Below are positions 1 to 50,169 of a stretch of DNA of 50,169 nucleotides, one piece after another (positions within the stretch are counted from its first letter, which is position 1; every line of letters starts with the position of its first letter). The notes beneath the pieces were generated by a model. It was not told where the DNA came from. It was given only the letters and a program-made list of their open reading frames with translations, and made no database searches. Made by a program: the position numbers and the translations under genes. Source of the DNA: an uncultured Verrucomicrobiota bacterium (GTDB taxonomy: Bacteria > Verrucomicrobiota > Verrucomicrobiia > Limisphaerales > UBA9464); assembly GCA_903907925.1 (NCBI GenBank), contig CAIVQB010000094.1:1-50169 (forward strand), in the 5' to 3' direction.

Positions 1-2
1 AT

Positions 3-236
3 CCCTACGAAGTGATCCGGGAACTGTGTCGCGCGCTGAAGCCCGGCGGGCGACTCGTGCTGGTCGAATACCGCGGCGAGGAACCGTGGATCCCCATCAA
101 GGCGTTGCACAAAATGACCGAGGCCCAGACGCGAAAAGAAATGGCCCTGCACCCCTTGGAATGGGTGGGGACCCTTCGCTTTCTCCCGCGCCAGCACGTC
201 CTCGTGTTCCGCCGAACAGCCGGTCCACCCGGCTGA
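3..236 (+). CDS. SAM-dependent methyltransferase, C-terminal part (cut by window edge)
   Basis: Only the last 77 codons are present; the reading frame is open to the left edge. The segment ELCRALKPGGRLVLVEY is the usual post-core strand of class I (Rossmann) SAM methyltransferases, where a strand follows the KPGG turn, and the tail ends in a short strand LPRQHVLVFRR as in the UbiE/methyltransf_11 type. The SAM-binding motif itself lies outside the window, so substrate and exact family cannot be read. The product is presumably cytosolic. It is followed directly by a decayed stretch (295-1059), so no operon partner is visible downstream. Confidence 0.7.
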   Translation, partial: PYEVIRELCRALKPGGRLVLVEYRGEEPWIPIKALHKMTEAQTRKEMALHPLEWVGTLRFLPRQHVLVFRRTAGPPG

Positions 237-294
237 ACCCGCCCGGGATTCCGGCTCGCGAAGGAACGGGTCTTCCGTAGGCTGGGAAGGAGTT

Positions 295-517
295 GTGACC
301 GAGGCCCCACCGAAACCCCGACTCTCCGCCCGCGGGCTGGCGCTTCTGGAACGCCTCGGCAACCGCCTTCCGGATTCTGTTCTGCCGCCGGTATCGGGAT
401 GAGGTGGGTGTCGGAACACTCATCGCACTCATGCTCCCCTACTCGGCGGTGTTCATCGGTGCCTGGACACTGCGGTTGATCGTCTGGAACCGGGCCGGAT
501 GGCCGCTCGGACTGTGA
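295..517 (+). pseudogene. Collapsed AbgT-family transporter gene (both ends kept, middle lost)
   Basis: A GTG at 295 preceded by GGAAGGAG opens a frame reading ...LLERLGNRLPDSVLP, which resembles the N-terminus of AbgT-type (p-aminobenzoyl-glutamate) transporters, usually ERxGNxLPxP. That frame stops at 400-402. In the next frame, from 398 to the TGA at 515-517, the DNA reads GVGTLIALMLPYSAVFIGAW and then ends WPLGL. This matches the characteristic last transmembrane segment and tail of AbgT proteins (GTLxxLMLPYS...W...G.PLG). Intact members are about 500 residues; here about 35 N-terminal and 39 C-terminal codons remain, joined out of frame. I infer a large internal deletion of roughly 430 codons. 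Family assignment is from memory of the motifs. Confidence 0.6.
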
Positions 518-855
518 GCGAGTCGGCAAAACTCCTTCGTTCCCACCGCCAAAGGCCCGCTCCATTCCAGCCTTGGGCATCGCCCAAGGATTCAGTTCCA
601 GCACCCCCATTCCCAATGGAGGGCTCGGTTCCACCCGAGCCCCATATTCGTCTTTGTACGCGGTGGATCCACCACCTTGAGTTGGATACGCGCCGGACGG
701 GATTCCGCGGCATTTCCGGAGCGCGCCTCTGTGAGCCGCAGCATTTTGGTCCGCAAGAGGGTTTCAACTTATTCCACCCGCCGCTCGATGGTGAGGTTGC
801 CGCGGGTCACAGACCCGCGCGCCGCTGCAGACCCCACTGACGACGGCTTCAGACC
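518..855. other. Non-coding, decayed stretch between two gene remnants
   Basis: No convincing gene is present. Besides the dispersed repeat at 545-596 it contains two clean inverted repeats: GGGCTCGG/CCGAGCCC at 621-628/635-642, and CGCGGGTC/GACCCGCG at 801-808/812-819. The T-tracts needed for intrinsic terminators are absent. The ORFs here have no family resemblance and are best treated as chance frames in GC-rich DNA. Confidence 0.6.
545..596 (-). repeat. Dispersed intergenic repeat, copy 1
   Basis: Read on the minus strand this contains CTTGGGCGATGCCCAAGGCT, then GGAATGGAGCGGGCCTTTGG. The same core (self-complementary TGGGCGATGCCCA followed by a GCGGGCCTTTGGC box) recurs at 11874-11925, 30406-30488 and 30557-30645. 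The core can form a short hairpin. It lies outside any recognisable gene. Confidence 0.7.
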
Positions 856-1059
856 TTGGTTGCGGCGAATAAGAGACCTAATCACCGCATCACATGCGTG
901 GAACAAGTCGCATTCACGTCGTCCAAATGGGCTGCGATCACCAAATGTTCACAGGACACCGCGTTGCGAGATGTCAGCGACTTGCTGGGCCGCCGGATGC
1001 TGGAACGTGAAGAAGCAGGCGGGCGCAGCACGAACTATGTTCTGCTGTTGCCGAAATAG
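856..1059 (+). pseudogene. C-terminal fragment of a Fic/DUF4172-type gene
   Basis: The frame encodes ...SKWAAITKCSQDTALRDVSD, then LLGRRMLEREEAGGRSTNYVL and a stop. This is the winged-helix tail typical of Fic proteins of the DUF4172 type, in which ...KCSQDTALRDLxxLxxxGIL...GGGRSTxYxL closes the protein. The Fic core (HPFxDGNGR) and the N-terminal domain are absent upstream, and the first 20 or so codons of the frame look unrelated. I read it as a remnant left by deletion, not as a functional small gene. Family attribution is from memory; a stand-alone DNA-binding peptide is the less likely alternative. Confidence 0.5.
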
Positions 1060-1157
1060 ACGGTGGTTCGGAGAAGCGCCCGAGATCCCCGAGTCTTCCC
1101 CTGTAGAGCGCGTCTGAAAAACCAGGAAGGGTCCTTCCGAGTTTTTCGGACACACCC

Positions 1158-2183
1158 TTATCGGCGCGAGGCGCGGAGGAGACGATCGGCGATCCCGGCC
1201 CATTCCGGTTCGGCCGGGAGTGCTTCCACAATGATCCATTCCACGCCGGCGTCGTCCGCCTGATGCAGTTCGGAATACAGGGCGCGGGCGAACGCCTCGG
1301 CATCGTGCGGAATCACACTGACCCAAGGCCAGCGATTCCCGTCCCCCATCGGAATGCGGGTATGCGCCATCACCCAGGTGCGGGCGGGATCGGCTCCCAG
1401 CGCGGAGAGTTGACGTCGCAGATCGTTCTCATCGCTCCAACTCAAACAGCGCAGTTGCGCCCGCGGCGCGTAGTGCATCGGCATCAACCCCGGACTCCGG
1501 ATGGGACCGTCGCGAAGCGGTTCAGGTGCGGATTGCAAAACATCCGACCCCGCCGCCGCGGCATGGATGGCATCGGCCCGGATCATACCCGGACGCAGAA
1601 TCACCGGCACCGGACCCGAGACATCCACCACCGTGCTTTCGATCCCGACATTGCACTCACCGCCATCAACGATGAGCGGAATCCGATCCCGCAATTGTTT
1701 GAACACATGGGCCGCGGAGGTAGGTGAAAGCTGATTGGACAGGTTGGCGCTCGGGGCTGCGAGCGGGAGTCCGCACGCCCGGACCACAGCCGGCAAAAAC
1801 GGGTGCGAGGGCCAGCGGATGCCGACGGTCGGTCCGCCGGCGGTGACCCGGTCAGGAATCCGTCGGCCGCGCAGAACCACCAGCGTCAACGGTCCCGGCC
1901 AGAAGGCGGCGGCAAGACGTTCGGCCATCAGCGGCCAATGTCCGGCGCATTCCATCGCCAGATCGAGGGATCCCACGTGGACAATCACCGGATTCGTCGC
2001 GGGACGACCCTTGGCGGCGAAGATACGGTCGACCACCGCGGCATCCAGAGCGTTGCCAGCTAGGCCGTACACCGTCTCGGTCGGCAGCGCGGCAATCCCG
2101 CCGCGGCCCAACAACTCGGCGGCGCGCGCCACCGCCTCGGCAAACAATGCCGGGGTGTGAGTCGCGAGAATTTCGGCCTTCAT
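1158..2183 (-). CDS. L-threonylcarbamoyladenylate synthase (Sua5 type)
   Basis: Makes threonylcarbamoyl-AMP from threonine, bicarbonate and ATP, the first step of t6A37 modification of ANN-decoding tRNAs in the cytosol. The N-terminal YrdC/TsaC domain (about residues 15-200) shows LPTETVYGLAGNA, the KGRPATNPVIVHV binding segment, FWPGPLTLV and PSANLSNQLSPTSA. A C-terminal Sua5 extension (SPGLMPMHYAPRAQL onward) gives 341 residues, the length expected for Sua5 and not for short TsaC. The ATG at 2183 leaves only a short N-terminal lead before the domain. It is divergent from trpD, with about 130 bp between starts. The tRNA-transferase partners TsaB/TsaD are not in this window. Confidence 0.95.
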   Translation of the reverse strand: MKAEILATHTPALFAEAVARAAELLGRGGIAALPTETVYGLAGNALDAAVVDRIFAAKGRPATNPVIVHVGSLDLAMECAGHWPLMAERLAAAFWPGPLTLVVLRGRRIPDRVTAGGPTVGIRWPSHPFLPAVVRACGLPLAAPSANLSNQLSPTSAAHVFKQLRDRIPLIVDGGECNVGIESTVVDVSGPVPVILRPGMIRADAIHAAAAGSDVLQSAPEPLRDGPIRSPGLMPMHYAPRAQLRCLSWSDENDLRRQLSALGADPARTWVMAHTRIPMGDGNRWPWVSVIPHDAEAFARALYSELHQADDAGVEWIIVEALPAEPEWAGIADRLLRASRR

Positions 2184-2314
2184 CAGATTCGGATTCGAAG
2201 GCTAGCAGGGGCGGTTCGACGGAACCACGCCGGACTGTTTTCAGACCGCTTTCCAAGACCGCGGCCCATCACATCGCAGTTCCACCCGGGCACGGGCTGG
2301 TTCACACTGGCCGG

Positions 2315-3352
2315 GTGATCGTCGAATTCACCCAGCAGGTCCGAAACGGACGCGAATTAACGCCGGCGGAAATTGCGGCCGCGGTCGCCGTGTTGGCGGA
2401 CGAGACGGTGGCCGCCGGGGCGAAAGCGGACTTTCTCACCGCGCTGGCGCTCCGGGGAGAGACTCCCGATGAATTGGCCGGATTTGCACGCGCCTTGCGG
2501 GAGCGGGCGATCCCGGTGCCGGTGGATGCCGAGACCCGGTCGCGCGGCGTGCTCGATGTCTGTGGAACGGGCGGCGACCGGCTCAACACTTTCAATATTT
2601 CAACCACGGTCGGACTGGTCTGCGCCGCGGCAGGCGTGCCGGTGGCCAAGCACGGTAACCGCGCCATCACCTCGCGTTCGGGCAGTGCCGACGTGCTGGC
2701 GGCACTCGGGATCCCGGTGGATCACGATCCGGAATCGGCCGCCGCCGCGCTCCGTGACCGCGGTTTCGCGTTTCTGTTCGCGCCGCTCTATCACCCGGCG
2801 TTCAAGGCGATCGGACCGGCGCGAAAGCTTTGTGCCGAACGCAACCAGCGCACGCTCTTCAACTATCTCGGTCCGCTGCTGAATCCGGCGCGACCCACGT
2901 TCCAACTGGTCGGCGCCTCCCGACCCGAACTGGTCGAACCCATGGCCCGAACCCTGCGCGCGCTCGGCGTGGAACGGGCGATGGTGGTCAACGGCTCGGT
3001 GCCGGGCGCCGGAACTCTCGACGAATTCTCGACGCTGGGACCCAACGTCGTCGCCGAGTTTCATCACGGCGGAGCACTGACCCGCGCCGAATGCCCGTTG
3101 GAAGGTTATCCGCTGCAACCCGCGACCCTCACCGATCTGGAAGGCGGCGATGCAACCGAGAACGCCCGCATCATCGAACGCATCCTGCGCGGTGAAGACC
3201 GCAGTCCGCGGCGCGACGCGGTCCTGCTCAACGCGGGCGCGGCGTTGTTCTGTTCGGGCCGGGTTCGATCCATCACCGACGGGTGGGAGACCGCCGCCGA
3301 GGTGATTGATTCCGGCCGGGCGCAGGCAACCCTGTCCCGATTGAGGGGATGA
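2315..3352 (+). CDS. trpD: Anthranilate phosphoribosyltransferase
   Basis: Transfers phosphoribosyl from PRPP to anthranilate, the second step of tryptophan synthesis, in the cytosol. The PRPP/Mg motif GTGGD is at about residues 84-88, followed by FNISTT and by KHGNRAITSRSGSADVLAALG, the family signature. I take the GTG at 2315, which gives 345 residues, the usual size. The open frame extends 56 codons further upstream, but there it runs into the divergent Sua5 gene and has no family resemblance. The stop overlaps the start of the next gene by four bases (ATGA at 3349-3352), so the two are probably translationally coupled. No other trp gene is nearby. Confidence 0.95.
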   Translation: MIVEFTQQVRNGRELTPAEIAAAVAVLADETVAAGAKADFLTALALRGETPDELAGFARALRERAIPVPVDAETRSRGVLDVCGTGGDRLNTFNISTTVGLVCAAAGVPVAKHGNRAITSRSGSADVLAALGIPVDHDPESAAAALRDRGFAFLFAPLYHPAFKAIGPARKLCAERNQRTLFNYLGPLLNPARPTFQLVGASRPELVEPMARTLRALGVERAMVVNGSVPGAGTLDEFSTLGPNVVAEFHHGGALTRAECPLEGYPLQPATLTDLEGGDATENARIIERILRGEDRSPRRDAVLLNAGAALFCSGRVRSITDGWETAAEVIDSGRAQATLSRLRG

Positions 3353-5889
3353 ACACGCAGCGGATCCGTCCGACGCTTCACGGGGTGCTGCTGCTTTCGG
3401 GCGCCGGCGGACTCGGTCTGCAATTGACCTGGACCCGGCAACTGGCGCTGGGACTGGGACACGAATTGCCGGCAACGCTTTCGGTGTTGACCGCCTTTTT
3501 CAGCGGACTCGCCCTGGGCGCCTGGGGATTCCGGCAGGCAGAAACCCGATGGACCTTCCGCCGCTGGTGGCCGGCCGCGATTGAAGGACTGCTCGGCACG
3601 TGGGCCCTGGTTACCGCGGGAGGATTGGTTCCGGTGGCCAACCATGTCCTGCATTGGATTCCGGCCGACAACGCACCATGGGGACAGGCCGTACTGGCCT
3701 TCGTCGTGCCACTCGTTCTTCTGCTGCCCGCGACCGCCGCTTTGGGCGCCACCCTTCCGGCCGTGTTGCGCCTGCTGCCCGCCCGCTTTCCCGGCGGCGA
3801 TCCGGTCGCGGCCACCCTCTACGCGGCCAACACCGGCGGGGCGGTTCTTGGCACCTGGGGATCGGTCTGGTGGCTGCAACCACACGTGGGTTTGCGCGGC
3901 AGCCTCGTGTTCTGCGGACTGCTGCATCTGTTCGCGGCGATGCTGCTCCAGAAAATCGCGACCGGAACCCGTGCGACGGTCGAGCGTGTCGTCGCGGTCC
4001 GGGGCTTCCGACAACACCGATTGGCGTGGGCTCTGGCGCTGACCGGATTCCTCGGTCTCTCCCTCGAAATCGCCGCGACCCGTGCCCTCGCTCCAATTCT
4101 CGAAGGAACCGTCTACACCCAGGCCGCGATCCTCGGCGTCTTTCTGCTCGCGACAGCCGTGGGTTCCGCGATGGAGGGTCGCCGATCCTCGGTCGCTCCT
4201 CCGAGAATCGGCTGGCTGGCCGTCGCCACGATTGCCGCGGGACACGCCGTGATTCATCTGCGCGATTGGAACGAGGGAATCCGTTCAACGCTCGGAACCA
4301 GTCTGGAATCAGTGTTCCTCGCCGAATCTCTTCTCGCACTCACCGTGCTTGGCGCGCCGTGTCTGTTGATGGGCGCGACCTTTGCCCGGCTGATCGCAAA
4401 CGCCCGCGATTCCGGTCTTGGAGCCGGGAATGGATTCGCGCTCAACACCGCGGGTGCCGCGTTGGCCGGACCGGTGTTCGGAGCTCTGTTGCTGCCGTGG
4501 ACGGGGCTTCGCTGGGGAATCCTCGCGATCGCCGCCGGCTACCTGGTGCTGGCCTTTGTATCAGGATCGGGACGGACCCGCGCCGGACTTGCGGCGCTGG
4601 CCTGCCTGCTTCTGGGAGTCGGTCTGCCCGCCGATCTAGGCCTGCCGCCGGCACCTCTCGGAGCCCGGTGGCGGGAACTGCGGGTGGGGCGGACCGAAAC
4701 CGTCGCCGTGTCGGAAACACCGGATGGCAATCGAACCCTTTCGGTGAACGGCCGGTTCACGATGGGTGGGACCGTCTCGACCAATGCGGCGGCGCGGCAG
4801 GTCCTACTTCCACTGGCCTGGCATCCTCATCCGCGCACGCTGCTGGTCCTGGGATTGGGAACGGGAATCTCACTGGGTGCGTCCGCGACCGATCCGACGG
4901 TCGTAGCGACCGGTGTGGAGCTCGTTCCCGAGGTGGTGGCGCTTCAGGAATGGTTCCGTCCTCACAACGCCCTCGCTCCAGGTTCACGGGTGATCACCGG
5001 CGACGCGCGGCGATTCCTGAAAACCACGACCGAACACTTCGATGTGATCGTGGGCGACCTCTTCCATCCGGCCCGCGACGGCGCCGGCGCGCTGTACACC
5101 CGGGAACAATTCGCGGCGATGCGTGCGCGGTTGGCACCCGACGGACTCGCTGTCCAATGGCTGCCGTTGTACCAACTCGACTCCGGAACACTCCGCAGCA
5201 TCGTGGGCGCTTTTTTGCAGGTGTTTCCTGAGGCGCACGGCTGGCTGTTGAGACCCAACATCGATACTCCCGTCCTCGGACTTGCGGGCAGAACCGGCGC
5301 ATGGAGCGTTCGCGAATCGGATGCGACCCTCCGAACGGCGGCCGGGACTTTTCAATCACGACTCCAAGCCGCCGGGGTGGGAACCGCGGAACATCTCTAC
5401 GGAGCGTGGCTGGCGGGGCCCAGGGCGCTCGAAGCCTTTGCCACGGGTGCGGTCCCCAGCACCGACGATCATCCCTCGGTGGTGTTTCGTGCGCCGCGAT
5501 TCGCGGCGGCGGTTGCGGGATCGGGCGGGATCGTGTTGGCGGACCTGCTCGACCGTTTTTCCGGGGAGGGATCTGAATTCCCGGTGACTGGCGGGGGCGA
5601 CTGGGGACGACGACTGGCGGCCTATCGATCCGCCCGTGACGAATACCTGCGCGGGCTTCTGGCCGACGACCGCAAGCAATCCGACGCAGCAGAGGCGGCC
5701 TTTCTGCGCAGCGCCCGTCTCAGCCCGGATTTCACGCTCGGCTATTCGATGCTCCTGACCCGGGCGATGATCCACAGCCGGTCCGATCCGACGGGCACCC
5801 GGCGGATTCTGGAGGCGCTCCGCGAGGCGCGTCCCGATCAGCCGATTTCCGGGCAGCTTCTGGAACGACTGAATCCCACCGGCCGCTAA
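3349..5889 (+). CDS. Fused multi-pass membrane / spermidine-synthase-like protein
   Basis: 846 residues. The first ~430 residues are a series of hydrophobic segments starting LLLSGAGGLGLQLTWTRQLA, as in the membrane half of 'fused MFS/spermidine synthase' proteins. Residues about 440-680 form a SpeE-like Rossmann methyltransferase-fold domain with LLVLGLGTGISLGASA, VELVPEV, the acidic VITGDARRFL and VIVGDLFHP. The last ~120 residues (YLRGLLADDRKQSDAAEAAF onward) look like a TPR-type helical tail. Family knowledge says such fusions are rarely shown to make spermidine, so substrate and reaction are unknown. It overlaps trpD by ATGA, but a functional tie to tryptophan synthesis is not evident. 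Confidence 0.85.
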   Translation: MNTQRIRPTLHGVLLLSGAGGLGLQLTWTRQLALGLGHELPATLSVLTAFFSGLALGAWGFRQAETRWTFRRWWPAAIEGLLGTWALVTAGGLVPVANHVLHWIPADNAPWGQAVLAFVVPLVLLLPATAALGATLPAVLRLLPARFPGGDPVAATLYAANTGGAVLGTWGSVWWLQPHVGLRGSLVFCGLLHLFAAMLLQKIATGTRATVERVVAVRGFRQHRLAWALALTGFLGLSLEIAATRALAPILEGTVYTQAAILGVFLLATAVGSAMEGRRSSVAPPRIGWLAVATIAAGHAVIHLRDWNEGIRSTLGTSLESVFLAESLLALTVLGAPCLLMGATFARLIANARDSGLGAGNGFALNTAGAALAGPVFGALLLPWTGLRWGILAIAAGYLVLAFVSGSGRTRAGLAALACLLLGVGLPADLGLPPAPLGARWRELRVGRTETVAVSETPDGNRTLSVNGRFTMGGTVSTNAAARQVLLPLAWHPHPRTLLVLGLGTGISLGASATDPTVVATGVELVPEVVALQEWFRPHNALAPGSRVITGDARRFLKTTTEHFDVIVGDLFHPARDGAGALYTREQFAAMRARLAPDGLAVQWLPLYQLDSGTLRSIVGAFLQVFPEAHGWLLRPNIDTPVLGLAGRTGAWSVRESDATLRTAAGTFQSRLQAAGVGTAEHLYGAWLAGPRALEAFATGAVPSTDDHPSVVFRAPRFAAAVAGSGGIVLADLLDRFSGEGSEFPVTGGGDWGRRLAAYRSARDEYLRGLLADDRKQSDAAEAAFLRSARLSPDFTLGYSMLLTRAMIHSRSDPTGTRRILEALREARPDQPISGQLLERLNPTGR

Positions 5890-5982
5890 TTTCAGCGTCG
5901 AGCGGCAAGATCCTTCGGTCGGACACGCCACCCCCGGGGAAAAGGCGTGCAGTTGGGGAGGATTTCAGGTTAGAGAATTCAT

Positions 5983-6837
5983 GTGCTCTTGACGGTGAAC
6001 ACAGCCGATGCGCGGGCGGTGGAACGCCAGGTCGTGGTGGATTACCAGCATGTGTTCCCCGAAGCGGCCCCGGACGTCCTCCTGCGGTCGTTTGCCTGGG
6101 TGGAGCGCTATTTCAGCGGCGAAGATTCAGGATACCTCGCGATCGACGCCCGTTATCACGATCTGGAACACACCCTTAAGGGAACGCTGACACTGTCGGC
6201 ATTGCTGCGGGGACGGGCGGAGGCTGGCGCGGGCCCCCGATTGGAACGGGACGATTTCGAGCGGGCCATCCTGGCCATGCTGATTCACGACACGGGCTAT
6301 TTGAAACAGCGCGATGACGTCGGTGGAACCGGCGCGAAATACACCTTCACCCACGTCCAGCGGTCGTGTGATTTTGCCGGCGCGGTCCTCGGAAATCAGG
6401 GCTACACCCCGGAACAGATCCGTGGAATCCAGAACATGATCCGCTGCACCGGGCTCGAATCGGCGGTGGCAAGCATCCGCTTCCAGAGCGAGGTCGAACG
6501 GATAGCCGGCTATTCGCTGGGAACCGCTGATCTGTTGGGTCAGATGGCGGCCTCGGATTATCCGGAGAAACTTCCAATCCTGTACGACGAATTCCGCGAG
6601 GCGGCGGATTTCAGCGGGGCGGTGAACGAGTCGATGGCTTTTTCCTCGGCGCGGAATCTGATGGAGAAAACACCCGTATTCTGGCGGCGTTACGTCCTCC
6701 CCAAACTGGAGAAGGAATTCGCCGGGCTTCACCACTTCCTGGATCGGCACGACAACGGAACCACAACCAATCCCTATGTGGAAGCCGTCGAAGCCAACCT
6801 CAGACGCCTCGACCTCAGCCTCGCCGGCGGTACGTGA
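5983..6837 (+). CDS. HD-domain phosphohydrolase-like protein
   Basis: 284 residues, no signal peptide or membrane segment, so presumably cytosolic. Metal-binding HD-type motifs are visible: RYHDLEHT near residue 58 and LIHDTGYL near residue 101, then THVQRS around 123. The YHDLEHT...HD arrangement recalls the HD/PDEase superfamily, which hydrolyses phosphate esters or cyclic nucleotides; no substrate can be assigned. The frame starts at GTG 5983; a GTG at 5995 is an alternative, and the ATG at 5981 is out of frame. It stands 93 bp after the spermidine-synthase-like gene, and a degenerate inverted repeat separates it from clpX. Confidence 0.75.
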   Translation: MLLTVNTADARAVERQVVVDYQHVFPEAAPDVLLRSFAWVERYFSGEDSGYLAIDARYHDLEHTLKGTLTLSALLRGRAEAGAGPRLERDDFERAILAMLIHDTGYLKQRDDVGGTGAKYTFTHVQRSCDFAGAVLGNQGYTPEQIRGIQNMIRCTGLESAVASIRFQSEVERIAGYSLGTADLLGQMAASDYPEKLPILYDEFREAADFSGAVNESMAFSSARNLMEKTPVFWRRYVLPKLEKEFAGLHHFLDRHDNGTTTNPYVEAVEANLRRLDLSLAGGT

Positions 6838-6852
6838 CCGAAAGGTAATTTC

Positions 6853-6958
6853 GACACGGATTTCACGGATTCTCACGGATTTCTGAAGAAACGAGCCGAT
6901 TCGGCCCATTCCGTTCATCCGGTCTGAATCCGTGTCAATTCGTGAATCCGTGTCCATC
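6853..6958. repeat. Imperfect inverted repeat built from CACGGATT units
   Basis: The left arm contains GACACGGATTTCACGGATTC and a third CACGGATT. The right arm (about 6929-6955) carries the complement as AATCCGTGTC, GAATCCGTGT. The middle holds CCCATTCCGTTCATCCGG. The whole is a ~105-bp foldable element between the HD gene and clpX. It resembles in style the element at 22687-22846, which is made from GGAATGGAC/GAATG units. Confidence 0.65.
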
Positions 6959-7044
6959 CATCGTTCTTCCGCTTCGTGCGACGCGGTCCAAGGTGACGCG
7001 CAACGTTTTCTGGCCATTTTCGTGGTTTTTGGCAGGTTCCCCGC

Positions 7045-8307
7045 GTGGCACGCCCCAACCAGATCACGATGTGCAGCTTCTGCGGCAAAAGCCGGGCGGA
7101 AGTTAAGAAGCTGATCGCCGGCCCGGGAGTCTACATTTGCGACGCCTGTGTCGCCGTCTGCCAGGGGGTGCTGGCGAAGGAGCTGCGCGCTGAAACCCAC
7201 AAGGAAGCCCAGCGGCTCAGCGTTCCCAAACCCGCCGAGCTCAAACGCCGGCTCGACGAACACATCATCGGCCAGGAAGAAGCCAAGCGCAGTCTTAGTG
7301 TTGCCGTTTACAACCATTATAAGCGGATCCAGAACCTGCCCACCGGAGTCCCGGATGACAACGAGGTCGAACTCCAGAAGAGCAACGTGCTGCTCATCGG
7401 CCCGACCGGCTGTGGAAAAACCCTCGCCGCCCAGACCATCGCCCGGCTGATCGACGTGCCGTTCGCCATGGCCGATGCCACGTCCATCACTGAGGCCGGC
7501 TATGTCGGCGAGGACGTCGAAACCATCATTCTCCGTCTGCTTCAAAACGCCGATTACGATGTGAAACGCGCCCAGATGGGCATCGTTTACATTGATGAAA
7601 TCGACAAGATCGCCCGCAAAACCGAGAACGTCTCGATCACCCGCGATGTCTCCGGCGAAGGCGTCCAGCAGGCCCTTTTGAAGATTCTGGAGGGAACCGT
7701 CTGCGCCGTTCCGCCCCAGGGCGGCCGGAAACACCCGCAACAGGAATATATCCGGGTCGATACCACGCAGATTTTATTCGTGTGCGGCGGGGCATTTGTG
7801 GGTCTCGACCGGACCATCCAGCGTCGATTGGGGCGCCGGGTGATGGGATTCGCCGCCGGAGCCGAAGCCGCCGAGGCGGCCAAGATCACCACCCAGGAGG
7901 TGCTCAAGCGCGTCGAACCCGAGGATCTGCTGACCTACGGATTTATCCCGGAGTTCATCGGACGCCTCCCGGTGGTCAGTGTTCTCGATGAACTGTCGGA
8001 GTCCGATCTGGTCCGGATCCTCACCGAACCGCGCAATGCCCTCGTCAAACAGTTCGCCAAACTCCTCGCGTTGGACGGAGTGAGCTTGACGGTGACCCCC
8101 GATGCCGTGCAGGAACTGGCCGCACTGGCCCTCAAAAAAGGGACCGGAGCCCGTGCGCTGCGCGGCATCCTCGAGCGCCTGATGCGGGATGTAATGTTCG
8201 ATATCCCCAGCTCCGACGAAATCGTGGGAGTGACCATCGACCGGGGTGTCGTGACCGGCGAAACTCCCGCGATCCTCCAGTCCCGGCCGTCGTCGGTTGC
8301 TGCCTGA
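7045..8307 (+). CDS. clpX: ATP-dependent protease ATPase subunit ClpX
   Basis: AAA+ unfoldase that feeds proteins to ClpP. The N-terminal zinc domain has Cys10, Cys13, Cys32 and Cys35. Walker A GPTGCGKT lies at 119-126, the GYVGEDVE pore loop follows, Walker B IVYIDEID is near 180-187, and the sensor/lid helices include [20 protein letters not shown]. The length of 420 residues matches the family (E. coli 424). Start is the GTG at 7045; the next codons [16 protein letters not shown] align with other ClpX proteins. The ClpP-contact loop reads MGF at 267-269 where IGF is usual. clpP and tig are not adjacent, which is atypical, so this gene stands alone. Confidence 0.97.
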
Positions 8308-8931
8308 CGGCTGTTTTGTCCCATGGCCGTGCGGCGGGCGGCGAAGCGCCGACGGGGTTGAGGCGGTTGAAAAGATGAAGTGTTGAACGGGAAAGCTGGT
8401 GAGCCTCTTCAACTTTCCAACTCTTCATCTTTTCCCCAATCCCGTGCATCAGCGGTTTTTCGCCGGACCCGGACCCAACGCCGCTCCGCTCGTCCTTCGA
8501 GTCGTGCGGAAAGGCCTTGGGATCCCACTCGGGTGTAGGACAGTTCTCCAACACAAACGTAACATTCGGGGGGGCAGAGGGAAAATTCGATGCCGCCGAC
8601 TCCAATCTCGAAAGATTGTACAGGGCCATCGCCTGAATAGGGGGGGGTGCCTGCGTTGGGGTTTGCGTGGCACCGGGTGGATCGGAACGTTGTTACCGCC
8701 CTGTCATCAAGCGATCTGGCGACCGCGTTCACCACTTTTTTGTTGCGCCGAAGCGGAGGTGTGTGGTGATCTCACCGCAGACCCCAGAAGCTTTCGCAGA
8801 CAATCTCGATTCCAAAAGTGTCTTTTCGGAGAAAATCCGGAGACGCCGGACGGGGTGTCTGCGTCGGTGGGCGGGGATTCGTGATTAGGCTGTAACAAAA
8901 ACTAAACTCCAAATCCCAAGGCCAAAAACCT
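8308..8931. other. Long intergenic region upstream of the abundant secreted-protein gene
   Basis: No gene recognised in 624 bp. It holds the AT-rich hairpin at 8370-8433, a G7 run near 8568-8574 and a G8 run at 8640-8647, and the small inverted repeat TCTCGAAAGA near 8607. The last ~60 bp before the gene are A-rich, with AAGG about ten bases before the ATG as a weak ribosome site. I could not fix a promoter with confidence, although the strong codon bias of the downstream gene implies one. Confidence 0.5.
8370..8433. repeat. Hairpin of AAAAGATGAAG arms after clpX
   Basis: The left arm AAAAGATGAAGTGTTG (from 8370) pairs with CAACTCTTCATCTTTT (ending 8433), one mismatch over 16 bases. It is followed by CCCC and not by a T run. 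The arm belongs to a loosely repeated GAAGAGTTGAA-type sequence also present at 30304-30326 and 30681-30701. It could end clpX transcription, but its stem is AT-rich, so I list it as a repeat. Confidence 0.6.
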
Positions 8932-11802
8932 ATGCGATCACACTTGAAAGGTTCCGTTGTGATGGGCGCGATTCTGGCGTTGACAGGGCTCTACTCGGCC
9001 CAGCTCAACGCAGACGTCACCCTCGCGGAAAAGAACGTGCTGGCTAGCAGCAGCGCGGATACGACCAAGCCAGGCTTCATCTGGAATTACCACCAGGTCG
9101 CCAGCGGTCAGCCCAACAACAACGACTGGACCGAGCTGCAAATCGCCGGTCTGGAAGGCGACAACATCGGCGATCCCTCTGCTGTTGGTATCGCTGACGC
9201 TCCTGCCGCCGCTCCTGCGAAGAGCACGGACGTCATTACGTTCACCATCTCCACGGTCATCAACGTGGACAAGTCCGGTGGCAGCAACGGTAACTTCACC
9301 CCCGACGACCAGATGCCTGGCTGCCCGGGTCTCAATGGTGGTTCCAACAACAACGCTGCTGAAATCCTGACCTGGCTCGACCTTCCGGTCGGCACGATCA
9401 CCCTCGGTTGCAACTCTGACGACGGCTTCCGCTGGTCGATGGGTGGTGCCGCTCCGAAGGACAAGTTCGGCGTCAAAGTTGGCGAATTCAACGGTGGCCG
9501 TGGTGCCTCGGACACGACCTTCAAGATCGTGACCACCAAGGCCGGTCTCTATGCGACCCGCATCGTCTGGGAAAACGGCGGCGGCGGATCGAACTGCGAG
9601 CTTTTCAGCGTTGCTGCTGACGGCACGAAGACCCTTCTGAACGACACCGCAAACGGTGGCATCAAGGCGTATCGCGCGGTCAAGGGCTCTGCCCCGACCT
9701 TCGCGAGCATCGTGACCCCCGGCAACGGTGCCACTGGAGTTGATTTCCAGACCGCGCTGCACGTCGCCCTCGTGGGTGCGAACGTCAAGAATGACTCCAG
9801 CCTCGTCATGAAGCTCGACGGTGCCGTGGTGGCCGCGACCAAGTCGGCAACCGGTGGTGTCACTGATGTGTTCTTCCAGCCCTCCGGCAACTTCGCCGCT
9901 GGATCCGCTCACTCTGCTGAGTTGGATTACAACGACGGAACCGCCCAGGCCATCACCTGGACCTTCACCATCGCCAACTATGGTGAACTGACCGCTGCCA
10001 TGGCTGTCACCCCGGATACCTCCAAGCCGGGCTTCATCATGCGCACGTTCAACAACCAGGCGAACCAGAACAACGACAACCAGTCGACCGAAGACGCCTT
10101 GAACGGCCTCGAAGTCGATGGCTCGGGTGTTGCTCTGCCCAACCTGTCCGATCCGTCTGTGACCGGTGTGGCGCTCGCCGCTGGCAAGCCTGAAAGCTCC
10201 GCCGCGAATGCGAACCTGGTTTGGGAAATTCCGGGAACCATCAACTTGGACAAGGCCGCTGGTGCCAACGGCAACTTCCAGCCTGACGACCAGATGCCTG
10301 GCGAACCGGCAACGGACGGCAGCTCGAACGGCGCCAAGGCTGACTTCGTCACCTACGCCACGCTCAAGAAGGGTGTCTACACGATGGGTGTGAACTCGGA
10401 CGACGGTTTCCGCGCCACCGCGGGTCCGATCAAGGACGCTCTCTCCCATGTGTTCCTCGGTGAATTCAACGGCGGCCGTGGTGCTTCCGATACGCTCTAC
10501 AAGTTCCTTGTGGATGCTGACGGAACCTATCCCCTCCGTTTCACCTGGGAAAACGGCGGCGGCGGATGCAACGTTGAAATCTTCACCGTCGCTGCTGACG
10601 GAACGAAGATCCTCCTCAACGATACTCTGAACGCGAATGCGGTTAAGAGCTATCGCGCCACGGTCGGCAACTCGATCGTGAATCCGTACGTCAAGGTCAT
10701 TTCTCCGGCTGACGGATCCACGGATCAGAGCCCCGCTCCGACCATCTCGGCGATCATCGTCGACGGTGGAAAGACGGTGGACAAGACCTCGATCACCCTG
10801 ACTGCCAATGGTGCTTCCGTTACCCCGACGGTCACCCAGGCTGCCGGCGTGACCACGGTCACGTTCACCCCGTCGGCGGATTATCCCCCGACCACCAAGG
10901 TTGCTGTTGCGCTGACCTTCAAGGATAACGCTGGCTCGGCCCGCACGATCAACTGGTCCTTCACGACCACCTACATCACCCGTGACACGCTCTTCATCGA
11001 AGCTGAAGATGCGGACTTCGGTCATGGAAAGACCATCACCGACAAGAAGATCGGTATGGACGGCCCGTATCCCGGTGGATCGTTCGCCGGATTGGGAACC
11101 GCCGATGACGAAGGATTCGATTGGCACGCCAACGGCCCCGATGGGCAGGCCTATCGTCCTGACACCGGCCTCTCGGCTGGTAAGGAAAACGGCACCGCCG
11201 GTAACAACCGTGGTTACTTCAACGTCACCGATTGGTGGACGCTGGGTTGGAACGACGCCGGTGAATGGGAAAACTACACCCGTACTTTCCCGACTGCGAC
11301 GACCCAGTACGAAGTGTTCTATCATACCGCCTCAGGTGGTAGCGCGATCGACTGGACGCTGAGCTTGGTGACGGCCGGTGCCGGCACTGCCACTCAGACC
11401 CTGCAACGGCTTGCCAACGTGACTCCGGGCCGTGCTACTGCCGGCTGGGATAACTTGGAAGTCTTCCAGGCGACTGACGAGACGAACGGCAACAAGCCGG
11501 CGATCGTCACTATCCCTGGTGGAAAGCAGACCATCCAGAACAGCCTGCGCAGCGGTAACGGGGACATCGACTACATCGCGTTCCGTCCGTACAAGGCCGC
11601 TGTGTCGACGACTCCGAAGCTGTCCGTCACTTGGGCTAACGGCAAGTACACGGTCACCTCTGATTCGGCGGTTGCCTCGCCGTTCAAGTTGCAGACCGCC
11701 AGCTCACCGAGCGGCCCGTGGACCGACGTCACCGGCGTGACGTTGCCCTACACCGCGGCTCCGACCGCAGCGGCGGGTTACCTCCGCGCGTTCAGCCCGT
11801 AA
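8932..11802 (+). CDS. Large secreted protein: two repeated beta-modules, Ig-like linkers, CBM6-like domain
   Basis: 956 residues with a Sec signal peptide (MRSHLKGSVVMGAILALTGL, cut near residue 28). Two ~200-residue repeats (about 40-240 and 360-565) each contain DTxKPGFI, NGNFxPDDQMPG, LG/MGVNSDDGFR and GEFNGGRGASDT, then WENGGGG and AADGTK.LLND. They resemble PA14-like beta-barrels, in which an SDDG.R loop is common. Each is followed by an SbsA/Big_5-like Ig domain (SPADGSTDQSPAPTISA). Residues ~683-885 resemble a family-6 carbohydrate-binding module (IEAEDADFG, GWNDAGEWENYTRTF). The tail ends LQTASSPSGPWTDV...YLRAFSP. Codon use differs sharply from neighbours (GCT, GGT, AAG, AAC, ATC preferred), a sign of high expression. 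A strong terminator follows. No enzyme signature; a surface or matrix structural role is inference. Confidence 0.85.
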   Translation: MRSHLKGSVVMGAILALTGLYSAQLNADVTLAEKNVLASSSADTTKPGFIWNYHQVASGQPNNNDWTELQIAGLEGDNIGDPSAVGIADAPAAAPAKSTDVITFTISTVINVDKSGGSNGNFTPDDQMPGCPGLNGGSNNNAAEILTWLDLPVGTITLGCNSDDGFRWSMGGAAPKDKFGVKVGEFNGGRGASDTTFKIVTTKAGLYATRIVWENGGGGSNCELFSVAADGTKTLLNDTANGGIKAYRAVKGSAPTFASIVTPGNGATGVDFQTALHVALVGANVKNDSSLVMKLDGAVVAATKSATGGVTDVFFQPSGNFAAGSAHSAELDYNDGTAQAITWTFTIANYGELTAAMAVTPDTSKPGFIMRTFNNQANQNNDNQSTEDALNGLEVDGSGVALPNLSDPSVTGVALAAGKPESSAANANLVWEIPGTINLDKAAGANGNFQPDDQMPGEPATDGSSNGAKADFVTYATLKKGVYTMGVNSDDGFRATAGPIKDALSHVFLGEFNGGRGASDTLYKFLVDADGTYPLRFTWENGGGGCNVEIFTVAADGTKILLNDTLNANAVKSYRATVGNSIVNPYVKVISPADGSTDQSPAPTISAIIVDGGKTVDKTSITLTANGASVTPTVTQAAGVTTVTFTPSADYPPTTKVAVALTFKDNAGSARTINWSFTTTYITRDTLFIEAEDADFGHGKTITDKKIGMDGPYPGGSFAGLGTADDEGFDWHANGPDGQAYRPDTGLSAGKENGTAGNNRGYFNVTDWWTLGWNDAGEWENYTRTFPTATTQYEVFYHTASGGSAIDWTLSLVTAGAGTATQTLQRLANVTPGRATAGWDNLEVFQATDETNGNKPAIVTIPGGKQTIQNSLRSGNGDIDYIAFRPYKAAVSTTPKLSVTWANGKYTVTSDSAVASPFKLQTASSPSGPWTDVTGVTLPYTAAPTAAAGYLRAFSP

Positions 11803-11832
11803 GGGTTGACGGATAGCAATATCCTTAAAGCA

Positions 11833-11867
11833 AGGGCCGGGGCAAAACTGCCCCGGCCCTTTTTGTT
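11833..11867 (+). terminator. Rho-independent terminator of the secreted-protein gene
   Basis: An 11-bp perfect stem (AGGGCCGGGGC at 11833-11843 with GCCCCGGCCCT at 11850-11860), a 6-base loop and a TTTTTGTT tail. It lies 31 bases after the stop codon. Confidence 0.95.
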
Positions 11868-11873
11868 GCCCGA

Positions 11874-11925
11874 CCTTGGGCGATGCCGAAGGCTGGTATG
11901 GTCCGGGCCTTTGGCACTGGGAGGG
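11874..11925 (+). repeat. Dispersed intergenic repeat, copy 2
   Basis: Reads CTTGGGCGATGCCGAAGGCT, GGTATGGTCCGGGCCTTTGG, plus strand. It matches copies at 545-596 (minus), 30406-30488 (minus) and 30557-30645 (plus). It starts only 7 bases after the preceding terminator. The rest of the gap to 12214 (about 290 bp) contains no recognised gene, although the frame of the next gene happens to stay open through it. Confidence 0.65.
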
Positions 11926-12214
11926 CGTGGTTCGATCCGAGCCCAAATTCATCGCGAACCGAATCCGGTACTCAACCCGGGACACCCTCCCTGGGCTGGT
12001 GGCAGCGGCTCGTGCGGGACGCACCGCCGGCGATGGACGAATCCATTCGCCACACCAGCATTGCAACTGCTCGGATTCGTCCGAATCTCGGTTCCGCAAC
12101 GCTTTCCGGAACACAAATACCTGCGACCGACGCCACTGCCGTGCTCTCGTGAACCGCTTACTGCATTCCGTTTCTTCGGCCCGTCAGACACAGTCCGTTT
12201 TTCCGCGCCCTTCG

Positions 12215-13744
12215 ATGCGTTGGTTACTTCTCGTCTTGGCGTGGATCGCTCTGCCCGATAGTAGTCCCGTCCGCGCGCAGACCCTCCCGTCGGCGACCGG
12301 TGCCCAACTGGCTCGCGTCCATTGCGCTACCTGCCATCTCTTTCCCGAACCCCGGCTTCTCGATCAGAAGACGTGGCGTGAACAAACGCTCCCCCGGATG
12401 AAAATCCGCCTGGGTCTGGCTCCCGAGCAACTCGACCGCCAGAAGTTCGCCGACATTCTCAAGACGACGACGGGTTTCCTGAAGCAACCGCTTCTGACGC
12501 CTGAACAATTCGATTCCATCGTCGCCTTCTATGCCACCGAAGCACCCGTGACGACGGCACCGCAGGCACCGCATTTGCCGATCGAGGCGGATCTCGATCT
12601 CTTCCGATTTGAACCCGCCTCCGACCGGTCCGGCGACCCGGCAACCACGATGGTTCGAATCTCCGAGGTCGAACACCGGATCTACGTCGGCGACTTGAAT
12701 CGCCGGGCGTTGACGGCGCTGAACGCCTCGGGCTCCAACGAATGGACCCTGCCGCTGAACAACATCCCGGTGGATATCATTCGCCGGACGAATGACGCGA
12801 TCGTGACTTTGATCGGCAGTTTCATGCCCACCGAGGAACGGAGCGGAGCGGTGATTCTTCTGACCAATTCGGTCGGGCGATTGCTGCCCTCGCGTACGTT
12901 GCTGGAAGGGCTCGCCCGCCCCGTTCAGACGACCGTCGCCGACCTCAACGGCGATGGACGGGAGGATCTGATCGTCTGCCAATACGGAAATAACATCGGC
13001 CACTTCGCGTGGTTCGAAGGACAGCGGGACGGCTCGTGGTTGGAACATTTGTTGGTGCCGAAATCGGGTGCGCTGTGTGCCGAAGTGCGCGATCTGAACG
13101 GCGACGGATTTCCGGACATTGTGGCCCTCTTCGCGCAAGAGACGGAATCCCTGTATCTCCTCTACAACGATGGCAAGGGCGGCTTCCGCCAGCGGACCGG
13201 CTTTCAACGGCCGCCGGTTTTTGGACACACCCATTTTGAAATGGTGGACTTCGACGGGGACGGCCGCCTCGATTACCTCATCACCAACGGTGACAACGGT
13301 GAATATCCCTCACCGATGAAGAATTATCACGGGATCTCGGTGTACCTGGATCGTGGAGGACGGTATGAGCGGGCGTTCTTCTACCCGATGAACGGGGCGT
13401 TCAAGGCGATCGCCCGCGATTTCGACGGCGACGGGGACCTCGATATTGCCGCCATTTCGTTCTATCCCGATTTCCGGAATTCACCGCGTGAAGGCTTCGT
13501 TTATCTGGAGAACATCGGAGGAATGAAGTTCAAGCCCCACACCATTCCCGAGGTCTCGTCCGGTCGCTGGATCGTGATGGATGCCGGCGACGTCGATGGG
13601 GACGGCGATCTCGACATCGTGCTGGGATCGTTCATCCACGGCCCGACGGATGTTCCGGATTCGATGATGCTCGACTGGCAGAAGAACGGGCCTGCGGTGG
13701 CGATCCTTCGCAATCAACTCATGGAACGCCGGCGCAAACCGTGA
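12215..13744 (+). CDS. Exported c-type haem / FG-GAP (VCBS) propeller protein
   Basis: 509 residues from the ATG at 12215, chosen because it begins a clean signal peptide (MRWLLLVLAWIALPDSSPVRA); the frame is open further upstream but crosses a dispersed repeat. One haem-attachment motif CATCH at 37-41 is followed by HLFPEPRLLDQKTWREQTLP and RMKIRLGL; the methionine there may be the axial ligand. From ~130 on there is a beta-propeller with five calcium-loop repeats, for example ADLNGDGREDLIV, VDFDGDGRLDYLI and RDFDGDGDLDIAA. The protein is presumably periplasmic or surface-exposed. Its stop overlaps a possible GTG of the next gene (GTGA, 13741-13744), so it probably heads a three-gene unit. 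Electron-transfer partners and substrate are unknown. Confidence 0.85.
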   Translation: MRWLLLVLAWIALPDSSPVRAQTLPSATGAQLARVHCATCHLFPEPRLLDQKTWREQTLPRMKIRLGLAPEQLDRQKFADILKTTTGFLKQPLLTPEQFDSIVAFYATEAPVTTAPQAPHLPIEADLDLFRFEPASDRSGDPATTMVRISEVEHRIYVGDLNRRALTALNASGSNEWTLPLNNIPVDIIRRTNDAIVTLIGSFMPTEERSGAVILLTNSVGRLLPSRTLLEGLARPVQTTVADLNGDGREDLIVCQYGNNIGHFAWFEGQRDGSWLEHLLVPKSGALCAEVRDLNGDGFPDIVALFAQETESLYLLYNDGKGGFRQRTGFQRPPVFGHTHFEMVDFDGDGRLDYLITNGDNGEYPSPMKNYHGISVYLDRGGRYERAFFYPMNGAFKAIARDFDGDGDLDIAAISFYPDFRNSPREGFVYLENIGGMKFKPHTIPEVSSGRWIVMDAGDVDGDGDLDIVLGSFIHGPTDVPDSMMLDWQKNGPAVAILRNQLMERRRKP

Positions 13745-13800
13745 GAACCCGTCTGACAATTGGGAAAAGCAGTGCGCCACGCGGAATCCCCGGCACTTCA

Positions 13801-16800
13801 ATGCGGATTCAAACAGTCGTTTCGGCCGCATGGCACGGGCTTCAATGGATCCTGATTCTTTCGCTCATTCCTGATCTTCCATGGTGTGTGGTCGCCGCGG
13901 AAATCCCGTCCGATGGCGAAGGCGTTCGTCGGATCCCGCTTTCGACGCCGGGGACGGGCCGAACCGGATTCACCCTGCTGCCCTCCTCCCGAACTGGAAT
14001 TACCTCCACCAACTCGATCTCGGATGACGCGGTCGCCGCCAATCGAATCCTCGAAAATGGATCCGGTGTGGCACTCGGCGACGTGGATGGGGATGGTCGC
14101 TGCGACATCTATTTCTGCCGTCTCGACGGGGGCAATGTCCTCTACCGAAATCTGGGGGATTGGAAGTTTGTCGACATCACGGCCGAAGCCGGCGTTGCGT
14201 GTCGCGGCCAGGCCTCCACCGGCGCCGTGCTGGAAGACATTGATGGCGATGGCGATCTTGATTTGCTGGTGAATGGCATTGGAGTTGGCACCCGACTCTT
14301 TCTCAACGATGGCCACGGCCATTTCACCGAGTCCCTGGATTCCGGCCTGAAACGTCAGGGCGGCAGCACCTCGTTGAGTCTGGCCGACGTCGACGGTGAC
14401 GGTGACCTCGACCTCTTCGTGGCCAACTACCGATCGAACACCTACAAGGACCGTCCGGCGGGTGTCGAGCGGTCCGTCCGCCGGGTCGGGGATCAATGGG
14501 TCGTCACGCCGGCGGATCGTTTCGAGGCGCGTCCGACGATGCGTGGCGATGGCGTGATCGTGGTGGAACTCGGCGAACCCAATGTCCTCTACATTAACAA
14601 GGGCACCGGCCGGTTTGGCGCGGTGGGATGGACCGGCGGAGCGTTTGTGGATGCGGCCGGAGTGGCACTCCGCGAACCGCCACGTGACTGGACTCTGAGC
14701 GCCATGTTTCGCGACATCGATCTCGACGGCCGTCCGGATCTCTACACCTGCAACGATTTCATTCTGTCTCTGGATGGACTCTGGATGAATCGGAACGGGA
14801 AAAAGTTCCAGATGGCGGACCCGCACGTGCTCCGGCACACCTCGATGTCCTCGATGGCGGTCGATTTCGCCGATATCAACCGCGACGGTCTGGATGACTT
14901 CATTGTGGTGGACATGCTGAGTGATGATCCGGTCCGGCGTCAGCGACAGCGTCCCAATCTTTTGAAGGGACAGTTGGATCATCGACTGGCGGATCCGGAC
15001 CACCGACCGGAGGTGTCGCGCAACACCGTCTTCCTCAACCGCGGCGACGGCACCTACGCGGAGATCGGCCAGTTGGCCGGCCTGTCGGCAACGGACTGGA
15101 GCTGGAACGCGTTGTTTGTCGATGTCGATCTGGATGGATTCGAGGATCTGCTGGTGGTCAACGGCCACGATCACGATGTCATCGACGCGGATATGATGCG
15201 CGAGGTGTCGGCGACTCCTGGTGGGGCCAGTGCCGAGGAGCATCGCCGGAATTTATTGAGGTTTCCGCGACTGGAAGTGCCGAAGAGGGCCTTTCGAAAT
15301 CGCGGCGATCTGACGTTTCAGGACGTGAGTGCGGAGTGGCGCTTCAATTCCCGTGGCATTGGTCACGGTGCCGCGCTGGCGGATCTCGACGGTGACGGTG
15401 ATTTGGATCTGGTGGTGAACACACTCCAGGATGCCGCGGGAATTTATCGGAACGACGGTGTCGCGCCACGCATCGCTGTACGGTTGCGTGGCAAGGCTGG
15501 AAACACTCGTGGCATCGGGGCGCGGATCGAAGTGCGTGGAGGCGCGGTTCCAGTGCAGACGCAGCAGATGATCAGCGGCGGCCGCTATCTGTCGTCCGAC
15601 GATGCGATTCGGACGTTCGCCGCCGGTTCGACGACCAACCAGATGACCTTGGAAATCACCTGGCGGAGCGGAATGAAGTCACGGATCACCGGAGTAACAG
15701 CGGGCTTCCTGTATGAAGTCGATGAGACCGCGGCCCGCCCGGCGGTGGCTCCTTCCATTCCGGCGGCGGTTGCGGCACTGTTCGAGGATGCCACGGCGTT
15801 GCTCGGACATCGTCACGAGGATGCCCCGTCTGATGAATTTGAGCGGCTGCCCTTCCTGACCCACGGTCTGAGTCATCGCGGACCAGCGGTGGCATGGACC
15901 GATGTGGACGGCGACGGTTTTGAAGATCTGATGATCGGTGCCGGACGTGGAGGCCGGCTGGCGGTGTTGCGAAATCTGGCGGGCCGCGGGTTTTCACCGA
16001 TCACGAATGCGGCGGCTTCCCAAGCTGTGTCCGCCGGTCATTCCGGCGTCATCGGATGGCCGCAAGCCGACGGGACCTCATGGGTGATGGCCGGGCTGAA
16101 CGCCTCGGACGATCCCGCGGCGGATCAGGCGGGTGCGGTGGTGGGTGGCCCGTTGTCGTCGTCGCCCGTTGTGATGGTGTCACCTTCCACCACCAGTCCG
16201 GGTCCAATGAACCTCGTCGATCTCAACGGGGATGGAACCCTGGAGTTGTTCGTCGGTGGACGGGCGATTGCCGGACGTTATCCGGAGCCGGCGTCGTCGC
16301 GGCTCTTCCGTCGCGCGGATGGAAAGTGGGTTCCCGTGTCGACGGGTTCCGTTCTGGACGGCGTGGGGTTGGTGAACGGCGCGGTCTTTTCCGATCTCGA
16401 CGGCGATGGACTGCCGGAATTGGTGCTGGCGTCGGAATGGGGCGCGATTCGGATCTTCCGGAACCGTTCGGGAAAACTGGAGCCGTGGGATCCGCCGTTG
16501 GAGATCGAGGGCGAGGTGACCGGGAGGGCGTCGTTGCACCAGTTGCACGATCTGACCGGCTGGTGGACCGGCGCGACCGCGGGCGACTTTGACGGAGACG
16601 GCCGGATGGACCTGGTGGTCGGCAACTGGGGCCGCAACACGAAGTATCAATCGTCGCTCGCGCGTCCGCTGCGGTTGTATCGTGGCGAATTCGGCGGCGA
16701 AGCGGGGATCGGCTTTCTCGAGGCCGCCTTCGAGCCGACTCTTGGCAAATACGCCCCATGTCGCGACCTCGACGCCACGGCCGTCGCGGTGCCGGATGTC

Positions 16801-17580
16801 CGTGCGCGCTTTACCACGTATCGCGGATTTGGTGCCGCCGGAATTGAGGAAATCCTCGGTGACCATCTGCGACAGGCGGCGGTGTCGGAAGCGGCCACAC
16901 TGGATTCGGTGATCCTGTTGAACCGGGGCGATCACTGGCTGGTGCGCCCGCTGCCGGTGGAGGCCCAGTTCGCGCCGGTGTTCGGCATCAGTGTCGCGGA
17001 TGTGGACGGCGACGGGCACGAGGACCTGTTGCTGGCGCAGAATTTCTTTGAAGTGGAACCGGAAACCTCGCGGTACGACGCCGGGTTGGGGTTGTGGCTG
17101 AAGGGCGATGGAAAGGGCGGATTCCGGGCCATGTCGGCCGCGCAATCCGGCATTCGTGTCTGGGGCGAGCAACGCGGATCCGCGGTGGGCGACTACGATG
17201 GCGATGGACGGGTCGATTGGTGCGTCGCTCAAAATGCGGGAGCGACCCGATTGTTCCACAACGTGGGTGGAACGCCGGGACTTCGCGTTCGATTGAAGGG
17301 ACCGGCGGGAAACCCAACCGGGATCGGCGCGAGAATCCGCCTTCAGTTTGACAAGGGCGATGGGGCTGTCCGTGAGGTTCACGCGGGATCCGGATATTGG
17401 TCGCAGGACGCCGCCGTGCAGGTGATGGCGCTGCCGGGTCCGGCGCGAAAGATCCGGATCGACTGGCCTGGTGGCGGCCGGTCGGAGCTGGAGATTCCCC
17501 CGGGCGCGGGCGAGATTGAAGTGTCCGCGACGGCCGGATTGAAAGAAATCAAGCGCACTGCACCGCCATCAAAGCCCTGA
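13801..17580 (+). CDS. Giant double-propeller CRTAC1-like protein (FG-GAP + ASPIC/UnbV, twice)
   Basis: 1259 residues from ATG 13801, which gives a good signal peptide (MRIQTVVSAAW... to WCVVAAE); an in-frame GTG at 13741 overlaps the previous stop and is the alternative. I count 13 DxDxDGxxD-type loops (first VDGDGRCDIYF, last YDGDGRVDWCV): seven before a first ASPIC/UnbV domain (GNTRGIGARIEVRGG..., about 567-640) and six before a second (GNPTGIGARIRLQF..., about 1170-1245). It thus looks like two propeller+UnbV modules fused. Family knowledge gives calcium binding and an extracellular place, not a reaction. The next gene is a collinear paralogue. Confidence 0.85.
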   Translation: MRIQTVVSAAWHGLQWILILSLIPDLPWCVVAAEIPSDGEGVRRIPLSTPGTGRTGFTLLPSSRTGITSTNSISDDAVAANRILENGSGVALGDVDGDGRCDIYFCRLDGGNVLYRNLGDWKFVDITAEAGVACRGQASTGAVLEDIDGDGDLDLLVNGIGVGTRLFLNDGHGHFTESLDSGLKRQGGSTSLSLADVDGDGDLDLFVANYRSNTYKDRPAGVERSVRRVGDQWVVTPADRFEARPTMRGDGVIVVELGEPNVLYINKGTGRFGAVGWTGGAFVDAAGVALREPPRDWTLSAMFRDIDLDGRPDLYTCNDFILSLDGLWMNRNGKKFQMADPHVLRHTSMSSMAVDFADINRDGLDDFIVVDMLSDDPVRRQRQRPNLLKGQLDHRLADPDHRPEVSRNTVFLNRGDGTYAEIGQLAGLSATDWSWNALFVDVDLDGFEDLLVVNGHDHDVIDADMMREVSATPGGASAEEHRRNLLRFPRLEVPKRAFRNRGDLTFQDVSAEWRFNSRGIGHGAALADLDGDGDLDLVVNTLQDAAGIYRNDGVAPRIAVRLRGKAGNTRGIGARIEVRGGAVPVQTQQMISGGRYLSSDDAIRTFAAGSTTNQMTLEITWRSGMKSRITGVTAGFLYEVDETAARPAVAPSIPAAVAALFEDATALLGHRHEDAPSDEFERLPFLTHGLSHRGPAVAWTDVDGDGFEDLMIGAGRGGRLAVLRNLAGRGFSPITNAAASQAVSAGHSGVIGWPQADGTSWVMAGLNASDDPAADQAGAVVGGPLSSSPVVMVSPSTTSPGPMNLVDLNGDGTLELFVGGRAIAGRYPEPASSRLFRRADGKWVPVSTGSVLDGVGLVNGAVFSDLDGDGLPELVLASEWGAIRIFRNRSGKLEPWDPPLEIEGEVTGRASLHQLHDLTGWWTGATAGDFDGDGRMDLVVGNWGRNTKYQSSLARPLRLYRGEFGGEAGIGFLEAAFEPTLGKYAPCRDLDATAVAVPDVRARFTTYRGFGAAGIEEILGDHLRQAAVSEAATLDSVILLNRGDHWLVRPLPVEAQFAPVFGISVADVDGDGHEDLLLAQNFFEVEPETSRYDAGLGLWLKGDGKGGFRAMSAAQSGIRVWGEQRGSAVGDYDGDGRVDWCVAQNAGATRLFHNVGGTPGLRVRLKGPAGNPTGIGARIRLQFDKGDGAVREVHAGSGYWSQDAAVQVMALPGPARKIRIDWPGGGRSELEIPPGAGEIEVSATAGLKEIKRTAPPSKP

Positions 17581-17593
17581 GAATTCATCGTCG

Positions 17594-20500
17594 TTGAACG
17601 TCTCCATTCCAGAGAACCCCCGCCTTCAAGTGACCGTCATTTCTCCACCGGCTCAGTGCTCCGCTGCGCCTCCGTCGCGCCCGAACGATTTCTTCAAAAC
17701 GAGTGCGGGTTTCATCGTTTGGATCATCGCGTGCCTGACTTTGGGACTCGGCGGACTACGGGCGGCGACAGAGCCACCGACGGCGACCGGGCCCGGGTAT
17801 CGGGAATGGGCGCTGCCCAAGCCGACTGGAACCAAGCCCGGTTTCACCCTGATGTCGCCGGAATCGCTCGGAATCCGGTTCACCAATTTCGTCGGCGTGA
17901 CCCGGTCGGCCACCAACCGGAATCTGTTGAGCGGTTCCGGTGTTGCGGCGGGTGATGTGGACGGGGATGGCCGGGTGGATTTGTTTTTTTGCGGCATGGG
18001 TGGTGCCAGCCGGTTGTACGCGAATCGCGGAGGAATGCGGTTCGAGGACATCACGGTCGCGGCGGGCGTGGCGCTGCCCGATGGGGATGCGACGGGCGCG
18101 GTATTGGTCGATGTCGATGGGGACGGGGATCTGGACCTGCTGGTCAACCTGCTCGGCGGCGGGACCCGATTGTTTCTCAATGACGGAAAGGGACATTTCC
18201 ATGATGCCACCCGCGAATCCGGTCTCGCGTCGTTGCACGGCGGAATGTCGATGGCGCTGGCCGACGTCGACGGCAACGGCACCCTGGATCTCTATGTCTG
18301 CAATTTCGCGCCGTCGACCATTCGTGATCAGGTGTCGCCCCGGATCCGCGCCGTCGACACCGGCGGGCGTCCGCGGGTGGTGTCGGTCAACGATCGCCCG
18401 ACCACCGATCCTGATCTCACCAACCGGTATGTGATCACCGCCAACGGATCGGTCCTCGAGTACAGCCAGGAACACGATTTCTATCTCAATGACGGCCACG
18501 GGAGGTTCACGCGCGTGCCGTTCACGGGAGGCGCGTTTCTGGACGAGGATGGCAAGCCGCTGACGCAGGCGCCGCTGGATTGGGGTTTGGCGGCGCAGTT
18601 CCACGATGTGAACGGGGACGGCGTTCCTGATTTGTATGTGTGCAACGATTTGTTCACGCCGGACCGATTCTGGATCAACGACGGTCACGGCCGGTTCCGG
18701 GCGGCGGATCGGTTGGCACTCCGCCACATGTCCAGCTTTTCGATGGGCGTGGATTTTGGCGATTTGAACCACAGCGGGAATGTCGATTTCTTCGTGGTCG
18801 ACATGCTCAGCCGCGATCATCAGCGGCGGCATGTCCAGGTGGCGCAGATGAATGCGGTGCAATGGCCGGTGGGTGTGATCGACGACCGGCCGCAGTTGTC
18901 GCGGAACACGCTCCAGGTGGGGCGCGGGGACGGAACATTCGCGGATCTCGCCTATTTCTCCGGACTGGAGGCCAGCGAATGGTCCTGGGGTCCGATCTTC
19001 GTCGATGTGGATCTCGATGGCTGGCTCGACATCCTGGTGGCGAACGGTCAGCTCCGGGATTTCCAGAACATGGATGTGGCCCGCGCCCTGCAGGCGGCGC
19101 AGGCGGGCCGGCAGTTGACCCAGTCGGATGCCATTCGGCTTCAGGAGCAGATTCCGAAGCTTGAAACCTCGAAACTGGCGTTCCGAAATCTGGGTGGTTA
19201 CCAGTTCTCCGATCAAAGTGAGGCTTGGGGACTCGGCGGCCCCGGCATCTCCCAGGGAATGTGCCTCGCGGACCTGGATGGCGATGGCGACCTCGATCTC
19301 ATCGTCAACAATCTCAATGCGGTGGCCTCGGTGTACCGCAACGAAACCATCGCGCCGCGGGTGGCGGTCCGGCTCAAGGGCCGTGCGCCCAACACCTCCG
19401 GCGTGGGTGCAGTCGTCACCTTGAAGGGCGGTGGCGCTCCGATTCAATCGCAGGAACGCATTTCCGGCGGCCGCTATCTTTCCGGTGATGACGCCCTGCA
19501 AGTGTTCGCGGCGGGAACGGGAACCGGCCCGCTATCATTGGACGTCCGCTGGCGCAGCGGAACGATCAGCCACGTTGAAGTCGTTCGCGCGAATCACCTG
19601 TATGAAATCGAGGAACCGTCCGGTTCGGCACCGATGAGAGTGGTTACTGCGGAGACGGTGCCGAAGCCCTGGTTTGAGGATGTCACCGGCCGGTTGAATC
19701 ATTCCCACACCGAGGAACCCTTTGATGATTTTGAACGTCAGCCACTGTTGCCGAGGCGGCTGAGCCAGCTTGGACCTGCGGTGGCGTGGCACGACATCGA
19801 CGGCGATGGCTGGGAGGATCTGGTGATTGGAACCGGCCGTGGTGGTGCGATGGGCGTGTTCACCAATGACACCCGCGGCGGGTTTGTTCGCCTGGACCAG
19901 CCGTCCTTCAACCGTCTGTTGCAGCGGGATCAGGCCGGCATTGTCTCGCTGGATGGAACCTTGATCGCGGGCTCATCGAACTATGAGGACGGCCTGACCA
20001 ACGGCGGCTGGGTCCGCATTTACGACCTGGCCCGCAAGGTGGCGGGTGAAAGCATCGCGGGTCAGACCGGCGCTCCGGGTCCGCTCGCGCTCGCCGATGT
20101 GGACGGTGATGGAACGCTGGATCTGTTCATCGGCGGACGGGTGATCGCTGGACGTTATCCGGAGGCACCGCCGTCGGTGCTGCTTCACAGCGAAGCTGGA
20201 CATCTGGTGCCGCAGCAGAAATTCACCGGCCTGGGAATGGTCAGCGGCGCGGTCTTCACCGATCTCGATGGCGATGGACGCCCGGAATTGGTGGTGGCCT
20301 GCGAATGGGGGCCCATCCGGGTCCTGCGCTGGGATGGTCATCAGTATGTGGAGATCACCCAGGCTCTGGGTCTCGGCGCGTTCACCGGTTGGTGGAACAG
20401 CGTTGCGGCCGGTGATTTTGACGGCGATGGGCGCATGGACTTGATCGCGGGGAATTGGGGACTGAACAGTCCGTACCACGCATCCGGTCCTCATCCGGTG

Positions 20501-21388
20501 AAACTGTACTTCGGGGATCTCGCCGAGACCGGCGCGTTGGATCTCGTTGAGGCGGTTTTTGAACCCACGTTGTCCAAGGAGGTGCCAATCCGCGGGTTGC
20601 GTTCGGTGGGCGCGGCTCTGCCCTGGGTGGGGGCGCGGATGCCGACCTTTGCGCACTACGGCGAATCCGGCCTGCCTGAAATCTTTGGTGATCGAATCGG
20701 AACCGTTCCGGCATTGGAGGTGAACACCCTGGAATCCATGGTGTTTTTGAACCGTGGCGACCATTTCGAGGCCCACCCGCTTCCCGCCGAAGCCCAATGG
20801 GCACCGGTGTTCGGAGTTTCAGTTGCAGATGCCGACGGGGACGGGAAGGAAGACGTGTTCCTGGCGCAGAACTTTTTTGCGGTGAATCCCGAAATGCATC
20901 GTCTCGATGCGGGTCGGGGCCTGTGGTTGCGCGGCGATGGAACCGGCAAGTTTGAGGCGGTGTCCGGGCAGGTCAGCGGCGTCAAGGTCTATGGCGAGCA
21001 GCGGGCCAGCGCGGTCGCGGACTTCGATCACGACGGGCGGACGGACTTGGTGGTGACCCAAAACGGCGCGGCGACCCGGTTGTATCGCAACGTGGGGGCC
21101 CGGCCGGGGCTTCGGGTTCGTCTGGAAGGGCCGGCGAAGAATCGGCGGGGTGTGGGCGCGGTGTTGCGGCTGAAGACGGCGACCTGGACCGGTCCGGCGC
21201 GCGAGATTCATGCCGGCTCAGGGTATTGGTCGCAGGACGCGGCCGTGACGGTCCTGTCCCGACCGCCGGGTCCGCTGGGATCGGTCGATTTGATCGTGCG
21301 CTGGCCGGGCGGTCGGACGACGACGGTTCCGGTGGGATCCAGCGAGACTTCCGTGGCGGTGCGACCGGACGAGGCGGCCGCGAAATGA
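17594..21388 (+). CDS. Giant double-propeller CRTAC1-like protein, paralogue of the preceding gene
   Basis: 1264 residues if started at TTG 17594; GTG 17630 is an alternative start, and neither has a clear ribosome site. A hydrophobic segment FIVWIIACLTLGLGGLRA (about 40-57) would be the signal. It has the same plan as its neighbour: 13 DxDxDG-type loops, seven before the first ASPIC/UnbV domain (NTSGVGAVVTLKGGGAPIQS..., ~598) and six before the second (NRRGVGAVLRL..., ~1181), each followed by an 'SGGRYLS' or 'GSGYWSQDAAV' turn. Only 13 bp separate it from the previous stop. The pair therefore looks like a tandem duplication of a fused gene, probably co-transcribed. Confidence 0.83.
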   Translation: MNVSIPENPRLQVTVISPPAQCSAAPPSRPNDFFKTSAGFIVWIIACLTLGLGGLRAATEPPTATGPGYREWALPKPTGTKPGFTLMSPESLGIRFTNFVGVTRSATNRNLLSGSGVAAGDVDGDGRVDLFFCGMGGASRLYANRGGMRFEDITVAAGVALPDGDATGAVLVDVDGDGDLDLLVNLLGGGTRLFLNDGKGHFHDATRESGLASLHGGMSMALADVDGNGTLDLYVCNFAPSTIRDQVSPRIRAVDTGGRPRVVSVNDRPTTDPDLTNRYVITANGSVLEYSQEHDFYLNDGHGRFTRVPFTGGAFLDEDGKPLTQAPLDWGLAAQFHDVNGDGVPDLYVCNDLFTPDRFWINDGHGRFRAADRLALRHMSSFSMGVDFGDLNHSGNVDFFVVDMLSRDHQRRHVQVAQMNAVQWPVGVIDDRPQLSRNTLQVGRGDGTFADLAYFSGLEASEWSWGPIFVDVDLDGWLDILVANGQLRDFQNMDVARALQAAQAGRQLTQSDAIRLQEQIPKLETSKLAFRNLGGYQFSDQSEAWGLGGPGISQGMCLADLDGDGDLDLIVNNLNAVASVYRNETIAPRVAVRLKGRAPNTSGVGAVVTLKGGGAPIQSQERISGGRYLSGDDALQVFAAGTGTGPLSLDVRWRSGTISHVEVVRANHLYEIEEPSGSAPMRVVTAETVPKPWFEDVTGRLNHSHTEEPFDDFERQPLLPRRLSQLGPAVAWHDIDGDGWEDLVIGTGRGGAMGVFTNDTRGGFVRLDQPSFNRLLQRDQAGIVSLDGTLIAGSSNYEDGLTNGGWVRIYDLARKVAGESIAGQTGAPGPLALADVDGDGTLDLFIGGRVIAGRYPEAPPSVLLHSEAGHLVPQQKFTGLGMVSGAVFTDLDGDGRPELVVACEWGPIRVLRWDGHQYVEITQALGLGAFTGWWNSVAAGDFDGDGRMDLIAGNWGLNSPYHASGPHPVKLYFGDLAETGALDLVEAVFEPTLSKEVPIRGLRSVGAALPWVGARMPTFAHYGESGLPEIFGDRIGTVPALEVNTLESMVFLNRGDHFEAHPLPAEAQWAPVFGVSVADADGDGKEDVFLAQNFFAVNPEMHRLDAGRGLWLRGDGTGKFEAVSGQVSGVKVYGEQRASAVADFDHDGRTDLVVTQNGAATRLYRNVGARPGLRVRLEGPAKNRRGVGAVLRLKTATWTGPAREIHAGSGYWSQDAAVTVLSRPPGPLGSVDLIVRWPGGRTTTVPVGSSETSVAVRPDEAAAK

Positions 21389-21508
21389 CCGGGTAACCCG
21401 GGTGCGGTGTGATCGGAAGTGGGTCTGATCGGAGAAATTCGCGCAGGAAAACGGCGGTAAAGTCATTTGTTCGTTGGCAACCGGCCGTGGGCTTCGCAAG
21501 TTAGGGCC

Positions 21509-22147
21509 GTGGCGTTCGAAGGCACCGATTTTGAGGATACCGACTATGCGAAGCCGCGGGCATCGGCGACCCCCGGCCGGGCTCCGACCCGCGAGGAGCT
21601 CGATTCGCAGTTGACGGGCACCCAGCAACAACTGGCCAAACTGCGGGAAACGCAGGAGCAGTTGGAGCGCGCCCGCGTCGCCCTCGAGGAAATGCGCCGC
21701 CGCCGTGCCGAGTTCTCGGCCGGGTTGACCGACATGCGCCAGCAGCTCACCCGGGGCGAGGGTCTCCTGCAAAAGGCGGAACTCGACGCGCGCCGCGAGG
21801 CGGAGCAGTTGGCCCGGACACTTTCGGCGGTTCGTGGGTCGCTCGATTCCCTGGCACCATTGAGCGATGCCGCCTGGACGGACGAGAATTGGGAACAGGA
21901 ATTGACCCGTGGCCTCACGGCGATCGAGAACGCCCGGTTGGAATTCAATGCCGCCCGGCTCAAATGGCCCATTCTGGACGGAACCGCCACCACGGATGCG
22001 CGGGGTGAATCTGCGGGGGGGCTCGCGGCCTGGACTGACCTTTCCACCGGACAATTGATGCGAATCGGCTTCGCACTGACCTGGCCGCTGGTGCTGGTCG
22101 TGGCGATCGCGGCCGGTGCTGCCATCCTCCTCGTCCTGCGACACTAA
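21509..22147 (+). CDS. Small coiled-coil protein with C-terminal membrane anchor
   Basis: 212 residues from GTG 21509 (TTG 21467 would add 14 residues without known features). An acidic N-terminus (MAFEGTDFEDTDYAK) is followed by a long predicted coiled coil (about 30-130) rich in E, R, L and Q. Near the end, LTWPLVLVVAIAAGAAILLV is a single membrane helix with only three residues after it, so it is a tail-anchored protein with a cytosolic body. No family recognised. Another tail-anchored protein starts 12 bp downstream, which suggests a functional pair. Membrane-associated scaffolding is only a guess. Confidence 0.7.
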   Translation: MAFEGTDFEDTDYAKPRASATPGRAPTREELDSQLTGTQQQLAKLRETQEQLERARVALEEMRRRRAEFSAGLTDMRQQLTRGEGLLQKAELDARREAEQLARTLSAVRGSLDSLAPLSDAAWTDENWEQELTRGLTAIENARLEFNAARLKWPILDGTATTDARGESAGGLAAWTDLSTGQLMRIGFALTWPLVLVVAIAAGAAILLVLRH

Positions 22148-22159
22148 GGGACGGGTGCC

Positions 22160-22651
22160 ATGTCGTTGTTTTCAAAAAAAGATGATCTGATGGCGCGTCG
22201 CGAGAAGGCGCTCCACGCCGACCTGGCCCGATTGGAACTGGAGGTTCGCCGGCTGGCGAACGAAGCTCCAAAGCCTGCTCCACTGACCCGACCCGGAGAT
22301 ACCATGAGATCCAGCGGAAGATCGTTTACCCCGCCGTTTGCCGCGCCGCTGCCGCCGACATCCGCTCCCGCGGCATCAGGGGTTTCCGGCGCGTTGCCCC
22401 CCGGCCATTTCAACGACCGCGGGCTCCGCAAATTCGATCTGGTCGCCTTTTGGAATGGCTTAAAAAACCACGTGAGCGGCCCGACCGGCAACAACCCGGC
22501 GATGGTGCGCATGCTGGCCGCCGGAAGCCTCCACGGATTGCGTCCGCTTCGCCGCGAGCGACGCGTGGCCCGTAACCGCTTCATTTTCCTCTTCCTCACG
22601 CTCCTGGCCATTCTTTGGGGCCTCGTCTTCAGCTACTTCCGGCAGCACTGA
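22160..22651 (+). CDS. Small protein with N-terminal charged helix and C-terminal membrane anchor
   Basis: 163 residues; AAGGGA lies 7-12 bases before the ATG. Residues 1-35 (MSLFSKKDDLMARREKALHA...) form a charged amphipathic helix, 36-80 are Pro/Ala-rich, 100-140 are basic, and the last ~20 residues (FIFLFLTLLAILWGLVFSYF then RQH) are a membrane helix. No family recognised. The spacing of 12 bp to the coiled-coil tail-anchored gene upstream implies one operon. Confidence 0.7.
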   Translation: MSLFSKKDDLMARREKALHADLARLELEVRRLANEAPKPAPLTRPGDTMRSSGRSFTPPFAAPLPPTSAPAASGVSGALPPGHFNDRGLRKFDLVAFWNGLKNHVSGPTGNNPAMVRMLAAGSLHGLRPLRRERRVARNRFIFLFLTLLAILWGLVFSYFRQH

Positions 22652-22686
22652 TCGGAAACGATTCAGAGAAAGCCGTAGAGGACGCG

Positions 22687-22846
22687 GATTCACTGATGGA
22701 GACGGAATGGACAGAATGAACTGAATGAGTCGGATGGGATCGGGACTTCTGGAATCGGTGCCGGTTTTCCCAATTTCCAGAGGCGCTCTCAGGGTTCTGA
22801 TGCACGAATCGGATTCCGTCCATTCGGACCATTCCGTCTGAATCTC
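22687..22846. repeat. Imperfect inverted repeat built from GGAATGGAC/GAATG units
   Basis: The left arm (about 22687-22728) reads GATTCACTGATGGAGACGGA then ATGGACAGAATGAACTGAAT. The right arm (22811-22846) is its approximate complement, GGATTCCGTCCATTCGGACC then ATTCCGTCTGAATCTC. About 80 bp lie between the arms. It resembles the element at 6853-6958 in style and in the shared CATTCCGT...TCTGAATC segment. Confidence 0.6.
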
Positions 22847-22946
22847 TTCTTCTGGATTCGGGTCGGTTCCCTCGCCGGAAACGATTCCGACGCCTTCCAG
22901 GTGTCTGCACCACAGCGTGTCCCGGGTCTCGCCGCCAAATCGTCAT

Positions 22947-22974
22947 TTGACTGGCAGACTTATGTTTCTATCCT
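22947..22974 (+). promoter_or_regulatory. Candidate sigma-70-type promoter of a small RNA
   Basis: TTGACT at 22947-22952 and TATCCT at 22969-22974 are separated by 16 bases. Transcription would start near 22981, about 35 bases before a strong terminator hairpin. Confidence 0.45.
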
Positions 22975-22980
22975 TTCTCC

Positions 22981-23048
22981 GTTGTCAGGGGTTTTAGCCC
23001 CGGTTCCTCCTGTGCCCGGCGGTGTCCAAAAGACCCGCCGGGCTTTTT
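22981..23048 (+). ncRNA. Candidate ~68-nt small RNA
   Basis: Between the candidate promoter and the T-tract lies a short unit with no ORF. It has a GGGG/CCCC hairpin (22988-23001), a CCTCC-containing single-stranded stretch (around 23007-23011) that could pair with Shine-Dalgarno sequences, and then a terminator stem. It lies 330 bp after the last plus-strand gene, with the GGAATGGAC-unit inverted repeat in between, and miaA is on the other strand, so the terminator has no obvious protein gene to serve. Assignment is inference from architecture. Confidence 0.4.
23014..23048 (+). terminator. Intrinsic terminator
   Basis: GCCCGGCGGTGTC (23014-23026) pairs with GACCCGCCGGGC (23032-23043), one bulge, loop CAAAA, tail TTTTT (23044-23048). 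The tail orientation shows it works on the plus strand. Confidence 0.85.
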
Positions 23049-23140
23049 GCTGATTCGACCGCGAGTGGAGGATGTCCGAACCCGGTTTTCTCGCGAGAAA
23101 TCGAACCGACCACCGGGATTGGATGGGCTCGATCCGGTGG

Positions 23141-24100
23141 CTATTCCGGGACCGGTTTCTTTCCAGTTTGCCCGCGATTCGCCATCAACTGATCGGCAAT
23201 CCGTTCCGCCGTTGTCTCGGCTGTTTCTTTCTCGGAAACCTCCAGCCATTGCAGGTCGAGTTGACCATGGAGCCAGGTCCGCTGCCGTTTGGCGAATTGA
23301 CGGGTTCGCGTCTGGATCAAATCGACGGTGACCAGACGGGAATGTAGTCCGGCCAGGTGTTCCATGATCTGGCGATATCCGATGGCCTGGGACGCGGTCC
23401 GGTTCCCGGCCAGACCCGCGGTCAGCAGGGTGCGGGTTTCCTCGATCCAACCGTGCTCGAACATCCGCTCCACCCGCTGATGAATCCGCCGGCGCAGATC
23501 ATCGATGGAACGTTCGAGTCCGAAACTGCGCCCCGCGACGGTGGGAGCCCGCTCGGGCCAGATGGCTCGTTGCAGGGAAAAAGGCCGTCCGGTGATCCGA
23601 ATCACCTCCACCGCGCGGATGATTCGACGGCGGTTCTTGAGGTCGATCTCGTCAAAAAGAACCGGATCCTTCGTCGCCAGTTCATCCAGCAGGGCTTCCA
23701 GGGGTGTCGCCTCGATCCGGGCGCGCAGCTCTGGATCCGGCGGGGGCGCATCGCCCAGTCCGCTCAACCAGGCATTGAAATACATGCCGGTGCCGCCGCA
23801 GAGAATCGGAACCCGGCCGCGCCCCTGGATGTCGCGGATGCCTTCGGTCGCCCGGCGGACGAAGTGTGCGGCATCGAAGGCCACGTCGAGGTCGACGATG
23901 TCGATGAGGTGATGCGGAGCGCGGCGGCGTTCCGTGGGATCCGGCTTGGCGGTTCCGATGTCGAGACCCCGGTAGACCTGCATCGAATCCACCGAAATAA
24001 TTTCCCCCCCGATCCGTTCCGCGAGGCAGACCGCCACCGCCGATTTTCCCGAGGCGGTCGGTCCGGTCAGCACCACGGGCTCCGTCACGCCTCCGCTCAT
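23141..24100 (-). CDS. miaA: tRNA dimethylallyltransferase
   Basis: Adds dimethylallyl to A37 of UNN-decoding tRNAs, in the cytosol. The P-loop GPTASGKS is at about 12-19, then GGEIISVDSMQVYRGLDIGTAKP, ILCGGTGMYFNAWLSGL and RRRIIRAVEVIRITGRPFS. The C-terminal part has GYRQIMEHLAG and QTRTRQFAKRQRTWLHG, both family signatures. 319 residues, the expected size. It overlaps lspA upstream by four bases (ATGA at 24097-24100 on the minus strand), so they share a transcript. Confidence 0.96.
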   Translation of the reverse strand: MSGGVTEPVVLTGPTASGKSAVAVCLAERIGGEIISVDSMQVYRGLDIGTAKPDPTERRRAPHHLIDIVDLDVAFDAAHFVRRATEGIRDIQGRGRVPILCGGTGMYFNAWLSGLGDAPPPDPELRARIEATPLEALLDELATKDPVLFDEIDLKNRRRIIRAVEVIRITGRPFSLQRAIWPERAPTVAGRSFGLERSIDDLRRRIHQRVERMFEHGWIEETRTLLTAGLAGNRTASQAIGYRQIMEHLAGLHSRLVTVDLIQTRTRQFAKRQRTWLHGQLDLQWLEVSEKETAETTAERIADQLMANRGQTGKKPVPE

Positions 24101-24633
24101 CGGGATTCGGCGGACGCCCCGGCGTTGGCGGAACGCCCGGGCTCGGCGCGGAGCGAGAGGAGCATCAGCAGACCCACGCCGGTGGTGATGGCCATATCGG
24201 CGACGTTGAAGGCGGGAAACCCGATTTCACCGCCCCCGCGGGGATGCAGATGGAAGTAGAGGAAATCAATGACGTGCTGCCGCGAAGGCAGCAGACGGTC
24301 GAGCAGGTTCCCGGTGATGCCACCGAACAAAAACCCGAGGGCCACCTGGCCGAGGGGACGATCCGCCTCGAAGTGACGGCGAAACACCCACAGCGCCACC
24401 ACCGCCACCAGGGAGATCGAGGCCAGAACGCCGTTGTTCTGCCGAAACATGGAGAAAGCAGCGCCGGTGTTCTGCCAGTGGACGAATTTGAAAAAACCGT
24501 CCACGACCTGGCGTTCTTCCGATGGGCCCAGCCAGCGCAGGACGGCGAGCTTGGTGAGTTGATCGGCGACGAAGATGAGGACCGCCAGCGACCCGATCCT
24601 GCGATTGGCGGTGGAGAACAGGGCCGGCGTCAT
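24097..24633 (-). CDS. lspA: Lipoprotein signal peptidase (signal peptidase II)
   Basis: Inner-membrane aspartyl protease that cuts signal peptides from diacylated prolipoproteins. 178 residues with four hydrophobic segments. The family motifs are present: VADQLTKL, WQNTGAAFSMF, GGITGNLLDR (first catalytic Asp) and FNVADMAI (second catalytic Asp). The ATG at 24633 gives a 16-residue lead before the first helix. First gene of a lspA-miaA unit. Confidence 0.96.
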   Translation of the reverse strand: MTPALFSTANRRIGSLAVLIFVADQLTKLAVLRWLGPSEERQVVDGFFKFVHWQNTGAAFSMFRQNNGVLASISLVAVVALWVFRRHFEADRPLGQVALGFLFGGITGNLLDRLLPSRQHVIDFLYFHLHPRGGGEIGFPAFNVADMAITTGVGLLMLLSLRAEPGRSANAGASAESR

Positions 24634-24775
24634 GATCTGGCGGGAATTCTAGCCGTCGGGCGTCCCAGCACCAGCGCTGAAAGTGGCGGATGCCTACACT
24701 TCGCGCTTCGCCCCGCGGTCGCTGCCAGCCTTTTCCTCGACAACCCTCCGGACGGCAGTGCTTTTGCTTTTTATC

Positions 24776-24859
24776 TTTTACCTTTTACCTTTTGCCTTTT
24801 GCCTTTTGCCTTTTGCCTTTTGCCTTTTGCCTTTTGCCTTTTGCCTTTTGCCTTTTGCC
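24776..24859. repeat. Heptanucleotide microsatellite, 12 units (2 TTTTACC + 10 TTTTGCC)
   Basis: Twelve tandem 7-bp units without interruption; the first two differ by one base. It ends 47 bp before the GTG of the uracil-DNA glycosylase gene and starts about 140 bp upstream of lspA's start, inside the divergent promoter region. Seven is not a multiple of three or of the helical turn, so slippage would alter promoter spacing. Chance frames across it give repeats such as FAFCLLP; these are not genes. Confidence 0.95.
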
Positions 24860-24906
24860 TTCGCCGCACCCTTCCCAATTTTCAGACGCGCTCGTAGACT
24901 GCCGCT

Positions 24907-25950
24907 GTGCCCACCGGCCCGGTTGAATTGATGGATGAGGTGATCCGCCATCTGGAAGGGTTGCGCGCCGATGGCGTGCGCTGGGTTTCCGTACGCCCGG
25001 AAACGCTGGCGTCGCTCGCACCCGCAGCCGTCACGGCCCGCTCCAATCGTCCGGCGGCCCTCCCGTCGCCGCCGCAACCGCGTACCGTCAGCGGGGCACC
25101 GGCCCCAGTGGCCCCAGTGGCATCGGGGGCGAGTGATCCCGTTTCCAGTTTCGAATCTTCCACCCCGGTCGGCCCCAGGACACAGTCGCGTCCGATTCCC
25201 GGATCAGTGGTCGCCCGCTGGGCGCGGTCCTCGTCGAATCCCGTTTCCCCAACTCCTGCCGTTCCCGTGAGCAAATCCGTTCCTGTACCTACCCATCCTC
25301 CGCTGCCGCCGCCCCTTGATCCCGCCGCCAAGGTGGCCGCCCTCGCGGACCTGCGCGAACAGGCGCTCGCCTGCGTCCGCTGCCCGAATCTGGCCGCCTC
25401 GCGAAAGTCGGTCGTATTCGGCGTGGGTGATGTTCATGCCCGGCTTTTGTTCGTGGGGGAAGCGCCCGGAGCCGATGAAGATCTTCAGGGTGAACCGTTC
25501 GTCGGCAAGGCGGGTGAATTGCTGACTCGCATGATCGGCGCGATGGGACTCAGCCGTTCCGATGTTTACATCGCCAACATTTTGAAATGCCGCCCCGACA
25601 CCCCGGGTCAGACGAGTGGAAACCGGAAACCCATGCCGGATGAAATGGCGACCTGCATTCCCTGGCTGCACCGGCAGGTCGACATCATCCAACCGGGCGC
25701 CATCGTGGCCCTCGGTGCCACCGCCGTGGAAGGCCTGCTGGGCAAGACGGTGGGCATCACCCGATTGCGTGGCACCTGGCAGCAGTACCGTGGGATTCCG
25801 CTGATGCCGACGTATCATCCGGCCTACCTGCTGCGGAACCAGGCGCCGTCCGAGAAGCGTAAGGTTTGGGAGGATCTGATGGCCGCGATGGAGATTCTGA
25901 GACTGCCGATCACGGAGAAGCAGCGCGGGTTTTTCCTCTCCAAAATTTGA
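24907..25950 (+). CDS. Uracil-DNA glycosylase, family-4-type with iron-sulphur cluster
   Basis: Removes uracil from DNA in base-excision repair. The catalytic domain (about 140-340) has GEAPGADEDLQGEPFVGKAG and, near the end, PTYHPAYLLRN. Four cysteines in 4Fe-4S positions are seen: 156 and 159 (ACVRCPN), 228 (KCRP) and 250 (ATCIPWL). The first ~135 residues are a Pro/Ala/Val-rich, presumably disordered extension with weak helices at the very start, making the protein (347 residues) longer than the usual ~200-250. GTG 24907 is the first start after the microsatellite; a later start inside the linker cannot be excluded. Confidence 0.9.
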   Translation: MPTGPVELMDEVIRHLEGLRADGVRWVSVRPETLASLAPAAVTARSNRPAALPSPPQPRTVSGAPAPVAPVASGASDPVSSFESSTPVGPRTQSRPIPGSVVARWARSSSNPVSPTPAVPVSKSVPVPTHPPLPPPLDPAAKVAALADLREQALACVRCPNLAASRKSVVFGVGDVHARLLFVGEAPGADEDLQGEPFVGKAGELLTRMIGAMGLSRSDVYIANILKCRPDTPGQTSGNRKPMPDEMATCIPWLHRQVDIIQPGAIVALGATAVEGLLGKTVGITRLRGTWQQYRGIPLMPTYHPAYLLRNQAPSEKRKVWEDLMAAMEILRLPITEKQRGFFLSKI

Positions 25951-26041
25951 ATCTGGAAAGCAGGAAAGCAGGGCGGAGCGGGAGCGGGACCGGGAAAACG
26001 GGAGGGCGAGAAAACGGGTGGGCGGCGAAGAGGCGGCCAAC

Positions 26042-27163
26042 TTATTCCTCAAGGACACCTGAACTGGGACGGCCTTCCTGGGCGTTCGCGTTCTTGGGCA
26101 GGGCGGCGAGGAAGGCGCGCAATTGGCGGCGTTGCACCAGATGCAGGGTCATTCCTCCGAATCCGCCGCCGGTGAGCCGGCCGCCGAGCCAACCGGGGAG
26201 CGGGCGGGCCCGTTCAATCCAAGCGTCCAATTCGGGACAACTGTTTCGCAGGTGGTCGCGGGAACTGCGGTGACTGTCGGTGAACAACTCGCCGAGTCGC
26301 CGAAAATCCGCGGCGCGAACCGCGCGGACCGAAGAGCGTACCCGTTGGTTTTCCTCGAGGATGTGAGTCGCGACGGCGCGTTGGGCTGCGGTGAGACGAT
26401 GGTTTTCGCGCCGCAATGAGCCGGCGCGCAATTCCCGAAGAGTGGCAACACCCAAACTCTTGGCGGCCGCTTCGCAGTCGGAACGGATCCGATTGTACCC
26501 GCCGGCGGTCAACCGGTGCCGCACGCCCGAATCCACCAGAACGAGTGCAAGAGTGTCGGGCCATCGAACGTTCCGGACGACGAGGGATCTGCAATCGATG
26601 TGAACGGCGTGACCCTCCCGGGCATGCAACACGGTGAGGTAATCGAGCAAACCGCAGTGAACGCCGAGCCGGTGTTCCGCCCGCTGACAGAGTTGCGCAA
26701 CGTTCAATCGTTCCGCCACGGTGCGGTGGGAAAGTCGGCCCAGCGTCAACGCGGCAGCCACCAGCAGTGCGGCGGAGCTGCTCAATCCGCTCCCCGGCGG
26801 AATCGTGCTGTCGATGGCGGCGTCAAATCCGGTGATCGGAATTCCAGCAGCCCGCAGTTCCCGGCATACCGCCACGACGTAGCCCGCCCAATGGCCCGGA
26901 TCGAGACGAACGGTTCGCAGGGAATGGAGTTCGATCGGTTCTGACGGAAATGCAGACGAAATCAGCCGGATGTGCTGATCCGGTCGGGCAGCCACGACGC
27001 AGGTGAGGGAGGGTTCGATCGCGGCGGCCAGGACGAGGCCGGCGTTGTAATCGGTATGATTCCCGAGCAGTTCCACGCGGCCCGGCACCCGCACCCAACG
27101 CTCTGGAGTCCGGCCAAATGAGGTGCGGAACAGCTCCACCGCCGTTTCGTGCGGCGAGCGCAT
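26042..27163 (-). CDS. galK: Galactokinase-like GHMP kinase
   Basis: 373 residues, the galactokinase length. GHMP motifs: GRVELLGNHTDYNAGLVLAA (motif 1, near residues 28-47), PPGSGLSSSAAL (ATP loop, near 125) and LTGGGFGGMTLHLV (motif 3, near the end). In characterised galactokinases motif 1 is GRVNLIGEHTDYN, with the Glu contacting the sugar; here Asn replaces it, so the substrate may not be galactose. It starts 3 bp after the stop of the pterin dehydratase gene. No galT or galM is present; a nucleotide-sugar epimerase lies further upstream on the same strand. Confidence 0.82.
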   Translation of the reverse strand: MRSPHETAVELFRTSFGRTPERWVRVPGRVELLGNHTDYNAGLVLAAAIEPSLTCVVAARPDQHIRLISSAFPSEPIELHSLRTVRLDPGHWAGYVVAVCRELRAAGIPITGFDAAIDSTIPPGSGLSSSAALLVAAALTLGRLSHRTVAERLNVAQLCQRAEHRLGVHCGLLDYLTVLHAREGHAVHIDCRSLVVRNVRWPDTLALVLVDSGVRHRLTAGGYNRIRSDCEAAAKSLGVATLRELRAGSLRRENHRLTAAQRAVATHILEENQRVRSSVRAVRAADFRRLGELFTDSHRSSRDHLRNSCPELDAWIERARPLPGWLGGRLTGGGFGGMTLHLVQRRQLRAFLAALPKNANAQEGRPSSGVLEE

Positions 27164-27166
27164 GCC

Positions 27167-27460
27167 TTAGCGTTGGCCGGTCGTCGCGAGCCGGTCGCAA
27201 CGCGCGGCGAGTTCTACATCCTTGAGCGTGAGTCCGCCGGCGTCATGGGTAGTCAGGGCTAGACGGACGCGGTTCCATCGAATGTCGATGTCCGGATGAT
27301 GAGCGGCCGCCTCCGCCGCCCGGCCGACGGCATTCACGAAACGGAGTGCCGCCGCAAAGTCGACGAAGGTGAACGTCCGCCGGATCACGGCACCGCGTCG
27401 GGTCCAGTCCGGAATCTGGGCGCGGAGGATTTGAAAGCGGGCGGGGGTGAGCGGTTTCAT
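27167..27460 (-). CDS. 4a-hydroxytetrahydrobiopterin dehydratase (pterin carbinolamine dehydratase)
   Basis: 97 residues from ATG 27460 (MKPLTPARFQ); the frame extends 24 codons upstream without resemblance. The signature AAHHPDIDIRWNRVRLALTT, then HDAGGLTLKDVELA, is the DCoH/PhhB active-site region. It dehydrates 4a-hydroxy-tetrahydropterin formed by aromatic amino acid hydroxylases; none of these is in this window. It probably shares a transcript with the galactokinase gene downstream. Confidence 0.9.
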   Translation of the reverse strand: MKPLTPARFQILRAQIPDWTRRGAVIRRTFTFVDFAAALRFVNAVGRAAEAAAHHPDIDIRWNRVRLALTTHDAGGLTLKDVELAARCDRLATTGQR

Positions 27461-27553
27461 GGGGAGGGCAGCGGTGGATCGACCCAAGCTCGGCGTCCCG
27501 GCCGACCCGCAGGAGTCGAGTATCACAACCACAGCGTACGAGTTAGAGCATGG

Positions 27554-27922
27554 TTAATGTATCGTCCACACAACATTCGACTGACTCCACGAACAAACCA
27601 CGACGATGCCGTTGCTGAACCTGACTGTGAACTTGTGTAGCTCCGGCCAAGTAATGGTCGCCGCCGTAATAGGGTTGCTGCCCTCATAAAACTCGTAGCT
27701 TGAAACAGGTAAGTCGCGACTAGGCCGTCCCTCTTCGCTCAACTCAGTGCTGAAGCGCCCCGAGAATTGCCTCACCGTGACCCTATGAGTAAAACCGTCA
27801 CCGTCCTTCTTCTGTGACCGCGCAACAATCTTCCCGTGCGGCTCGGAAAGCGAAACGTTTCCCCAAATAGCTGCCACCAGAACAATGCTGCCAACGACGA
27901 TGCTGATATGTTTCGTAGACAT
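27554..27922 (-). CDS. Small exported or membrane-anchored protein of unknown function
   Basis: 122 residues. An N-terminal hydrophobic helix (ISIVVGSIVLVAAIWGNVSL) acts as signal or anchor; the rest is a soluble, beta-rich region without cysteine pairs or known motifs. The base composition is visibly more AT-rich than its neighbours, including the 90 bp before the pterin dehydratase gene, which suggests foreign origin. It sits 12 bp after the epimerase stop on the same strand. No family recognised; it could also be a chance frame, but the signal-like N-terminus argues for a gene. Confidence 0.55.
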   Translation of the reverse strand: MSTKHISIVVGSIVLVAAIWGNVSLSEPHGKIVARSQKKDGDGFTHRVTVRQFSGRFSTELSEEGRPSRDLPVSSYEFYEGSNPITAATITWPELHKFTVRFSNGIVVVCSWSQSNVVWTIH

Positions 27923-27934
27923 GCGTGAGTGCGC

Positions 27935-28891
27935 CTAACAGGAACTCTGAGCAGCGGTGCGATACCAATCCAGCGTCAGTCTCAGACCGGTTTCCCAATC
28001 GGTGGCGGGTGCGTATCCGAGGGCTTCTTTTGCCGCCTGAATGTCGGCTCGGGAATGTTTCACGTCGCCGATTCGCGGCGGTTCGAAGCGAGGTGTGAGC
28101 TTCAGCCCGGTCAACGCGTTGAGATCGGCGACCAACTGCAGGAGGTCGATGCTTCGTCCGCAGGCGATGTTGAACACGCGGCCGGCCACGCGCGCTTCCG
28201 GAGCGTCCAGGGTCAGGAGATTTCCGGCGACAACGTTGCTGATGTAAGTGAAATCCCGCGATTGGCGCCCGTCGCCGTGGATGACCGGAGCAGTACCGGC
28301 GAGGAACCCGGCGCAGAACTTGGCGATCACTCCGGAATACGGCGAATCAAACGCCTGCCGGGGTCCAAAGACATTGAAGTAACGCAGGCTCACTGCGGGG
28401 AATCCGTACAGCCGGTGAAACAACTGGCCGTAGCGTTCGGCGGCGTATTTCTGAAGGGCGTAGGGTGACAGCGGTTGCGGCGGCAGTTCCTCGTGTTTCG
28501 ACGGCGCATCGCTGTCGCCGTAGATCGACGACGAAGAGGCAAACACAAACCGGCGAACCCCGGCGTCGCGCGAGGCGATCAGGAGACGCAGGGTGGCGTC
28601 GAGATTCTGGGTGTTCGATTCGAGTGGATCGGCCACCGACCGGGGAACACTAGGAAGCGCGGCATGATGCAGGACGCAGTCCGTGCCGGGCAGCAATTGC
28701 CCTAGCAGGATTGGATTTCCGGCGTCGCCTTCGACCACTTCCACGCCGCCGCCGGATCGGATCCATTCCAAGTTCCTGCGCTGGGCGTTGGCCGCGGAGT
28801 CGAGGACGATCACGCGGGCCCCGCGGGCTGCGAGGGCTTCGGCGAGATGTGACCCGATGAATCCGGCACCGCCGGTGACGAGGGCCTTCAT
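27935..28891 (-). CDS. NAD-dependent nucleotide-sugar epimerase, UDP-HexNAc 4-epimerase type
   Basis: 318 residues from ATG 28891; the frame is open far upstream but that part is antisense to the dehydrogenase. Rossmann motif VTGGAGFIGSHLAEAL at the start, catalytic Ser in FASSSSIYGD, YxxxK in SPYALQKYAAE, and RYFNVFGPRQ. The GPRQ...YSGVIAKF pattern is that of WbpP/WbgU/TviC-like epimerases acting on UDP-GlcNAc or its uronate. Its start overlaps the dehydrogenase stop by four bases (ATGA), so together they most likely make UDP-N-acetyl-galactosaminuronic acid for a surface polysaccharide. The exact sugar is inference. Confidence 0.87.
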   Translation of the reverse strand: MKALVTGGAGFIGSHLAEALAARGARVIVLDSAANAQRRNLEWIRSGGGVEVVEGDAGNPILLGQLLPGTDCVLHHAALPSVPRSVADPLESNTQNLDATLRLLIASRDAGVRRFVFASSSSIYGDSDAPSKHEELPPQPLSPYALQKYAAERYGQLFHRLYGFPAVSLRYFNVFGPRQAFDSPYSGVIAKFCAGFLAGTAPVIHGDGRQSRDFTYISNVVAGNLLTLDAPEARVAGRVFNIACGRSIDLLQLVADLNALTGLKLTPRFEPPRIGDVKHSRADIQAAKEALGYAPATDWETGLRLTLDWYRTAAQSSC

Positions 28892-30198
28892 GCTTTGAAA
28901 TACAAATGGGCGGGCACGGGAATGCCGGCGAAGGCGTTGCGGGTGTCTATGATAAGCGCGGCCGATTGGGCGACCAGCGGATAGTCGACGGCACCGTGCC
29001 GGGTAACCACGAGGACTGCGTCGAATCCTTCGATGACTTCGGCGGTGAGCTCGACGCTCGCCCGGCCCGCGAAGTGGCGATGTTCCCGCGACGGACGCAC
29101 CAGCGGAATGTGAGGATCGTGGTATTCGACGCTGGCATCGGCCTCCTCCAGCAGGCGCCAGAGGACGTATCCGGGACTCTCGCGATCGTCGTCGACGTCC
29201 GGCTTGTAGGCGAGGCCCAGCAGCAGGATCCGGGATCCAGTGAGCGTCTTGCCGCGGGTCGCCAGCGCGGCGCGGACTTGGTTCACTACGTATTGCGGCA
29301 TGGCGGTGTTGATTTCGCCGGCCAGTTGGATGAACCGCGTTTCCTGGCCGAATTCCCGCGCCTTCCAGGTGAGATAAAACGGATCGATGGGAATGCAGTG
29401 ACCACCGAGACCGGGTCCCGGATAAAACGGCATGAACCCGAACGGCTTGGTGGCAGCGGCGGCGATCACCTCCCAGATGTCGATGCCCATCGATGCGTAC
29501 ACGACCTTCAATTCGTTCACCATGGCAATGTTCACCGCGCGGAAAATGTTCTCCGTCAGTTTCACCGCCTCCGCCACCCGGCAATCCGCCACCGGCACCA
29601 GCGTTTTCACCACGCGACCGTAGAGCGCGAGCGCCCGATCGCGGCAGGCGGGAGTGTAGCCGCCGACCACCTTGGGAATGCGGGCCACATCCGAAGCCGG
29701 ATTTCCGGGATCTTCACGCTCCGGCGAATAGGCGAGATGGAAATCCACTCCTGCCTCCAACCCTGAACCCTTTTCCAGGACACATCGCAGGTCGCCGTCG
29801 GTGGTGCCCGGATAGGTCGTGGATTCGAGCACCACCAGGATTCCCGGATGCAGGTGCGGCGCGAGGGCGGTCCCGGTATTGAGGACGTGGCTGAGATCGG
29901 GTTCGCGATCGGATTCGGCCGAACCCTTGAGCGGCGTCGGCACGCAGATCAACACCGCCTGGCATTCGCGGATCCTGCTGAAATCGGCGGAGGCTTCCAG
30001 ATTGCCAGAGTTTACGGCTCGTGCGACCCGTTCAGTTGGCAGGTGAAGAATATACGATTCACCGCGGTTCAACCGTTCGATCTTGGCGGGATCGAGATCC
30101 AGCCCGATGACCTTCAATCCGGCATCGGCGAAATGCAGCGCCAACGGCAACCCGACGTAACCGAGCCCGACGATTGCGATGGGCAGATCGGCGTTCAT
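28888..30198 (-). CDS. UDP-N-acetylhexosamine 6-dehydrogenase (WbpA/WbpO/TviB type)
   Basis: 436 residues from ATG 30198 (MNADLPIAIVGLGYVGLPLA); the frame upstream crosses dispersed repeats and is ignored. The NAD-binding GLGYVGLP, ICVPTPL and the catalytic-Cys motif GLGGHCIPIDPFYL are present. The GGHCIP form with IDP belongs to UDP-GlcNAc/ManNAc dehydrogenases and not to UDP-glucose dehydrogenase. It oxidises the C6 hydroxyl to a carboxylate in two NAD-dependent steps. First gene of the two-gene unit with the epimerase; glycosyltransferases and export genes are not in the window. Confidence 0.92.
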   Translation of the reverse strand: MNADLPIAIVGLGYVGLPLALHFADAGLKVIGLDLDPAKIERLNRGESYILHLPTERVARAVNSGNLEASADFSRIRECQAVLICVPTPLKGSAESDREPDLSHVLNTGTALAPHLHPGILVVLESTTYPGTTDGDLRCVLEKGSGLEAGVDFHLAYSPEREDPGNPASDVARIPKVVGGYTPACRDRALALYGRVVKTLVPVADCRVAEAVKLTENIFRAVNIAMVNELKVVYASMGIDIWEVIAAAATKPFGFMPFYPGPGLGGHCIPIDPFYLTWKAREFGQETRFIQLAGEINTAMPQYVVNQVRAALATRGKTLTGSRILLLGLAYKPDVDDDRESPGYVLWRLLEEADASVEYHDPHIPLVRPSREHRHFAGRASVELTAEVIEGFDAVLVVTRHGAVDYPLVAQSAALIIDTRNAFAGIPVPAHLYFKA

Positions 30199-30405
30199 GG
30201 GCGGACCGGCAGGGGAATGCGGTTCATGGCAGGGGGTGAAGATGAAGGCTCGGCCCCTCCGGCGACAATCCTTGGTTGGATGGATTTGGGAGGAAGTTGA
30301 AGGGTTGAAGAGTTGAAGAGGGGCAAACTTGCGCCGTAACCGGCTGGCAAGCCACGATCGCAATCTGTCCCTCTTCCAGGGGCCGGCACCCGGTCTTCTT
30401 TGAGA

Positions 30406-30488
30406 GCCAAAGGCCCGCCCTATTCCAGCCTGGGGCAGCGCCCCAGGATACCAATCCCGCGGATCTCCGAGGGCTGAAGGCCCGCAAC
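30406..30488 (-). repeat. Dispersed intergenic repeat, copy 3
   Basis: On the minus strand: GCGGGCCTTCAGCCCTCGG, then CCTGGGGCGCTGCCCCAGGC, TGGAATAGGGCGGGCCTTTG. Compared with copy 1 it carries the extra GGGCCTTCAGCCC box in front, shared with copy 4. Confidence 0.75.
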
Positions 30489-30556
30489 AATCCCGGTTTA
30501 AGATCCACCGCCCCATGACCGAATCTCAAAATTCTGGCGACTGCGACCGAAACGAT

Positions 30557-30645
30557 GGAGCGGGCCTTCAGCCCTTTTGGTTCGAGGTTTGATCGAATCC
30601 TGGGGCGATGCCCCAGGCTGGTATGTGATCGCGCCGTTGGCGCTG
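30557..30645 (+). repeat. Dispersed intergenic repeat, copy 4
   Basis: On the plus strand: GGAGCGGGCCTTCAGCCC, then CCTGGGGCGATGCCCCAGGC, TGGTATGTGATCGCGCCGTT. It faces away from copy 3. The last box (CGCCGTTGGCGC) diverges from the GCGGGCCTTTGGC of the other copies. Confidence 0.75.
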
Positions 30646-30806
30646 GGGAAGGTCGTTTTTCATCCTCGTGGGCGCGGGTCTTGCCTCTTCAACGCTTCAA
30701 CAATTCTCTCCCCCTCAGAAATCACCGCCGGCCACGTTGACCCTCCTGATGGCTTGCGTCCCGCGCGGGACCTGCCTGACTTCAGAAGTCGCAGCCGCTC
30801 CCTTTC

Positions 30807-33800
30807 ATGAAATCCTGGTTTTCGGTCGGTTCGTTCCTTGTCGCCCTGTCCGTTGTCCTGCGATTGACGGCGGCGGAATCCCCGCGTCCGTGGGATGATG
30901 CCGAGCGGTCGCACGTTCAAGGCGCCTACTCGCTCGCCGGGGCGGCGTATGCGCGGATTCCCACCAACGGGCTCCCGATCGCGGACAGGCGGTGGATTGC
31001 CTTCCGGATCGCCGACGATGCCTGGCGCGCGGCGGTGAGCGGGCCGGATGCCGAGGCGGTGAACACGGCGTTGAGATCCCTCGATGCCCTGGCGCCGCAG
31101 GACGCAGTGGTGGCGGATCAGGACACCGTTTGGGCCGAGGTCCAGGAATCCATCGGAGACCTTCACACTCGTCGTGGCGATTCGCGGGAATGGGTCGGAT
31201 CCCGCTATACCCGGGCGCTCGATTGGTGGGCGGGGCGCAGTGACTTGGAAACGGCCCGGGCGCGGTACTTGGCGGTGGTGTGGAAATGGCATTCGCCCCC
31301 GCATTTCGGGCGCGGATTCCAAGGGTATTCCGGCGACATTCCGCTCCGCATTCTGGACAACGCAGTCGCCATCGCGCGGAGTCCGAAGGACGTCGCCCGC
31401 GCGCATAGAATGCGGGCGTTGGCGGTGCTGGCCACCGGCGACGCCGATCGACAGTTGAGCCAGGTGGAGGAGGATTTTAAGGCGTCGCTGGCGTCGGGCC
31501 GTTCGACCGACGACTACGACGAGACGTTGATCCGGTATGCCGAATGGCTGGCGTCGTCGGGCCGGATCCGATTGCTTCCGGACGGGCATTGGGTCCGGGA
31601 ACCGGATTTCGTTCGGGCGCTCGAGTTCTATCGGCGGTTTCTCGCGGAGTTCAAGAAAGGTGAATCCCGGCACTGGGAGCAGGCGCGGACACAGGTCAAC
31701 GAGATTACTCAGGTGTCGCTATCGCTGTCGGTGCCCGGGGTGTTTCTTCCTGGTTCGGAAATTCAGATCACCGCGGGCTGGCGCAACACCGATTCGATCC
31801 GTTTTTCCATCGTTCCGGTCGACTTGACCCAGGATCTGCGGTTCGACGATCCGCGCGCCAATCTAAACGGGTGGCAACGATTTCTGAAGGTCGACGGTCG
31901 AAAGCCTCTTCGCGAATGGACCCTCGCCACCAGCGCGGCCGGCGACCATTTGCCGGCGGAACGCCTGCTCACCCTTACCAATCGGCTTCCCGCCGGGGCC
32001 TATCTGGTGGAAGCGCGCGCTGGTTCAGAGACGACGCGCGAAGTGGTCCTGGTGTCGGACGCCACCCTGGTCCTCAAGTCAATCGGCCGAAAAACGCTGG
32101 CCTGGATGGTCGATGCCTCCACCGGCAGGCCGTTGCCGGGGACAACGATCCGGCAATGGATCCATACCTATCCGAATGGCAATCAACCGGGGCGATGGGA
32201 CGTTCGTGATCGAATGGCGGATTCCGATGGTGTGGCCGTGCTGGAATCCGACGCCGGCGCTGGCGTCGAGCAATGGGTCGCGGCGCACACCGGTGTCCGT
32301 CAGGCCTTCGCCTTAACCTGGCTGGACACCTCAGCCACCGCCGCCGAGGTGTGGAAAATCCATGCCTTCACCGATCGGCCCGCCTATCGCCCCGGGGAAG
32401 GAGTGCACTGGAAGTTGACCGCACGTCGGCGTGCCGAAGGCGAGTGGACAACGCCGGCGGGACGCACCCTGTGGTTTGAGATCACCGATCCGCGCGGGTC
32501 GCGGTTCACCAACGGTTCGGTCCAGCTCAACGCATTTGGATCGGCGTCTGGATCGTTCATCCCTTCCAGCACGGTGCCGCTCGGTGAATATCGCGCGGTG
32601 TTTCGCGAATCGGATGAACGCGGCCAGGTGCTGGGGAGCGCGACCTTGTTTCGTCTGGAGGAATACAAACTGCCGGAATTCGAGGTCAAAATTGAGGTGC
32701 CCGAGGAAGACATCGTGGGGGGCGGTCGACGTCGGAAAATGTATCGACCCGGCGAACGAATGGAGGTTGCCGTGCAGGCCGATTACTACTTCGGAGGGCC
32801 GGTCGCTGACGCGCAGGTCGAGGTGCTGATTCGCCAGTCGCCGTTTCACTGGGAGATTCCCCAGGAACACGAGCATCCCTGGTTGCAGACCGCGGAGGCG
32901 GGTTCTGGTGGTGGATTCGGAATCAATCGGGGTCGACGTTGGATGGGACCGGGTGCGCCGTCGGTGGAGGTCAAGCGGGAGACGGTGAAGACGGATTCCC
33001 GTGGGCGCGCCACGGTATCGGTCGAGACGGACGCGGCGCAGGGAGATGTGGCGATTGAAATCGAGGCCCGAGTGGTCGATGCGTCCCGGCGTGAAGTCAC
33101 CGGCACGGGCACGGTTCGAGCCACCCGTGAAGGATACGCCGTTGAACTGCGCCCCGCCGTTCGACTTCCCCGTCCGGGCGACACCGTTCGGATTGCGGTG
33201 CGTTCGATCGATCCCAACGGACAACCGGTGAAGACCACGGGACGGATCCGGGTGACCCGCGACACCTGGTGGGAGGTTTGGCTCGACAGTCTCGGCAACG
33301 AAATCGAAGGGCGGGCCTTGAAGGCGGCCCGGGAAAACTCACCGGTCTGGCCACCCCGCCCGGGTCCCGGCATGAAGGAATGGCGCCTGAAATCATCGGG
33401 ATATCGCAGCGAGGACATTCGCACGGTCGAGGTGGCATTGGATGCCGCGGGCAGGGGCGAATGGACCTTTCAACCGGATCGCGAAGGATTCTATCGCCTG
33501 AGTTGGGACAGCCCGGATCGACCGGATCCGCGGATCCCGAACTGGACACCGCGGGTTCGCGCGGAAGCCATGGTCTGGGTGTCGACACGAACCTCCTCCG
33601 ACCTTTCGTATCGTCAGGGCGGGCTGGAGCTGATCGTGGACAAGGATTCCGTCAATCCGGGCGGAGTGTTGCCGGTTCTGGTGGTCGGCCCACAACCCGA
33701 CCGGTGGGTGCTGTTGAGCGTGGCGACGGATCAGTTGGAGAGTTACCGCTTGGTTCATCTTTCCGGAACCACCGCCCGGGTGGAGATTCCGATCACCGAG

Positions 33801-36782
33801 CGATTGACGCCGAACTTCTGGATCCATGGCGCGTTGGTGAATGATCGCGAGTTGTTCGTGGACCAGAAGGAATTGGTGGTGCCGCCGATTCGGAATCTCG
33901 TTTCCGTGGACCTGAAGCCGGACCACGTCGAATCGGGTCCACACGGCGAAGGGACATTCACGGTCACCACACGGGATTCAGACGGGCATCCCGTAAGTGC
34001 GGAGGTGGCGTTGTCGGTTTTGGACGAGAGTGTCCTGCAGATTCAATCCGAGTTTGCGGCAGATCCGCGGACGTTTTTCCTCGGTGACCGGCATGGTCAA
34101 CGCCTGCACCTGGCGAGTTCCTTCGAGCAGCGCCGGTTTATCCGGTTGATCCGAACGAAGACCGGCGCGGTGGTGGATGACCGGGTTCGCGAGGATGAGA
34201 TGGCCGTGGCCTCCGATTCCACGGTGGACGCGTCCAACGGGATTGTCCGAATTGCCGGCTTCGGCGGCGGTGGTTTTCGCAGGGCGGGGTCGATGAACGC
34301 GCCGGCTCCCGTGGCTCTGGGACTGGCTACAGGTTCAATGGGTCGAAGTGCGGGAATGGCCCGCTTTGGGCTCATGCGATCCAAAACGCCCGAGCAGATG
34401 ACAACAGCGATGTTCAAGAGCGCCGCAATGGATGTGCTGGCGGGTGGAGCCGGGGAGGGTGGCGCAATTGTGGTTCGATCGGATTTTCGGTCCACCGCCT
34501 TCTGGCAGCCGGACATCCGCACTGGTTCGGACGGCACGGCGCGGGTGGTGATGCAGTATCCGGAGACCTTGACCCGCTGGCAGGCGACGGCGCGGGCGGT
34601 GACCACGGGCAACGGTTTCGGACAGGCGCGTACGACAACCCGCACCGTGCAGCCGCTGGTTGCGCGTTTGGAATTGCCGCGCTTTTTGGTGGTGGGCGAT
34701 TCCGCGGTGGTGTCGGCGGTGATTCACAATCAATCGCCGCAAGCCCTTTCCACGCGGGTCAGGCTCACTGCCACGGGTGTGGTGTTGACCGCCGGCGTGG
34801 TGACCGTTGAACTAGCAGTTGGGGCGGAGAAGCGGATCAATTGGACCGTCGGTGCCACTACCGTCACCAACGCGGTCCTCCGGTTGGTGGCCGATGCCGG
34901 GACGTTATCGGACGGTGTGGAACGATCGATGCCCGTCTTCGCGCACGGGTTGCAGAAGGAATTGACCCGTTCTGGAAAAGCGATGGCTGGCGACGTGACG
35001 GTGCGGATCAATCTACCCGCGCGGGCACCGGGATCGACCCGGATGGAAGTGCGGGTGACGCCGAGTCTGGCGCTCACGATGTTGGATGCCCTGCCGTATC
35101 TGGCCGATTATCCGTACGGCTGCACCGAGCAAACGATGAGCCGGTTCCTGCCGGCGGTGGTGGTGCGGCAAACGTTGCGGACGACCGGACTCGATCCGGA
35201 GACAGCATTGAGCCGGGTGTTCGGAGGAATCTCCACCAACGCCGCAGGTGCGGTGAGTCCGGCTCTGGGATCGAAGAAGGATTTGACCCGGCTCGGGGAA
35301 ATGACCGATGCCGGTTTGAAGCGGCTCGCCGATTATCAACATGGCGATGGCAGTTGGGGTTGGTGGAAGGAAGGGGACAGCGATGCCTGGATGACGGCGT
35401 ATGTCGTGTGGGGATTGAAGCGCGCAAAACGGGCCGGTGTGGACGGCGTGGAAGCCGATCGGATCCGGCACGGGGAAGACTGGCTGGCCGAACATTTGGT
35501 GGAAGCCGACGGGGATGCAGCGCTTCAAACCTGGATGATGCAGGCCCTCGTGGAGTCTGCGTCGGCGAAGGGTGTTGATTCCCTGCGCCGGCTGCCCGCT
35601 TTGGACAAGGCCGTGGATCGGGTCTGGCGTCAGCGCGACGAACTCTCCGCCTACAGCCGGGCTCTGTTCCTGATGGTGCTGCACCGGCTCGGGGACGAGA
35701 GTCGGGTGGCGCAGTTGGTCAACACTGTGCAGAACGGAGTGGTCCGGGACGATCTTCCGGACGCCTCGGTCCTGATCGGTGCCGCTGGGAACGGTGCGCC
35801 GCCGACGGTGCATTGGGGTCGCGAAACCGGATGGTTCCGCTGGCAGGAAGGTGGCGTCGAAACCACCGCCGCCGTGGTGCGCGCGCTGTTGCAGGTGGAT
35901 CCCAAAAACGCGTTGATCGAGCCTGCGGTGAACTGGCTGTTGAAGAATCGGCGTGGAGCCCAGTGGAACAACACCCGCGACACCGCTCTGGTGATGCTGG
36001 CGCTGAACGACTACCTGGAGGTCAGTGGTGAATTGAACGCCGATCTGGATTTCGAAGTGATTGTGAACGGCCACGCCGCGGGCAGGCATCAGGTGAATCG
36101 CGGCAACCTTCTCAACGCGCCGACGTTGATTCCGGTGGACCCGGCGTGGGTTTCGGATGCCAACGAAGTGCGCATCGTTCGTCATGGTGGCACCGGGCCG
36201 CTCTATTTCGCCGTTTCCACCGGGTTCTTCTCCGCGGAAGAACCGGTCTCGCCGGCCGGAAACGAAGTGTTCGTTCGCCGCGATTATTTCCGGCTGATCC
36301 CGGTGCCCACGTTGCTCAAGGGCATTGAAGAAAAGCGCGAATCGCTGGGGGATGGCGCGAAGATTGAATCCGGTGAGCGGATTGAAACCGTGGTTACGCT
36401 CGAGTCGAAGAATGATCTGGAATACCTGTTGCTCGAAGACTTGAAGCCGGCGGGATTCGAGGCCGAGGAACAACGCAGTGGCGGGTGGATTTCCATCCAC
36501 GAATTGGTGCGGTCGCGAGTGACCGGTCCGTCATCGGGATCAGCGGGCGAACGGGGAGAACGCACCGGCCGTTCGACGGTGGGGCATCCCGAATGGCGGG
36601 ATCGATCAGCGGCGGTGTTCATCAGCCGACTGCCGCAGGGACTGTGGGAGTTGCGCTATCGATTCCGGGCCACCACACCCGGACGTTACCACGCACTCCC
36701 CCTTGCGGCGGGGGCGTTATACGTGCCGGAAATTCGCGGTAATTCGGCAGAGATCCGAACCGAGGTGACCGAGCGTCCGTAG
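30807..36782 (+). CDS. Bacterial alpha-2-macroglobulin family protein with thioester
   Basis: 1991 residues with a signal peptide (MKSWFSVGSFLVALSVVLRL) and no lipobox cysteine, so it is secreted or periplasmic and not a lipoprotein. Residues ~30-310 look helical; then come macroglobulin-type beta domains, including FTDRPAYRPGEGVHWKLTAR and LFRLEEYKLPEFEVKIE. A Gly/Ala/Met-rich bait-like stretch lies at ~1112-1222, followed by RSDFRSTAFWQPDIRTGSDG. The thioester motif YGCTEQTMSRFLPA has Cys1439 and Gln1442; a helical toroid domain follows (DAWMTAYVVWGLKRA). The family traps proteases by covalent capture after bait cleavage. It is usually paired with PbpC; no pbpC is here, and it is longer than E. 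coli YfhM (about 1650). Confidence 0.92.
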   Translation: MKSWFSVGSFLVALSVVLRLTAAESPRPWDDAERSHVQGAYSLAGAAYARIPTNGLPIADRRWIAFRIADDAWRAAVSGPDAEAVNTALRSLDALAPQDAVVADQDTVWAEVQESIGDLHTRRGDSREWVGSRYTRALDWWAGRSDLETARARYLAVVWKWHSPPHFGRGFQGYSGDIPLRILDNAVAIARSPKDVARAHRMRALAVLATGDADRQLSQVEEDFKASLASGRSTDDYDETLIRYAEWLASSGRIRLLPDGHWVREPDFVRALEFYRRFLAEFKKGESRHWEQARTQVNEITQVSLSLSVPGVFLPGSEIQITAGWRNTDSIRFSIVPVDLTQDLRFDDPRANLNGWQRFLKVDGRKPLREWTLATSAAGDHLPAERLLTLTNRLPAGAYLVEARAGSETTREVVLVSDATLVLKSIGRKTLAWMVDASTGRPLPGTTIRQWIHTYPNGNQPGRWDVRDRMADSDGVAVLESDAGAGVEQWVAAHTGVRQAFALTWLDTSATAAEVWKIHAFTDRPAYRPGEGVHWKLTARRRAEGEWTTPAGRTLWFEITDPRGSRFTNGSVQLNAFGSASGSFIPSSTVPLGEYRAVFRESDERGQVLGSATLFRLEEYKLPEFEVKIEVPEEDIVGGGRRRKMYRPGERMEVAVQADYYFGGPVADAQVEVLIRQSPFHWEIPQEHEHPWLQTAEAGSGGGFGINRGRRWMGPGAPSVEVKRETVKTDSRGRATVSVETDAAQGDVAIEIEARVVDASRREVTGTGTVRATREGYAVELRPAVRLPRPGDTVRIAVRSIDPNGQPVKTTGRIRVTRDTWWEVWLDSLGNEIEGRALKAARENSPVWPPRPGPGMKEWRLKSSGYRSEDIRTVEVALDAAGRGEWTFQPDREGFYRLSWDSPDRPDPRIPNWTPRVRAEAMVWVSTRTSSDLSYRQGGLELIVDKDSVNPGGVLPVLVVGPQPDRWVLLSVATDQLESYRLVHLSGTTARVEIPITERLTPNFWIHGALVNDRELFVDQKELVVPPIRNLVSVDLKPDHVESGPHGEGTFTVTTRDSDGHPVSAEVALSVLDESVLQIQSEFAADPRTFFLGDRHGQRLHLASSFEQRRFIRLIRTKTGAVVDDRVREDEMAVASDSTVDASNGIVRIAGFGGGGFRRAGSMNAPAPVALGLATGSMGRSAGMARFGLMRSKTPEQMTTAMFKSAAMDVLAGGAGEGGAIVVRSDFRSTAFWQPDIRTGSDGTARVVMQYPETLTRWQATARAVTTGNGFGQARTTTRTVQPLVARLELPRFLVVGDSAVVSAVIHNQSPQALSTRVRLTATGVVLTAGVVTVELAVGAEKRINWTVGATTVTNAVLRLVADAGTLSDGVERSMPVFAHGLQKELTRSGKAMAGDVTVRINLPARAPGSTRMEVRVTPSLALTMLDALPYLADYPYGCTEQTMSRFLPAVVVRQTLRTTGLDPETALSRVFGGISTNAAGAVSPALGSKKDLTRLGEMTDAGLKRLADYQHGDGSWGWWKEGDSDAWMTAYVVWGLKRAKRAGVDGVEADRIRHGEDWLAEHLVEADGDAALQTWMMQALVESASAKGVDSLRRLPALDKAVDRVWRQRDELSAYSRALFLMVLHRLGDESRVAQLVNTVQNGVVRDDLPDASVLIGAAGNGAPPTVHWGRETGWFRWQEGGVETTAAVVRALLQVDPKNALIEPAVNWLLKNRRGAQWNNTRDTALVMLALNDYLEVSGELNADLDFEVIVNGHAAGRHQVNRGNLLNAPTLIPVDPAWVSDANEVRIVRHGGTGPLYFAVSTGFFSAEEPVSPAGNEVFVRRDYFRLIPVPTLLKGIEEKRESLGDGAKIESGERIETVVTLESKNDLEYLLLEDLKPAGFEAEEQRSGGWISIHELVRSRVTGPSSGSAGERGERTGRSTVGHPEWRDRSAAVFISRLPQGLWELRYRFRATTPGRYHALPLAAGALYVPEIRGNSAEIRTEVTERP

Positions 36783-36912
36783 GTAGAGGTCAGGGGGCGG
36801 GGCTGAGAGAAGAGAGGTCGGAGGTTGGGATGTGGTTTGGACGACAGACTTCGGTTTGGAGCCTTTCGGAGCGCTTGACGGCAGGAACGCCGTGGGCGAC
36901 GAGTTGTTGCGG

Positions 36913-37113
36913 ATGAAACTCACTTGGAAGGATCACGAAGAGATCGCCTGGGCCTTGATCGACGCGTTCCCGGATCAGGATCCGTTGCGCCTCTCGTTTC
37001 CAAAGCTTCACCAAATGGTGTGCGCTCTTGAAGGCTTCGCCGACAAGCCGGAGGCGTCGAACGAGAAGATCCTCGAGAACATCCAGATGGCCTGGTACGA
37101 GGAGCGGAAATAG
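36913..37113 (+). CDS. iscX: Iron-sulphur cluster assembly protein IscX
   Basis: 66 residues from ATG 36913, the size of IscX/YfhJ. The sequence MKLTWKDHEEIAWALIDAFP, then DQDPLRLSFPKLHQMVCALE, and EASNEKILENIQMAW follows E. coli IscX closely. IscX binds IscS and modulates cluster assembly, and may act as an iron-dependent adaptor. The frame is open 27 codons upstream, but those codons do not resemble the family. It stands alone here: no iscS, iscU, hscA or fdx is adjacent. Confidence 0.9.
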   Translation: MKLTWKDHEEIAWALIDAFPDQDPLRLSFPKLHQMVCALEGFADKPEASNEKILENIQMAWYEERK

Positions 37114-37303
37114 CGTCGGAAGGGAAGGGATCGTCCACGTTGGGACTGGCTGCGGGACAGGGAGGTGGATCGGCAGGCGTTAAAAATCCCCGGTTGACGC
37201 CGCCGCTTGATTTGTGCCGTATTCTTGCCCGTCCGTTAAGAACGGCAGTGTCGGTGTCACAAAGACGGCTTGAGTGGCAGTTGGAACAACCCACGCAACC
37301 AGT

Positions 37304-37321
37304 AACCTGCAGGTGCAGGTT
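37304..37321. promoter_or_regulatory. Perfect 8-bp inverted repeat in the leader of the RRM gene
   Basis: AACCTGCA-GG-TGCAGGTT, ending 32 bases before the ATG at 37354. Could be an operator or an RNA hairpin near the ribosome site. A smaller inverted repeat, CCGTT/AACGG, lies upstream near 37233-37245. TTGACG (37195) and TATTCT (37221) are present but 20 bases apart, so no promoter is called. Confidence 0.5.
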
Positions 37322-37353
37322 CCCTCCACGGCGTTTGGCGCGGTCAGTCAGCT

Positions 37354-37836
37354 ATGGACAATAACTCGAGGCTCTTCGTGGGCAATCTGTCGTATCAGAC
37401 CCTGGATCGCGACATTCAGGACCATTTCAGCGCTGCTGGAGTGGTGACGAGCGTGAATCTCATGCTCGACAAGTTCACCGGCAAATCCCGTGGGTTTGCC
37501 TTCGTTGAATTCAGTACGCCCGACGAGGCGCAGAAAGCGGTGGATCTGTTCCACGGCAAAGACCTCGGCGGCCGCGCCTTGACCGTCAACATTGCCCGTC
37601 CCCGCGAAGAACGCGCCCCCGGTGGCGGTGGCGGCGGTGGCTATCGTGGGGGTGGAGATCGCGGCGGCGGAGGTGGTGGCGGCGGTGGCGGCGGCGGCTA
37701 CCGTGGGGGTGGCGGCGGCGGCGGAGGCGGAGGGGGTGGTGGCTGGCGCGGCGATCGTGGGGGTGGCGGAGGCGGTGGAGATCGCGGCGGTGGCGGCGGT
37801 GGCTGGCGCGGTGACCGCGGCGGCGATCGTTACTGA
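37354..37836 (+). CDS. RNA-binding protein: RRM domain plus glycine-rich tail
   Basis: 160 residues. One RRM (about 5-82) with RNP2 LFVGNL and RNP1 RGFAFVEF, then a ~75-residue tail made almost wholly of glycine with interspersed YRGG, DRGG and WRGD. This is the plan of bacterial cold-inducible RRM proteins (Rbp type) and of plant GRPs. Family knowledge suggests single-stranded RNA binding and an RNA-chaperone role. It has a 240-bp leader with an inverted repeat and its own terminator, so it is monocistronic. The low-complexity tail may drive phase separation; that is inference. Confidence 0.93.
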   Translation: MDNNSRLFVGNLSYQTLDRDIQDHFSAAGVVTSVNLMLDKFTGKSRGFAFVEFSTPDEAQKAVDLFHGKDLGGRALTVNIARPREERAPGGGGGGGYRGGGDRGGGGGGGGGGGGYRGGGGGGGGGGGGGWRGDRGGGGGGGDRGGGGGGWRGDRGGDRY

Positions 37837-37879
37837 ACGCACCGCGCCCGAATCGGGTCGCAGTGATAGAATTTCAAAG

Positions 37880-37913
37880 AGGGCTGATGCCACAATGGCG
37901 TCGGCCCTTTTTT
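37880..37913 (+). terminator. Rho-independent terminator after the RRM gene
   Basis: AGGGCTGATGCC (37880-37891) pairs with GGCGTCGGCCCT (37897-37908), two G-T pairs, loop ACAAT, tail TTTTTT. Confidence 0.9.
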
Positions 37914-38256
37914 GTTCCGGCGATGGCCTCCCGGAGCGGCTACGGGTGCTGTAGTCGGCACGACGTGTGAGCGGGCGCATCTCGACACTGTCCCCCTATG
38001 GAAGCTCCTTGGAACAACGTTGGGCATGCATCCGACCCACGGCGGCCGATCCACCGCGTACTCAAACGAATAGGGGGCTCGGGTGGAACCCAGCCCTCCA
38101 CCTTGGGCGTACGCTGACCGCGTCAACGTGGGACTCCAAACCTCCGGCCCGCGGCGTTGGGGGCAGCGTTAAGATATGCCCGGCAATGAGGTGTTTGATC
38201 CAAACCGTTTGACTCGGGTGGGGGCCGTCTCTAGCGTGTTGGGACAAATCTTTCCT
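37914..38256. other. Non-coding stretch before the Pro/Ala-rich gene
   Basis: About 340 bp, GC-rich, with no recognised gene, RNA or terminator. The frame of the next gene stays open for 27 codons upstream of its likely start, without features. Confidence 0.5.
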
Positions 38257-38607
38257 ATGTCCGAGCCCAATACTCCCGTTCCACCCGCGGCAGCTCCGGC
38301 CCCCGAAGCCCCCAAGATCCCGGATTCGGCCCAAAAGAAGCAAACCGTTCGGATCACCCTGCCGCCCAAGCCGGCCGGTGGTCCTTCGATCAAAATTCCC
38401 GCCCCGGCCGCCGCCGCCGCGCCTGCTGCTGCTCCGGCCGCCGCAAAAGCCGCCCCGGCTCCTGCCGCTGCGCCCGCTCCTGCCCGTCCGGCTCCGGCTC
38501 CCGCGCGTGCCGCCGCTGTCAGTGGCATTGACGTCGGCCTCGCCTTCGCCGGTTTGGCGGTCGGCATCGCCGTCGCTGTCGTGATTTTCCTCCAGGCTCC
38601 GAAGTAA
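38257..38607 (+). CDS. Small Pro/Ala-rich tail-anchored membrane protein
   Basis: 116 residues from ATG 38257 (MSEPNTPVPPAAAPAPEAP). A short conserved-looking stretch KKQTVRITLPPKPAGGPSIK (near residues 28-47) is followed by ~40 residues of Ala-Pro repeats and a single membrane helix at the very end (LAFAGLAVGIAVAVVIFL, then QAPK). The body is thus probably cytosolic and tethered. No family recognised. It lies 7 bp before trxA and probably shares its transcript. It has the same overall plan as the two small genes at 21509-22651. Confidence 0.7.
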   Translation: MSEPNTPVPPAAAPAPEAPKIPDSAQKKQTVRITLPPKPAGGPSIKIPAPAAAAAPAAAPAAAKAAPAPAAAPAPARPAPAPARAAAVSGIDVGLAFAGLAVGIAVAVVIFLQAPK

Positions 38608-38614
38608 TCTGTCC

Positions 38615-38950
38615 ATGGCTTCCGAATCCATTTCCACCATCACGGGACAGAACTTCGACGAAAAGGTCCTCCAATCGAAGGTGCCGGTCCTGGTCGATTT
38701 TTGGGCTGAATGGTGTGGCCCCTGTCGCATGATCGCGCCCCTGCTGAATGAGTTGGCGACCGAATACGACGGTCGCGCCGCCATCGGCAAAATCAACGTC
38801 GACACCGATCAGGACCTCGCGGTCCGCTTCGGCATCAGCGGCATTCCGGCCTTGTTGTTCTTCAAGAATGGCCAGGTGGTCGGTCAGGTGGTCGGCCTCC
38901 GATCCAAGAAGGATCTCAAGGCCGCCATGGATTCGGCGATCGCAGCCTGA
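38615..38950 (+). CDS. trxA: Thioredoxin
   Basis: 111 residues, single-domain thioredoxin of the cytosol, a disulphide reductase for ribonucleotide reductase, peroxiredoxins and others. The active site WCGPCR is at residues 33-38 (Cys34, Cys37), preceded by VLVDFWAE and followed by the cis-proline loop SGIPALLFFKNG. Length and motifs are standard for Trx1. The gene is coupled to the tail-anchored gene upstream and followed by a terminator. Confidence 0.96.
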   Translation: MASESISTITGQNFDEKVLQSKVPVLVDFWAEWCGPCRMIAPLLNELATEYDGRAAIGKINVDTDQDLAVRFGISGIPALLFFKNGQVVGQVVGLRSKKDLKAAMDSAIAA

Positions 38951-39022
38951 CCTTTGTCCAAGGTCTCAAGTTCAAAGTTCAAAGTCCCAGAACCGAGACC
39001 CCAGACGCTATTTCTTAAACGC

Positions 39023-39055
39023 CGCCCGGATTCGCATCCGGGCGTTTTCGTTTTG
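39023..39055 (+). terminator. Rho-independent terminator after trxA
   Basis: Perfect 9-bp stem CGCCCGGAT/ATCCGGGCG (39023-39031/39036-39044), loop TCGC, tail TTTTCGTTTTG. It may also act for pyrB from the other strand, whose side has a weaker T-rich flank. Confidence 0.93.
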
Positions 39056-39090
39056 TTGGGAGGTGACCGCAGTGGCGGTTAGAGGGTCGC

Positions 39091-40077
39091 TTACTTTGCG
39101 TCCGCGACGCGGCCGCCGTTGACCAGGAAGAGCACCGCCATGCGCACGGCGAGTCCGTTGGTGACCTGCTCCAGAATCACTGACTGGTTTCCATCGGCGA
39201 TGTCGCCCTCGATTTCCACCCCGCGGTTGATCGGCCCGGGATGCATGATCAAGGCGTCCGGTTTAACCCATTTCATCCGGGCCTGGTTGAGTCCGAACAA
39301 GGCCGTGTATTCGCCGAGGCTGGGAAACAGGGTGACCCGCTGGCGTTCGTGCTGGACGCGGAGCAGATTGACCACATCGGCGTCGCGCAACGCTTCTTCG
39401 AGATTCCAGGTGACCCGGCAACCGAAGCGTTCGAACACCCGCGGCACCAAGGTGGGCGGTCCGCAAAGCGTGACGTGGGCTCCCAGTTTGAGGAGTGCCC
39501 AGATGTTGGAGCGGGCGACCCGGCTGAACAGGATGTCGCCGAGAATTGTGACCTTGAGCCCTTCGATGCGTCCCTTGTGTTCGCGGATGGTGAACGCATC
39601 CAACAGGCCCTGTGTGGGATGTTCGTGCGCGCCATCACCGGCGTTGATGATGTGGGAACGGGCGAATCGCGCGAGATAGTGCGGCGCGCCGCTGGCGCCG
39701 TGCCGGAGAATGATGACGTCGGCGTTCAGTGCCTCCAAGTTGCGCACGGTGTCCCGCAGCGTTTCGCCCTTTTTCAACGAGCTGGCCTCGGCCGAAAAAT
39801 TGATCACGTCGGCGCTCAATCGCAGCGCGGCCAGCTCGAAGCTGATGCGGGTGCGGGTGCTCGGTTCGACGAAGAGGTTGATCACCGTCTTGCCCCGCAG
39901 CGGCGGCACTCGTTTGATCGAACGCTCGTTGATGGCCTTGAACGATCTCGCGGTGTCGAGAATCAGGGTCAGGTCTTCGGGCGCGAGCGACTGGAGGTCG
40001 AGCAGATGCTGACGGCTCCAGGGTGTCACGGAGGCAGGCGTCTGACCCGTGGGAGTGGCGGTGGCGTTCGAATTCAT
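39091..40077 (-). CDS. pyrB: Aspartate carbamoyltransferase, catalytic chain
   Basis: Condenses carbamoyl phosphate with aspartate, the committed step of pyrimidine synthesis, in the cytosol. The carbamoyl-phosphate motif [51 protein letters not shown] and [12 protein letters not shown] are all present. 328 residues, with a ~25-residue N-terminal lead. Its start overlaps the end of pyrR by four bases (40074-40077). pyrC, which commonly follows, is absent; trxA is on the other strand. Confidence 0.96.
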
Positions 40078-40604
40078 CCCGGTTCCTCCAGCGTTACGGT
40101 GTCCGTCCCTCCATCCTCGGTGAGCCGGACATTGATCCGCTGGTGGATGGAGGTGGGGATGTTTTTTCCGACGTAATCGGCGCGGATGGGCAGTTCCCGG
40201 TGACCGCGGTCGATCAGCACGGCCAGTTGAACCCGCAGCGGCCGGCCCAAATCGTGGAGGGCATCGAGCGCGGCGCGAATCGTCCGGCCGTGGAAAAGGA
40301 CGTCATCCACCAACACCACCGTCTTGCCAGTGATGTCCCCGGGCAATGCTGTCGGGCGCAGTTCGGGCAGGGAACGCCAGTCGAGATCGTCCCGGTGCAT
40401 GGTGACGTCGATGCAGCCCACGCCGATGGGGTGGCCAACCATCCCGGCGAGCAGTGGGCCGAGGCGTTCGGCGAGGGTGACGCCCCGTCGTTGAATGCCG
40501 ACCAGGACAAGATCGGTGCAAGTCCCGTTGCGTTCCGCGATTTCGTGGGCCAGCCGGGTCAGCGTGCGGCCGAGAGTGGCCGGATCAAGGATGACACCGG
40601 TCAT
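40074..40604 (-). CDS. pyrR: Bifunctional pyrimidine regulator / uracil phosphoribosyltransferase
   Basis: 176 residues with the phosphoribosyltransferase PRPP loop [20 protein letters not shown] (near 100-120) and [14 protein letters not shown]. PyrR binds UMP/UTP and, in many bacteria, an attenuator RNA in the pyr leader. Located directly before pyrB with an ATGA overlap, it fits that role. The ~110 bp upstream are too short on inspection to prove an attenuator, and I could not identify the anti-terminator fold. Confidence 0.93.
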
Positions 40605-40715
40605 GGCCGCCTCCCGCTGCGGGTGTTCGCGGCGTGCGGTGGGGAAAAGGACGGGAAACTCACTGCGCCTTCGCCGGCTCGCAGGCCGGAATTAAAGGGG
40701 CCGGAAAACGGAGGA

Positions 40716-40940
40716 TCAATTCATCCCCGGCGACGGGTGCCGCGCACGACGCCAGCCGGCCCGGTGATGGGTGATCCAGTCCACCAGGGCTTTTTCGAAT
40801 CCGATGTCATGGCCCACCTTCTCGGACTCGATCCATTTGTGCTTCAGGATCTCGTCCTTCTCGGCCTGGAACTCCCGGTAAAGGGTGGTGTTCTGTAGAA
40901 GGGCGCGGGCTTCGCGGCTGGTTTCGGTTTCAGTGCCCAT
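40716..40940 (-). CDS. Small conserved-looking protein of unknown function
   Basis: 74 residues from ATG 40940 (MGTETETSREARALLQNTTL); a GTG at 40958 would add six. The core YREFQAEKDEILKHKWIESE, then KVGHDIGFEKALVDWITHHR, is a charged helical segment and looks constrained, not random. No membrane segment or cysteine pair. It precedes pyrR on the same strand by 111 bp. I do not recognise a named family. Confidence 0.6.
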   Translation of the reverse strand: MGTETETSREARALLQNTTLYREFQAEKDEILKHKWIESEKVGHDIGFEKALVDWITHHRAGWRRARHPSPGMN

Positions 40941-41082
40941 GGGACGGCAATCGGTCACGCGTTGCCCGACCGTAACGTCACGGGTCCGCCTGTAAACGGA
41001 TTTTTATCCACATGAAACACCCGGCATTGCGCGAAGCGGTCGGGCTGCCGAAAGTACGGATCTGAAGACACTCGTTTTACAG

Positions 41083-42093
41083 ATGCAAACCCGCCGGTTT
41101 GCCAGCGCGATGATGGCCCTCTGTCTCGCGTTGTCGTGGCTGTACCCGGCTTCCAGGCTGCAGGCTGCGCCAGGATCCGTCGCCGTTGAAAAACCGGTGA
41201 AGTACACCCTGCACGCGGCGCAGACCTGGCACATCGACCTGCCGCAGGGGGCCCGATTCGACGCTTCCGCCCTCCTGTTACAACCGGATGGCGCACTGCT
41301 CACGGTGAACGACAAGACACCCGGCGTCTGGCAAATCATCCTCGGCGAAGGTGGAGCTGCGACCTTGAAGCCGTTGGATATTCTCAACGCCGGTCGCCTT
41401 GCCCGGTTGACCCCGGCGAAGACCGGTCCGTGGGATTGCGAAGGGCTGGCCCGCGATGCTGCGGGTCGGATTTATGTCTGCGACGAGAGCGATCGCTGGA
41501 TTGTTCGGCAGGATCCGGCGACTGGAGTCGTGGAGCGGTTGGAGATTGATTGGAGTCCGGTGAAGCGCTGGTTCAGCGCCGATCGAAACGCGAGTTTTGA
41601 AGGGATTGCCGTCGGTGGGGATATCTTGTACGTCGCCAATGAACGGGAAATCGGCCGGATCATCCTCGTCGATCTCGCGACGTTGAAAGTGCGCGACAGC
41701 TTTCAAGTCACGCCGATCGGGCTGCCGGCGCGTGATGTTCACTATTCCGATCTCTGTTGGTTTGAGGATGCGCTCTGGGTGCTGTGCCGCGAAAGCCGTT
41801 GCGTGCTCCGCGTGGATCCGCGCCGTCGCGCCGTCACGGCGCAGTTCGACTACTTCGACATCGAGACCGCCCGGGTCAATGCCTATGCCCATCCCTATCC
41901 CTACGGCTTTGTTGAAGGCCTGGCCGTGGACACGCATTCGATCTGGCTTTGCGTCGATAACAACGGGTTCCCACGAGTGGCGGATCGCGCGGATCGACGT
42001 CCGACGTTGTGGCGTTGCGACCGGCCCGACCGTTCCGGCGGCACTCCTACGACGCCCGGGCCGGCGGTTGGGCCGGGGTCCGTCGAGCGCTGA
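41083..42093 (+). CDS. Exported phytase-like / SdiA-regulated-type beta-propeller protein
   Basis: 336 residues with a signal peptide (MQTRRFASAMMALCLALSWL, cut near the LQAAP). The motifs PWDCEGLARDAAGRIYVCDE, SFEGIAVGGDILYVANERE and YPYGFVEGLAVDT, spaced as propeller blades, recall the esterase-like-activity-of-phytase and SdiA-regulated families. The function in those families is poorly known; periplasmic or extracellular location is inferred from the signal. It ends 49 bp before fabD, but no functional link to fatty-acid synthesis is evident. Confidence 0.72.
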   Translation: MQTRRFASAMMALCLALSWLYPASRLQAAPGSVAVEKPVKYTLHAAQTWHIDLPQGARFDASALLLQPDGALLTVNDKTPGVWQIILGEGGAATLKPLDILNAGRLARLTPAKTGPWDCEGLARDAAGRIYVCDESDRWIVRQDPATGVVERLEIDWSPVKRWFSADRNASFEGIAVGGDILYVANEREIGRIILVDLATLKVRDSFQVTPIGLPARDVHYSDLCWFEDALWVLCRESRCVLRVDPRRRAVTAQFDYFDIETARVNAYAHPYPYGFVEGLAVDTHSIWLCVDNNGFPRVADRADRRPTLWRCDRPDRSGGTPTTPGPAVGPGSVER

Positions 42094-42142
42094 ATTCCCA
42101 CTTCATCCGCGGGCGGGATCCCAGCTAGGATGACCTTCTGAC

Positions 42143-43078
42143 ATGAGCAAAACCGCACTTCTATTCGCCGGCCAGGGCGCACAAACCGTGGGCATGGGCC
42201 GTGATCTGGCGTCCGCGTTTCCCGAGGCTCGGGCGCTGTTTGAACGAGCTGACGTGACGCTGGGCTACGGGTTGTCGGGCATCTGTTTTGAAGGGCCGGA
42301 AGCGGAATTGACCCGGACTGAAAACGCACAGCCGGGGATTTATCTGGTCGGTTGGGTGGCGCTCCAATTGTTGAAGCAGCGGGTTCCAGGGCTCGCATTC
42401 GAAGCCACCGCGGGATTGTCGTTGGGCGAGTTCACCGCGCTGGCGGCGGCGGGTTCCCTGGAATTTGAGGATGGATTGAAGCTGGTCCGGTTGCGCGGAC
42501 GTTTTATGCAGGAGGCCTGCGATACGACGCAGGGTGGAATGGCGGCGGTGATCGGGCTGGATGAGGCGGCGACGCGTGAGGTCTGCATCGCGACGGGCGT
42601 GACGCTGGCAAATCTCAATTGCCCGGGACAAATCGTGATTTCCGGTCCTGCCGACCGAATCCCGGCTGCCGTGGAGGCGGCCAAGGCGAAGGGTGCCAAG
42701 AAGGCCATCCCGCTCACCGTGGGGGGTGCCTATCACTCGCCGCTGATGGCGGTGGCGCAATCACGACTGGCGGCCGAACTGGCCACGGTTTCATTGCGGG
42801 ACACACAGGTCCCGGTGATTGCGAATGTCACAGCCCGGCCGCATGGGCCGTCATCGTCCATCGCCGGTTTGCTGGTCGAACAGGTCACCTCGTCGGTCCA
42901 CTGGGAGGCGTCGATGCGGTACCTGATTGCGCAGGGATTCACGCGGTTCATCGAACTCGGGCCGGGCAACGCGCTTGCCGGTTTCATGAAACGGATCGAC
43001 AAGTCGGTGCAGATGCTGGCGGTGTCGGATGTCGCCAGCCTGGAGGCGACGGTGATGGCATTGACGGCGGCGATCTGA
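42143..43078 (+). CDS. fabD: Malonyl-CoA:ACP transacylase
   Basis: Loads malonyl onto ACP for fatty-acid elongation. 311 residues, starting KTALLFAGQGAQTVGMGRDL, the family N-terminus. The nucleophile serine is in GLSLGEFTAL (usual form GHSLGE; the His is Leu here), the catalytic His in GGAYHSPLM, and the C-terminal ELGPGNALAGFMKRI is present. AGGATGA lies about 12 bases before the ATG. First of four fab genes in order fabD-fabG-acpP-fabF. Confidence 0.95.
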   Translation: MSKTALLFAGQGAQTVGMGRDLASAFPEARALFERADVTLGYGLSGICFEGPEAELTRTENAQPGIYLVGWVALQLLKQRVPGLAFEATAGLSLGEFTALAAAGSLEFEDGLKLVRLRGRFMQEACDTTQGGMAAVIGLDEAATREVCIATGVTLANLNCPGQIVISGPADRIPAAVEAAKAKGAKKAIPLTVGGAYHSPLMAVAQSRLAAELATVSLRDTQVPVIANVTARPHGPSSSIAGLLVEQVTSSVHWEASMRYLIAQGFTRFIELGPGNALAGFMKRIDKSVQMLAVSDVASLEATVMALTAAI

Positions 43079-43156
43079 GGTGAGGGATGGCCGAAGACGT
43101 CACCACGATCTTCGATTGACTCCCGCGGTGCATTTTCAGTCTTGTTGGGCGTTCAC

Positions 43157-43900
43157 ATGAGCAAACTTTCCAATCAGATCGCGGTGGTCACCGGGGCGGG
43201 GCGGGGCATCGGTCGCGCCATCGCCCTCAAGTTCGCCACCGAGGGAGCCGACGTGGTTTGTGTTTCCCGAACCGCGGCCAATGCGGAAGGGGTGGCCGTG
43301 GAGGTGCGGGCGCTCGGCCGACGCGCGTGGGCGCTGGCGGTGGACGTGGCGGATTCCGCCGCGGTGTCCGCCGCCGTTGTGACCATTTTGGAGCAGGCCG
43401 GACGGGTGGACGTGCTGGTGAACAATGCGGGCGTGACTCGCGACGGGTTGCTGATGCGGATGAGCGAGACGGATTGGGACCTGGTGTTGAACACCAATCT
43501 TCGCGGGGCCTTCCTGGTCACCAAGGGATTCACCCGGGCGTTCCTCAAGCAGCGCAGCGGCCGGGTGATCAACATCGCCTCGGTGATCGGTCTGGTGGGC
43601 AACGCCGGGCAGTGCAACTACGCCGCCAGCAAGGCCGGATTGATCGGTTTCACCAAGTCGGTGGCGAAGGAATTTGGGTCTCGCGGAGTGACCTGCAACG
43701 CCATTGCGCCGGGTTTTATCGAGACCGACATGACTGCGGTGCTGGATGTTTCGCTCCGTGAAGCCCTTTTGAAGCAGATTCCCCTCGGCTCCCTGGGTCA
43801 GGCCGAGGATATTGCCGAGGCGGCGAGCTTTCTGGCGGGTCCTGGAGGACGATATATCACTGGTCAGGTGCTCACCGTGGACGGCGGAATGGTCATGTGA
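43157..43900 (+). CDS. fabG: 3-oxoacyl-ACP reductase
   Basis: NADPH-dependent reduction of 3-oxoacyl-ACP. 247 residues from ATG 43157, the normal length; TTG 43142 is a less likely start. Rossmann motif VTGAGRGIGRAIA, NNAGVTRDGLLMRM, catalytic Ser in NIASVIGLVGNAGQ, YAASKAGLIGFTKS (YxxxK) and IAPGFIETDMT. The C-terminus YITGQVLTVDGGMVM is standard. About 80 bp after fabD. Confidence 0.95.
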   Translation: MSKLSNQIAVVTGAGRGIGRAIALKFATEGADVVCVSRTAANAEGVAVEVRALGRRAWALAVDVADSAAVSAAVVTILEQAGRVDVLVNNAGVTRDGLLMRMSETDWDLVLNTNLRGAFLVTKGFTRAFLKQRSGRVINIASVIGLVGNAGQCNYAASKAGLIGFTKSVAKEFGSRGVTCNAIAPGFIETDMTAVLDVSLREALLKQIPLGSLGQAEDIAEAASFLAGPGGRYITGQVLTVDGGMVM

Positions 43901-43936
43901 CCGTGAAAGTGCCCTTAGAATTTTTGGGAACAGGGC

Positions 43937-43965
43937 TTGACGCATTCAGGCCCCGCCCCTAGACA
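43937..43965 (+). promoter_or_regulatory. Candidate promoter of acpP
   Basis: TTGACG (43937-43942) and TAGACA (43960-43965), spacer 17 bases, 24 bases upstream of the acpP start codon. It would give acpP an extra transcript, in line with its need for high expression. Confidence 0.5.
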
Positions 43966-43988
43966 GGCCGCGCAAAACAAACGCACCT

Positions 43989-44237
43989 ATGGCTGCTGAA
44001 AAAACCATCGAGCAACGCATCAAGGACATCATCGTCGAACAGCTCGGCGTCAACGCCGACCAGGTGACCCCTGAGGCCAAGTTCATTGAAGATCTTGGGG
44101 CTGACTCACTCGACACCGTCGAGTTGGTCATGGCGCTCGAAGAGGAGTTCGGGGCCGAGATCCCCGACGAGGAGGCTGAAAAGCTTCAGAGCGTCGGCGA
44201 CGTGAACAAATACATCGAGGACCTCCAGTCGAAGTAA
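43989..44237 (+). CDS. acpP: Acyl carrier protein
   Basis: 82 residues, acidic. The phosphopantetheine attachment site is Ser40 in [18 protein letters not shown]. The rest ([20 protein letters not shown] and [20 protein letters not shown]) follows bacterial ACP closely. It carries growing acyl chains between the Fab enzymes in the cytosol. A terminator lies between it and fabF, so read-through is partial. Confidence 0.97.
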
Positions 44238-44258
44238 TTCGACGTCCCCGAGCCTGCG

Positions 44259-44295
44259 AAGGCAGCCGGCCTGTTCCGGCTGCCTTTTCTTTTTA
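44259..44295 (+). terminator. Rho-independent terminator between acpP and fabF
   Basis: Perfect 11-bp stem AAGGCAGCCGG/CCGGCTGCCTT (44259-44269/44276-44286), followed by TTCTTTTT. Confidence 0.93.
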
Positions 44296-44367
44296 TGCCA
44301 CGATGGGAGGCGCATTTTTCCTTTGCGCATTCCCCCGTTTTTCGTGGGTAATCCGGCTCCAAACCGT

Positions 44368-45624
44368 ATGAGTTCCTGGTCTGAACGTCGGGTGGTGGTC
44401 ACGGGCATCGGCTGCGCGTCTAGCCTCGGCAGCGATGCGACGACGCTGTGGAACAACATTGTCGCCGGGCAGTGCGGGATCGACCGCATCTCGGCATTCG
44501 ACGTCAGCGCCTATGACTGCCAGATCGCCGCGGAGGTCCGCGGGTTCGATCCGGTACCGGCCTTTCCGTCACCCAAGGAGATCCGCCGCACCGACCGCTT
44601 CACCCACTTCGGCGTCTTTGCCGGCTGGGGCGCGTTGAAGGACTCCGGGCTGGATCTCGAAAAAACCAACCGCGACGAGGTCGGGGTTTTCATCGGATCG
44701 GGCATCGGCGGTCTCTACACCACCGAGGAGCAGCACAAGATTTTGTTGGAAAAGGGTCCCGGACGGATTTCGCCGTTCATGATCCCGATGTTGATCCTGA
44801 ACATGGCCTCCGGCCTGTTCTCGCTCTACTACAAGCTGCGCGGTCCGAACTTCGCCACCTGCTCCGCCTGCGCCACCGCCACGCACGCGCTGGGCGAGGC
44901 GTGGGCCACGATCAAACGCGGCGATGCCAGCGTGATGTTCGCGGGTGGGACCGAGGCCACGATCGTCCCGTTGGGCATCGGCGGCTTCGGTGCCATGCGG
45001 GCGATGAGCACCCGGAACGACGAACCCAAGAAATCGTCGCGCCCGTTCGACCGCGACCGCGATGGCTTTGTGATGGGCGAAGGCGCCGCCGTGCTGGTGC
45101 TGGAGGAACTCGAACACGCCAAACGCCGCGGAGCCCGGATTTATTGCGAGGTGGTCGGCTACGGCAATACGGCCGATGCCAGCCACATGACCGCTCCCGA
45201 TCCCGAGGGCGAGGGTGCGGGTCGGGCGATGAAGATGGCACTGCGCCACGCGCAATTGCGTCCGGACCAGGTCGACTACATCAACTGCCACGCCACCAGC
45301 ACACCGGTCGGCGATGTGTGCGAGACGAAGATGATCAAGAACGTCTTCGGCGATCACAGCCGGGTTCTGGCGGCCAGTTCCACCAAGGGCGCCACCGGCC
45401 ACATGCTGGGTGCGGCGGGTGCGATCGAGATGGCGATCTGTTGCAAGGCGGTGGAGGCGCAGGTCGCGCCCCCGACCCTGAACCTCGACAACCCGGATCC
45501 CACCTGCGATCTCAACTTCGTTCCCCACACCGCGCAGGAACGGAAGATCGACGTCTTCGCCAACAACTCCTTCGGCTTCGGCGGTCACAACGCCATCCTG
45601 ATCGGCCGCCGGTTCACGGGTTGA
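44368..45624 (+). CDS. fabF: 3-oxoacyl-ACP synthase II
   Basis: Condenses malonyl-ACP with acyl-ACP. 418 residues from ATG 44368 (MSSWSERRVVVTGIGCASSL); the frame extends 15 codons upstream. The catalytic Cys168 is in SACATATHALGEAW, the two histidines in NCHATSTPVGD and NSFGFGGHNAILI, and the Lys in SSTKGATGHMLGAAG. The length is close to the usual ~412. Last gene of the fab cluster; a bidirectional terminator follows. Confidence 0.96.
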   Translation: MSSWSERRVVVTGIGCASSLGSDATTLWNNIVAGQCGIDRISAFDVSAYDCQIAAEVRGFDPVPAFPSPKEIRRTDRFTHFGVFAGWGALKDSGLDLEKTNRDEVGVFIGSGIGGLYTTEEQHKILLEKGPGRISPFMIPMLILNMASGLFSLYYKLRGPNFATCSACATATHALGEAWATIKRGDASVMFAGGTEATIVPLGIGGFGAMRAMSTRNDEPKKSSRPFDRDRDGFVMGEGAAVLVLEELEHAKRRGARIYCEVVGYGNTADASHMTAPDPEGEGAGRAMKMALRHAQLRPDQVDYINCHATSTPVGDVCETKMIKNVFGDHSRVLAASSTKGATGHMLGAAGAIEMAICCKAVEAQVAPPTLNLDNPDPTCDLNFVPHTAQERKIDVFANNSFGFGGHNAILIGRRFTG

Positions 45625-45670
45625 GTCACGACCGGTTGCGGGCGTCGCAGGCGATTTCGTCGGAAATGCA

Positions 45671-45707
45671 AAAACCCCACGGCCGGAGCCGCGGGGTTTG
45701 TTATTTC
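45671..45707. terminator. Bidirectional terminator between fabF and a convergent pseudopilin gene
   Basis: AAACCCC-A-CGGC pairs with GCCG-C-GGGGTTT (one internal mismatch). Flanks are T-rich in both readings (GTTATTTC on plus, TTTTTGCATTT on minus), which suits two converging genes. Confidence 0.85.
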
Positions 45708-45730
45708 TCGGGGGAAAAATCGCCGGAAAA

Positions 45731-46648
45731 TCAGTATCGCTGAGAAGTGCGGTACAGCATCCAACGGATGTCCTGCTTGTCCGGACCGCCGGTCAGGGCC
45801 GGGCTGTTGAAGCCGCTGCCGTTCGCTTGAACGCCCACGTGGGCCGTCTTTCCGAGCCACTTGTGAATTTCAGAATGGCCGTCCACGAATGAGAATCCGG
45901 CGGCACCATTGTGGTAGGAGGCCGGCAGATCGCCCCAGGCGGCTGGAAGTTGGGAGAGGTTGTCCTTGTCCGGATCGTAGCTGCCCGGGTTGTTGAGATA
46001 GTAGCCGTCGTTGATGGAATCCGGGTGCTCGTCGAGCATCACGAAAATGTCCGACGGACGGGAGACGAAGCTTTCCTTGAGGTATTGCCGGAACGGGACG
46101 TAGCGATTCTGGCCGATGAGTTCCGATGCGCCGGTTTGAACCGGATCGGAGTACTGCCCGAAACAGGCGTTCATCGAAAGGCTGCGGGTGCGTTTCGTCC
46201 ACCCGAGTTTGCGTTGAGCGGGACTCAGGTAGTGATCGGCCGGGCAAAGGTAGACTTGAAGCGAGTTTCCGACGTAGGGAGCGTACGGCCCCTTGGTCAG
46301 ATACAGTGTATTCGTGACATCTTCGGTGGTTCCGAACTCCATCACGTTGTTGACCCAATTCTGGAAGCCGTTTGCCCGGCCGGCTTTTCCCGCGGAGATC
46401 GTGGCCTGGGTGGTGTCGATCCCGAAGTTGTTGGGGACGGCGTCCTTGTTGTCCGTGGTGTAGGACTTCCATGCCAGCATGAGTTGCCGGGTGTTGCCCA
46501 TGCACTGAATCGCCTGGGCCTTGCTCTTGGCCTTCGCCAGCGCCGGCAACAGCATGCCGGCCAGAATGGCGATGATCGCGATCACCACCAGCAGTTCGAT
46601 CAGGGTGAAGCCTGTCTTTCGATGAGAATTAGGTAGGGTAAAGGTCAT
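45731..46648 (-). CDS. Type II secretion-like pseudopilin with H-x9-DG motif
   Basis: 305 residues from ATG 46648 ([14 protein letters not shown]); the frame runs 24 codons further upstream. A prepilin leader ends at Gly before [18 protein letters not shown], then [20 protein letters not shown]. Such proteins are cut by prepilin peptidase and form pseudopili or surface fibres. The C-terminal part has [19 protein letters not shown], a histidine, nine residues, Asp-Gly, as in the H-x9-DG sorting class of Planctomycetes/Verrucomicrobia. It may therefore be one of many surface pseudopilins and not a core secretion part. Confidence 0.9.
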
Positions 46649-46795
46649 TCTCGGAACGGAATAGGTGCCTAGGGTCGGGGAATCGGACGGAATTGTGCCG
46701 AAGCTGCGAGGTTTTGGCAAGAGTCAACTGAATGGGTCTTGCCGAACACTTGGATAACCTTTCTCCGAGCTCCCGCCGGGCCGATCGGGATGATT

Positions 46796-49135
46796 TCAGC
46801 GTGGGCGCGGTATCTCGGACCATCGATCGCGGGGTGGCGATTGAAGTTCGGACCGCCGACCATCGGGCCAGAATACCGTGACTGAGACAGGTTGGTTTGT
46901 TCCGAGCCCGAAGTGAGCCGTGCCGGCGGACTGGCTGCGGTATGAATCGCCGGCGACGATCCAACGCACCTGGCGTCCGGCGGTGTCGCTGAGTTCCACC
47001 CGGGCTCCGATCGGTGATGTCATCCCGCCATCCAGCCGGAAGCCGATCCAATGATTCGTCGTGACGAGTTCGTTGTGGAAGATGAGCAGACGCTGTCGCC
47101 GGGCGGGCCATGCCGAGGCGGTGGTGAGGATCAAATCGACGCGTCCGTCGCCGTCGAGATCCTCGGCCACCAGATTCCGGCAATCGTCCGGCACCGCCAC
47201 GCCCAACAACCAGGCGACATCGGTGAAGTCGGTGCCCCCATTGTTCAGCAACAGTGAAGACTGCTGCCAGCCGCCGTAGCTGGCACCGTCGGCGCGTCGG
47301 CGTCCGGTGGCGGTTTTGAAATACAGTTCAGCGGCCGGATCGTTGGTGGAACCGGCGACGTAAAGATCGTGTCGCCAGAACTGCCGTTCGTAGTCCCGCG
47401 TGCTGGCACGGGTTTCGTGTCCGGTGGCGACGGCAAGATCGAGGTCGCGGTCATTGTCGAAATCGGCGAGCGCGGCACCCCAGCTCCATCCGGTTCGCGC
47501 CAGCGCGCGGGCGAGGGGATTGGGTGCGGTGTCGAGGCCGTTGCCGTTGCCGATCAACAGCCGGTTGCCGAAGGTCATGGCCGCGCGAACCGGGGAGATG
47601 TCGTCAAAGCCGGGCCGGTTCCATCCACCCGAGTCCATCCGCTCCGCGACGGGTGAATCCATTCCCAACATCAACACATCGGGTCGCCCATCGCCGTTGA
47701 GGTCGCCGATCACATGCGACATGCCGAAGCCCAGACGGGCGTTGCCCAGCGCTGAATTGGCGAGGGTGAAATGGCCATGGCCGTCATTCATCCACACATC
47801 GATTCCGGCGAAGTCGCCGACATTGACCAGATCCGGCCGGCCGTCGCCGTTGAGGTCGATGAAGGAGGCGCTGTAGGTCCTGCGCCGCCGAAGTGCTGTC
47901 AACCCGGCGGACTTCGTGGCGTCGGTGAAATGGCCGTGCCCGTCGTTGAGCAGGAGCGTCGATGGAAAGCCGTCGTTCGCGTCGTGATAGGGCGTCGGAA
48001 ACTGGCCGCCTTGGTACGGAATCTTGTACTGACAAAGCCACACATCGAGATCGCCGTCGCCGTCGACATCGCCCACCGCGATGACTTGTGGATGTTTGAT
48101 CGGTTCCGGAGATGTCCAGGCGGGTTGCAGGGGACCGGTGAATCGACCCGACCGCGTTCCGGAAATAAATTCGAGGCCGCGACTGCTGGCGATCACCAGG
48201 TCCGCGATGCCATCGCCGTCGAGATCCGCGCGCACCGCGGCGACAATCGGATCCGGCGGCAGCGCCGCGAACGGTTCGCTGATAAAACCGCGGCGGCCGT
48301 CCGGGGCGGGACGGTTCCACCAGATGCGATTGGCACCGACCATCGCCGGCTCGGAGAATCCGTCGCCGTCGAAATCCGCCACGATCAACGGGTCCATGAA
48401 CTCGCGGAGCCCGGTCGAGATTTCCGCGTCGAGCCAGGGCGTGAACGGCACCGGACCCGTTCGGGTGAGGCATTCGGCGGATTCGATGCGGACGGTTTCG
48501 AAGGCCGGGGACAATCCGGGGACGAGGCGGGTCCATTCCACCTGCAGAATGGCCTTGAGGCAGGCTCGCTGCTGAACGCCGGCGTTGAGCAGGGGGACCG
48601 AGACTTCGATGGACGATCGCGCCGGTGTGGAACCGGATCCCGGGACATGTCGGTTCAGTCGCCAATGAGTGCGGCCTACGGTCCATCCGGCGTCGCGCCA
48701 TTGATGAAGTTGTTCCCGCCATTGCGCGGAGTTGAGGGTGCGGCCGGTTCCGAGGGTGGTTCGAAATCGCCGGATTCCGTGGGCCAAGGGTGTGGATTCG
48801 AGAAAACCCGGGAGTTCAAGACGGGATAGAGCGAGGTTTTCGAGGATTGGCCAGGCGTTGGGAGTGGCGTTGAGCGCGTCCCAGAGGTGATTCACCTCAT
48901 CCTCGTACAGTTCGGCGTCGAGCTCCGGCGTCCAAGTCGAAGCGTCTACCGATTGTTCCCGGGCTTCGAGCGCAAGATAGGCGCGGGCGGTCTGGTCCAA
49001 CGTGCGGTCGGCCTCACTGATTCCGGCCGCTGGAAGTGTTGATGAGGGAATCAACGATCTCCGAAACGTCGCCCAAGCCGCCACGGCCGCGAGAGCGGCG
49101 AGCAGGCAAAGGAGGCGCGGGAGTCCGGGTCGCAT
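46796..49135 (-). CDS. Single-propeller FG-GAP / ASPIC-UnbV protein
   Basis: 779 residues with an N-terminal signal or anchor ([20 protein letters not shown]). Residues ~45-255 are a helical or mixed region without resemblance. From ~265 seven DxDxDG-type loops (first [12 protein letters not shown], last [12 protein letters not shown]) make one propeller, followed by an ASPIC/UnbV-type domain ([20 protein letters not shown] and [11 protein letters not shown]). It matches half of the giant proteins at 13801-21388. Divergent from the pseudopilin at 49399 and 147 bp upstream of the pseudopilin gene at 45731 on the same strand. Confidence 0.83.
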
Positions 49136-49312
49136 GGCGGGCGTGTTCCGATTGGAAGGCCAAAGGACCGCGGAGGTCGAGCGGGGACACGGTCATCCGG
49201 GCTAAAACTGCTGCGCGGGATTGCGAAACCTGGCCCTGTTTTCCGATCGGAGGTTCCGCGGTGGACCGGGTTCCCCTTGCCGAACCGGGCTTGTCGCCGG
49301 GAAATTCCGCCA

Positions 49313-49340
49313 TTGACATCATGCCACCCCTTTCTAACGT
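49313..49340 (+). promoter_or_regulatory. Candidate promoter of the second pseudopilin gene
   Basis: A perfect TTGACA (49313-49318), 16-base spacer and TAACGT (49335-49340). Transcription would start near 49347, some 50 bases before the start codon. TTGGAG lies ~11 bases before ATG 49399. Confidence 0.5.
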
Positions 49341-49398
49341 GGCCCGACTAGCCCGCACCACGAACAGGCGTCTTTTGATGCCTTGGAGTCCCGGAAGT

Positions 49399-50169
49399 AT
49401 GATTCGCACCCAAACCTACAGCCTGACTAAGCCGAAGCACTCGGCATTCACCCTCATCGAGCTGCTCGTCGTAATCGCGATCATCGCGATTCTCGCGGGC
49501 ATGCTGCTGCCAGCCTTGAGCCGCGCGAAGGATCGCGCCCAACTCACTCTGGACATCAACAACGTCAAACAGATCTTGTTGTCGAACCACATGTATGCGT
49601 CGGACAACAGCGACTACAACGCGCATCCGACGTGGGGCAGCGATCTGACCGGCCCGGACGGCTGGGCTTACGCCACAGCGAACAAGAACCGCATTCCCGG
49701 CGGACCCGCGGCGCCTGTGTCCTGTGCCGGATTTGACATCGGGTCGAAGCAGTACTCGAACCAGGTGCAGTTCTTCAAGATTGGGCAACTCGGACCCTTC
49801 CTCAGCACGGTCAACGTGATGTATTGCCCGAAGGACATCGCTACCCGCGGTGTCGGCAAGTGGAAAGCCTGGTGGCTCGGACGCCCGGTGAAGGTCACCT
49901 CCTATTGCTGGAATGGAACCGTCGCCGGTTATCCGGTGAATGACCTCGGTGGCAAGAGCTACAAGATCGCGGACTTCCTGGCGACGGACATCCAGTTGTG
50001 GGAACAGGACGAGACCAATCCGTTCCTGTTTAACGACGCCAGCAACAATCCGACGGACGGTGCCGAAGGTGTTTCCCAGCGGCATGCCGGTTCGGGAGCG
50101 TACAAGGACAACACCAAGGATCTCGGAGGCGGCGCGATGATCGGTCGTTTCGGTGGCTCGGCGGGCATG
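49399..50169 (+). CDS. Pseudopilin, type II secretion-like (runs off the right edge)
   Basis: At least 257 residues, open at the edge. ATG 49399 has TTGGAG at a suitable distance; an in-frame ATG at 49378 is the alternative. The helix [18 protein letters not shown], then [15 protein letters not shown], is the prepilin signature, but the residue before Phe is Ala (SAF) and not Gly as in its neighbour. The body has [17 protein letters not shown] and a late [13 protein letters not shown], common in verrucomicrobial pseudopilins. The end of the gene is outside the window. Confidence 0.85.

Follow-up and report, generated by a model that had tools for sequence, protein, structure and literature searches.

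A stretch of 50,169 nucleotides from an uncultured Verrucomicrobiota bacterium, referred to here as the window, carries three consecutive genes in which a putative haem protein precedes two giant proteins, and the question that it raises is whether the haem protein belongs to the same functional unit as the giants and, if so, what such a unit would do. An earlier note on this DNA described a CATCH-containing exported propeller protein followed by two collinear giants. All three genes proved to be real and their coordinates held, as did the signal-peptide-like start, the CATCH motif and the predicted propeller of the first protein. The features of the locus are as follows.

8932..11802, + strand: Ig/PA14 gene, encoding an exported protein of the upstream partner family (Pfam Big_5; GLEYA below cut-off)
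11832..11861, + strand: strong hairpin of the intrinsic-terminator type, separating the cytochrome gene from the Ig/PA14 gene (stem of 13 pairs with a T tract)
12215..13744, + strand: P0001, cytochrome-propeller gene (ATG start, signal-peptide-like N-terminus), with a signal peptide, a predicted mono-haem c-type domain and a 7-bladed VCBS/FG-GAP propeller with 5 calcium loops (blades 3-7)
12323..12337, + strand: CATCH haem-c attachment motif (Cys37, Cys40 and His41 of P0001)
12398..12400, + strand: Met62 of P0001, candidate distal haem ligand (alignment A2)
13741..17580, + strand: P0002, exported double-CRTAC1 giant with 13 calcium loops (7+6) and two UnbV_ASPIC domains
15511..15705, + strand: UnbV_ASPIC no. 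1 of P0002 (Pfam)
17320..17493, + strand: UnbV_ASPIC no. 2 of P0002 (Pfam)
17594..21388, + strand: P0003, exported double-CRTAC1 giant (TTG start, 1264 aa, 13 loops, 7+6)
19400..19603, + strand: UnbV_ASPIC no. 1 of P0003 (Pfam)
19661..21373, + strand: second half of P0003, with the CRTAC1 fold of a propeller and a UnbV-type sandwich (structure match 9etn)

P0002 may start at GTG 13741, giving 1279 aa and a 4-nt overlap with the TGA of P0001, or at ATG 13801, giving 1259 aa and no overlap. The earlier note had combined 1259 residues with a GTGA overlap; either can stand, the two being mutually exclusive, while its 13 bp between P0002 and P0003 agrees with the gap of 13 nt found here. The hairpin (fold -29.7 kcal/mol, z -4.3), the sole listed terminator-like site with more than 7 pairs, would cut off the window's Ig-type gene from the cytochrome gene. 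The close spacing and the absence of a strong internal terminator suggest that P0001 to P0003 lie on a single transcript.

The CxxCH motif was present in all 69 rows of alignment A2, which consists of the window and 68 of the 79 listed relatives, and Met occupied the position of Met62 in 68 of the 69. In composition shuffles of P0001, CxxCH arose by chance in 0.05%. No Pfam cytochrome-c model matched P0001 at E 0.01 and the PDB profile search returned cytochrome c only weakly (E 0.63-0.79); the window's own genome has two Cytochrom_C_asm matches. The N-terminal domain of P0001 is predicted, from the motif and its conservation, to be a mono-haem c-type domain. A PQQ quinohaemoprotein was rejected because Pfam detected no PQQ repeat at E 0.01.

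The AlphaFold2 model of P0001 (mean pLDDT 92.9) showed seven blades, counted by eye from the model strands, with DxDxDG loops between strands A and B in blades 3-7, and Pfam FG-GAP_3 matched at 1.7e-32. Outside the calcium motifs, nine of the polar or aromatic positions that are at least 95% conserved lie in BC or DA loops or at the start of strand A (R235, Q308, E311, D360, N361, H372, R451, W452 and W488) and three more lie within strands (W266, S415 and N500), while no such residue was found in the short CD loops. The top PDB structure match of the propeller was aldos-2-ulose dehydratase (4a7y, Z 29.1), with a profile match to 4a7k at E 1.7e-4. It is thus the highest-scoring solved propeller for P0001 and shares its fold (4a7k/4a7y/4a7z), but it has about 880 residues compared with 488 in P0001, the identity is 14-16%, other propellers score close and its entry titles name no haem. 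LGI1 reached Z 27.6, within 1.5 Z, a secreted esterase outscored the dehydratase in the profile search (E 4e-11), and the CRTAC1-type half of P0003 also matched the same enzyme (Z 28.4), so that similarity of fold is a poor guide to chemistry here.

The count of 13 DxDxDG loops per giant, split 7+6, was reproduced in both P0002 and P0003, one of those in P0003 being relaxed (DLNHSG); composition shuffles gave a mean of 0.4 and a maximum of 4. The two halves of P0003 align with 26% identity over 613 columns (E 2e-18) and those of P0002 with 34% identity over 107 columns (E 2e-12), which bears out the suggestion that each giant is a fused duplicate. The two giants are 46.5% identical to each other over 1245 columns. 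Two ASPIC/UnbV domains had been assigned to each; Pfam found both in P0002 and only the first in P0003. A second one in P0003 is putative, assigned because the protein is collinear with P0002 and because its second half matches CRTAC1 in structure. That half, in an AlphaFold2 model of residues 61-1260 (mean pLDDT 91.4), matched 9etn with Z 39.9 over 443 residues (rmsd 2.5), the next best fold scoring Z 31.4; Foldseek placed the giant in the CRTAC1 fold at E 2.2e-24, and the profile match to mouse CRTAC1 (9etn) was E 3e-36. By profile and fold, the giants resemble the CRTAC1/ASPIC-UnbV proteins (PF07593 plus FG-GAP repeats), but differ in that they have two fused copies per chain (about 1270 aa), form a hetero-pair of two lineages and are placed by a haem protein or, in the Bacteroidota, by SusCD. 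The open literature searched yielded no tested function for bacterial CRTAC1-type giants.

Whether the haem protein and the giants belong together was addressed by gene order. A scan of genome contigs with the P0001 sequence alone found no relative; with alignment A1 it found 421, the best 80 of which were used. From the window's family, 44 of 51 places at E <1e-60 besides the window were taken, those left out being G023:C38, G036:C133, G032:C270, G021:C59, G022:C327 (two pieces) and G002:C606; in two of these, G021:C59 and G002:C606, a giant is adjacent. Outside the family, 60 of 81 places were taken, leaving out two partial and the 19 weakest; L062 was omitted, being cut from the same contig as L060. 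A giant lay within 500 bp of the cytochrome-propeller gene in 37 of the 105 loci, window included, compared with 0.24 expected by chance, 20 of the loci having less than 1200 bp on one side. Nine linked giants were upstream, all on the same strand, and 32 downstream, 26 of them on the same strand. The exact 4-nt overlap recurred in 11 loci (frames read from the first start codon). On the cytochrome tree (98 labelled rows; 14 of 112 could not be labelled), the linked state occurred on either side of the midpoint root with 14 changes, against a shuffled mean of 32 and minimum of 24. Plasmids gave no match at 1e-30, and none of the literature matches listed was a paper on this gene pair.

The order therefore recurs in other genomes far beyond chance, contrary to the possibility, raised in the earlier note against its own functional unit, that it is conserved nowhere, and this supports the view that the predicted haem protein belongs to the same unit as the giants. 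The partnership is not obligate, since 68 of the 105 cytochrome loci had no giant within 500 bp, among them the same-genus copies L050 and L051. The link is optional, and the giants in turn can be present where the cytochrome is not: the incomplete assemblies of three same-genus genomes (G006, G008 and G009) have giants and no strong P0001 match. In the window's family a giant match was found in 50 of 50 genomes, with at least 409 matches in all, lower bounds with 14 candidates scored per genome. Phylum-wide, the cytochrome was found in at least 1 of 193 genomes at 1e-80 and giants in at least 5 of 193 at 1e-150, again lower bounds, with at most 8 and 3 candidates, respectively, scored per genome.

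A tandem duplication had been proposed for the two giants. A fresh one was rejected: among the 17 pairs of neighbouring full-length giants (11 linked to a cytochrome, 6 unlinked; L176-L178 close relatives; FastTree with a long-branch warning), 15 were not mutual nearest relatives, the exceptions being L222 and L229. P0002 sits in a starred set composed of cytochrome-linked giants, and in the starred set of P0003, 12 of 14 giants are unlinked to a cytochrome. By this phylogeny, P0002 and P0003 appear to be an old, conserved hetero-pair drawn from two giant lineages.

The unit often has further members, an upstream PA14/Ig-type gene in the Verrucomicrobiota and SusC/SusD in the Bacteroidota. An Ig/PA14 gene adjoins the cytochrome-propeller gene in 27 of the 105 loci, upstream and on the same strand in 20. 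All seven relatives scanned with Pfam had PA14 above cut-off; five of them also had Ig, two had LamG, and two had CBM6 below cut-off; PA14 was not found by Pfam in the window's own Ig-type protein. In the Bacteroidota, whose seven loci are counted apart from the 105, the giant was directly upstream of the cytochrome gene on the same strand in 5/7, and SusC and SusD preceded the giant in all four loci that reach far enough (L165, L167, L172 and L173), two of them near-identical Ferruginibacter and the Pfam run for SusC/SusD being on L172 only. Strains with this version are Ferruginibacter paludis, Puia dinghuensis and Pontibacter sp. Both proteins look like lipoproteins in that phylum: among 12 N-termini, five have a lipobox pattern and the other seven, by eye, a hydrophobic stretch ending in Cys. 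While the giant and cytochrome-propeller genes follow SusC/SusD in these Bacteroidota operons, the window differs in having the Ig-type gene upstream instead; neither SusC nor SusD was detected by Pfam among the 20 window ORFs scanned, direct neighbours included, and no sugar enzyme stood beside the unit among the ORFs scanned.

In L176-L178 the genes that come after a giant pair are one for a PSCyt1-WD40-PSCyt2-PSD1 haem protein and one for DUF1501 (Pfam on L177). PMC5615132 links this PSCyt/PSD-DUF1501 class tentatively to carbohydrate metabolism. The planctomycete-type cytochromes described there (PSCyt1/2/3 plus PSD; DUF1501) likewise join haem-c to other domains in Verrucomicrobiota, some of them propeller or carbohydrate-binding, and giants adjoin such genes in L176-L178; P0001 differs in that PSCyt1, PSCyt2 and PSD are absent (Pfam, E 0.01) and its propeller is of the VCBS/FG-GAP rather than the WD40 type. 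With 38 matches in the window's own genome, PSD1 is common enough to make this single conserved locus weak evidence, and a general tie between giants and PSD1 haem proteins was not concluded. The hydrazine-synthase-like clusters of PMC12758564 also place a CRTAC1-family FG-GAP gene beside genes for haem and propeller proteins, but the subunits there are built differently and have at least two haems. Neighbouring nuo genes in one cytochrome clade were not accepted as functional partners, those loci being close relatives.

The PA14/Ig and SusC/SusD context suggests that a polymer is captured and processed at the surface, with a redox step linked to the haem, and the block probably encodes an apparatus of the cell surface for taking hold of some nutrient and processing it oxidatively. 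The earlier note had also suggested extracellular electron transfer. Such transfer, or reduction of minerals or humics by a haem protein that uses a scaffold of propellers to carry respiratory electrons outwards, would suit an exported, predicted haem protein within the unit, and extracellular electron transfer has been proposed for freshwater Verrucomicrobia in PMC5615132. However, the candidate published there pairs a porin with a cytochrome of eight haems, P0001 has one CxxCH, an ORF with at least three occurred in the flanks of only one of 104 cytochrome loci (L061), leaving 103 fetched neighbourhoods without a multi-haem ORF, and the SusC/SusD context speaks for import. A porin-cytochrome conduit was rejected on the haem counts, and electron export in general is highly improbable. 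'Oxidation system', the note's other label, is a fair but tentative reading of the unit.

A better candidate, though an unlikely one, is an adhesion or scaffold unit, in which the giants and the PA14/Ig protein would serve for attachment or at the surface in the manner of integrins and CRTAC1, and the haem protein would have its own role and be merely co-regulated. The closeness of the P0003 half to CRTAC1 (Z 39.9), the genomes with giants and no P0001 and the Ig/PA14 neighbours are consistent with this, but the adjacency (37/105 against 0.24), the 4-nt overlaps and the recurrence in two phyla argue against it, as do the giants of L176-L178, which adjoin another, different haem protein. It is more doubtful still that P0001 itself is a catalyst of the aldos-2-ulose dehydratase kind, dehydrating or isomerising oxidised sugars, with the haem taking part in a coupled oxidation of sugar and the giants doing no more than presenting the substrate. 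The structural and profile matches to that enzyme, the conserved polar loop residues and a sugar-isomerase-like gene (PF01261) upstream in L174 favour it; the scores of LGI1 and the esterase, the match of the P0003 half to the same enzyme and the 880 residues against 488 weaken it, the likeness is one of fold, and the single sugar-gene neighbour is an anecdote.

The reading that we tentatively prefer, at somewhat less than even chances, is that of an extracytoplasmic unit which captures and processes a polymer or oligomer (most likely a carbohydrate) and includes a redox step of its own. The unit would be located outside the cytoplasm, probably at the cell surface, where the two different double-CRTAC1 giants would form a calcium-stiffened hetero-pair holding the substrate. 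The cytochrome-propeller protein would act there too; the conserved loops of this protein, most of them on the face opposite the calcium loops, may bind substrate or partner, and its haem would hand electrons to the periplasmic chain. A frequent neighbour in Verrucomicrobiota is an exported protein of the PA14/Ig type, and in Bacteroidota the module, with both proteins apparently lipoproteins, is tied to a SusC/SusD uptake pair.

A bolder version, rather unlikely as it stands, is a surface redox-uptake module common to both phyla and not described before, in which a haem-c propeller enzyme would oxidise or eliminate on a polymer held by the giant hetero-pair, the products entering via a SusCD-type pore. 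If true, the module would be an alternative to glycoside hydrolases that works by oxidation, and it would give bacterial CRTAC1 proteins their first function. Giants of the double-CRTAC1 kind abound in these bacteria, and an assayable haem partner, together with SusCD-tied versions in named Bacteroidota strains, makes the function of the family testable.

The three genes described in the earlier note, and their positions, were confirmed in the window (contig CAIVQB010000094.1, one of 148 that make up a 4.6 Mb genome):

12215-13744, P0001, cytochrome-propeller protein with a signal-peptide-like start, a CATCH motif and a VCBS/FG-GAP propeller (Pfam)
13741-17580, P0002, giant double-CRTAC1 protein with 13 calcium loops, 7+6
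17594-21388, P0003, giant double-CRTAC1 protein with 13 calcium loops, 7+6

The count of 13 loops in each giant, split 7+6, was reproduced, whereas shuffled sequences gave a mean of 0.4. The length of 1259 residues that had been assigned to P0002 holds if translation starts at ATG 13801 and the GTGA overlap if it starts at GTG 13741, but the two do not hold together. The window also encodes a single-copy CRTAC1-type protein with one UnbV domain (46796-49135 (-), 779 aa) and a bacterial alpha-2-macroglobulin (30807-36782 (+), 1991 aa) with MG2, bait region, A2M, TED-type domain and MG10.

The gene order, which the earlier note proposed to look for in other genomes, was conserved. A giant lay within 500 bp of the cytochrome gene in 37 of 105 cytochrome-propeller loci (45 from the family of the window, counting the window itself, and 60 from the order's remaining families), compared with 0.24 expected from 8.2 giant matches per genome, these match counts being lower bounds. 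There were 32 downstream giants, 26 on the same strand, and 9 upstream giants, all 9 on the same strand; an exact 4-nt stop/start overlap occurred in 11 loci, taking the first start codon of every frame. A gene of the Ig/PA14 family of exported proteins adjoined the cytochrome gene in 27 of the 105 loci, and in 20 it was upstream and co-oriented. Both neighbors, giant and Ig/PA14 gene, were present in 15 loci. The giant-linked state was dispersed over the cytochrome tree (14 changes versus a shuffled mean of 32) and was found on either side of the midpoint root. No giant was present within 500 bp in 68 of the 105 loci, including the same-genus copies L050 and L051, while in the same-genus copies L057 and L059 the giant was upstream. 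Three same-genus assemblies (G006, G008 and G009, the last 54% complete) had giants and lacked a strong P0001 match. The partnership of cytochrome and giant is old, repeatedly kept and optional.

Other arrangements were also seen. The order clpX, Ig/PA14 gene, cytochrome-propeller gene, noted at 7045-8307 of the window, also occurs in L116 and L139, neither of which has a giant next to the cytochrome-propeller gene. In eight loci (L144, L145, L146, L152, L155, L157, L158 and L161) the cytochrome-propeller gene was directly 3' of NADH-dehydrogenase-type genes (Proton_antipo by Pfam, run on L157), and a giant was not seen in the fetched stretch. A TPR protein with one CxxCH occurred in the fetched flanks of L102, L128, L147, L151 and L169 (Pfam on L128). 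At L120:6431-8137 the gene was in two open frames (405 + 129 aa), possibly a pseudogene or an assembly error.

A strong terminator-like hairpin (11832-11861, 13 pairs, z -4.3) separated the Ig/PA14 and cytochrome genes; the remaining listed sites had at most 7 pairs and were not more numerous than in shuffles. The transcript ends were unmarked by signals, since a search of 8500-22800 gave no sigma-70-like promoter and the stretch from 21388 to 22800 contained no terminator-like site. The P0001-P0003 transcript could therefore include the ORFs at 21467 and 22160.

A recent tandem duplication as the origin of P0002 and P0003 was rejected. Neighboring full-length giant pairs were on one strand in 17 of 17 cases, and in 15 of the 17 (exceptions L222 and L229) the members were not mutual nearest relatives. 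In a FastTree tree of 76 giants, P0002 clustered with the cytochrome-linked giants of L052-L055 and L205 (support 98), and P0003 fell in a separate set of 14 (support 99), 12 of which had no cytochrome link. The window, L199, L205 and L211 each had one giant in the P0002 clade and the other in the larger P0003 clade. The non-sister pairs and this split indicate that the duplication predates these lineages and that two distinct giant subunits were retained. Tandem hetero-pairs were also seen at sites remote from the cytochrome gene (L176-L179, L182, L183). In L176-L178 the next genes after the pair encode a PSCyt1-WD40-PSCyt2-PSD1 haem protein and a DUF1501 protein (assigned by Pfam in L177 and by similarity in the others). 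This neighborhood is only suggestive because PSD1 genes abound in these genomes; the window's own 4.6 Mb genome has 38 PSD1 (DUF1553) matches, so that its set of planctomycete-type cytochrome genes is greatly expanded. In L176-L178 dnaA was on the other side of the pair, and a 3-keto-disaccharide hydrolase was further away in L176.

P0001 has a predicted mono-haem c-type domain. CxxCH was present in 69 of 69 aligned sequences (the window and 68 of 79 listed relatives) and Met62 in 68 of 69. The word predicted is used because no Pfam cytochrome model matched at E 0.01 and cytochrome c appeared in a PDB profile search only at E 0.6-0.8. Maturation of a c-type haem is plausible, since the genome has two Cytochrom_C_asm matches. 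By sequence, the haem would be of the Met/His kind, and such a single haem suits one-at-a-time electron transfer.

The AlphaFold2 models of P0001 (pLDDT 92.9) and of P0003 residues 61-1260 (pLDDT 91.4) were confident. P0001 was read as seven blades with the calcium loops in blades 3-7. Its top structural match was aldos-2-ulose dehydratase (Z 29.1, 349 residues, rmsd 3.4), a VCBS family member according to PMC8023676, whose title places integrins in the same superfamily. The likeness is a lead rather than a specific kinship because LGI1 (Z 27.6) and integrins (Z ~26) scored nearly as well, two secreted esterases (4e-11, 1.1e-5) outscored the dehydratase (1.7e-4) in the profile search, and half of P0003 matched the same enzyme (Z 28.4). 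The second half of P0003 had the CRTAC1 fold (9etn, Z 39.9, 443 residues, rmsd 2.5; next fold Z 31.4). Outside the calcium motifs of P0001, nine polar or aromatic residues at least 95% conserved were located in BC or DA loops or occupied the first position of strand A, and three more were in strands (W266, S415, N500). None was in the CD loops, weak evidence alone because these are short (23 positions versus 109). Going by the usual strand order, the BC and DA loops are predicted to line the side of the propeller that faces away from the calcium loops.

Among the best 80 of 421 relatives, the named records were mostly Verrucomicrobia or Pedosphaera, and seven loci were from Bacteroidota (Adhaeribacter, two Ferruginibacter, a Cytophagales, Puia, Pontibacter and a Chitinophagaceae). 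Six records titled Akkermansia muciniphila (L096, L098, L125, L136, L144, L157) lay amid Pedosphaera-like Verrucomicrobia, and their labels may be wrong. In 5 of the 7 Bacteroidota loci a giant immediately preceded the cytochrome gene in the same orientation, and SusC and SusD came before the giant in all 4 that extended far enough, two being near-identical Ferruginibacter (Pfam on L172). Of 12 Bacteroidota giant and cytochrome starts, 5 matched the lipobox pattern and 7 were lipoprotein-like by eye. The seven sequences formed one group in the cytochrome tree (support 99), which would fit either one transfer or a single ancient origin. Within the order, 53 of 146 genomes had the cytochrome gene; across the phylum, where the cut-offs were stricter and few candidates per genome were scored, at least 1 of 193 genomes had the cytochrome and at least 5 of 193 the giants.

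The recurring context is the capture of large molecules: SusC/SusD in Bacteroidota and PA14/Ig/LamG-type exported proteins in Verrucomicrobiota, with PA14 in 7 of 7 relatives scanned, the window's own family member having Big_5 and a weak GLEYA match only. The earlier note had suggested extracellular electron transfer. In freshwater Verrucomicrobia, the candidates for that role in PMC5615132 are porins with eight-haem cytochromes, whereas P0001 has a single predicted haem and the fetched flanks of only 1 of 104 loci contained an ORF with at least three CxxCH motifs, which argues against it. The same study tentatively proposed a carbohydrate role for the abundant PSCyt haem proteins. In PMC12758564 a CRTAC1-family gene likewise flanks hydrazine-synthase-like haem genes, a second hint from the literature that CRTAC1-type propellers accompany haem proteins. 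Given the capture-type context, the single haem and the rarity of multi-haem ORFs, we favor over electron export a system that would capture large molecules at the surface and couple this to a haem-linked oxidative step; its substrate, its catalysis and the direction in which electrons would move are inferred.
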